A DNA stretch of 40,588 nt from Candidatus Gemmiger stercoripullorum (GTDB taxonomy: Bacteria > Bacillota > Clostridia > Oscillospirales > Ruminococcaceae): positions 1 through 40,588 of the forward strand of contig DWXD01000070.1 of NCBI GenBank assembly GCA_019119365.1, read 5' to 3'. The notes beneath the pieces are model-generated. The model was not told the origin of the DNA and did not search any database. It was given only the letters and a program-made list of their open reading frames with translations. Shown piece by piece: positions 1 to 40,588 of the stretch; position 1 is the first letter of the stretch; each line of letters begins with the position of its first letter. The translations under genes were made by a program, and so were the position numbers.

Positions 1-153
1 AACAACACCGACGGCATCTATTGGCCGCTGCTGGCGCAGATGGACCAGGCGCTGAACGCCGGGGCGGATATCAACGGTTTTGCCCCGGTGACGTTTGCGG
101 AACTGGTGGAAAACAACCGCCGCTTCCAAAGTGCGCATACTGCGCCAGCGTGA
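1..153 (+). CDS. C-terminal fragment of an unrecognised protein (5' end outside window)
   Basis: Frame 1 is open from the first base and ends at TGA 151-153, giving 50 residues with Clostridia-like codon use and a plausible amphipathic make-up (it starts NNTDGIYWPLLAQMDQALN). I do not recognise the family. The stretch is followed within 15 bases by a dispersed two-hairpin repeat, which often sits just after gene ends. It is likely the real end of a gene that starts left of the window, but a spurious frame in GC-rich DNA cannot be excluded. Confidence 0.5.
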   Translation, partial: NNTDGIYWPLLAQMDQALNAGADINGFAPVTFAELVENNRRFQSAHTAPA

Positions 154-166
154 GTGCGCCGATATT

Positions 167-292
167 TGCAAGAATTTCTCCGCGAAGTCTCATCTTGTGA
201 TACTAAGTGGAGAAATGGTGACGTTTTGAACGCTACATAAAATATATCGCCGCTATTTTATCGCCATTTTACGGCGATAAAAACGGCGATAT
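167..292 (+). repeat. Two-hairpin dispersed repeat, copy 1 (older copy)
   Basis: About 126 bp sharing a common plan with 18842-18964. It has a first imperfect inverted repeat between TTCTCC and GGAGAA, a spacer, then a second inverted repeat built on CGCCG...ATCGCC and GGCGAT...CGGCG. The first hairpin here has roughly 12 of 17 arm positions paired, against a perfect 17 in copy 2, so this copy is more decayed. It is AT-richer than its surroundings. It may be a mobile MITE/REP-like element; no transposase is present. Confidence 0.75.
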
Positions 293-457
293 GCTTCTTG
301 TATCTTTGAATTGGGCCCATACGTCAATTTAGACGGAAGGAATCAATCTCTCCCGCATTGTCAGGGGTGTAAGGGGCAGGCAATTTCACCATTCCACATA
401 TTGTGACTCAAGCGGTTCAAATAGCAATCTCTCTTTGATCATAACATCACCTCTAAC

Positions 458-604
458 TTATGCCGTATACAGCATAAGTTTCCGCTTAAGCGAACACGGG
501 TCCGTTTCCAGGGAAGCGTACAGACCGCGAAACAGGTTGCTGACAACAAACAATGGGATGCCCCAAAAGAGCAGCATACCGCCAGCTTTGCGCAGGGCTG
601 ACGG
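458..604 (-). pseudogene. Decayed C-terminal fragment of a possible membrane protein
   Basis: On the minus strand a frame open after TAG at 605-607 runs to TAA at 458-460. It encodes a hydrophobic run (LLFWGIPLFVVSNLF) followed by a basic tail, about 48 residues. There is no start codon with a ribosome site. Just downstream, ATG 440-442 has a GAGGTGAT site but its frame stops after 18 codons at 386-388. This looks like the end of one gene and the start of the next, both broken. I cannot name either. Confidence 0.35.
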
Positions 605-607
605 CTA

Positions 608-988
608 TTTGACTACCAACGCCGCGCAGCGCCGCCAACGGGCACGGGAAAAGACTTTGCCGGCGTTTTGCGCACCGTACAGCCTTGTGCAAAAGCGGCA
701 AAGAATCACGCTCGGACGCCGTTTCGGTTTGGATGTCTGAGTTCTCCGACTCCAAAGGCCAGAGGTTTGCCCCCCCGTCGGCAGCGGGCAGTGCTTTTTG
801 GGCACTACTCTTTTTTAGTTTGTGTTAAAAAACCACAGTGTCGGCCGCGGTCACAATGGCCGGGGCGCCCGGTGCAAGAAACACAAAATCACATTCTCCT
901 GCGCAAACGCGAATTGGCCGGTATCTGTACAGGGCGATATCCAGTCTCCCGGCCCGGGCGCCCTGCCGGAAGTGTGAATAGCCTCCCG
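608..988. other. Gap with no gene that I can support
   Basis: Several short open frames exist on both strands, but none has a ribosome site, a recognisable domain or consistent codon use. Together with the decayed fragment to its left this looks like eroded sequence downstream of the minus-strand hydrolase gene. Confidence 0.5.
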
Positions 989-1804
989 TCACAGCCGTTC
1001 GAGGAATTTTACAAGGAGCGCGTTCACTTCGTCCGGGGCGTCGGTGTTGGCATTGTGCCCGGCGTTCCTGATCCACACCAGCGGAATACCGGTGTGCTTG
1101 TGCCATGCCTTGTTATACCGGATGCAGGAACCGGCGCGGTCTTTTTCTCCGCAGACCAGCAGCGCCGGGCAGGGGATCTTGTAGGCAAGGCCGGCTTCCA
1201 TGGCCTGGGCCAGTATCCGGAACCCATGCCCCGAAAGTTTGGCGTACCTCTCCCGGTCGCCGTCGTAGGCCATCATCATCTCGTGCATCAGGGCTTGCCC
1301 GTAGGCGGAGGTGGCTACGCCTTTTGACCCGGTTTTCAGCAGGGATTTCCACGGGTAATGGCGGTAGACCGGTTCCATCCGTTTGAGGAGCCACAGTTCG
1401 ATGCCCGTCACATATTTTCTTTGCAGCGGGGCGGAGTCAATGGAAACAAAACCCTTCAGTTTGCCGGGGAACAGTTCCGCGTAGGCCTGGCCCACATAGC
1501 CGCCCATGGACTGCCCTATGATCACCGGGCGGCGCAGGTTTTCCGCGCACAGAATCCCATCCAGCCACCTTGCTTTGTCCATCAGGGAAAATTCCAGCCG
1601 GAACGGCCAGGAAGCGCCATGGCCGGGGGCGTCCCAAACCAGCAGGTTGTATTTCCCCGCAAAAAAGGCGACCTGTTTGTCAAACAACCGATGGTCCGCA
1701 GTCAACCCGGGGAGGAAAACCAGCGTGACCCCGTCAGGGCCATGCTCCTGGCTGACCCAGTAATGGATGCCCCCGCAGGGCGTGGGATAGATTTTTTCTT
1801 GCAT
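989..1804 (-). CDS. Alpha/beta hydrolase
   Basis: A 271-residue single-domain alpha/beta-hydrolase fold enzyme, probably cytoplasmic since no signal peptide is visible. The oxyanion motif is FLPGL near residue 30, the nucleophile elbow GQSMGG puts Ser at 99, the acid is probably Asp222 in CGEKDR, and the catalytic His is His250 in NAGHNAN. Length is usual for small esterases and hydrolases of the MhpC/BioH-like type; the substrate cannot be told from sequence. The ATG is chosen because AAAGGAG lies 7-8 bases upstream. A TATAAT-like -10 box sits at 1846-1851 (minus), with no good -35. It is divergent from the amt gene and appears monocistronic. Confidence 0.9.
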   Translation of the reverse strand: MQEKIYPTPCGGIHYWVSQEHGPDGVTLVFLPGLTADHRLFDKQVAFFAGKYNLLVWDAPGHGASWPFRLEFSLMDKARWLDGILCAENLRRPVIIGQSMGGYVGQAYAELFPGKLKGFVSIDSAPLQRKYVTGIELWLLKRMEPVYRHYPWKSLLKTGSKGVATSAYGQALMHEMMMAYDGDRERYAKLSGHGFRILAQAMEAGLAYKIPCPALLVCGEKDRAGSCIRYNKAWHKHTGIPLVWIRNAGHNANTDAPDEVNALLVKFLERL

Positions 1805-2067
1805 GGCCGTCTCCTTTTGTGAAACATCTGTTGTGCGCTGTCCCCATTATACAGCGGGCAGGGACAAAAGCATAGCCGTTTTTCGGCGTCTGTAAGGCAG
1901 GGGGCTGTGCTGTATCGTTGGATATGGCAGGGCAGCACACTTCCCGGCGGTTCGCCCTCCCCCGCCGCCCACACCCGCAAACCGCCTGCCTTTGCGCATT
2001 TTGCACAATGGGCGGGCGGTGCGGCTTGTGCAAAACGGCCACCTGCGCCAAAAATGCGGGGCGGGGA

Positions 2068-2096
2068 TTGACGGGCCGGGGGCCCGGGCGTATACT
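2068..2096 (+). promoter_or_regulatory. Promoter of the amt-PII gene
   Basis: TTGACG at 2068-2073 and TATACT at 2091-2096, separated by exactly 17 bases. The expected transcription start is near 2103, about 200 bases before the ATG, leaving a long leader that begins with a terminator-like hairpin. Confidence 0.8.
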
Positions 2097-2112
2097 ATGG
2101 GCATGGCAAAGG

Positions 2113-2145
2113 CGCCGGGGAGTTTTCTCTCCGGCGTTTTCTTTT
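2113..2145 (+). terminator. Leader terminator-like hairpin upstream of amt-PII
   Basis: CGCCGGGGAG (2113-2122), loop TTTT, CTCTCCGGCG (2127-2136), all ten pairs formed with one G-U wobble, then TTTTCTTTT. It begins about 10 nt after the predicted transcript start. The gene to the left is divergent, so this is not the terminator of an upstream plus-strand gene. It is a candidate conditional terminator. Confidence 0.75.
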
Positions 2146-2299
2146 GCCCGGAAAAGTGTTCCGGTGCGCATCCCGAACCACTCGCAAAGGGGCGAGTCCT
2201 GTTTTGCAAGCAGGGCCCGCCCCTTTTCTGCTGCCGTGCAGACCCCGCAAGCCCCTGCCCGGCGGCGGAAAACCAAACATAGAGGGAGGAATTCTGCTT

Positions 2300-4027
2300 A
2301 TGACCGACGTCATTTCCATCATCGACACTTTGTGGGTGCTGTTGGCGGCGATCCTCGTGTTCTTTATGAACCTGGGCTTTGCCTCGGTGGAGGCGGGCTT
2401 CGCCCGCGCCAAAAACTGCGTCAACATCCTGTCCAAAAACTTTATCGTCTTTGCCGTGTCCTCGCTGGGCTTTATGCTGCTGGGCTGGGGGCTGATGTTC
2501 GGCGGCGACAACCCCTTCATCGGCACCGAGCATCTGTTTGTGCTGGGCGGCGCGGACCTCAGCTTTTATGACGATACGCTGACTTCCACCGTGCCGTTCT
2601 GGGGCAAGTTCTTTTTCCAGCTTGTGTTTTGCGGCACGGCGGCCACCATTGTCTCCGGCGCGGTGGCCGAGCGCATCAAGTACCTTTCGTTCATCCTCTT
2701 TTCCTTTGTGCTCACGCTGGTCATCTACCCCATCGTCGGGCACTGGATCTGGGGCGGCGGCTGGCTGGCCGATCTCGGCTTTATGGATTTCGCCGGGGAC
2801 GCCGCCGTGCACTCGGTCGGCGGCTGGGCGGCTCTGGCCGGGGCGCTGATTTTGGGCCCGCGCATCGGCAAATATGATAAAACCGGCAAGCCCCAGGCCA
2901 TCCCGGGGCACAACATGTCGCTGGCCGTCATTGGCCTGTTCGTCCTGTGGCTGGGCTGGTTCGGGTTCAACCCCGGCTCCACCATGAGCTTCCAGCACCC
3001 GGCGGACGTCATGCACATCCTGGTCACCACCAACACCGCGGCCATCGCGGCCGTGCTCACCTCCACCGTCACCTCCTGGCTGGTTGTCGGCAAGCCGGAC
3101 CTGGGCATGACGGTCAACGGCTGTTTGGCGGGCCTTGTGGGCATCACCGGCTCCTGCGCCTATGTCAGCATCGAAAGCTCGCTGCTCATCGGCGCCATCG
3201 CCGGTGTGCTGGTCGTGTTTGCGGTCGGTTTCTTTGACCGCCTGCATGTCGACGACCCCGTCGGCGCGACCGCCGTGCACCTGTGCTGCGGCGTGTTCGG
3301 CACGCTGTGCGTCGGCCTGTTCGCGCAGGAGGGCGTCACCACGCTTTCCACCCGCAGCGGCCTGTTCTTTGGCGGCGGCTTTGGGCTGCTGGGCGTGCAG
3401 GTGTTGGGCGTGCTGGCCGTGGGCGCGTTTGTCTTTGTGACAAGCGGCCTTGTCTGGCTGGCGCTCAAGCACACCGTCGGCATCCGCGTCAGCCGGGCGG
3501 AAGAGCTCGCCGGGCTGGACATCGGCGAGCACGGCAACCTGGCTTACCCCGACTTTGCCCCTGCCCTGCCGGTGGAGGACCTGGGCGCGGAGGCCCTGCC
3601 CGCCGCCCCGGCCGCCCCGGCGGCCGTACCGGTGCAGCAGGCCGTGCCGGTCGAGCACCGCGCGGCATCCGGCGCGCTGACCAAGCTCAGCATCGTCACC
3701 AACCAGGCGCGCTTTGCCCAGCTGCAGAAGGCGCTGGAGGAGCTGGGCGTCACCGGTATGACCGTGACCAACGTGTTCGGCTACGGCGTGCAGAAGGGCC
3801 ACGAGGCGACCTTCCGCGGCCTGCCCATCGAGGCCCGGCTGCTGCCCAAGCTGAAGGTGGAGGTCGTTGTGGCCGACATCCCGGTGGACGCTGTGCTTGA
3901 CGGCGTGCGCAAGGCGCTGTATACCGGCAGCATCGGCGACGGCAAGATCTTTGTCTACGACGTCGAGAACGCCGTCAAGATCCGCACCGGCGAGCAGGGC
4001 CGCGAAGCGCTGCAGGGCGCCGAATAA
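2300..4027 (+). CDS. amtB: Ammonium transporter fused to a C-terminal PII (GlnK-like) domain
   Basis: A 575-residue fusion. Residues 1-410 are an Amt/Mep/Rh channel with many membrane helices and the twin pore histidines His171 (in AAVHSVGG) and His327 (in ATAVHLCCG). A linker rich in Ala and Pro (about 425-458) leads to a complete PII domain at about 462-575, with a T-loop around GYGVQKGHE and the carboxy-terminal IGDGKIF and RTGE motifs. The tyrosine uridylylated in enteric PII (Tyr51) is Ile510 here, so control by that route is unlikely; nucleotide and 2-oxoglutarate sensing remain possible. In most bacteria glnK is a separate gene next to amtB; here transporter and gate are one chain. ATG 2300 follows GGGAGGA at a good distance; the frame is also open upstream but has no better start. 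Confidence 0.95.
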   Translation: MTDVISIIDTLWVLLAAILVFFMNLGFASVEAGFARAKNCVNILSKNFIVFAVSSLGFMLLGWGLMFGGDNPFIGTEHLFVLGGADLSFYDDTLTSTVPFWGKFFFQLVFCGTAATIVSGAVAERIKYLSFILFSFVLTLVIYPIVGHWIWGGGWLADLGFMDFAGDAAVHSVGGWAALAGALILGPRIGKYDKTGKPQAIPGHNMSLAVIGLFVLWLGWFGFNPGSTMSFQHPADVMHILVTTNTAAIAAVLTSTVTSWLVVGKPDLGMTVNGCLAGLVGITGSCAYVSIESSLLIGAIAGVLVVFAVGFFDRLHVDDPVGATAVHLCCGVFGTLCVGLFAQEGVTTLSTRSGLFFGGGFGLLGVQVLGVLAVGAFVFVTSGLVWLALKHTVGIRVSRAEELAGLDIGEHGNLAYPDFAPALPVEDLGAEALPAAPAAPAAVPVQQAVPVEHRAASGALTKLSIVTNQARFAQLQKALEELGVTGMTVTNVFGYGVQKGHEATFRGLPIEARLLPKLKVEVVVADIPVDAVLDGVRKALYTGSIGDGKIFVYDVENAVKIRTGEQGREALQGAE

Positions 4028-4070
4028 CCGTTTTGACATTCCCTGTTACAACAACACCATAAAAAGGCAC

Positions 4071-4104
4071 GCCCCCGGCCGCTGTGAAAGCAGCGGCCGG
4101 GGGC
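4071..4104. terminator. Strong hairpin after the amt-PII gene
   Basis: Fourteen perfectly paired bases (GCCCCCGGCCGCTG with CAGCGGCCGGGGGC) around a six-base loop. On the minus strand the 3' side carries GCCTTTTTAT, so the clear U-tract reads in the minus direction; on the plus strand the tail is poor. It probably separates the convergent amt and hisH-side transcripts. Confidence 0.6.
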
Positions 4105-4188
4105 GGCGCCATTTGGCCGGGCGCTCGCCATGGTTTGTAGGGGAGGGATTTATCCCTCCCGCGGGGCCTTGCCCGCCGCGGGGTCCGC

Positions 4189-4277
4189 GGGACGATCTCC
4201 GGCCTAAGAGCCGGGCCTGTGGCCCGGTTGGCCTCCGAAACGCGCCTGCGGGCGCAGTGCGAGCATCGTCCCCTACA
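4189..4277 (+). repeat. Structured repeat element, copy 1
   Basis: An element of about 89 nt that starts GGGACGAT and ends ATCGTCCC, which pair to close it. Internal hairpins are GGGCC-TGT-GGCCC and GCGCC-TGCG-GGCGC, plus an alternative CCGGC...GCCGG pairing. Nearly identical copies lie at 4549, 4880, 36039 and 37559, all in the same orientation, with a truncated one at 40443. Confidence 0.8.
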
Positions 4278-4548
4278 AAGGTCCGATATAACCGCAGAGG
4301 CGCGGCTTGCCCGTTTGGCCGCGGGCCCTTCATGGTTCGTAGGGGAGGGATTTATCCCTCCCGCGGAACCTTGCGCCGCCGCGAACCGGGCGGATATGGA
4401 ATCCGCCCCTACAGGGGCTTGTGGCAGCGCGAGGCCTGCGGTTTTCCGGCGGGCCGCCATGTTGGCCCCGGCCCGTAGGGCGGGCGTTCACGCCCGCCGC
4501 ACCTTGGGAATTTCAAAAATCGCGGGCCTGCGTCGCCGCGGGGTTCCC

Positions 4549-4637
4549 GGGACGATCTCCGGCCTAAGAGCCGGGCCTATGGCCCGGTTGGCCTCCGAAA
4601 CGCGCCTGCGGGCGCAGTGCAAGCATCGTGCCCTACA
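4549..4637 (+). repeat. Structured repeat element, copy 2
   Basis: Same plan as the copy at 4189. The middle hairpin loop reads TAT instead of TGT, and the 3' closing strand has one change (ATCGTGCC), which breaks a pair. Stems are otherwise kept. Confidence 0.8.
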
Positions 4638-4879
4638 TGTGTTCGTTATAACGCGGGGTTGTGGTTCCCCGGTTGGCCGCGGGCCTGCCGTGGTTCGTAG
4701 GGGAGGGATTTATCCCTCCCGCGGGCGCTCCCGCCGCCGCGGGGTCCGGCGGGATGAGGGCATCCCGCCCTACGGCCGCCCGGGGGCGTGTGCCCTTCCC
4801 GTTTGGCCGGGCGTTCGCCATGGTTTGTAGGGGAGGGCCATGGCCCTCCTGCGGAACCTTGCGCCGCCACAGGCCCCGC

Positions 4880-4968
4880 GGGACGATCTCCGGCCTAAGA
4901 GCCGGGCCTGTGGCCCGGTTGGCCTCCGAAACGCGCCTGCGGGCGCAGTGCAAGCATCGTCCCCTACA
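4880..4968 (+). repeat. Structured repeat element, copy 3
   Basis: Near-identical to the copy at 4189, with the closing GGGACGAT/ATCGTCCC stem intact. It is directly preceded by a GGGCCATGGCCC palindrome and followed by a GGGATTTATCCC palindrome. Confidence 0.8.
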
Positions 4969-5210
4969 GAGGCCCGATATTAACCGCAGGGCCGCGCTTT
5001 GCCCGTTTGGCCGAGGGCCTACCGTGGTTCGTAGGGGAGGGATTTATCCCTCCCGCGGGACCTTGCCCCGCCGCGAACCGGGCGGATATGGAATCCGCCC
5101 ATAACAGGGGTTTGTGACGGCGCAGGGTCTGCGGTTTCCCGGCGGGCCGCCATGTTGCCCCGGCCCGTAGGGTGGGCGTTCACGCCCGCCGCACCTTGGA
5201 AATTTCAAAA

Positions 5211-5242
5211 ATCGGGGCCCTGCGCCGCCGCAGGGCCCCGAT
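5211..5242 (-). terminator. Terminator of the glnA-hisH operon
   Basis: ATCGGGGCCCTGCG and CGCAGGGCCCCGAT form a 14-bp stem. On the minus strand it is followed by TTTTTG, six bases after the hisH-like stop codon. On the plus strand a weaker T-rich tail follows. Confidence 0.85.
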
Positions 5243-5247
5243 CATTT

Positions 5248-5907
5248 TTAACACCCCAAAACACCCGCGCCCGCCACAAACGCCCGTAAAATCTCGAGCC
5301 CCGCGGGGCCGCTTTTTTCGGGGTGGAACTGCAGGCCGGTCACGTTGGCGCGCTGCACGGCCGCGCAGACTTCCCGCCCGCCAAACTCGATAACGGCGGC
5401 GCAGTCCTGCGCGCGGGCGGGCAGGGCGTGGTAGCTGTGCACAAAATAGACTTCCGGCGCGTCCGCCCCGGCCAGCGCGCGCAGCGGGCCGCTTTGCGCG
5501 GCCGGGGTCAGGCGCAGCGCGTGCCAGCCGACGTTGGGGATTTTCAGCGCGCTGCCGTCCGCAGCGCGCACAGGCAGCGGCGCGACCTCGCCTTCAATCA
5601 ACCCCAGCCCCGCGGTCAGCCCGCCTTCGGGGCTTTGCTGCAACAGCATCTGCATGCCCAAGCAGATGCCCAGCAGCGGCGTGCCGGCGCGCGCGGCGGC
5701 ACAGAGCGGCTCCGCCAGGCCCAGCGCGCGCAGCTGCGCCATGCCGTCGGCAAACGCGCCGACGCCGGGCAGCACCAGCGCCCCGGCCGCGCGCACGGCG
5801 GCCGGGGTGTTGGCAAACTGTACTTCGGCCCCGCAGGCCTCCAGCGCGCGCTGCACGCTGAGCAAATTGCTGCGGCCGTAGTCGACGATCGTCACACAGG
5901 GTCGCAT
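5248..5907 (-). CDS. HisH-like glutaminase subunit of an amidotransferase trio
   Basis: A 219-residue class I glutamine amidotransferase that releases ammonia from glutamine for its partner synthase. The nucleophile is Cys82 in GICLGMQ, and His195 and Glu197 lie in QFHPEKSG. The N-terminus VTIVDYGRSNLLSV is typical of HisH. The ATG at 5905-5907 follows GGAGGTGAG and overlaps the HisF-like gene by 16 bases, so translation is probably coupled. Its position right after a WbpG-type ATP-pyrophosphatase and a HisF-like gene, with no other his genes, points to the WbpG/HisF2/HisH2 type of system (acetamido to acetamidino conversion on sugars) rather than histidine synthesis. The operon ends here with a strong terminator. 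Confidence 0.9.
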   Translation of the reverse strand: MRPCVTIVDYGRSNLLSVQRALEACGAEVQFANTPAAVRAAGALVLPGVGAFADGMAQLRALGLAEPLCAAARAGTPLLGICLGMQMLLQQSPEGGLTAGLGLIEGEVAPLPVRAADGSALKIPNVGWHALRLTPAAQSGPLRALAGADAPEVYFVHSYHALPARAQDCAAVIEFGGREVCAAVQRANVTGLQFHPEKSGPAGLEILRAFVAGAGVLGC

Positions 5908-6674
5908 CGTCTCACCTCCACACCGGCGGCGCGCAGCGCGCTTTTGAGCGCGGGTACGCCGGTTTTTTCGTAATGCAGCAGGCTGCCCACCGCCGCGGCG
6001 TCGGCCCCGTTCTGCGCGGCCTGCGCAAGGTCGGCGGCGCAGGATGCCCCGCCCGCGGCGATGACGGGCACCTGTGCTTCGGCGGCCACGGCGGCGATGA
6101 GCGCCTGGTCCATGCCGCGCAGAAAGCCTTCGCAGTCGACGCTGGTCAGCAGAATCTCCCCCGCGCCCAAAGCCTGCGCCTGGCGCGCCCATTCCAGCAC
6201 GTCGCGGCCGGAGTGTTCGCGCCCGTTGTCGTAGTAGGCTTCCCACCCGGCTTCGGGGCGGGCGGGGTCGCGGCGCTTGGCCTGGATGCTGACCACCGCG
6301 CACTGGCTGCCGTAGGCGCGCGCGATCTCGGTGATGAGCGCCGGGCGCTGCAGCGCGGCGGTGTTGACGGCGGCCTTGTCGGCCCCGGCGGCCAGCACCG
6401 CGCCCACGTCCGCGGCGCTGCGCAGCCCGCCGCCCGCCGTGATGGGGATGAACACATCGGCCGTGGCGCGGCGCAGAATTTCGCCCAGGTTGTTGCGGCC
6501 GTAGAGGCTCGCCACCGTGTCGAGATACAGCAGTTCGTCGATGCCCTGCCGGTAATACCGCACGGCGAAGTCGTGCGGGTCGCCGAGCTTGCGCAGCCCC
6601 TCGTACTGGATGCCCTTGACAAGGTATTCGTCCTTGACGTCCAGCCGGGCGATCAGGCGTATTTTTTTGCTCAT
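5892..6674 (-). CDS. HisF-like ammonia-channel synthase subunit
   Basis: A 260-residue TIM-barrel protein of the HisF family. Asp12 in RLIARLDVKD matches the catalytic Asp11 of histidine-pathway HisF. The second catalytic Asp (Asp130, usually in a V-x-I-D motif) is Gln131 here (VVSIQAKRR). That change, and the context, argue that this is not imidazole glycerol phosphate synthase but the HisF2/WbuZ-type partner that passes ammonia from the HisH-like glutaminase to the WbpG-type enzyme. Phosphate-binding glycine loops (TAGGGL, AAGGAS) are present. The start ATG at 6672-6674 overlaps the upstream stop as ATGA, a sign of translational coupling. Confidence 0.88.
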   Translation of the reverse strand: MSKKIRLIARLDVKDEYLVKGIQYEGLRKLGDPHDFAVRYYRQGIDELLYLDTVASLYGRNNLGEILRRATADVFIPITAGGGLRSAADVGAVLAAGADKAAVNTAALQRPALITEIARAYGSQCAVVSIQAKRRDPARPEAGWEAYYDNGREHSGRDVLEWARQAQALGAGEILLTSVDCEGFLRGMDQALIAAVAAEAQVPVIAAGGASCAADLAQAAQNGADAAAVGSLLHYEKTGVPALKSALRAAGVEVRRCDPV

Positions 6675-8053
6675 ACCGCGCCGCCTTTCCCAAGGCTTTC
6701 CGGCGGCGCGCCCCAGCGGCAGAGGCTTTCGCCCGCGTAGGGGGTGTGGCGCAAACTCCACACGCCGTCTTTATACTGCCACAGGTGGGGCGAGCGGAAC
6801 CGGTCGGCCAGGTGCATGAAGTAGGCAAGGTCCATCTCCGGCTGTTCAAAACAATCGGCCGCCTTGCCGAAATGGGCTTTGTCGATGGAGATATAGCGGA
6901 AGAATTCTTCGGCAAAGCGGGCGGGGAACTCGCCGTCGAACTTTTTGCACAGGGCGACGGCCTCCTCGCGCGTGATCTCGCCGTTGCGGATCTCCTGCGC
7001 GGCGTCGTAGGTGCAGCGGCCGATGCCGTACTTGATGTAGGTGGTGTAGTAGAAAAAGTCGTCGACCTTATCGTCGATGGAGTTGTATTTGGAGTAGGTG
7101 CCCGCCGTGCGCTCGGGGCTGGGCACAAAGCCGCCGTGCTCGACCGCATAGTAGTAAGCCCCCTGCGGGTGCCAGCGCTCGTAGTAGCCCAAATAGCGCA
7201 CCTGAATGTGGTTTTTCTCGATGTCGCTGGTCTCGCCGGGCAGGTAGAGGGCAAGGTCGGCCTTGTCGATGCCGAAATCCTCCTCCAGCTGGCGCAGGCT
7301 GACGCCGCCCAGATAAATGTGGTCATAGTCGTTGACGGCGAAGAAATGTTCGTCCCGCAGCGCGCTCTCGTTGTCCGCGATGGGGTTGCCGAACTCGGCC
7401 TCGTTCTCGCCGTAGAACACGAGCGGGATGCCGAACTTGGCGGCGATCTTGGGCGCGAGCTGCTTCTGCCCCAGTATAAACGGCTGGAACGGGTGGAACA
7501 GGTTCTCGGTCGCCAGGCGGGTCAGCAGGCGGTGGGTCAGGCCGTTGGGGGTGCACAGGTAGTTGTCGAACCCGGCGTGAATCCACGCCTGGAAGTTCTG
7601 CCACCCCCAGGGGGTGTAGATGTGCGGCGCCCAGGTCACGGTCAGCGGGTGCATGCCGTATTTGTATTTCAGCAGGTGGGCGGCGTAAAAGCTGTCCTTG
7701 CCGCCGGAGCCGGGCACCAGGCAGTCATAGCTGCCGTCGGTTTTGCGGTAACGGTCGCACAGTTCGCGCAGTTCTTCCTCGCGCTGCGCCCAGTCGATGT
7801 GGCCGTCGGCTTTCTGGCGGCAGGCGTGGCAGGCGTCGCACACGCCGTCCGGCTGGATGACCATGGTCTTTTTCTTGGAAAGGGCCGTGTGCTCAAACTC
7901 ATAGCAGGAGTTGGGCTTCTGGTTGGTCATGACGCAGTCTTTGCAAAAGGTCACGGTCTGCGGCAGGCCGTAATACGCCGTGCGCCGTTCGGGCGGCAGG
8001 GCGGGGTCGTATTGTGCATAGTCGATCGGCTGGTAACGCGGCAATTTCAGCAT
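6671..8053 (-). CDS. N-acetyl sugar amidotransferase family protein (WbpG/PseA-type ATP-PPase)
   Basis: A 460-residue PP-loop ATP pyrophosphatase. The PP-loop SGGKDS is at residues 116-121. Cysteine pairs Cys37/Cys40 and Cys72/Cys75/Cys78 look like a zinc site, as in this family. Relatives activate an amide carbonyl with ATP and replace its oxygen with ammonia, e.g. in 2-acetamidino sugars of bacterial surface glycans; ammonia comes from the HisF/HisH-like pair encoded next. No nucleotide-sugar, glycosyltransferase or flagellar gene is nearby, so the substrate is open. ATG 8051-8053 has AAAAAAGGAG upstream. The 110-bp gap after the regulator gene holds a large terminator-like fold, so this trio may be expressed apart from glnA. 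Confidence 0.88.
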   Translation of the reverse strand: MLKLPRYQPIDYAQYDPALPPERRTAYYGLPQTVTFCKDCVMTNQKPNSCYEFEHTALSKKKTMVIQPDGVCDACHACRQKADGHIDWAQREEELRELCDRYRKTDGSYDCLVPGSGGKDSFYAAHLLKYKYGMHPLTVTWAPHIYTPWGWQNFQAWIHAGFDNYLCTPNGLTHRLLTRLATENLFHPFQPFILGQKQLAPKIAAKFGIPLVFYGENEAEFGNPIADNESALRDEHFFAVNDYDHIYLGGVSLRQLEEDFGIDKADLALYLPGETSDIEKNHIQVRYLGYYERWHPQGAYYYAVEHGGFVPSPERTAGTYSKYNSIDDKVDDFFYYTTYIKYGIGRCTYDAAQEIRNGEITREEAVALCKKFDGEFPARFAEEFFRYISIDKAHFGKAADCFEQPEMDLAYFMHLADRFRSPHLWQYKDGVWSLRHTPYAGESLCRWGAPPESLGKGGAV

Positions 8054-8082
8054 GGTAAACTCCTTTTTTTGGCAAAACAAAC

Positions 8083-8145
8083 AAGGGCAGGGACGCGCCC
8101 CCGGCAGGGTTTTCCCCTGCCGGGTCTGCGGGCGTCCTTGCCCTG
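8083..8145 (-). terminator. Intra-operon terminator-like fold before the amidotransferase trio
   Basis: On the minus strand an outer stem pairs GGGCAAGGACGC with GCGTCCCTGCCC, enclosing a perfect inner hairpin CCCGGCAGGG / CCCTGCCGGG with a GAAAA loop. It is followed by the U-rich CTTGTTTGTTTTG. It lies between the ANTAR gene stop (8166) and the next start (8053), so it may set or switch read-through into the trio. Confidence 0.7.
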
Positions 8146-8165
8146 CGTTTTGGTTTTGTGGTTTT

Positions 8166-8732
8166 CTATTCGCCCTCGCCCTCATAGCGGCGGATGATGC
8201 TCTGCGCAATCTGCCGCCGGGTGACGCGGGCGTCCATCGCCAGCTTTTCAATGTGGCGGTGGGCTTCGGCTTCGGTCATCTGTTCATGCAGCGCCAGCAG
8301 GCATTTGGCCTGGGTGGTCACGCGCGCGTCGTCCAGCCGCTTGGTCAGGCGCTGGTTTTCTTCCAGAATGCGGCGCATGCGCTGGCGCCCGGCGCGCAGC
8401 AGCCGCAGCGCCAGCGCCGCCTGCTGGCGGGAAAGCGGCCGCGGCAACACCAGCACGCCGTATTTTTCCAGCCCCGCGGCGATCTTGTCCGCCTGCGGCG
8501 CAGCGCACAGCAAAATGGCGTCCAGCCCTTTGTCCACGGCTGTGACCGCCAGCTCGCGGCCGAATTCATCGGGCAGCGGCGTGTTGACGATCAACAGCGC
8601 ATAGTCCCCGCCCAGCAGCGCGCGGCGCGCTTCGCCCGCGCTGGCGCAGCACAAAGCCGCCGCGCCCGCGGCAAACACGCTTTTCAGCGCCGCGTGCGCC
8701 GCCGGGTCGGATACGATCAGCACCCCGGCCAT
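8166..8732 (-). CDS. ANTAR-domain regulator with a degenerate receiver domain
   Basis: An approximately 188-residue response-regulator-like protein. An N-terminal CheY-like fold (about 1-115) is joined by a coiled region to a C-terminal ANTAR domain (about 128-185: AKCLLALHEQMTEAEAHRHI, then a final helix). ANTAR proteins bind paired RNA hairpins in leaders and prevent termination; several control nitrogen genes. The phosphoacceptor Asp is replaced by Asn50 (LLIVNTPLPDE), so phosphorylation at that site is not expected; a non-canonical signal, such as a partner protein or ligand, is more likely. It is co-transcribed 31 bases after glnA. I prefer ATG 8732 (AGGTGA five bases upstream) to GTG 8741, which has no room for a ribosome site. 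Confidence 0.9.
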   Translation of the reverse strand: MAGVLIVSDPAAHAALKSVFAAGAAALCCASAGEARRALLGGDYALLIVNTPLPDEFGRELAVTAVDKGLDAILLCAAPQADKIAAGLEKYGVLVLPRPLSRQQAALALRLLRAGRQRMRRILEENQRLTKRLDDARVTTQAKCLLALHEQMTEAEAHRHIEKLAMDARVTRRQIAQSIIRRYEGEGE

Positions 8733-8762
8733 CCCGTTCACCTGCCTTTCGGGTTACACCGC

Positions 8763-10073
8763 TCACACGCGGTCAAAGTAGGTCTGCATCTCGTACCAGT
8801 GCGGGTCGGGCGCGGCGGCCCAGGCGGCGGCGTCGCGCCGCTTGCGGTCCAGGTAGGCGTCCAGCAGCCGCGCGGGCAGCATGCGGCGCAGAAATTCGCT
8901 CTGTTCGGCCAGGCGCACGGCCTCGGTGAGCGTTTTGGGCAGCGCGCAGCCGCCGGTTTTGGCCCCGGCCAGCAGGTCGCCGCTGGCGGCGGGGGGCAGG
9001 GGCAGGTTTTCGCGCACGCCCTCCAGCCCCGCTTCCAGCAGCAGCGCCACCGCATAATAGGGGTTGCAGGCGGCGTCGGGGCTGCGCAGTTCCATGCGGC
9101 AGTCCGCGCCGCGGGCCGCCGGTACGCGCACCAGGCTCGAACGGTTCTGGCACGACCAGCTCACAACGCCCGGGGCTTCGCAGCAGCCCAGCCGCTGGTA
9201 GGAGCCGGGCAGGGGGTTGGTGAACACGGTCAGCTCGGGCACGCGGCGCAAAATGCCCGCCAGGAAGGCGGCGGCCATCGGGTCGGGCGCGGTCTGGAAA
9301 TCCTCGAACACATTGCGCCCGCCGTGCAAAAGCGAAAAGTTCAGGTGCAGCCCGCTGCCGCTTTTTTCCGGCAGGGGTTTGGGCAAAAACGAAGCGTACA
9401 GCCCGTTTTGCCCGGCGATGGCCTTGACGACGGTGTGCACGGTCATCAGGTCGTCGGCCGCCTGCAGAGGCGAAGCGCAGCGGAAGTCGATCTCGTTTTG
9501 GCCCGGGCCCTGCTCGTGGTGGCTGCGCTCGGGCTGCACGCCCATCTCTTCCAGCGTTAGACAGATCTGGCGGCGCACGTTCTCGCCGCGGTCGACGGGG
9601 GCCAGGTCAAAATAGCCGCCCTGGTCAAACGGCGTGCGGGTGGGCAGGCCGTGCTCGTCGGTTTCAAACAGATAGAACTCACACTCCGGCCCCACCAGGA
9701 AGCGGTACCCCGCGGCGGCCGCGGCCTGCTCGGTGCGCTGCAGCAGCGCGCGGCCGTCGCCCTCAAACGGGCGGCCGTCCGGGTAGCGCACGCTGCAGAA
9801 CAGCCGCCCGACGCAGCCTTCGCTGGGGCGCCAGGGCAGGATGGAAAAGGTGGAAAGGTCCGGCGCCAAAAACAGGTCAGACTCCGACACATGGCCGAAG
9901 CCCGGCACCGCCGAAGCGTCGAACGAGACGCCCTGCTCCGCCGCATGGCGCAGCTGGCTGGCCATGACGGCGATGTTTTTCTGCACGCCGAACATATCGC
10001 AAAACGCCAGGCGAATGAACTTGATATCGTTTTCTTCCACGAACCGCAGCAGCCCGTCAAGCGTCTGTTTCAT
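8763..10073 (-). CDS. glnA: Glutamine synthetase (type I family)
   Basis: A 436-residue glutamine synthetase joining ammonium and glutamate at the cost of ATP. Family motifs are all present: the N-terminal LAFCDMFG loop, metal-binding GPECEFYLF, HHEQGPGQNEIDF, the histidine motif GSGLHLNFSL, the GSYQRL and WSCQNRSS substrate/ATP segments, and ELRSPDAACNPY near the end. No adenylylation-type tyrosine context was seen. Length fits the short GSI-alpha group of Firmicutes. ATG 10071-10073 is chosen because AGGGGG is 8 bases upstream; an in-frame TTG at 10091 lacks a site. It is the first gene of a five-gene operon with the ANTAR regulator and the amidotransferase trio. Confidence 0.93.
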   Translation of the reverse strand: MKQTLDGLLRFVEENDIKFIRLAFCDMFGVQKNIAVMASQLRHAAEQGVSFDASAVPGFGHVSESDLFLAPDLSTFSILPWRPSEGCVGRLFCSVRYPDGRPFEGDGRALLQRTEQAAAAAGYRFLVGPECEFYLFETDEHGLPTRTPFDQGGYFDLAPVDRGENVRRQICLTLEEMGVQPERSHHEQGPGQNEIDFRCASPLQAADDLMTVHTVVKAIAGQNGLYASFLPKPLPEKSGSGLHLNFSLLHGGRNVFEDFQTAPDPMAAAFLAGILRRVPELTVFTNPLPGSYQRLGCCEAPGVVSWSCQNRSSLVRVPAARGADCRMELRSPDAACNPYYAVALLLEAGLEGVRENLPLPPAASGDLLAGAKTGGCALPKTLTEAVRLAEQSEFLRRMLPARLLDAYLDRKRRDAAAWAAAPDPHWYEMQTYFDRV

Positions 10074-10096
10074 AGCAAAGACCCCCTGCAAAATTT

Positions 10097-10137
10097 AAAA
10101 AAGGCGCTGCGCCCCCCTTGGTGAACGCAGCGCCTTT
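10097..10137 (-). terminator. Leader terminator-like hairpin upstream of glnA
   Basis: AAAGGCGCTGCG (minus, from 10137) pairs perfectly with CGCAGCGCCTTT (to 10100), then a U-run. It begins about 10 nt after the predicted start of the glnA transcript and ends about 25 bases before the ATG. It could also terminate the toxin-antitoxin transcript that comes from the same strand. Confidence 0.8.
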
Positions 10138-10151
10138 GCTGTCATGCCTGC

Positions 10152-10180
10152 ATTATACGCGCCGCGCGCCCCGCTGTCAA
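10152..10180 (-). promoter_or_regulatory. Promoter of the glnA operon
   Basis: Perfect consensus on the minus strand: TTGACA (10180-10175), 17-base spacer, TATAAT (10157-10152). Confidence 0.88.
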
Positions 10181-10242
10181 GGCGGCGGCGCGCGGTGTGG
10201 CAGAAAAATTGCGAAAGCTGTGGTGAAGGGCCACCCGCGCCA

Positions 10243-10554
10243 TCACTTCAGCAGCTGGCCGTAATCCCGTTTGGCGTACACCACGCGCGCGACCGTCACC
10301 AGCTTCTTTTCCTCGTCTATCCAGTAAAATATCAAAAAATTGCGCACCGGAATCTTTCGGTACTCGTGTTCCAGCGGGCGGATCGGGCGGTAAGCCGGGG
10401 CTGCATACGGAAAAGGCAGCAGGCTTTCCACCGTATGGACCAGCTCCGCAGCCAGGTGCTCCGCCGCGGCCGGGTTGTGCAGTTTGCGGCTGATATACCG
10501 CACGATCTCCAGCATATCCTTCCGGGCAGCCGGCAGGTACTCTAGCTTATACAA
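10243..10554 (-). CDS. ParE/RelE-family toxin
   Basis: An approximately 103-residue protein starting YKLEYLPAARKDMLEIVRYI, the classic opening of ParE/RelE-superfamily toxins, with the ending R-x-VYAKRDYGQLL. Members either cleave mRNA at the ribosome or poison gyrase; sequence alone does not settle which. It overlaps the antitoxin gene by 8 bases. A TTG start at 10552-10554 is preferred because GGAGGGG precedes it at the right distance; GTG 10576-10578 would add eight residues. The pair is probably a working toxin-antitoxin operon, since both frames are intact and an operator is visible. Confidence 0.88.
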   Translation of the reverse strand: MYKLEYLPAARKDMLEIVRYISRKLHNPAAAEHLAAELVHTVESLLPFPYAAPAYRPIRPLEHEYRKIPVRNFLIFYWIDEEKKLVTVARVVYAKRDYGQLLK

Positions 10555-10825
10555 CTGGCTCCCCTCCAATGGCGTCACGCATCGCTTTCAGCACGTCTTT
10601 GGAGGAGTAGCGCCGGTCCGTCAGCTCGGCCTCCCGTTCCGCCTCCTGCAGCTTTGCATAGACCTCGCTTTCAAACTGCAGGTTTTCATAAGCTTCCATG
10701 CTCAGCACGACCATATCGCCGTATCCGTTTTTCGTCAAAAAAACCGGTTGGGCCGTTTCATGCACGGTCTTTGAAATGTCGGCAAAGTTGTTCCGCAAAT
10801 CGGAAACAGGCCGGATCATCTTCAT
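10547..10825 (-). CDS. Phd/YefM-family antitoxin
   Basis: A 92-residue Phd/YefM-type antitoxin: N-terminal DNA-binding part (IRPVSDLRNNFADISKTV, then FLTKNGYGDMVVLSMEAYE) and a charged C-terminal tail that would wrap the toxin. Two ATGs are in frame; the second, at 10823-10825, is 9 bases from GGAGG, while the first (10831) is only 3 bases away and too close. It is the first gene of the pair and probably represses its own promoter through the palindrome at 10850-10869. Confidence 0.9.
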   Translation of the reverse strand: MKMIRPVSDLRNNFADISKTVHETAQPVFLTKNGYGDMVVLSMEAYENLQFESEVYAKLQEAEREAELTDRRYSSKDVLKAMRDAIGGEPVV

Positions 10826-10844
10826 AAACATCGACCTCCTTGCT

Positions 10845-10869
10845 ATTATATTAGCACAATTATGCTAAT
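10845..10869 (-). promoter_or_regulatory. Operator/promoter of the toxin-antitoxin pair
   Basis: A perfect palindrome, ATTAGCA-TAATTG-TGCTAAT (10850-10869), directly abuts a TATAAT -10 box (minus, 10850-10845). Placement over the polymerase site fits autorepression by the Phd-type antitoxin. The -35 is weak. Confidence 0.75.
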
Positions 10870-10957
10870 ATGGCAAGGCGGTTTGTGTAACTCGCCGCCA
10901 AGCGCGCGCCGCAGGGGGCAACAAACCGTACATTTTGCCAAAGTTTGCGCGCCGTTC

Positions 10958-10986
10958 TTTACACCGCGCCGCGGCCGGGGTATAGT
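10958..10986 (+). promoter_or_regulatory. Promoter of the gltB-gltD-asnB operon
   Basis: TTTACA (10958-10963), 17-base spacer, TATAGT (10981-10986). Predicted transcript start near 10993. Confidence 0.82.
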
Positions 10987-10995
10987 GGAAGGGAC

Positions 10996-11043
10996 AAAGA
11001 CGTCAAAACGCCCCGCCAGGGGTCTGTTTTGGCGTCTTTTTTT
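10996..11043 (+). terminator. Leader terminator-like hairpin upstream of gltB
   Basis: AAAGACGTCAAAAC pairs with GTTTTGGCGTCTTT (one G-U), enclosing a small CCCC/GGGG hairpin, followed by seven U. It begins at about +4 of the predicted transcript and ends about 30 bases before the gltB ATG. The upstream gene is divergent, so this does not terminate another plus-strand gene. Confidence 0.82.
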
Positions 11044-11073
11044 ATTTGCTTATGGCAGGAGGGGGAACATCCC

Positions 11074-15591
<4,518 letters not shown>

Positions 15592-15604
15592 AGGAGGCGC
15601 ACCC

Positions 15605-17089
15605 ATGGGCAAACCCACCGGCTTTCTGGAGTATCCGCGCGAGACCGGCCCCGAGCGGCCGCCGCGGCAGCGGCTGCAGGATTTTAACGAATTCCACCTG
15701 CCGCTTTCCCCCGCCGCCCAGGCCCGCCAGGCCGCCCGCTGCATGGACTGCGGCGTGCCTTTCTGCCAGGCCGGGCAGCCCATGGCCGGTATGACCACCG
15801 GCTGCCCGCTGCATAACCTGATCCCCGAGACAAACGACCTTGTATACCGCGGCGCGCTGGCCGGGGCCTGGCGGCGGCTGCAAAGCACCAACTGCCTGCC
15901 GGAGTTCACCGGCCGCGTCTGCCCCGCTCTGTGCGAAGCCGCCTGCACCTGCGCCAAGGACGGCGAGGCTGTCTGCACCAAAGAGAACGAGCGCGCCATT
16001 GTGGAGTATGCCTTCGCCAACGGCCTGGTGGACAGCGCGCCCCCGCCCGTGCGCACCGGCAAAACGGTGGCGGTGGTGGGCAGCGGCCCGGCCGGGCTGG
16101 CGGCGGCCTGGCTGCTCAACCGCCGCGGCCACAGCGTGACCGTGTACGAAAAAGCCGACCGCCCCGGCGGGCTGTTGCGCTACGGCATCCCCAACATGAA
16201 GCTGGACAAAGCCGTTGTCGACCGGCGCATCGCCGCCATGGAGCGCGCCGGGGTGCGGTTTTGCTGCGGCGCCGACGTCGGCCGCAGCCAGCCCGCGGCG
16301 GAACTGCTGGAACAGTACGACCGCGTGCTGCTGGCCTGCGGCGCGGGCCGCCCGCGCGACCTGGCCGTGCCGGGGCGGGAGGCCAAGGGCATCTGGTTCG
16401 CGGTGGATTTCCTTGGCGCCGTGACCAAAGCGCTGCTGGATTCCAACTTCCAAAAAACACCGTTCGAGCTCGCCAAAGGCAAGCGGGTGCTGGTGGTGGG
16501 CGGCGGCGACACCGGCAACGACTGCATCGGCACCGTGCTGCGGCTGGGGGCCAAAAGCGTGACCCAGCTCGAGATGATGCCCGCCCCGCCCGCCGCGCGC
16601 GCCGCCGCCAACCCCTGGCCGGAATGGCCGCGCGTGGCCAAGACCGACTACGGCCAGCAGGAGGCCATCGAGCTGTTCGGCCGCGACCCGCGCGTCTACC
16701 AGGCCACGGTCTCCCGCTTTGAGGCCGACAAAAAGGGCCGCGTCTGCGCCGCCGTTGTGCAGCGCCTGGCCCCGCGCAAGGACCCCGCCACCGGCCGCAC
16801 CGTCATGGAGCCTGTGCCGGGGCAGGAGGAGACGGTCAAGGCGGAGCTTGTGCTCATCGCCGCCGGGTTCACCGGCTGCGAGCCCTACCTGCCCGCCGCC
16901 CTCGGCGCGCCGCTGACCCCGCGCGGCGTGCTGGAAACGCAGGCGGACGGCTACGCCACCGCGCTGCCGCGGGTGTTTGCGGCGGGCGATGCGCGCCGCG
17001 GCCCTTCGCTGGTCGTGTGGGCCATTGCGGAGGGCACCGGCGCGGCCCGGGCCATCGACGCCTCTTTGATGGGGTACTCAAACCTGTAA
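15605..17089 (+). CDS. gltD: Glutamate synthase small subunit
   Basis: A 494-residue NADPH-dependent beta chain that feeds electrons through FAD and iron-sulfur centres to GltB. The N-terminal cysteine motifs for two 4Fe-4S clusters are present (CMDCGVPFC from Cys46, then CPALCEAACTC from Cys106). The FAD site VVGSGPAGLAAAW is at about 158-170, and the NADPH site VVGGGDTGNDCIG is further on. The closing FAAGDARRGPSLVVWAI segment is typical. The ribosome site AAAGGAGG precedes ATG 15605. A 60-base gap separates it from asnB, with no terminator seen. Confidence 0.96.
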   Translation: MGKPTGFLEYPRETGPERPPRQRLQDFNEFHLPLSPAAQARQAARCMDCGVPFCQAGQPMAGMTTGCPLHNLIPETNDLVYRGALAGAWRRLQSTNCLPEFTGRVCPALCEAACTCAKDGEAVCTKENERAIVEYAFANGLVDSAPPPVRTGKTVAVVGSGPAGLAAAWLLNRRGHSVTVYEKADRPGGLLRYGIPNMKLDKAVVDRRIAAMERAGVRFCCGADVGRSQPAAELLEQYDRVLLACGAGRPRDLAVPGREAKGIWFAVDFLGAVTKALLDSNFQKTPFELAKGKRVLVVGGGDTGNDCIGTVLRLGAKSVTQLEMMPAPPAARAAANPWPEWPRVAKTDYGQQEAIELFGRDPRVYQATVSRFEADKKGRVCAAVVQRLAPRKDPATGRTVMEPVPGQEETVKAELVLIAAGFTGCEPYLPAALGAPLTPRGVLETQADGYATALPRVFAAGDARRGPSLVVWAIAEGTGAARAIDASLMGYSNL

Positions 17090-17149
17090 AGCGGCCAAAA
17101 GGGCGGCCGCCGCGCGCGGCCGGCGGGAACCATAGAGGGAGGAAGGAAT

Positions 17150-18733
17150 ATGTGCACGATCCTGTGTTATGCGGGCGGGGCCGTCGGGCCGGAGGAACTG
17201 CGCGGCTATCTGCTGCGCGCGCAGCACCGCGGGCCGGACGACGCCCGCCTGGCGCGAACGCCGTTCGGCTACCTGGGCTTTGCCCGGCTGGCCATCATGG
17301 GCTTAACGCCCGAAGGCATGCAGCCGTTTGAAGACGGCGGCAGCTGGGCGGTGTGCAACGGCGAGATTTACGGCTTCCGCCCGCTGCGGCGGGAACTGGA
17401 GGCAAAAGGCTACCGTTTCCGCAGCGATTCCGACTGCGAGGTGCTGCTGCCGCTGTGGCGCGAACACGGCTGCGATATGTTCCGGCGGCTGGACGCCGAG
17501 TTCGCCTGCGTTTTGTACGACGGCCAAAGCGGCAGCCTTATCGCCGCGCGCGACCCCATCGGCATCCGGCCGCTGTTTTACGGCCGCGCCAAGGCGGGCG
17601 GCATCGCCTTTGCCAGTGAGGCCATCGAGCTGGAGGGCTGGGTCGAAGAGATCCGCCCCTTCCCGCCCGGGCATTATTATAAGGACGGGCAGTTTGTGCC
17701 GTACACCGATGTGACCAAAGTCGACCGCGTCATAGACGACCCGCCCGAAGAGATCAGCCGCAACATCCGCGAAAAGCTGACCACCGCCGTCATCAAGCGG
17801 CTGGACGCCGACGCGCCGGTGGGCTTTTTGCTCTCGGGCGGGCTGGATTCCAGCCTGGTCTGCGCCATTGCGGCCAAACACCTCGGCAAGCCCATCCGCA
17901 CTTTTGCCATCGGCATGGCGGCCGACGCCATTGACTTAAAATACGCGCGCCAGGCCGCGCGCCACATCGGGGCCGACCACACCGAGGTGCTGATGACCCC
18001 CGAACAGGTTGTCGCCGTGCTGCCCGACGTCGTGCGAACTCTCGCCACCTACGACATCACGACCATCCGCGCCAGCGTGGGCATGTATCTGGTCTGTAAG
18101 GCCATCCACGAGCAGACCGACATCAAGACGCTGCTGACCGGCGAAATTTCGGACGAACTGTTCGGCTATAAATACACCGACTACGCCCCCAGCGCCGCGG
18201 CCTTCCAGCAGGAGGCCGAAAAGCGCCTGCGGGAGCTGTATGCCTACGACGTGCTGCGCGCCGACCGCTGCCTGGCCGCCCACAGCTTGGAAGCGCGGGT
18301 GCCGTTCGGCGACCTCGACTTTGTGCGCTACGTCATGGCCATCAACCCAAGCCGCAAGCTGAACACGACCGGCAAGGGCAAGTACCTGTTGCGGCAGGCG
18401 TTCGCCGGGACCGGCCTGCTGCCGGACAGCATCCTCTGGCGGGAGAAAGCGGCGTTCAGCGATGCAGTCGGCCACAGCATGGTGGACGACCTCAAGGCTT
18501 ACGCCGAACAGCGCTACACCGGCGCGGAGTTTGCGCAAAAGTGCGCGCAGTACAGCGACCCCCGCCCGTTTACCAAAGAGAGCCTGCTCTACCGCGAGCT
18601 GTTCGAGCAGTTCTACCCCGGCCAGGCGCAGATGATCCCCGGCTACTGGATGCCCAACCCCGCCTGGCCCGGCTGCCGCGTCAGCGACCCCAGCGCCCGC
18701 GTGCTCGCCAACTACGGCGCCAGCGGGCAGTGA
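17150..18733 (+). CDS. asnB: Asparagine synthase (glutamine-hydrolysing)
   Basis: A 527-residue AsnB. The class II glutaminase domain starts with the nucleophile Cys2 (MCTILCYAGG) and carries RGPDDARL; the synthetase domain has the PP-loop SGGLDSS at residues 229-235. It makes asparagine from aspartate, ATP and glutamine. It is the third gene of the gltBD operon, so glutamine- and glutamate-using steps are expressed together. GGAGGAAGG precedes the start. The C-terminal EARVPFGDLDFV and KAAFSDAVGHS segments match bacterial AsnB, and length is typical. Confidence 0.95.
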   Translation: MCTILCYAGGAVGPEELRGYLLRAQHRGPDDARLARTPFGYLGFARLAIMGLTPEGMQPFEDGGSWAVCNGEIYGFRPLRRELEAKGYRFRSDSDCEVLLPLWREHGCDMFRRLDAEFACVLYDGQSGSLIAARDPIGIRPLFYGRAKAGGIAFASEAIELEGWVEEIRPFPPGHYYKDGQFVPYTDVTKVDRVIDDPPEEISRNIREKLTTAVIKRLDADAPVGFLLSGGLDSSLVCAIAAKHLGKPIRTFAIGMAADAIDLKYARQAARHIGADHTEVLMTPEQVVAVLPDVVRTLATYDITTIRASVGMYLVCKAIHEQTDIKTLLTGEISDELFGYKYTDYAPSAAAFQQEAEKRLRELYAYDVLRADRCLAAHSLEARVPFGDLDFVRYVMAINPSRKLNTTGKGKYLLRQAFAGTGLLPDSILWREKAAFSDAVGHSMVDDLKAYAEQRYTGAEFAQKCAQYSDPRPFTKESLLYRELFEQFYPGQAQMIPGYWMPNPAWPGCRVSDPSARVLANYGASGQ

Positions 18734-18775
18734 GAACCGCAAGAGCCGGACAGGGCGCACAAAAACAGAAACACC

Positions 18776-18817
18776 AAAAAAGCACGCGCCTGCATTTTGC
18801 AGGCGCGTGCTTTTTGC
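18776..18817 (+). terminator. Terminator of the gltB-gltD-asnB operon
   Basis: AAAAGCACGCGCCTGCA and TGCAGGCGCGTGCTTTT form a perfect 17-bp stem with a 3-base loop and a T-run, about 45 bases after the asnB stop. Confidence 0.93.
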
Positions 18818-18841
18818 GCGGCAAGGAAGGCGGGCGGCCAA

Positions 18842-18964
18842 TGCAAGAATTTCTCCAGTTAGTATCACAAAATGATACTAACTGGAGAAATTGTGACATT
18901 GGGGAAGGCTCAAAAGATTTATCGCCGGTTTTGTCGCCATTTTGCGGCGGTAAAACTGGCGATT
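18842..18964 (+). repeat. Two-hairpin dispersed repeat, copy 2 (intact copy)
   Basis: Hairpin 1 (18851-18889) has perfect 17-base arms starting TTCTCCAGTTAGTATCA around CAAAA. Hairpin 2 (about 18922-18961) pairs CGCCGGTTTTGTCGCC with GGCGGTAAAACTGGCG. Copy 1 is at 167-292. Because hairpin 1 is a perfect palindrome, both strands read as a short peptide FLQLVS..DTNWRN; I treat this as spurious. Confidence 0.85.
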
Positions 18965-19025
18965 TTTTGGGGCTTTGTCTGGGATGTGGGCGTCCGGCTG
19001 CCAATTTGCCGCGCACCCCGTGTCC

Positions 19026-19694
19026 TTATGCCTGGCCGCAGTATATGTCGATCGCCTGCTTCACAAAGTCCGCGGTGCCCGCGCCGCCTGCACAGTCAAT
19101 CTGTCGTCGGAAGCGTTCATCGCCGGTGTACATCTGCCCCAGCCCCTGCAGGATCTCCCGGGTGCAGGTGTAAAAGTTTTGGGTGATGATGTTCTGCAAC
19201 GCGCCGATCTCTTCCTGCACCGCCGGGTCGGCCGGCGAAAGATGCTGCATACGGCCGAGCGCGGCAAACTGCGCCATCAGCTGCGCCGAAGCCGCCTGGA
19301 AGTCCGCGCCGCTTTTTGCTTTCTGCTCATATTCCCGGTACGCCGGGGTGGCACCCCACTTTGCTTTTGCTTCGGCCTTGTACTGGTCGAATTCGCGGGT
19401 GTCAAATGCGGTAAAGTCCATGGTTTCAACTCCTTTTTCCTGGATCTGGCGGGCGAAGGCGATAAGCCGGTCGATGTGCTGCCGCTGCCATTCCAGAAGC
19501 CGGATCTGCTGCGTCAGGGCTTCCTGCGGATCAAAATGGGGATCGTCGAGAATGGCTTTGATCTCTTTGAGCGGGAACTGCAGTTCGCGAAAAAGCAGGA
19601 TGCTTTGCAAACGGCAAAGCGCCGCATCGTCATACAGCCGGTAGCCTGCCTCCGTTACGCTGGCGGGCGGCAAAAGGCCGATGGCGTCATAGTA
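19026..19694 (-). pseudogene. TipA-like MerR-family regulator, 5'-truncated
   Basis: The frame encodes most of a MerR/TipAL-type regulator: the end of the winged helix (YYDAIGLLPPASVTEAGYRL), the dimer helix, and a full TipAS-like ligand domain ending GTADFVKQAIDIYC. The first 18-20 residues of the DNA-binding domain are missing. The homology stops at 19694, where sequence shared with the MITE at the right edge of the window begins. The only starts left are weak (TTG 19673) and would give a protein without a complete helix-turn-helix. It was probably an autoregulated drug-sensing activator and is now likely inactive in DNA binding. Confidence 0.85.
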
Positions 19695-19791
19695 ACCTTG
19701 CCATACATAAAGTATTGCGGCGGTTTCGCGCCTTGTATTCGCTACTTTTTAGCGAATTTTCCAGCACTTTTGATTTATCAGGTACACCCTA
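19695..19791 (+). mobile_element. Right-end fragment of a MITE (TA-flanked)
   Basis: The stretch from AACCTTG to the end CAGGTACACCC (19789) followed by TA matches the element at 40461-40588 in its overlapping part (TGCGGTTTCGCGCCTT, ATTCGCTACTTTTTAGCGA). The end is the inverted complement of that element's start (GGGTGTATCTGA). The left half is missing, and the break coincides with the truncation of the MerR gene, so a deletion joined the two. Confidence 0.85.
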
Positions 19792-19840
19792 AGTACATCG
19801 TATCAGGCCCATATCGGCCACCTCCCTGAAAATGGGCATG

Positions 19841-19870
19841 AAAAAAGCACGGTGCGGTTGCATCGTGCTT
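19841..19870 (-). terminator. Terminator after the MuF-toxin partner gene
   Basis: On the minus strand AAGCACGATGC and GCACCGTGCTT pair around AACC, followed by a run of T. It is 14 bases after the stop of the 73-residue gene. Confidence 0.85.
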
Positions 19871-19883
19871 CAGGAGATTCCCC

Positions 19884-20105
19884 TTATTCGGGAATCATAT
19901 CAAAGAGCCTGTTCCCCAGCTCAGAATACTGCCTGTAGCGTCTTTCGGTTGCTTCATCGGTTCCCTGAGAATACGCGACCTCTGCTTCCCGTACACGCTC
20001 AAGCAGTTCGAGCGCCTCATCTTCGGCATAATCGCCATTCTGCCGGAACGGAATTTTCTCAGCTTCCAGCAGCGCCACTTCCTGTGGAGTTAATTCAATT
20101 TTCAT
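19884..20105 (-). CDS. Small acidic protein, putative immunity partner of the MuF toxin domain
   Basis: A 73-residue acidic, helix-rich protein (starts MKIELTPQEVALLEAEKIPF) with no known motif that I can name. Its ATG lies inside the end of the upstream MuF-type gene (overlap of 11 bases), and it is followed at once by a terminator. That arrangement, a toxin-like C-terminus with a small overlapping downstream gene, is the usual layout of a polymorphic-toxin immunity gene. It is also compatible with a structural or regulatory phage protein. The frame is intact although its partner is broken, which would fit selection to keep immunity. Confidence 0.6.
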   Translation of the reverse strand: MKIELTPQEVALLEAEKIPFRQNGDYAEDEALELLERVREAEVAYSQGTDEATERRYRQYSELGNRLFDMIPE

Positions 20106-20623
20106 TTTCCTTCAACTCCTCCAAAAGTTTCTCGCGTGTCCTGGAATGGGTCGGATAGCAGGTCACTATCACACCCGTGTCCGGGTTGACAGCCAGCGTT
20201 GCCTTGAGGCCTGTAACGCTGAAAGACGGACGCCCCGCCTTATCATACTTGACAGGGCCTATTTCAGGAGGATTCTCGATCGCATCCTGTACAGAATCCA
20301 CCAGCACGCTGCGCTCTGTCATGCGTTGCTTCACATGCTCGCTGACGGATCGGATTGCCACATTATTGGTGCGCAAACCAACAAGTCTTCTTTCCAAGAT
20401 TTTAACATTTTCGTTCGGGCCTGTCCACTGCTTTGTGTACACATTTTGCCGCCGTCCGTCGCCGGGGTCGTACTCGACCGTGCAGCGGCAATACTCGTGC
20501 CACCGCCTACCCTTCCTGCGGCACGTCCGGGCAAGTGCAGGTCCCGGCCAGTCTGCCGCACCGGCGGCAGCCGTTTGCCACAACGCGGCGGATCACCCGC
20601 AGCCGCAGCCCTTCGTTTTGGGC
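20095..20623 (-). pseudogene. Phage SPP1-gp7/MuF-type head protein remnant with toxin-like C-terminal domain
   Basis: The downstream part (to about 20510) is an open frame with the conserved MuF ending HEYCRCTVEYDPGDG and QNVYTKQW, followed by about 100 residues (SEHVKQRMTERSV, NPDTGVIVTCYPTHSRT) resembling the RelE/BECR-fold toxin domains often attached to MuF proteins. Upstream, the preceding MuF segment (VIRRVVANGCRRC) continues in another frame: a TAG and a shift of frame occur at about 20505-20515, and a TGA closes it at 20624. No other phage gene is nearby, so this is a prophage scar. Function as a toxin is inferred from the domain layout only. Confidence 0.75.
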
Positions 20624-20848
20624 TCAGGCAGCCGTTTGCACAAGGCGCGCCGGGCGCGCTTTGTGCAACAGCTTCAAGCATATCCCCCGTTTGTAGAGAT
20701 TCGCCCAGTTTTGCATGCGATTTTGCCTAGCCTTGGCTCCGTTTTTTCTATATAATAGATCATAGAGCCTTCCCGGCCGCCCCGGCGCAAAAAGGGGCGG
20801 CGGGCAGGCGGCCCCGCTGCAAACTGATCAGAAACGGAGAGAACGATC

Positions 20849-21982
20849 ATGGATTTCAAACCGAGCAAAAAACTGAGCTTTGGCCTGATGCGCCTGCCCC
20901 TGACCGACCCCAATGTGGACACCAGCATCGACATCGAGCAGCTCAAGCAGATGGTCGACGCTTTCCTGGCGGGCGGCTTCACCTATTTTGACACCGCCTG
21001 GATGTACTGTGGCTTCAAGAGCGAGTGCGCCGTCAAGGACGCGCTGGTCAGCCGCCACCCGCGCGACAGCTTCACGCTGGCGGACAAGCTGCACGCCGGG
21101 TTCCTGAAAACCAAAGAGGACCGCGACCGCATCTTTAACGAGCAGCGCCGCAAGACCGGCGTCGAGTATTTTGACTATTACCTGCTGCACGACATCGGCG
21201 CCGACCACTACAAGGTCTACACCGAGCTGGACTGCTTTACCTGGCTGCAGGAGAAAAAGGCCCAGGGCCTGGTGCGGCACATCGGCTTCTCGTTCCACGA
21301 CAACGCCGAGCTGCTGGACCGCGTGCTGACCGAACACCCGGAGGTGGAGTTCGTGCAGCTGCAGCTGAACTATCTGGATTGGGACAGCGAAGGCGTGCAG
21401 TCCCGCAAGTGCTATGAGACCGCCGTCAAGCACGGCAAGCCGGTCATTGTCATGGAGCCGGTCAAGGGCGGCACGCTGGCCCAGGTGCCCGAAGCCGTCG
21501 AGACGATGTTCCGCGCCCACCACCCCGATTTGTCGGTGCCGTCCTGGGCCATCCGCTTTGCGGCCAGCCTGGACAACGTCATGGTCGTTTTGAGCGGCAT
21601 GAGCACGCTGGCGCAGGTGCAGGACAACATGAGCTACATGTCGCAGCTGCGCCCGCTTGACGCCGCCGAGCAGGCGCTTGTGAAAAAGGCGGTGGACATT
21701 ATCAACGGGGCCATCACCATCCCCTGCACGGGCTGCTCCTACTGCACCGACGGCTGCCCGCGGCACATCGCCATCCCCAAATATTTCTCGCTGTATAACG
21801 CCGAGCTGCAGGAGGTCGAAGGCAAGGGCTGGACCCCGCAGGGCGAGTATTATGACCGCCTGACGCTGAGCTTCGGCAAAGCCAGCGACTGCATCGGCTG
21901 CGGCCAGTGCGAGCGCGTCTGCCCGCAGCACCTGCCCATCATCCGCTACCTGAAGGACGTCGCCGCCAAGTTCGGCAAATAA
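20849..21982 (+). CDS. Aldo/keto reductase with C-terminal iron-sulfur domain
   Basis: A 377-residue protein. An AKR barrel has the tetrad residues Asp48 (YFDTAWMY), Tyr53 and Lys80 (ADKLHAG), and a His in GFSFHDN. A C-terminal ferredoxin-like part has CTGCSYCTDGCP and CIGCGQCERVCP, enough for two 4Fe-4S clusters. Proteins of this build are common in gut Clostridia and are annotated as oxidoreductases of unknown substrate; the clusters suggest ferredoxin-linked chemistry. It is monocistronic. ATG 20849 follows GGAGAG, and a TATAAT box lies at 20751-20756 with a poor -35. Confidence 0.93.
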   Translation: MDFKPSKKLSFGLMRLPLTDPNVDTSIDIEQLKQMVDAFLAGGFTYFDTAWMYCGFKSECAVKDALVSRHPRDSFTLADKLHAGFLKTKEDRDRIFNEQRRKTGVEYFDYYLLHDIGADHYKVYTELDCFTWLQEKKAQGLVRHIGFSFHDNAELLDRVLTEHPEVEFVQLQLNYLDWDSEGVQSRKCYETAVKHGKPVIVMEPVKGGTLAQVPEAVETMFRAHHPDLSVPSWAIRFAASLDNVMVVLSGMSTLAQVQDNMSYMSQLRPLDAAEQALVKKAVDIINGAITIPCTGCSYCTDGCPRHIAIPKYFSLYNAELQEVEGKGWTPQGEYYDRLTLSFGKASDCIGCGQCERVCPQHLPIIRYLKDVAAKFGK

Positions 21983-22083
21983 GCGCCGGGCGCCCCGCAA
22001 ATTTCATACAGCAATAAAACTTTACCTCCCAAAAACCTCCGGCCTGATGTGCTGGCAGCCGCCGGGCATTTTTATGGGTTTTG

Positions 22084-23187
22084 TCAGGCTTTGAGAAGAT
22101 CGCGCAGGCAGGCGGCCAGCGTTTCGGCGGCCTGGCGGTGGCAGGCCGCACCGGGGTGCTGGCGTGCGCCCAGCGTCTCGGGCGTGGCGGCGGGCAGCGG
22201 CAGGTACAGGGCGCGCCCGTCGCCGGTCTCGGCCCGGTAGCGGGCCACGGCGGCGCGCAGCAGCGGCGGCATGCGCCCGTTTGTATCCGAAAGCATCCCG
22301 CAGGCCCACACGATCTGCGCGCCGGGGTTGTGCGCGCGCACGGTCTTGAGCACATCCACCGCTTTCTGCTCCAGCGCGGCCAGGTGCTCCGGCGTGGGGC
22401 GCTGGGCGTGGTTTTCACCGGTAACAGGGTCTGTCCAGGGCGGGTTGTCCATGGCGCCTTCGTCGTTGGTGCCCAGGTTGATGATGACCGCATCGGCCGG
22501 CCAGGCCGCGAAGTCATACGGCTGCTGTGCGCCCAGCGCGGCGTTGTGCGCGCCGGCCGCCACGCCGCAGACCTGCTCGTAATAGTCCATCACGCAGTGG
22601 CGGGGGTCGTTGTCCCAGCCGGACAGCAGCCCCCAGCCGCTCTGGCTGATGATGCGCCATTCCGCGCCCAGCGCCTCGGCCGTCAGGCGGGCATAGTGGG
22701 GCACCGCGCTGAAAAAGGCGCTGACCCAGTCCTCCTCCTGTTTGGCGCCGATCGCGCCTTCGCCGCTGGTGATGCTGTCGCCGATGAACTCCAGCCGGTA
22801 CGCGGGCGCGGGCAGCGGCAGGAATTCGCCGTCCCAGATCCCCAGCGCCGTGATCTGCAGAAAGTGGTCGGGTTCGTCCGGCATGGCCTGCACGTCCTTG
22901 AGCACGCGCACATGCCTGGCCACGCCGGGCGTCAGGCCGCGGAACAGGCAGATCTCGCTTTCGCCCGCCGCCACCGGGAAGCGCGCGATCCACGCGCCGT
23001 TGAGCAGAACGCTGATCCACGGCTCGTGCGCCGAAGCGCCCGCCCGCAGGCACAGGTGCAGCTCGCTGCCGGTAAAGCTGCACTCGAACCCGCTGGCGGT
23101 GTAAAACAGATTCAGCGCGCCGCCGGTAAAGGTGTGCCGCCCCAGCGGCCGCACCGCAGGCAGCGCCTGCAGGGAAACTTTCTCCAT
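22084..23187 (-). CDS. SGNH-fold carbohydrate esterase (CE2-like)
   Basis: A 367-residue two-domain protein. An N-terminal beta-sandwich (about 1-125) is followed by an SGNH hydrolase with Ser138 in FIGDSITSG, Asn237 in INLGTND and a C-terminal His (His344 in RQHPGAACH). The layout matches CE2 acetyl esterases, which deacetylate xylan and related glycans. The usual Asp two to three residues before the catalytic His is Gln or Arg here, which CE2 enzymes can tolerate. No signal peptide is seen, so it probably acts on imported oligosaccharides. ATG 23187 is preceded by GGAGG, and it has its own promoter. Confidence 0.85.
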   Translation of the reverse strand: MEKVSLQALPAVRPLGRHTFTGGALNLFYTASGFECSFTGSELHLCLRAGASAHEPWISVLLNGAWIARFPVAAGESEICLFRGLTPGVARHVRVLKDVQAMPDEPDHFLQITALGIWDGEFLPLPAPAYRLEFIGDSITSGEGAIGAKQEEDWVSAFFSAVPHYARLTAEALGAEWRIISQSGWGLLSGWDNDPRHCVMDYYEQVCGVAAGAHNAALGAQQPYDFAAWPADAVIINLGTNDEGAMDNPPWTDPVTGENHAQRPTPEHLAALEQKAVDVLKTVRAHNPGAQIVWACGMLSDTNGRMPPLLRAAVARYRAETGDGRALYLPLPAATPETLGARQHPGAACHRQAAETLAACLRDLLKA

Positions 23188-23248
23188 AAAAAGGACCTCC
23201 GTTCTGCATGTTGCCCGGCTTTCGCGTTCCCTGGCCGGGGTTGCCAAA

Positions 23249-23277
23249 ATCTTAGCACGGCCGCGGGCCGCCCGCAA
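23249..23277 (-). promoter_or_regulatory. Promoter of the CE2-like esterase gene
   Basis: On the minus strand TTGCGG (23277-23272), 17-base spacer, TAAGAT (23254-23249). Confidence 0.6.
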
Positions 23278-23344
23278 GGGGAGAAAGTATACGAAAACAG
23301 GAGACAGGTCCCGGCCGTGCGCGTTTGCCCCGGGCGGCCGTGGC

Positions 23345-24577
23345 TCACCCGCGCACCAGCGCCGCGGCGATATCATTGACGTTGGTGCCGGTGGGCCCGG
23401 TAATAAGCAGGCCGCCCACGGCCTGCAGGGCGTGGTAGGCGTCGTTTTCGGCCAGCGCGGCGGGCACGGACCAGCCTTTGGCGGCCAGGGCGGCCAGCGT
23501 TTCGCCGTCCACATAGCCGCCCGCGGCGTCGGTGGGGCCGTCGGTGCCGTCCGACCCGACGCTGAACACGGCCGCCTCCAGCCCCGCCAGCCCCGGCGCG
23601 GCGGCCAGCGCCAGCTCCTGGCTGCGGCCGCCAAGGCCGTGGCCGGTCAGGTGCACGACCGGCTCGCCGCCGGCCAGAAATGCCAGCCGACGCCCGGCCC
23701 CGGCGTGGGTGCGGGCGATGGCCGCCAGGAAGCGCCCGGCCTCGCGCGCCTCGCAGTCAAGGCGGTCGGTCAGCAGCACCGGCTCGTAGCCCAGCGCCCG
23801 GCAGGCGTTGGCCGCGGCGGCGCACAGCTGCCGCACGCTGCCGGTGACGTGCGTCTCCACATTGTCCAGGCGCTTGGGCGTTTCCCGCAAAAGGCAGGCC
23901 CGCGCCGCTTCGCTCAGGGTCAGGCGGTATTTTTCGGCCACGGCCAGCGCGTCGGCGCAGGTGGCCGTGTCGGGGCAGGCCGGGCCGGAGGCGATCATGT
24001 CGAGCGGGTCGCCCAAAATGTCCGACAAAACGACCTGGAACACCCGCGCCGGGGCGCAGTGCTGCGCAAACCGCCCGCCCTTGACGGCGGAAAGGCGCTT
24101 GCGCACCGTGTTGATCTCGACAATATCCGCCCCGCGCCCCAGCAGCTGGCCGGTGATGCGCTGCAGCTCCGCGCCGGGCACCAGCGGCTGTTCAAACAGC
24201 GCGCTGCCCCCGCCTGAGAGCAAAAACACGACGGTATCCCCGACGCGCAGATCTTGGGTCAGCGCCAACGCGGCGCGGGTGGCGGTAAAGGAGTTTTCGT
24301 CCGGCAGCGGGTGCCCGGCTTCATAGCAGGTCACGCCGGGCAGCGCGCCCCGCGCGTGGCCGTATTTGGTGATGACAGCCCCGCCGTCCACGCGGGGCAG
24401 CACCTCCAGCGCGGCGCGGGCCATCTGCCAGGCGGCCTTGCCGGCCGCCACCAGCAGCACGCGGCCGGGCCCCAGCGTAAACGATGCCAGCGCGCGGCGC
24501 ACCGCTTCGTCCGGCAGCACGGCGGCAATGGCCTGCCGCACAATGCTCTGCACCCCGGCGCGCAGTTCCCGATCCAT
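23345..24577 (-). CDS. Glycerate 2-kinase (GckA/TtuD, MOFRL type)
   Basis: A 410-residue glycerate kinase of the type II (DUF4147 plus MOFRL) family, which phosphorylates D-glycerate to 2-phosphoglycerate. Signatures are [48 protein letters not shown], and the C-terminal [15 protein letters not shown]. Length is usual. ATG 24577 follows AAAGGGGG. It lies 58 bases after the second chromate transporter gene with only a weak hairpin between, so it may belong to that operon. There are no other sugar-acid genes next to it. Confidence 0.92.
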
Positions 24578-24608
24578 ACGATAACCCCCTTTATCGCGGT
24601 TGCGCAAG

Positions 24609-24630
24609 AAAACAAAGCCGCTTTTGCGGC
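24609..24630 (-). terminator. Weak hairpin between chrA2 and the glycerate kinase gene
   Basis: GCCGC-AAAA-GCGGC (minus) followed by TTTGTTTTC. A short stem, so at most a partial terminator. Confidence 0.45.
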
Positions 24631-24635
24631 ATGCC

Positions 24636-25199
24636 TCACAAAACGCTGTACAGCAAAACCCCGGCGGCGCCGGCGCCGGCCATGACCCAGATGGGGTCGG
24701 CCTTGAAACGGCGCAGCACAAAGAAGGCCGCGGCGAAAAGGCCGACGGCGATCCAGTCCGGGCGCAGCGGGTCGGCGGGCAGCAGGCTCTGGCCATAGAA
24801 CGCCAACAGCAGCAGCGACACGCCCGAGGAGGCGATCATCGCCACCACGGCGGGGCGCAGGCCGAACAGGATGCCCTGCACCATCGCCAGGCCCTTGAAG
24901 CGGTAGTAGACATAGGCCAGCGCCGTGACGATGCAGCACGACGGCAGCACGCAGCCCACCGTGGCCACCAGCGCGCCGGGTATCCCGGCGACCTGAATAC
25001 CGACAAAGGTTGCCGAGTTGATGGCGATGGGCCCGGGCGTCATCTGCGAGATGGTGATGATGTCCGAAAACTGCGTCATGGTGAGCCAGGGGTGCAGCTC
25101 CACCACCTGGTGCTGGATCAGCGGCATGGTGGCGTAGCCGCCGCCGATGCTGAACAGGCCGATCTGGAAAAAGCTCCACAAAAGCTGCAGGTAGATCAT
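24636..25199 (-). CDS. Chromate transporter, short-chain CHR protein 2
   Basis: A 187-residue membrane protein, one CHR domain, with the family opening [20 protein letters not shown] and [16 protein letters not shown]. Short-chain CHR proteins act as a pair made from two neighbouring genes with opposite topology. The ATG overlaps the stop of the partner (ATGA at 25196-25199). Members export chromate or import related anions; the true substrate in gut anaerobes is not known. Confidence 0.9.
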
Positions 25200-25771
25200 G
25201 CTTCGCCATTCCCCTTTCCGCGCCCGCGGCGCAGGGTGTCCCACGCGCCGGCCGCGCCGCACAGCAAAATGATGACGATGACGCTGACGTCAAAGAAGCA
25301 CGCCGCGACAAACGCCGCCGCCATGATGACGACCGGCAGCACCCGCCGCAGCTGCAGTACCGAGCGGCCCATGGTGTACACAACGTCGCAGATCACCGCC
25401 GCCACCCCGGCCGACATGCCCGCCATGACCATGCTGACGATGGGGTTGGAGCGGAAGGCCGCATAAAAGAACGAGATGACCGTGATGATGACAAGCGGCG
25501 GCAGCACCGTGCCCGCCACCGTGACCAGCGCCCCCGGCAGCCCGGCGATGCGGTAGCCGATGAGGATAGACGCGTTGACCGCGATGGCGCCGGGCGAGGA
25601 CTGCGCAATGGCCGCAAAGTCCATCATCTCCTGCTCGTCGAGCCAGTGCAGCTTTTCGACAAACTTTTTGCGCATCAGCGGGATGATGACAAAGCCGCCG
25701 CCGAACGTGAACGCGCTGAGCTGCAGCGTGGAAAGGAACAGGGTCAGGTATTTGCTTTTGCTGTTTTCCAT
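25196..25771 (-). CDS. Chromate transporter, short-chain CHR protein 1
   Basis: A 191-residue CHR-domain membrane protein with LQLSAFTFGGGFVIIPLMRK and IAQSSPGAIAVNASILIG. It is the first gene of the pair, translationally coupled to the second, and both should form the transporter. ATG 25771 follows AAGGAGG. A TATACT-like -10 box lies upstream at 25834-25839 (minus), and a hairpin follows it. Confidence 0.9.
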   Translation of the reverse strand: MENSKSKYLTLFLSTLQLSAFTFGGGFVIIPLMRKKFVEKLHWLDEQEMMDFAAIAQSSPGAIAVNASILIGYRIAGLPGALVTVAGTVLPPLVIITVISFFYAAFRSNPIVSMVMAGMSAGVAAVICDVVYTMGRSVLQLRRVLPVVIMAAAFVAACFFDVSVIVIILLCGAAGAWDTLRRGRGKGNGEA

Positions 25772-25795
25772 GGGGAGCGCCTCCTTGCAGGGGGC

Positions 25796-25821
25796 ACAAA
25801 AATAGCCCGCGCCGGGCGGGC
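25796..25821 (-). terminator. Hairpin between the sigma factor gene and the chromate pair
   Basis: GCCCGC-CCGGC-GCGGGC followed by TATTTTTG on the minus strand. It can end the sigma-factor transcript, but it also lies downstream of a TATACT -10 box, so it may sit in the leader of the transporter pair. Confidence 0.65.
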
Positions 25822-25869
25822 CTGCCCCGGTCCAGTATACCACCGGCCGCGGCATAAGAAAACTGTTTT

Positions 25870-26382
25870 TTAGCCCTCCCACGCCCGTTTGAGCTTCAAA
25901 TAGGCGCGGTAGCCCTGTTTTTTGACCTGTTCGTAGGGCAGGGCGAGCATGCGCGCGATCTCGACATAGGTGTAGCCGCTGACATAGCGCAGGTAGAGCA
26001 GCCATTTTTCCCGGTCGTCCAGGCCGTCCATGTCCGCAAACAGCCATTCCCGCTCCAGCGGGGCGCGCAGGGCCTGACCGGCGCAGTGCTCGGCGGCTTT
26101 CTGCATGCGCTGCCAGCGCAGGTTTTGCCGGTACAGGTCCAGCGCCTTTTTGTCGGCGATCGAGATGAGGTAGCTTTTCAGCGTGCCGCGGCTGTGGTCG
26201 AACTGCCGCCAGTTCAGGCAGAACTCCGCCAGCGCGGCATACACGCACTCGTCAATGTCCTCGGGGGCGTTGAGGCGGCGGGCGCAGATACCCCACAGCA
26301 GGCGGCGGTACTGCGCCACCAGGGCCTCCGACGCGGCTTCGGCGTCCCGCTGGAATAATGTAAGTATTTCCTCCTCATTCAC
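25870..26382 (-). CDS. ECF-type RNA polymerase sigma factor (soluble)
   Basis: About 170 residues with sigma-2 (DIDECVYAALAEFCLNWRQF, KSYLISIADKKALDLYR) and sigma-4 (LYLRYVSGYTYVEIARMLAL, YEQVKKQGYRAYLKLKRAW). It is clearly related to the N-terminal part of the next upstream protein (26516-28390), for example in the GTLKS-L motif and the VKK-x-x-x-RA ending. No anti-sigma gene is next to it. The start is uncertain: GTG 26382 has GGGGAGG 11 bases upstream, while GTG 26394 overlaps the site. Between the two sigma genes lie a terminator and about 60 bases that could hold its promoter. Confidence 0.88.
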   Translation of the reverse strand: MNEEEILTLFQRDAEAASEALVAQYRRLLWGICARRLNAPEDIDECVYAALAEFCLNWRQFDHSRGTLKSYLISIADKKALDLYRQNLRWQRMQKAAEHCAGQALRAPLEREWLFADMDGLDDREKWLLYLRYVSGYTYVEIARMLALPYEQVKKQGYRAYLKLKRAWEG

Positions 26383-26455
26383 GGCGGCCCACACCTCCCC
26401 AACATTCGCTTCTACAAACTAATTCGTAGCAATTGCGAAAAAGGGGACAGATGGG

Positions 26456-26488
26456 CATAAAAAAAGCCCCTCTGCCGAAACAGAGGGG
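26456..26488 (-). terminator. Terminator of the tethered sigma factor gene
   Basis: CCCCTCTG-TTTCGG-CAGAGGGG followed by CTTTTTTTAT on the minus strand, about 28 bases after the stop. Confidence 0.9.
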
Positions 26489-26515
26489 AATGGGCCGCAC
26501 AAGCCGCGGCGGCTG

Positions 26516-28390
26516 TTATTTCACATCGATCTCCAGCACGAAGGCGTGGTCCCAGCGGTAGCTGATCTGCGCGCGGCGCGGCGGGGCGCCGAAGCCGGAC
26601 TCCGAGACGGCAGTCAGCCGGGGGCTGCGCTCCAGCGCCAGCGGGTGGAACGCCGCGTACACCCCCTGCCAGACCTGGTACGCCGCTTCGTCATACAGCC
26701 TGCCGGAGTTGATCCAGCTGCCGCTGACGGCGGTCGGGTCGATGGGGTCTTCGGCCACGGCGAACAGGTTCAGCCCGGCAAAGGTCAGCGCCTCCGGCGC
26801 GCCCGTGAGCGTGAACTGCACATAATAGGGCGTCGGCGCGGGCGTTTCTTCCTCCGCCAGCGTGCCGTCCGGCTGCAGGGTGTAGTTGACGCTGCCGCCA
26901 ACCGGGGGCTGCGCGCAGCCTGCGGGCAGTTCTTCGCTGACCTGCGCGGCCAGCGTGCCGCCCGCCACGGCCCAGGGGCCGCCGCCTTCCGGCAGCGGGA
27001 TAACCAGGTCCTCCGGCAGCGGCGCGTTCAGGTAGACATAGGGGATGGTCAGCGCATAGCGCCCCGGTTCGGCCGGGCCGAAGTCCCAGCGGGAGAAGCC
27101 CGTCTCGTTCAAGGGGTTGTAGTTCAGGTTTTGGCCGGTGTACACCGCGCCGTCCGGCCCGGCGGCCGTGATCTGCCCGGCCGGGCCGCCGTTATACCGG
27201 TAGGTCCCGCAGGTCATGCCCGGTTCCACGGCAAATTCCTCGCCGTCCAGGGGGTACAGGTCCACGACCAGCCGCCCGTCCAGCAGCTGGGGAATGGCCA
27301 GCACGCCGCCGTATTCGCCCAACTCGTAGCTGTAGCGGTCCGGCGCGTCCTCCCGCGCCGGTTCCAGCGCAAAGTCCAGCTGCAGCCAGCCAAGGTCCAG
27401 CGTCAGCGCGCCGCCGGCGGGCAGGTCTGCCGTCTCGCAGGAGAACAGGATCTCGTAGGCAACGGCGTCCGGCGTTTCCAGCGCGCTGCCGTCCATCGCC
27501 AGGCCGTCCTGGGTCGAGCAGTAGCCGGTGAACGCCGCTTCGCCGCCCGCCCAGGTCACGCGCGGCTTGGGCGCGTACATGGTCGTCAGCATATGGTGCC
27601 AGGGGACGGTCGAGGCCAGTTCGCCGCTGCCGATCTGGCTGTCGGCCGCGTCCGGCCCGCGGGTCAGCACGATCTGCACCGAAAGCTGCCCGTCCGCGAG
27701 CACGGCGTCGGTGATCTCCACCGCGGCCAGGTCGTTTTCGCCGGCCGCTTCCCCGGCCAGGATATAGAACGGCGTTTCGGCGTCGGTGTTGACGCCGTAC
27801 CCCGGCAGAATGCCGAAGTACCGCAGCACCGCATAGCCGCAGGCCGCCAGCAGGGCCAACAGGACAAGGATGAGGGTGGCCAGCAGAGACTTGCGCAGCC
27901 TGGCCAGCGCGCGCTGGCGGCGTTTTTTCACCGTCTCGTAGGGCAGGCCCAGCCGGTCCGCGATCTCTTTGGGCGTGTAGCCCTCAAAATATTGCAGGCG
28001 GATGAGCTCCGCCTCCTCCGGCGAGAGCCGGGCCAGCGCCTCCTGCAGCGCGAGCCGGTCCTCCGGCATAAGGCCGGACGGCGCGGGCAGGCTTTCGTCC
28101 AGCGGCTGGGCCTCGCCCCCGGCTTTGGCCGCGCGCAGGCGGTCGATGGCGCGGCGGCGCGCCAGCAGGGCCAGCCAGCTTTTCAGCGTGCCTTTGCCGG
28201 GGTCGAAGGCGTCCTGCTTGAAGTAGAACTCGGTAAACGTATCGTTGACACATTCGCGCACATCCTCCGGCTGCGGCAGCACGCGCGCGGCCGCCGCCCA
28301 CACGACCGGCGCAAAGGCGTCGATCAGGCAGGCCATGCCGGTCTCGGGGTCGCTTTTCAGCAGCGCCAGCATCTCTTTGTCGGTGCGCAT
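26516..28390 (-). CDS. Membrane-tethered ECF sigma factor with large extracytoplasmic domain
   Basis: A single 624-residue chain. Residues about 24-88 are sigma region 2 (VNDTFTEFYFKQDAFD, KSWLALLARRRAIDRLR) and about 116-166 are sigma region 4 (IRLQYFEGYTPKEIADRLGL, YETVKKRRQRALARLRKSL). One membrane helix follows at 168-190 (LLATLILVLLALLAACGYAV). The rest, about 430 residues, should be outside the cell; it is beta-rich with Tyr, Gly and Pro and has no motif that I recognise. Usually sigma and its membrane anti-sigma are two proteins; here sensor and sigma are fused, so release would need proteolysis or regulated contact. The start ATG follows AGAGGGA. No frameshift was seen, and the reading is continuous through the helix. 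Confidence 0.88.
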   Translation of the reverse strand: MRTDKEMLALLKSDPETGMACLIDAFAPVVWAAAARVLPQPEDVRECVNDTFTEFYFKQDAFDPGKGTLKSWLALLARRRAIDRLRAAKAGGEAQPLDESLPAPSGLMPEDRLALQEALARLSPEEAELIRLQYFEGYTPKEIADRLGLPYETVKKRRQRALARLRKSLLATLILVLLALLAACGYAVLRYFGILPGYGVNTDAETPFYILAGEAAGENDLAAVEITDAVLADGQLSVQIVLTRGPDAADSQIGSGELASTVPWHHMLTTMYAPKPRVTWAGGEAAFTGYCSTQDGLAMDGSALETPDAVAYEILFSCETADLPAGGALTLDLGWLQLDFALEPAREDAPDRYSYELGEYGGVLAIPQLLDGRLVVDLYPLDGEEFAVEPGMTCGTYRYNGGPAGQITAAGPDGAVYTGQNLNYNPLNETGFSRWDFGPAEPGRYALTIPYVYLNAPLPEDLVIPLPEGGGPWAVAGGTLAAQVSEELPAGCAQPPVGGSVNYTLQPDGTLAEEETPAPTPYYVQFTLTGAPEALTFAGLNLFAVAEDPIDPTAVSGSWINSGRLYDEAAYQVWQGVYAAFHPLALERSPRLTAVSESGFGAPPRRAQISYRWDHAFVLEIDVK

Positions 28391-28435
28391 GGGTCCCTCT
28401 TTTCCGCCGGGCGGCGTTTGTTCAGTGCTGTTCTT

Positions 28436-28464
28436 ATTATGGCAGATAGAAGTGATGTGCGCAA
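28436..28464 (-). promoter_or_regulatory. Promoter of the tethered sigma factor gene
   Basis: On the minus strand TTGCGC (28464-28459), 17-base spacer, CATAAT (28441-28436). Confidence 0.6.
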
Positions 28465-28477
28465 GACTTTGGCGCGC

Positions 28478-28516
28478 AAAAAAAGCAAGCCAGCGCCGGG
28501 AGGGCGCTGGCTTGCT
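28478..28516 (-). terminator. Orphan terminator left of an ECF-transporter scar
   Basis: AGCAAGCCAGCGCC and GGCGCTGGCTTGCT pair perfectly around a 5-base loop, then TTTTTTT on the minus strand. No complete minus-strand gene ends here; the next one to the right already has its own terminator at 28720. Confidence 0.8.
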
Positions 28517-28566
28517 TGGGATGCTTTATCGGGATGATTTGCCGGGCGATGTGCCCGCCGGGGCGT

Positions 28567-28669
28567 ACAAGATCCACTGGCTGCGCGGGCAAAAGTTGGA
28601 ACCGGCCAGCGCCGGGGAGGCGCCATGAAACCGTTTTTGGAACAATGGAACCCGACGGTCAAGGCGGCC
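28567..28669 (+). repeat. Inverted duplicate of the ykoD/ykoC junction
   Basis: About 103 bases on the plus strand nearly identical to 30930-30828 read on the minus strand. They encode the last residues of the ATPase (WLRGQKLEP) up to its stop, the overlapping ATG, and the first residues of the EcfT protein (MKPFLEQWNPTVKAA), after which homology ends abruptly. It is a scar of a copied or lost second transporter operon. Confidence 0.9.
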
Positions 28670-28719
28670 TTTTTGCCGGGCATGCGCATCACCAGCCTTT
28701 TTCAGCAGAGAAAGCAAAA

Positions 28720-28743
28720 CGCCCCGCCCGGGGCGGCGGGGCG
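28720..28743 (-). terminator. Terminator of the CE1-like esterase gene
   Basis: CGCCCCGCC-GCCCCG-GGCGGGGCG-type hairpin followed by TTTTGCTTTC on the minus strand, directly after the esterase stop. Confidence 0.75.
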
Positions 28744-28750
28744 CAGGGGG

Positions 28751-30868
<2,118 letters not shown>

Positions 30869-30872
<4 letters not shown>

Positions 30873-32383
30873 AGCGCCTCCCCGGCGCGGGCCGGTTCCA
30901 GCTTTTGCCCGCGCAGCCAGTAGATCTTGTCCGCCCAGGCGGCGGCCAGCGCCCGGTCGTGGGTGATGAAGATCACGCTCAGCCCCCCGGCGTCCACCTT
31001 GCCGCGCAGCTGGGCCATGATGGCATGCACCGAGCGGGCGTCCTGGCCGTAGGTCGGCTCGTCCAGCAGCAGCAGTTTCTGCCCGCCGCAGAGGACCGAC
31101 AGCACCGCCAGCCGCCGCTGCTGGCCCTGGCTGAGCATATAGGGCGAATACCGCCGGTAGCGGCTCAGGCCGTATTCCTCCAGGCGGCGCTCCGCCTCGG
31201 CGCGGCAGGCTTCCTCCGGCCAGCCGGGCTGCCACACCCGCAGGCTGGCCATGACCTCCTCGGTCACGTTCTGGGTGATGAACTGGTTGGCCGGGTTCTG
31301 GAAGACGATGCCCACCTGCCGGTAGAGTTCCCGGCGGCGGATGCCCGCCAGGTCGGCGCCGTCCAGCGTGATGCGCCCCGCCCAGGCGTGGCGGCGCAGC
31401 ACGGCCAGGAAGGTCGTGGTCTTGCCGCAGCCGCTGGGGCCCAGCACCGCGGTCATCGCCCCTTTGGGGAACTGCGCCTGCGCGCGGTCCAGCAAAAGCG
31501 GCGCGGGCGCGGCGGCGCGGCGGAAAAGCCCCCGCTTCTGCTTCTCTTCGCCCTGCGCGATGCTGACGTCCTCGAAACGCAGGATGGCCGCCCCCGTTTC
31601 CGCTTTGGGCGCATAGGGCGGCGGGGGGTCGGGGTAAAACAGGCCCAGCTCCGCAAACAGCGCGCGGTGCTGCGGCAGGTTGCCCCGGTGCAGCCCGCGG
31701 GCCGCCACCCGGCCGCCCTCCCTGAGCAGGATGAACTCGTCGGCGGTATCCAGCCACAGCGCGGGCTGGTGGTCGATCGCGATGATGGTGCGCCCCTCCC
31801 GGTGCATCCGGCGCAGCATCTCCATCAGCGCGCGCGCGGCGTCCCGGTCCAGGTTGGCGAAGCATTCGTCCAGCAGCAGGCAGCGGCATTCCATCACATA
31901 CAGGCAGGCCAGCGCCGCGCGCTGCTTTTCCCCGCCGGACAGCGTGTGCAGCGGCCGGTCCAGCAGCGCCTGCACGCCCAGTTCGGCGGCGGCCGCCTCG
32001 ATGCGCGGGTCCATCGCGGCGGCGTCCAGGCAGAGGTTTTCCATGCAGAAGCGCATCTCCCCGCGCAGCGTATCCATGCAGAACTGCAGGTCGGGGTTCT
32101 GGAACAGCATACCCACCTGGCGCGCGCGCTGCTGGGGGTCCATGGCGGCCAGGTCCGTGCCGAACCAGCGGATCTGCCCCCCGGCCAGGAAGCCGCCGTT
32201 TTCGGGGTAGAGCCCGGCGGCCACCGCGGCCAGCGTGCTTTTGCCGCAGCCGCCCGCGCCCATCAGCACCGTCACGCGCCCGGCGGGGATGTCCAGGTCC
32301 ACATGGTCCAGGATGTTGCGTTTGCCCTGCTCGAGGTAGCGGAACACCACGTCCCGCATCGACAGGGCCGGTGCGCTGTCCAT
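30869..32383 (-). CDS. ykoD: ECF transporter ATPase, two ABC domains in one chain (YkoD-like)
   Basis: A 504-residue fused ATPase. Domain 1: Walker A GAGGCGKST at 42-50, signature LSGGEKQR at 148-155, Walker B LLLDE at about 169-173. Domain 2: Walker A GPSGCGKTT at 315-323, signature LSQGQQRR, Walker B LLLLDEPTYGQD. It powers uptake by YkoE/YkoC. It starts 5 bases before the ykoE stop region ends, and it overlaps ykoC. Length and two-domain build match YkoD of Bacillus subtilis. Confidence 0.95.
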
Positions 32384-32387
32384 CCGC

Positions 32388-32990
32388 TTAGTCCTCCAGG
32401 TCGGCGGCGTCGGCGGCGCGGGCCACGGCGTAGCCCTTGAGCACACCGGCCTTGACGAGACCGTCCGCCAGCAGCGGGGTGATGATGCCGTCAAAGGCGA
32501 TGGCGCTGACGATGCGCACAGCCAGCATGAGCGCCAGCACCGGCACGGCGATCTGGTTGTAGCCGCTGATGACCAGGTTGTAGCCCAGCGTCAGCACCGA
32601 GCAGAGCACCGCGCCCTCGATCATGGTCAGGCGGTCGAACTTTTTATAGCCCTTGAGCGCCACGATCAGCTCAAACCCGAAGCCCTGCACAAGGCCCGAC
32701 AGGATGATGATGGGCCCGAAGTAGTTGCCGAACAGACATTCCAGCACGGCGGCCAGCAGTTCGGCAATGAGGCCCGCGCCGGGTTTGCGCATCACATACA
32801 CGCCGAACGCGCCCGCCATGAAGTAGATGCCGTAAAACGGCTCGTACCCGAGCGAGGCCATGCCGAACGGGGTGAGGATGCCGTACAGGATGCCGCCCAC
32901 ATAGGTGCAGCCGAGATACACGACGCCGAACAGCACGGCGCAGATGGCGATGAGCAGGACGTCTTTCAGTTTCCAGGCATTGTTTTTCAT
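32388..32990 (-). CDS. ykoE: Substrate-binding membrane subunit for hydroxymethylpyrimidine (YkoE-like)
   Basis: A 200-residue S-component with about six helices. GYEPFYGIYFMAG, YVMRKPGAGLIAELLAA and LFGNYFGP are typical of YkoE, which binds the thiamine precursor HMP. It sits between ykoF and ykoD, with 3 bases to the ykoF stop. Operon order and the TPP riboswitch upstream support the assignment. Confidence 0.93.
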   Translation of the reverse strand: MKNNAWKLKDVLLIAICAVLFGVVYLGCTYVGGILYGILTPFGMASLGYEPFYGIYFMAGAFGVYVMRKPGAGLIAELLAAVLECLFGNYFGPIIILSGLVQGFGFELIVALKGYKKFDRLTMIEGAVLCSVLTLGYNLVISGYNQIAVPVLALMLAVRIVSAIAFDGIITPLLADGLVKAGVLKGYAVARAADAADLED

Positions 32991-32993
32991 GGT

Positions 32994-33638
32994 TCATTCC
33001 TCCACAGTCGGGCTGTTGCAGTTCATGGTAAAGTGCAGCACATAGTGGTGCACGTTGGGGGCGTTTTCCATCAATTCGCACACGTCGTACAAATAGCGGA
33101 ACACCGCCTGCACGTCGCCCTCGATGCGGGTGGCGTAGTGGATGGTGACAGGGTTGAGCCCGGCGTCCTGCGCCATGTACCAGACTTTGGCGATCTCGTC
33201 GATGTAATCGGCGGCCCCGAGGGGGTAAAGCGCCAGTTTGCAGTGCACGGGAAAATGGATGCCCTGCACGGCCGCCGCGTTGGGGGCTTCGCCCTCGCGG
33301 TCCAGCACGCTGTCGCCCGATACATCCCCCGGGCAGCCCTTGGAGAACTGCCCTTCCAGCGCCATGTGCACGCCTTCGCGGTAGGCGTTGAGGAACAGCG
33401 CCTGCACGGCGTCGGCCACATAGGGCAGCTTGCCGCGGTAGACGGTGGACAATGCGTCGGTCTCGCTCCACACCGCCGAGGTGTCGGTCTTTTCCAGCGC
33501 GCCGAGGATGATGTCGATGAAGCGGTCGGTCATCGGGTACAGGGTGAACCGGCAGCCCGCGATGGGCAGGGCCGTCCCGCGCCCGGCCCAGGGCAGGTCG
33601 GGGCGGTTGCAGCCGGAACAACAGCTTTCGTTTGCCAT
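32994..33638 (-). CDS. ykoF: HMP/thiamine-binding protein YkoF-like
   Basis: A 214-residue protein of the YkoF family, with a duplicated ferredoxin-like fold: repeat 1 from about residue 25 (GCRFTLYPMTDRFIDIILGA) and repeat 2 from about 130 (HCKLALYPLGAADYIDEIAK). It binds thiamine-type compounds in the cytoplasm and is the first gene of the operon. A short Cys-rich start (NESCCSGCN) is unusual compared with the family core. ATG 33638 follows AGGAGG. Confidence 0.93.
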   Translation of the reverse strand: MANESCCSGCNRPDLPWAGRGTALPIAGCRFTLYPMTDRFIDIILGALEKTDTSAVWSETDALSTVYRGKLPYVADAVQALFLNAYREGVHMALEGQFSKGCPGDVSGDSVLDREGEAPNAAAVQGIHFPVHCKLALYPLGAADYIDEIAKVWYMAQDAGLNPVTIHYATRIEGDVQAVFRYLYDVCELMENAPNVHHYVLHFTMNCNSPTVEE

Positions 33639-33672
33639 AAAAAATGCCTCCTGCAAATAAAATTGACAAAAC

Positions 33673-33735
33673 AAAAAGGACGCCTCCCCGAAAGAAAGCA
33701 TCCGCCAAAAAACACCGGCGCCGCAAAAGGCCGGT
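33673..33735 (-). terminator. Tandem terminators of the TPP riboswitch expression platform
   Basis: On the minus strand ACCGGC/GCCGGT followed by GTTTTTT (33735-33707) and GGATGC/GCGTCC followed by TTTTT (33703-33673). They lie directly between the riboswitch and the ykoF ribosome site, as expected for ligand-controlled termination. Confidence 0.72.
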
Positions 33736-33740
33736 CTCAT

Positions 33741-33836
33741 ATAGAATTGCTTTCCTACGCTGGCATAACCCAGATCAGGTTCAAGGGTCGGGCGCTGGCC
33801 CCTCTCGGCTCCGAAGAGCTCCCCTAGAATTCTATC
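33741..33836 (-). ncRNA. TPP riboswitch
   Basis: The minus strand carries the THI-box core: GGGGAGC in the first arm, GAGAGGGGCCAG..CGACCCTTGAAC, CTGATCTGGGTTATGCCAGC, then GTAGGAAAGC. The closing P1 stem is formed by ATAGAATT and AATTCTAT. It should turn off ykoFEDC when thiamine pyrophosphate is plentiful. Confidence 0.96.
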
Positions 33837-33863
33837 CGTATTCAGTTTGTTTTTGTCGGGAAA

Positions 33864-33892
33864 ATGATAGCACAAACCCGCGGGGCTGTCAA
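33864..33892 (-). promoter_or_regulatory. Promoter of the ykoFEDC operon
   Basis: TTGACA (33892-33887), 17-base spacer, TATCAT (33869-33864) on the minus strand, about 28 bases before the riboswitch. Confidence 0.87.
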
Positions 33893-33949
33893 TGCGGGGC
33901 GAAGGGCGCGGGCGGGAAACCGCAAACCCCGTGTTTTGGCAGCCTTTGT

Positions 33950-34370
33950 AGGGGCCGATTCTATATCGGCCCGGGGACCCCGCCGCGCCGCAAACGCCCG
34001 CGGGCGGGATAAATCCCGCCCCTACGGCCGACGGAGGGCCTGCAGCCAACCGGGAAAACCGTGGCCCCGCGTTATAACAAACCTCTGTAGGGGACCCCGC
34101 AGCGCCGCAAACGCCCGCGGGAGGGATAAATCCCTCCCCTACAAACCATGGCAAGCGCCCGGCCAAACGGGACGGTCATACCCCTCCGGGCGGCCGTAGG
34201 GCGGGGTGCCCTCACCCCGCCGGACCTCGCCCTGCCGCAAACCCCCGCGGGCGGATATGGAATCCACCCCTACGGTGGGTTCCTCGCATTGGAAACATGC
34301 GGTGTTCCCGGTTGGCGCGAAACACACAAAACGACTGTAGGGCGGGGTGCCCTCACCCCGCCGGACCCGC
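33950..34370. repeat. Mosaic of GTAGGG palindromes
   Basis: Holds palindromes with cores GGCCGATTCTATATCGGCC (about 33953), GGGATAAATCCC (33999-34024 and 34118-34143, minus orientation), GGGTGCCCTCACCC (about 34197-34222 and 34338-34363) and GCGGATATGGAATCC (about 34250). No gene is seen between the riboswitch promoter and icd. Confidence 0.82.
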
Positions 34371-34404
34371 AGCGAGGCGGCCGGTTTTCCGGCCGCCTCG
34401 CTGC
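34371..34404. other. Perfect 15-bp hairpin upstream of icd
   Basis: CAGCGAGGCGGCCGG, loop TTTT, CCGGCCGCCTCGCTG. No T-run follows on either strand. It may be a barrier structure or a repeat end. Confidence 0.7.
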
Positions 34405-34439
34405 GCCCTGCCTGTCTCCCCGCCAATTTCCTCCCCCGC

Positions 34440-34468
34440 TTGCCATCTTTCCCGGCGCGCGGTATAAT
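34440..34468 (+). promoter_or_regulatory. Promoter of icd
   Basis: TTGCCA (34440-34445), 17-base spacer, TATAAT (34463-34468). Confidence 0.85.
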
Positions 34469-34558
34469 AAGACCATGTAACAAACCGCAAACTACAGGCC
34501 GAACGTGCCGGCCGCGGGCGGGGCGCTGCGCCGGCTGCGGCAAAAAGTGAGGGATACC

Positions 34559-35773
34559 ATGGAAAAGATCAAAATGACCACCCCCCTTGTCGAGATGGAC
34601 GGCGACGAGATGACCCGCATCCTGTGGCAGCAGATCAAGGACGAAGTCATCCTGCCGTTTGTGGACCTCAAGACCGAATACTATGACCTCGGCCTTGTCC
34701 ACCGCGAGGAAACCAAAGACCAGGTGACCATCGACGCCGCCAACGCCAACAAAAAGTACGGCGTGGCCGTCAAGTGCGCCACCATCACCCCCAACGCCCA
34801 GCGCGTGGAGGAATACCACCTTTCCCAGATGTGGAAGAGCCCCAACGGCACCATCCGCGCCATTCTGGACGGCACGGTTTTCCGCGCGCCGGTCATGGTG
34901 CGCGGCATCCGGCCGGTCGTGCGCACCTGGCAGGCCCCCATCACCATCGCCCGCCACGCCTTTGGCGATGTCTACCGCGCGGCGGAGTACCGCGTGCCCG
35001 GCGCGGGCAAGGCGGAGCTTGTGTTCACGGCGGCCGACGGCACGGTGCACCGCGAGACCATCAACGAGTTTGACGGCCCCGGCGTGCTGCAGGGCCAGTT
35101 CAACAAGGACAGCTCCATCGCCTCGTTTGCGCGGTCCTGCTTCCAGTATGCGGTGGACACCAAACAGGACCTGTGGTTCTCCACCAAGGACACCATCTCC
35201 AAAAAATACGACCACACGTTCAAAGATATCTTCCAAGAGATTTACGACGCCGAGTATAAAGACAAGTTCGAGGCCCTTGGCATCGAATACTTCTACACCC
35301 TCATCGACGACGCCGTCGCCCGCGTGATCCGCTCTAAAGGCGGGTTCATCTGGGCGTGCAAGAACTATGACGGCGATGTGATGAGCGATATGGTCTCGAC
35401 CGCCTTCGGCTCGCTGGCCATGATGACCTCGGTGCTCGTCTCGCCGGACGGCAACTATGAATACGAGGCCGCCCACGGCACCGTGACCCGCCATTACTAC
35501 AAGTACCTGAAAGGCGAGGAGACCTCCACCAACCCGGTCGCGACGCTGTTCGCCTGGTCCGGCGCGCTGCGCAAGCGCGGCGAGCTGGACGGCATCGAGG
35601 CGCTGGGCCGCTACGCCGACGCGCTGGAGAAAGCCACCATCGACACGATCGAGTCCGGCACGATGACCGGCGACCTGTGCGCGATGTGGGAGGGCGACGC
35701 CCCGGCCTGCAAGGTCACTTCGCTTGATTTCCTGCGCGCCATCCGCGCCCGGCTGGAAGCCGCGCTGGCGTAA
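34559..35773 (+). CDS. icd: NADP-dependent isocitrate dehydrogenase
   Basis: A 404-residue enzyme of the homodimeric (eukaryote-like, type II) isocitrate dehydrogenase group. It opens PLVEMDGDEMTRILWQ, with TITPNAQRVEEYHL, SPNGTIRAILDGTVFR, the metal/substrate residues in CKNYDGDVMSDMV, and the coenzyme segment EAAHGTVTRHY. It makes 2-oxoglutarate and NADPH, the carbon and reducing inputs of glutamate synthase (GltD is the NADPH type). ATG 34559 has a modest GAGGG site. It is monocistronic, with a strong terminator after it. Confidence 0.96.
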   Translation: MEKIKMTTPLVEMDGDEMTRILWQQIKDEVILPFVDLKTEYYDLGLVHREETKDQVTIDAANANKKYGVAVKCATITPNAQRVEEYHLSQMWKSPNGTIRAILDGTVFRAPVMVRGIRPVVRTWQAPITIARHAFGDVYRAAEYRVPGAGKAELVFTAADGTVHRETINEFDGPGVLQGQFNKDSSIASFARSCFQYAVDTKQDLWFSTKDTISKKYDHTFKDIFQEIYDAEYKDKFEALGIEYFYTLIDDAVARVIRSKGGFIWACKNYDGDVMSDMVSTAFGSLAMMTSVLVSPDGNYEYEAAHGTVTRHYYKYLKGEETSTNPVATLFAWSGALRKRGELDGIEALGRYADALEKATIDTIESGTMTGDLCAMWEGDAPACKVTSLDFLRAIRARLEAALA

Positions 35774-35799
35774 TTTTGGCACAATCTACGGCATACATC

Positions 35800-35843
35800 A
35801 AACAGACCGCCGCCCATGGTTTGGATGGGCGGCGGTCTGTTTT
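35800..35843 (+). terminator. Terminator of icd
   Basis: AACAGACCGCCGCCCAT pairs with ATGGGCGGCGGTCTGTT around a short loop, then TTTTGCTTTG. The same stem recurs at 36314-36352. Confidence 0.9.
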
Positions 35844-35897
35844 GCTTTGTTTTGCTTATTGAAAAGGAAACCGCGTGTTTCCAACGCGGCGAACCCA

Positions 35898-36290
35898 ATG
35901 TAGGGGCGGATTCCATATCCGCCCGGGGTGTTTGCGGCGCGGCGGGGTCCGGCGGGGTGAGGGCACCCCGCCCTACGGCCGCCTGGAGGGTTATGGCTGT
36001 CCCGTTTGGCCGGACGTTTGCGGCGCGGCGGGGTCCCCGGGACGATCTCCGGCCTAAGAGCCGGGCCTTGCGGCCCGGTTGGCCTCCGAAACGCGCCTGC
36101 GGGCGCAGTGCAAGCATCGTCCCCTACAGAGGTTTGTTATAACGCGGGGCCCGCTGTTTTCCCGGTTGGCTGCAGGCCCTCCGTCGGCCGTAGGGGAGGG
36201 ATTTATCCCGCCCGCGGGCGTTTGCGGCGCGGCAAACCGGGCCGATATAGAATCGGCCCCTACAGAGATTGCCAAAACACGGGGTTTGCG
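35898..36290. repeat. Repeat mosaic between two matching terminator hairpins
   Basis: Contains a GCGGATTCCATATCCGC palindrome (about 35902), a GGGTGAGGGCACCC palindrome (about 35952), a full structured element (36039-36127), a GGGATTTATCCC palindrome (36190-36217) and a GGCCGATATAGAATCGGCC palindrome (about 36240). No gene seen. Confidence 0.82.
36039..36127 (+). repeat. Structured repeat element, copy 4
   Basis: Same plan as 4189-4277. The middle hairpin is GGGCC-TTGC-GGCCC: the loop is one base longer, while the stem is unchanged. Confidence 0.8.
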
Positions 36291-36313
36291 TTTTGCCGGT
36301 TGCCCCGCGCCAA

Positions 36314-36352
36314 AAAGACCGCCGCCCATGGCTTGGATGGGCGGCGGTCTTT
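36314..36352 (-). terminator. Terminator after the glutaminase-A-like fragment
   Basis: AAAGACCGCCGCCCAT and ATGGGCGGCGGTCTTT pair; on the minus strand TTTTTGG follows. The stem is nearly identical to the icd terminator. Confidence 0.82.
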
Positions 36353-36375
36353 ATTGTTATTTTGTTGCGGCGGGG

Positions 36376-37313
36376 TTACAGCAGCAGCGCGTACAGGCCG
36401 CCCTGCACGCTGCGGGCGATGAAATGCTCGTAGCGACCGGTTTTGGTGTCGTACCAGTCGGAGAAGGGCACGCGGCTGGTTGTCTCGCGCAGCACGCGGG
36501 CAACCGGCGCGATCAGCGCCGCGCGCACGGCCGGGTCGGGGGCCATGGCGGCGGTCCAGCAGATCCAGTCCGACTTGGTGTAGCTCGCGCGGGAGTCCAG
36601 CGGCAGGCCGTAGCGCTCGATGCGCGGCAGGTAGCTGGCCGTTTCGGCGGCATAGAAGCTCTCCGGCATCAGCCCCAGGCCCAGCACGCGGTCCCACAGC
36701 AGGTTGTACTTCATGCTCCAGCCCTGGCCGTCCAGCGTCAGCGGCGTGTCGCCGCCTTCGCCGATCTTTTCACGCAGGCGGGCGGCCATGGCGCGCGCTT
36801 TGTCCTGGTACTCCGGCTGGCCGGTCAGCCGCCCGTAGCACGCCACGCCGACAATGGCCTTGGCCGCCAGGTTGACGTTGTGCGCCAGGTGCCCGGCAAA
36901 GTCGTCGGTGCAGAGCTGTTCGGCCGGGTCCTCGCCGTATTGCAGCAGGTACTTGACCCAGGTATCCAGCAGCGGGCGGTACTGCTGCGCCAGCGCGGCG
37001 TCGGCGCCGTAGCTGCGCGCGGCTTCCAGCATGATGAGCATGTTGCCGCACTCCTCCACCGGCATCTGATAGGCGGGGTCCCAGATATCGGTCCCGGCCG
37101 GGCAGAGGTAGTAGGGCGGGTAACATTCGGTGGGGCCCACATGTTTGCGCGCGGCATAGACCTGGCCGGTCGCCAGCGGGTAGCGGCCGACGTCATGCGG
37201 GGCGAAGTCGTCGGTCCACACCGGCATGGAGGCAAACTCCAGCACCGGGCGGCACAGCGCGTTGACCAGCTCCGGCGCAAAATGCAAAAACACCGGGATG
37301 GACGGGTAGCATC
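36376..37313 (-). pseudogene. Glutaminase-A-like protein (DUF4965/DUF1793 type), C-terminal part only
   Basis: About 312 residues with the conserved end of this family: CGCYPSIPVFLHFAPEL, FAPHDVGRYPLATGQVY, MPVEECGNMLIM, LHNVN-like AHNVNLAAKAIVG, and WDRVLGLGLMP. Full-length members have several hundred more N-terminal residues. Here the homology stops at about 37313, where a terminator-like hairpin and then GTAGGG repeats begin, so the first half of the gene and its start are missing. The remaining frame is intact. The family includes enzymes called glutaminase A, but many bacterial members probably act on glycans; no activity is expected from this fragment. Confidence 0.78.
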
Positions 37314-37321
37314 CGCACACA

Positions 37322-37359
37322 AAAACACGCGCCCGCGCATACGCGCAGACGCGTGTTTT
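37322..37359. terminator. Terminator-like hairpin at the truncation point
   Basis: AAAACACGCG pairs with CGCGTGTTTT, with an inner GCGC/GCGC helix. T-runs on both sides make it bidirectional. It abuts the broken end of the glutaminase-A-like gene. Confidence 0.7.
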
Positions 37360-37373
37360 CCTCTGTTGGGACC

Positions 37374-37762
37374 GTAGGGGCGGATTCCATATCCGCCCGG
37401 GGGCCCTCGCGCCGCCGCGGGGTCCGGCGGGGTGAGGGCACCCCGCCCTACGCCCGCCCGGGTGGCCGCGGCTGTCCCGGTTAGTCCAAAACATAAAATT
37501 TGTTCGTAGGGGCGGGATTCATCCCGCCCGCGGAACCTCACGCCGCCGCAATGCCCCCGGGACGATCTCCGGCCTAAGAGCCGGGCCTTGCGGCCCGGTT
37601 GGCCTCCGAAACGCGCCTGCGGGCGCAGTGCAAGCATCGTCCCCTACAGAGGTTTGTTATAACGCAGGAATCCGGTTTCCCGGTTGGCCTCGATGTTCGC
37701 CCCGGCTTGTAGGGGAGGGCCATGGCCCTCCCGCAAACCCCTGCGCCGCGCAGGCCCCGCCG
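37374..37762. repeat. Mosaic of GTAGGG palindromes and one structured element
   Basis: Palindromes GCGGATTCCATATCCGC (about 37379), GGGTGAGGGCACCC (about 37431), GGGATTCATCCC (about 37511) and GGGCCATGGCCC (about 37715), plus a full structured element at 37559-37648. No gene seen. Confidence 0.82.
37559..37648 (+). repeat. Structured repeat element, copy 5
   Basis: Near-identical to the copy at 36039, including the TTGC loop, with the GGGACGAT/ATCGTCCC closing stem intact. Confidence 0.8.
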
Positions 37763-37763
37763 T

Positions 37764-38012
37764 TCACCTCCAGCCGAACAGCCCCTTTTGCGCCTGCTGG
37801 CGGGTGACGCCGCCCACCTCGTAGCCGGTGGCGGCGATGGCGTCGCGCAGCGCGGCTTCGTCCAGCGCCTGCTCGGCCAGCACCACCGTCTCGTTTTTGG
37901 CGCGGGACGAGCGCACGCTTTTGACCCGCAGCGCGCGGCGCACCGCATCATTGACATGGCTTTCGCACATCGCGCACATCATGCCGCGCACTTCCACGGT
38001 ATACTTCCACAT
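37764..38012 (-). CDS. Heavy-metal-associated (HMA) domain protein
   Basis: An 82-residue single HMA domain: the metal site is GMMCAMCESHV (CxxC at the end of the first strand), followed by the usual VNDAVRRAL helix and a second strand. It is likely a cytoplasmic metallochaperone or the detached N-terminal domain of a P-type ATPase. ATG 38012 follows GGAGG. A GTTAGC/GCTAAC palindrome lies 41-58 bases upstream, the same type as at the ZIP and flavodoxin genes. Confidence 0.88.
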   Translation of the reverse strand: MWKYTVEVRGMMCAMCESHVNDAVRRALRVKSVRSSRAKNETVVLAEQALDEAALRDAIAATGYEVGGVTRQQAQKGLFGWR

Positions 38013-38052
38013 AAAACATCCTCCTTGTCTGTGCAAAAAGACGAAATTCAAA

Positions 38053-38070
38053 AGTTAGCCAGCGCTAACT
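38053..38070 (-). promoter_or_regulatory. DtxR-like palindrome upstream of the HMA gene
   Basis: AGTTAGCCAGCGCTAACT: perfect 7-base arms with a 4-base centre, in the ZIP-HMA gap. It resembles DtxR/IdeR-type metal boxes. Confidence 0.7.
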
Positions 38071-38102
38071 ATTGGACACAAAAAAGCCCGCCCGCGCCGC
38101 GC

Positions 38103-38885
38103 TCACCCCAGCGCCACATCCAGCGCCATCATCAGCGTGAACCCGGCGGCAAAGGCCAGCACCCCCGCGTGGGAATGCCCGCCCGCCGACATCTCGGGGA
38201 TCAGCTCCTCCACCACCACATAAAACATCGCCCCGGCGGCAAAGCTCAGCAGCACCGGCAGCGCGGGCACCAGCCAGCCCGCGGCCAAAATCGTCAGCGC
38301 CGCGGCCGCCGGTTCCACAGCGCCGGACAGCGCGCCGCAGGCAAACGCCCGCGGGCGGGGCATGCCCTCGGCGTGCAGCGGCATCGAAAGGATCGCGCCT
38401 TCGGGGAAATTCTGGATCGCGATGCCCAGCGAGAGCGCCGCCGCGCCCGCGGGCGTGACCGGCGTGTTTTCCGCCAGCAGGCCCGCATACACCGCGCCCA
38501 CGGCCATCCCTTCGGGGATGTTGTGCAGCGTGACGGCCAGCGTCAGCATCGCGCTGCGGCCCAGCGCGCAGCGGGGGCCTTCCGGGCAATCGCTGTTCCG
38601 GTGCAGGTGCGGGATCAGGTGGTCCAGCAGCAGCAAAAAGCCGACGCCAAGCCAGAACCCGCCCGCCGCGGGCAAAAATGCCCACGCGCCCAGGGTGGCC
38701 GCCTGGTCCATGGCCGGGATCAGCAGGCTCCACACGCTGGCCGCCACCATCACACCGGCGGCAAAGCCGGTCAGCGCGCGCTGCACGCCGTCGCGCAGGC
38801 TCCGGCGCAGCACAAACACGCAGGCCGCGCCCAGCGCCGTGCCCGCAAAGGGGATCATCAGCCCCAACAGGACCGTCCCCGCCAT
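38103..38885 (-). CDS. ZIP-family metal transporter
   Basis: A 260-residue membrane protein of the ZIP family (GufA/ZupT-like) with about eight helices. Metal-site motifs are HNIPEGMAVG in helix IV and QNFPEGAI in helix V, with a His-rich loop (LIPHLHRNSDC). It takes up divalent metal, zinc or iron. I choose ATG 38885 over ATG 38891 because GGAGGG lies 6 bases before the former and touches the latter. The promoter is a perfect consensus and carries a GTTAG-type palindrome just after the -10, so metal repression is likely. Confidence 0.92.
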   Translation of the reverse strand: MAGTVLLGLMIPFAGTALGAACVFVLRRSLRDGVQRALTGFAAGVMVAASVWSLLIPAMDQAATLGAWAFLPAAGGFWLGVGFLLLLDHLIPHLHRNSDCPEGPRCALGRSAMLTLAVTLHNIPEGMAVGAVYAGLLAENTPVTPAGAAALSLGIAIQNFPEGAILSMPLHAEGMPRPRAFACGALSGAVEPAAAALTILAAGWLVPALPVLLSFAAGAMFYVVVEELIPEMSAGGHSHAGVLAFAAGFTLMMALDVALG

Positions 38886-38908
38886 AAGCATCCCTCCCGT
38901 TTCGCGAA

Positions 38909-38922
38909 TTAGTTGTAACTAA
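38909..38922 (-). promoter_or_regulatory. DtxR-like palindrome at the ZIP promoter
   Basis: TTAGTTGTAACTAA: 6-base arms and a 2-base centre, about 10 bases after the -10 box, over the expected transcript start. Confidence 0.7.
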
Positions 38923-38930
38923 CCAAGCTC

Positions 38931-38959
38931 ATTATAGCCCCTGCGCGGCGGGCTGTCAA
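38931..38959 (-). promoter_or_regulatory. Promoter of the ZIP transporter gene
   Basis: TTGACA (38959-38954), 17-base spacer, TATAAT (38936-38931): a perfect consensus, as expected for a gene kept off by a repressor. Confidence 0.88.
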
Positions 38960-39037
38960 GGCGGGCCGGGCACGGGGAAGCAGCGCCCGCCTTTTTGGCG
39001 TTTTTGGCGTTTTTGGGGCGGCGGCGCAAAATTCCCC

Positions 39038-39066
39038 TTGACAGGCCGCGGCGGGTGTGGTATCGT
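39038..39066 (+). promoter_or_regulatory. Promoter of the DUF3793-flavodoxin operon
   Basis: TTGACA (39038-39043), 17-base spacer, TATCGT (39061-39066). Confidence 0.83.
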
Positions 39067-39076
39067 ATAGCCATGG

Positions 39077-39096
39077 CGGTTAGCGCAAACTAACCG
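39077..39096 (+). promoter_or_regulatory. DtxR-like palindrome 1 of the flavodoxin operon
   Basis: CGGTTAGCGCAAACTAACCG, perfect 7-base arms around 6 bases, starting 11 bases after the -10 box and so at the transcript start. Confidence 0.72.
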
Positions 39097-39111
39097 CCCG
39101 GCTGCGCGCCG

Positions 39112-39136
39112 CCCGCCCCGGGGCGGGGTATTTTTT
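39112..39136 (+). terminator. Leader terminator-like hairpin of the flavodoxin operon
   Basis: CCCGCC-CCGG-GGCGGG followed by GTATTTTTT, between the two palindromes and 50 bases before the first start codon. The upstream gene is divergent, so it lies in the operon's own leader. Confidence 0.65.
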
Positions 39137-39145
39137 GAGGCAAGA

Positions 39146-39161
39146 GTTAGCTATAGCTAAC
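39146..39161 (+). promoter_or_regulatory. DtxR-like palindrome 2 of the flavodoxin operon
   Basis: GTTAGCTATAGCTAAC, a perfect 16-base palindrome, 25 bases before the DUF3793 start. Confidence 0.72.
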
Positions 39162-39185
39162 CATTCGCACAGACAGGAGGTCCCC

Positions 39186-39755
39186 ATGCCGCGTGATTTT
39201 GGCACCACCTTTGTTACCCAGTGCGCCCCGGTCATGGCGGGGCTGAAAGCCGCCAACCTGTTCCGCTGGGTCGAACCGGACGCCGCCGCCCTGGCCGGTA
39301 CCCTCGCAAGGTGGCGGCGGCAGCTGGCCCCGCGCGGGGTCGAGATCGAGACACTGCATTTCTGCCCGCGCGCCCATGCCTACCTGATCTACGTCTACCG
39401 CCCCGCACGCCTGCAGGCCATACTCGGCCGGGACGCGCCGCGGGCGCTGCTGCGCGCGGCGGGCTACCCGGCGGCAGGCGGCTGCCGCCGCTGCCTGGAC
39501 TGCCTGTGCGCCCGCCTGCGGCAGGGCGGCGAGTTCCCGCATGAGATCGGCGTTTTTCTGGATTACCCGCTGGCCGACGTCGTCGGCTTTATCCAAAACC
39601 GGGGCAAGAATTCCACCTTTACCGGCTACTGGAAGTCTTACCAGGACCCCGAGCAGGCGCGGGCGCAGTATGCGCGGCTGCGCAAATGCACCGAAGTTTA
39701 TCTGCGCTGTTACCGCAGCGGAACGCCGGTTACCCGGCTGACCGTGGCGGCCTGA
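39186..39755 (+). CDS. DUF3793 family protein
   Basis: A 189-residue protein with the DUF3793 pattern: an early CAPVMAGLKAANLF, a mid LIYVYRP, a Cys cluster (CRRCLDCLCARL), FPHEIGVFLDYPLADVVGFI, and a late YWKSYQDPEQARAQYARL. Function is unknown; such genes are often found next to flavodoxin and iron-transport genes in Clostridia, and here one is followed 26 bases later by flavodoxin. The Cys cluster could hold metal. ATG 39186 has AGGAGG upstream. The double operator suggests expression under iron or other metal shortage. Confidence 0.9.
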   Translation: MPRDFGTTFVTQCAPVMAGLKAANLFRWVEPDAAALAGTLARWRRQLAPRGVEIETLHFCPRAHAYLIYVYRPARLQAILGRDAPRALLRAAGYPAAGGCRRCLDCLCARLRQGGEFPHEIGVFLDYPLADVVGFIQNRGKNSTFTGYWKSYQDPEQARAQYARLRKCTEVYLRCYRSGTPVTRLTVAA

Positions 39756-39781
39756 CATACACAAGCAAAGGAGAATTTGTT

Positions 39782-40198
39782 ATGAACAAAGTAGCAGTTG
39801 TTTACTGGAGCGGCACCGGCAACACCGCCGCCATGGCGCAGGCTGTGGCCGAAGGCGCCAACGCCGCGCTGCTGGAAGCCGCCGCCTTCACCGCGGCCGA
39901 CCTCGGCAACTACGACGCGGTGGCCTTCGGCTGCCCGGCCATGGGGGCCGAGCAGCTGGAAGAAAGCGAGTTCGAGCCGATGTTCGCCGGGCTGGAGGGG
40001 AGCCTTGGCGGCAAAAAGATCGCGCTGTTCGGCTCCTACGGCTGGGGCAGCGGCGAATGGATGGAACAGTGGGCCGCCCGCTGCAAAGAGGACGGCGCGG
40101 TGCTCTACGACGAAAGCGGCCTGATCGTCAACGAAGCGCCCGATGACGAAGCCCTCGGCCGCTGCCGCGACCTGGGCCGCGCCCTGGCCGCCTGGTAA
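39782..40198 (+). CDS. Flavodoxin
   Basis: A 138-residue short-chain flavodoxin. The FMN phosphate loop is YWSGTGNTAAM (residues 8-18), AFGCPAMGAEQLEE forms the second FMN loop, and GSYGWGSGEWM the third. It is a low-potential electron carrier that replaces ferredoxin when iron is short. It shares a transcript with DUF3793, the usual partner in Clostridia. AAAGGAG precedes the start, and a strong terminator follows. Confidence 0.95.
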   Translation: MNKVAVVYWSGTGNTAAMAQAVAEGANAALLEAAAFTAADLGNYDAVAFGCPAMGAEQLEESEFEPMFAGLEGSLGGKKIALFGSYGWGSGEWMEQWAARCKEDGAVLYDESGLIVNEAPDDEALGRCRDLGRALAAW

Positions 40199-40269
40199 GG
40201 GCGCAAACGATGTAGCGTTTTCTCTCCGCTTTTCCTTTTTCCGGCGGGCATACCGCCCGCCACGCTCCC

Positions 40270-40311
40270 AAAGGCAAAAGGCGTCCGCAAAAACGGACGC
40301 CTTTTGCCTTT
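40270..40311 (+). terminator. Terminator of the flavodoxin operon
   Basis: AAAGGCAAAAGGCGTCCG and CGGACGCCTTTTGCCTTT form an 18-bp stem around a short A-rich loop. Confidence 0.9.
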
Positions 40312-40365
40312 GACCGGCTGTCGAAAAAGATGTTTCTCCACCGCTCGCAGAGCGTTTGCCTTGCA

Positions 40366-40458
40366 TGGTAGGGCGGGCGATTTCGCCCGCCGCACCTCTG
40401 CAAATTCAAAAACGAAGGGTTTGCGGTGCGGCAGGGTCCCCCGGGACGATCTCCGGCC
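40366..40458 (+). repeat. GTAGGG palindrome and truncated structured element
   Basis: A GGTAGGGCGGGCGATTTCGC palindrome, then the first 16 bases of the structured element (GGGACGATCTCCGGCC from 40443), which stop at TA where the MITE begins. Confidence 0.8.
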
Positions 40459-40588
40459 TAGGGTGTATCTGAAAAATCCCCAGCACTGTTCAATTCTACT
40501 AAAAAGCAGCGCCTGCTGCGTTGCTCAACCTTGGAATACATCAAGTATTCCTGCGGTTTCGCGCCTTGCATTCGCTACTTTTTAGCGA
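40459..40588 (+). mobile_element. MITE, left part (continues past the window)
   Basis: It starts GGGTGTATCTGA after a TA dinucleotide and interrupts a structured repeat element, which dates it as a later insertion. Its last 60 bases match 19695-19752. The right terminal repeat seen at 19789 (CAGGTACACCC then TA) is the inverted complement of this start. TA target and short terminal repeats fit IS630/Tc1-mariner-type mobilisation. Confidence 0.85.

What the first reader, a model, noticed from the sequence alone, without database searches (positions are those of the whole stretch)
2068..11073. Three nitrogen-assimilation operons share a promoter followed at once by a leader terminator
amt-PII (hairpin 2113-2145), glnA (10137-10097) and gltB (10996-11043) each have a strong 17-spacer promoter and, within about 4-15 nt of the predicted start, a CAAAG(A/G)CG segment opening a perfect terminator hairpin. 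For amt-PII and gltB the upstream gene is divergent, so the hairpins cannot serve another gene. An ANTAR gene, the family that prevents termination by binding RNA, is in the glnA operon. I infer one nitrogen-responsive antitermination regulon. The classical tandem hexaloop ANTAR targets are not obvious, so the RNA recognition may be of a new kind. The DUF3793-flavodoxin leader (39112-39136) also has such a hairpin, so part of the pattern may be general in this genome.
Basis: partly seen in the sequence, partly recalled or inferred. Interest (0 to 1): 0.78.

Follow-up and report, generated by a model that had tools for sequence, protein, structure and literature searches.

The report
Single-hairpin nitrogen switch at mRNA start
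In this gut bacterium and many relatives, genes for taking up ammonium begin their messages with one small RNA hairpin that can be rebuilt into a stop signal, and a partner protein probably holds that hairpin open when nitrogen is scarce; the parts are known, but using one hairpin instead of two looks like a new arrangement.

Summary
The shared CAAAG(A/G)CG is a C:G-closed hexaloop with the A1/G4 signature of ANTAR targets, built from the terminator's own 5' arm, so antiterminator and terminator exclude each other. A pattern scan of the own genome adds glnN (type III glutamine synthetase).

In the genus (Gemmiger) the hexaloop is in 29/29 readable gltB, 27/27 amt and 28/30 glnN leaders. In 80 loci around related ANTAR genes all 63 promoter+hexaloop+terminator composites precede nitrogen-assimilation genes. 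Stem arms covary while the loop is constant: RNA, not a DNA operator.

The classical upstream hexaloop P1 is absent; the single hexaloop lies at the predicted 5' end. A near-identical script finds P1 in 4 of 8 EutW-type loci. This looks like a NitR-type antitermination regulon with a single-hexaloop target, widespread in the class. The ANTAR protein has Asn at the phospho-acceptor position.

NitR antitermination in Clostridium is already known; I found no description of the one-hexaloop +1 architecture. The DUF3793 leader does not belong. Protein binding and nitrogen response are untested.

The parts
2068..2096 (+). amt-PII promoter TTGACG-17-TATACT
   Evidence: promoter directly before the hexaloop in 27 of 27 genus amt leaders
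2104..2117 (+). single ANTAR-type hexaloop hairpin TGGC[AAAGGC]GCCG, 7 nt after the -10
2108..2145 (+). intrinsic terminator that shares its 5' arm with the hexaloop hairpin
   Evidence: fold -23.6 kcal/mol
2180..2197 (+). second, internal hexaloop hairpin ACTCGC[AAAGGG]GCGAGT without its own promoter; present in 4 of 27 genus amt leaders (L092-L095)
2186..2227 (+). second terminator overlapping the second hexaloop
   Evidence: -28.4 kcal/mol, tail TTTTCTGC
2300..4027 (+). ammonium transporter-PII fusion
   Evidence: Ammonium_transp 11-416, P-II 461-565
8166..8741 (-). ANTAR protein, 191 aa, receiver-like domain with Asn at the acceptor position + long helix + ANTAR; the only ANTAR match in the genome assembly (90% complete)
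8763..10073 (-). glnA (type I glutamine synthetase)
   Evidence: Pfam; best NCBIfam GlnA, 359.8 bits, under its cut-off of 429
10152..10180 (-). glnA promoter TTGACA-17-TATAAT
   Evidence: 12 of 12
10128..10141 (-). hexaloop hairpin CAGC[AAAGGC]GCTG
10097..10137 (-). glnA leader terminator
   Evidence: -29.6 kcal/mol
10958..10986 (+). gltB promoter TTTACA-17-TATAGT
10993..11004 (+). hexaloop hairpin GAC[AAAGAC]GTC
   Evidence: arms covary with GAAC/GTTC in relatives
10996..11043 (+). gltB leader terminator
   Evidence: -27.8 kcal/mol
11074..15591 (+). gltB (glutamate synthase large subunit)
15506..17089 (+). gltD-like small subunit (name by position and domains), open frame as listed, start not refined
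17150..18733 (+). asnB (asparagine synthase B), next gene of the gltB cluster

Best explanation
The three leaders, and a fourth before glnN on another contig, are single-hexaloop ANTAR antiterminators. Transcription starts at or a few bases before a 3-5 bp hairpin whose loop is A-A-N-G-R-Y (rarely other letters at 2, 5 or 6) closed by C:G. The loop and 3' arm of this hairpin are also the 5' arm of a strong intrinsic terminator whose T-run begins about 30-50 nt after the loop start. When nitrogen is sufficient, the weak hairpin loses to the terminator and only a short leader RNA is made. When nitrogen (probably glutamine) is low, the NitR-type ANTAR protein encoded behind glnA is active. It binds the hexaloop as it leaves RNA polymerase, holds the terminator's 5' arm, and transcription reads on into amt-PII, glnA-ANTAR, gltB (with a gltD-like gene and asnB behind it) and glnN. 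Shown: the anatomy, mutual exclusivity of the two folds, conservation, covariation, gene specificity, absence of a canonical P1, and linkage to the ANTAR gene. Inferred: binding by this ANTAR protein, the direction of nitrogen control (from the NitR literature), the start sites, and the signal input, which is unlikely to be classical Asp phosphorylation because the acceptor position is Asn.
For: A1/G4 hexaloops with C:G closure in every window leader. Own-genome pattern scan gives 29 hits (reversed control 15); stem and terminator tests leave five, of which one (L120) has no promoter-like -35 and the other four are amt, glnA, gltB and glnN. Genus: gltB 29/29 readable leaders, amt 27/27, glnN 28/30. 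80 loci of named relatives, 2,101,790 bases on both strands: 63 composites, all before nitrogen genes: 45 glnN, 6 glnA, 3 amt, 8 glutamate-synthase-type amidotransferases (71-81% identical to L311, a GATase_2 protein), 1 asnB; 17 of the 63 repeat genus leaders, 46 do not. glnN starts in these loci: 49 of 50 have the A1/G4 hexaloop. Loop class: among promoter-proximal hexaloop+terminator combinations A1/G4 71, the other 15 classes together 68, none above 9. Stem covariation: 97.5% of cells paired against 71.1% shuffled, 42 doubly changed cells against 14.3, 0/500 shuffles; slid structures at most 47.5%. Class-wide: 42 of 243 genomes match the CAGC-type pattern, reversed pattern 0; 39 of those 42 have an ANTAR match (NitR profile, E<=1e-3, a cut that also admits EutV-type proteins) against 89 of 201 others. 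Equivalents of EutV contact residues K149, E160, M172 and R175 in 80/80. Fold matches Rv1626, EutV and AmiR.
Against: No experiment. Both EutV antitermination studies that I saw parts of require both hexaloops (PMC3369931; PMC8934654), so a single one might not suffice. Start sites are predicted, not mapped. Three genomes with the CAGC pattern gave no ANTAR match (G067, G218, G250; the tool warns that one search does not prove absence). Exceptions: glnN in L171 and L172 has a 7-nt loop, in L223 the loop is GAAGGT. Most glnA starts (28 of 30 in the genus, 69 of 77 usable in the 80 loci) have no element of their own. Several EutV contact positions differ (Tyr164 to His, Arg168 to Glu, 80/80; Asn173 to Asp, 75/80; Arg142 not Arg in the profile). 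The Fisher value ignores phylogeny, and 26 of the 80 loci gave no composite.
Confidence: 0.82

Rival explanations
1. The element is a DNA operator: an inverted repeat at +1 bound by a DNA-binding nitrogen regulator, with the terminator incidental.
For: Short inverted repeats directly downstream of -10 boxes; promoter and repeat are tightly spaced.
Against: The half-sites differ between genes (GAAC/GTTC, GGC/GCC, CAGC/GCTG, CTCGC/GCGAG) while the six-base centre is nearly constant, the reverse of a DNA operator; arms covary; the centre lies in a terminator arm.
Confidence: 0.06
2. Classical dual-hexaloop ANTAR target whose P1 is non-canonical and was missed, for example the apical hairpin of the terminator acting as second loop.
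For: Several gltB leaders have an apical hairpin in the terminator (L036 loop AAGTGC, by eye); the second amt element of the window has a pentaloop hairpin upstream of it. My P1 test only sees A1/G4 hexaloops with stems of 4 or more pairs.
Against: The -10 to stem distance (4-bp stem assumed) is 5-13 nt or 16-17 nt, too short for P1 after the start site. An upstream A1/G4 hexaloop occurs in 3 of 146 leaders and overlaps promoter hexamers in each; a downstream one in 12 of 146, of which 3 are the second amt element. A near-identical script finds P1 in 4 of 8 EutW-type loci.
Confidence: 0.08
3. General promoter-proximal attenuators or 5' stability hairpins of these genomes, not ANTAR-linked.
For: Other promoter-proximal hairpins exist, as in the DUF3793 leader and among the non-A1/G4 loops.
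Against: 63 of 63 composites precede nitrogen genes; the DUF3793 hairpin lacks the loop signature; A1/G4 loops stand out from all other loop classes.
Confidence: 0.04

Closest known systems
NitR regulon of Clostridium saccharobutylicum (Stutz et al. 2007, not held; known here only through a passage each in PMC6316151 and PMC4676874)
   Same: ANTAR protein, ammonium assimilation genes, antitermination reported to induce GS/GOGAT genes under nitrogen limitation
   Different: I could not read the original, so I do not know what leader structure it describes, and I did not compare its sequences. Here the leader is defined as one +1 hexaloop, and the set of genes also takes in amt and glnN, and in relatives asnA-, asnB- and gatCA-type genes.
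EutV of Enterococcus faecalis and its dual-hexaloop targets (PMC3369931 and PMC8934654, parts read)
   Same: C:G-closed A1/G4 hexaloop overlapping the terminator 5' arm; same protein fold; several RNA-contact residues
   Different: EutV needs P1 and P2 and a phosphorylatable receiver (Asp54). Here P1 is absent, the acceptor position is Asn, Tyr164 is His and Arg168 is Glu.
AmiR of Pseudomonas aeruginosa
   Same: Pseudo-receiver + coiled coil + ANTAR, His in place of EutV Tyr164
   Different: AmiR is held by AmiC; no such partner identified here.
ANTAR regulons in Desulfotomaculum (PMC3369931)
   Same: Glutamate synthase genes (D. reducens) and nitrogen operons (D. acetoxidans) predicted under ANTAR control
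   Different: Found there with a dual-hairpin model.

Membership tests
ANTAR target RNA (dual-hexaloop antiterminator) | Hexaloop with A at 1 and G at 4, closing C:G | tested here: met
   gltB 29/29, amt 27/27, glnN 28/30, glnA 2/30 loci (the two with their own promoter element) in the genus
ANTAR target RNA (dual-hexaloop antiterminator) | Hairpin overlaps the 5' arm of an intrinsic terminator | tested here: met
   three glnN leaders (L160, L168, L169) gave no T-run under the script
ANTAR target RNA (dual-hexaloop antiterminator) | Two hexaloops in tandem with a short linker | tested here: not met
   Upstream hexaloop in 3 of 146 leaders, each overlapping promoter hexamers; positive control EutW-type loci 4 of 8 dual
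ANTAR target RNA (dual-hexaloop antiterminator) | ANTAR protein encoded in the genome | tested here: met
   1 in G000; 32 of 35 in the genus
ANTAR target RNA (dual-hexaloop antiterminator) | Binding by the ANTAR protein and antitermination | not testable with these tools
   needs bench work
ANTAR protein family (PF03861) | ANTAR domain above curated cut-off | tested here: met
   47.6 bits against 27.3
Phosphorylation-dependent ANTAR response regulators (EutV type) | Asp phospho-acceptor in the receiver | tested here: not met
   Asn in 21 of 21 aligned (of 32 found) and 80 of 80 relatives; one of the two search patterns contained this Asn, so selection is partly biased
NitR-type nitrogen regulon | ANTAR gene next to glutamine synthetase, GS/GOGAT leaders with terminators | tested here: met
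   window; glnN lies about 2 kb upstream of glnA on the same contig in 25 of the 32 genus genomes with glnA, and the ANTAR gene follows glnA
NitR-type nitrogen regulon | Sequence relationship to the C. saccharobutylicum NitR protein | not tested
   sequence and paper not at hand
NitR-type nitrogen regulon | Induction under nitrogen limitation | not testable with these tools
   literature only (passage in PMC6316151)

The most novel reading that the evidence does not exclude
One hexaloop is enough for ANTAR antitermination when it is the first thing transcribed. The NitR-type dimer is held on or near early RNA polymerase, so no recruitment hairpin P1 is needed, and a pseudo-receiver reads glutamine status through a partner such as glutamine synthetase or PII instead of phosphorylation. 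This would be a separate mode of ANTAR control, widespread in Clostridia, that reaches glutamine- and ammonia-using pathways (asnA, asnB, gatCA, purA, purC, pyrG) in some lineages.
Probability: 0.35. Interest if true: 0.85.

Novelty: new variant of a known kind. Interest (0 to 1): 0.68.

Why it matters
The structural study of EutV concludes that a dimer must contact each of two hexaloops in turn to prevent termination, and calls for work on how far single hexaloops are used (PMC8934654, passages read). Here is a natural, conserved set of leaders in which the only canonical hexaloop is at the predicted 5' end. It makes the two-loop rule directly testable. It suggests how gut Clostridia such as Gemmiger, Faecalibacterium, Ruminococcus and Agathobaculum control ammonium assimilation, and gives a simple sequence signature (promoter + C[AANGRY]G hairpin + terminator) with which to map the regulon.

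Tried and rejected
Octamer alone: CAAAGRCG is only mildly enriched in the window; dropped in favour of the composite. Rfam: nothing at the glnA/gltB leaders up to E 1 and only implausible sub-threshold hits at amt. Apical hairpin of gltB terminators as a second ANTAR loop: by eye, loops of varying size without A1/G4, rejected. A tentative P1 before the second amt element of the window (pentaloop AAGTG) is not in L093 or L094, rejected. The pattern with GRAC/GTYC arms matched 58 of 243 genomes but its reversed control also gave dozens of hits; of 30 loci fetched 20 passed promoter and terminator criteria (two of them with gaps of 23 nt), so it is used only for gene lists. First positive control for dual loops failed: 15 stretches around weak ANTAR matches held no dual element but 4 single elements, all before glnA-like genes (by resemblance); replaced by loci of PF12282 sensor kinases, 8 of the 12 genomes with one. 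In that control one L308 element (AAGC[AATGGA]GCTT) had no P1 detected. My regex for the acceptor residue missed 36 of 80 proteins; replaced by an alignment. My strict scan missed glnN hairpins in L180, L205, L215 and L231, found by pattern. The first wording of this report said that the own-genome scan left exactly four loci; one search shows a fifth passing stem and terminator, L120, whose sequence has no promoter-like -35 (by hand). DUF3793 leader: considered and excluded. Comparison with the C. saccharobutylicum NitR sequence or leader: not done, the paper is not held.
Full report
WHAT IS THERE. The window holds amt-PII (2300-4027 +), glnA (8763-10073 -) followed by a 191-aa ANTAR protein (8166-8741 -), and gltB (11074-15591 +) followed by a gltD-like gene and asnB. 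Each of the three transcription units starts with a near-consensus promoter of 17-nt spacing and, 5-10 nt after the -10 box, a small hairpin begins whose CAAAGGCG or CAAAGACG opens a strong terminator.

WHAT THE SHARED SEGMENT IS. CAAAGRCG is the loop and closing pair of a small hairpin whose 5' arm lies just before it: TGGC[AAAGGC]GCCG in amt, CAGC[AAAGGC]GCTG in glnA, GAC[AAAGAC]GTC in gltB. A at loop position 1, G at position 4 and a closing C:G pair are the published ANTAR target signature (PMC3369931, three parts and passages read; PMC7496416, passages read). The loop and 3' arm are the 5' arm of the terminator, so the two folds exclude each other. Alone, the small hairpin is weak (-2.1 to -4.5 kcal/mol) beside the terminator (-22 to -30), so it needs help to win.

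SEARCH OF THE OWN GENOME. Pattern TANANT-N(5-22)-CAANGRYG gave 29 hits, 15 for the reversed pattern. Stem of at least 3 pairs and a terminator leave five places: the three of the window, one on contig C70 before a type III glutamine synthetase, glnN (GSIII_N, 271.7 bits), and L120, which has no promoter-like -35 (by hand) and a poor T-tail. The genome (90% complete) has one ANTAR match. The amt leader also carries a second hexaloop with its own terminator (2180-2227), seen in 4 of 27 genus leaders.

GENUS. Among 35 genomes the ANTAR protein is in 32, gltB in 32, glnA in 32, amt in 27, glnN in 35. Loci were returned for 30 of 32 gltB matches; one (L048) starts at a contig end without a leader; 29 of the other 29 have the hexaloop. 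amt: 27 of 27. glnN: 30 loci of 38 matches, 28 with CAGC[AAGGGC]GCTG and 2 (L171, L172) with a 7-nt loop. glnA: only 2 of 30 loci (of 33 matches; G000, G004) have it; glnN lies about 2 kb upstream on the same contig in 25 of the 32 genomes with glnA. 66 of 67 unique leaders pass the composite test, against 61 of 13,400 shuffles; three glnN leaders (L160, L168, L169) had no T-run by the script.

BEYOND THE GENUS. A scan of named genomes returned the best 80 of 448 loci encoding ANTAR relatives, in Gemmiger, Faecalibacterium, Ruminococcus, Agathobaculum, Intestinibacillus, Herbinix and others. Over both strands (2,101,790 bases) 63 composites were found in 54 of the 80 loci: 45 before glnN, 6 before glnA, 3 before amt (BLAST), 8 before glutamate-synthase-type amidotransferases (71-81% identical to L311, which is GATase_2 by Pfam) and one before asnB (L228, cut by the contig end). 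None preceded an unrelated gene. 17 of the 63 have a core identical to a genus leader, so the two sets overlap; 46 are additional. Counted the other way, 45 of 50 glnN starts with upstream sequence pass the scan; the 5 misses are L180, L205, L215 and L231, which do have the A1/G4 hexaloop, and L223, whose loop is GAAGGT. Only 8 of 77 usable glnA starts pass. Among promoter-proximal hexaloop+terminator combinations in these loci (different registers counted apart), A1/G4 occurs 71 times, the other 15 classes together 68 times with a maximum of 9.

CLASS-WIDE. In 243 genomes the CAGC-arm pattern matched 42, its reversed control none. Of 52 matches 30 loci were fetched: 26 lie before glnN (12), amt (1), asnA-like (7) or gatC/gatA-like (6) genes. 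Two of these 26 miss the promoter threshold (L264, cut by the contig end; L273, score 8). The other 4 (L266, L278, L279, L280) lie before other or no clear genes and fail promoter or terminator criteria. Representatives were checked: asnA L258 above cut-off, gatA L260 best NCBIfam hit though truncated, gatC L259 by Pfam; the rest of these names rest on BLAST or resemblance. 39 of 42 pattern-bearing genomes have an ANTAR match with the NitR profile at E<=1e-3 (a cut that also admits EutV-type proteins) against 89 of 201 others (Fisher p 1.3e-9, not corrected for phylogeny); the 3 without (G067, G218, G250) also gave no PF03861 match. With GRAC arms, leaders passing the criteria stood before purA, purC, dapF, argD-type, amt, glnA, glnN and amidotransferase genes; a leader before pyrG and one before asnB had the hairpin but failed one criterion. 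That pattern has dozens of reversed-control hits, so these are leads.

RNA, NOT DNA. On 30 distinct hairpins, 97.5% of cells pair (shuffled 71.1%), with 42 doubly changed cells (14.3) and covariation score 0.81 (0.29); sliding the partner by 1-3 columns gives at most 47.5%. I picked these 30 by hand from 65 distinct 18-mers to span types; over all 65, which were found by requiring a stem of 3, pairs 1-3 from the loop are standard in 65 of 65, with AT/GC and AT/GC/CG alternatives at pairs 2 and 3. The 5' arm lies outside the terminator, so the terminator does not explain this pairing.

ONE HEXALOOP, NOT TWO. Taking a 4-bp stem, the -10 to stem distance is 5-13 nt for gltB, 9-11 for glnN, 8-10 for glnA, and 7 or 16-17 for amt, which leaves no room for P1 after the start site. 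An A1/G4 hexaloop further upstream occurs in 3 of 146 leaders (genus and named sets, 17 shared), each overlapping promoter sequence, looking further up, shows one more (L235 minus strand), also over the -35. Nearly the same script finds P1+P2 in 4 of 8 loci of PF12282 (EutW/PdtaS-type) kinases of this class, with an ANTAR match beside the kinase in 7 of the 8. EutV needs both hairpins in vivo (PMC3369931). The later structure paper says each dimer contacts one hexaloop, that both must be visited in turn for antitermination, and that the role of single-hexaloop sites is open (PMC8934654, abstract, passages and sections 21, 22, 24 read). NasR binds a single hairpin at about 12 uM, weaker than both (PMC7496416, passage).

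THE PROTEIN. AlphaFold2 gives a receiver-like fold, long helix and three-helix ANTAR end (pLDDT 85.6, pTM 0.64); best Foldseek matches are Rv1626, EutV with and without RNA, and AmiR. The residue aligned with EutV Asp54 is Asn in 21 of 21 aligned genus members and 80 of 80 relatives (one search pattern contained this Asn, the other the Glu below). Equivalents of EutV K149, E160, M172 and R175 are kept in 80 of 80; Tyr164 is His, as in AmiR, and Arg168 is Glu in 80 of 80; Asn173 is Asp in 75.

MECHANISM AND NOVELTY. Best reading: low nitrogen activates the NitR-type ANTAR protein, which traps the first hairpin of the RNA and prevents the terminator. Direction and signal come from the NitR literature (a passage in PMC6316151 citing Stutz et al. 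2007, which I could not read) and inference. Because the acceptor is Asn, a protein partner is more likely than phosphorylation; glutamine synthetase or PII is a guess. Time is short: loop start to T-run is 30 nt (glnN), 34 (amt) and 44 (gltB) at the median. Ten paper searches in an open-licence library showed no description of a single +1 hexaloop in what I saw; most subscription papers are not in it. I file this as a new variant of a known kind.

Noticed in passing
window 38910-39200: DUF3793-flavodoxin leader: GTTAG...CTAAC palindromes around a TTGACA promoter, resembling metal-regulator operators (recalled likeness, untested); hairpin loop CGCAAA is not ANTAR-like.
   Followed up: partly
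glnN-glnA gap, e.g. L178 about 6350-6500: Conserved pyrimidine-rich GCCATTCTCCTTTTCCTATTTCTTACACC followed by a GC-rich hairpin in Gemmiger and Faecalibacterium; a loose regex found it in 26 of 80 loci, on the plus strand only. Function unknown.
   Followed up: partly
window 10243-10831 (-): ParE-like toxin and Phd/YefM antitoxin pair between glnA and gltB.
   Followed up: no
window 5248-7326 (-): 692-aa protein with a C-terminal HisH-type amidotransferase domain; all Pfam matches lie in residues 480-684.
   Followed up: no
window 33735-33835 (-): TPP riboswitch, 66.2 bits.
   Followed up: no
L316-L319, L332, L334: Same promoter+hexaloop layout before purA, purC, dapF, pyrG and argD-type genes in other Clostridia (no terminator found by the script for the pyrG leader L319); possible wider glutamine regulon.
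   Followed up: partly
L171, L172, L223: glnN leaders with altered loops (7-nt loops; GAAGGT), natural variants useful for testing loop rules.
   Followed up: no
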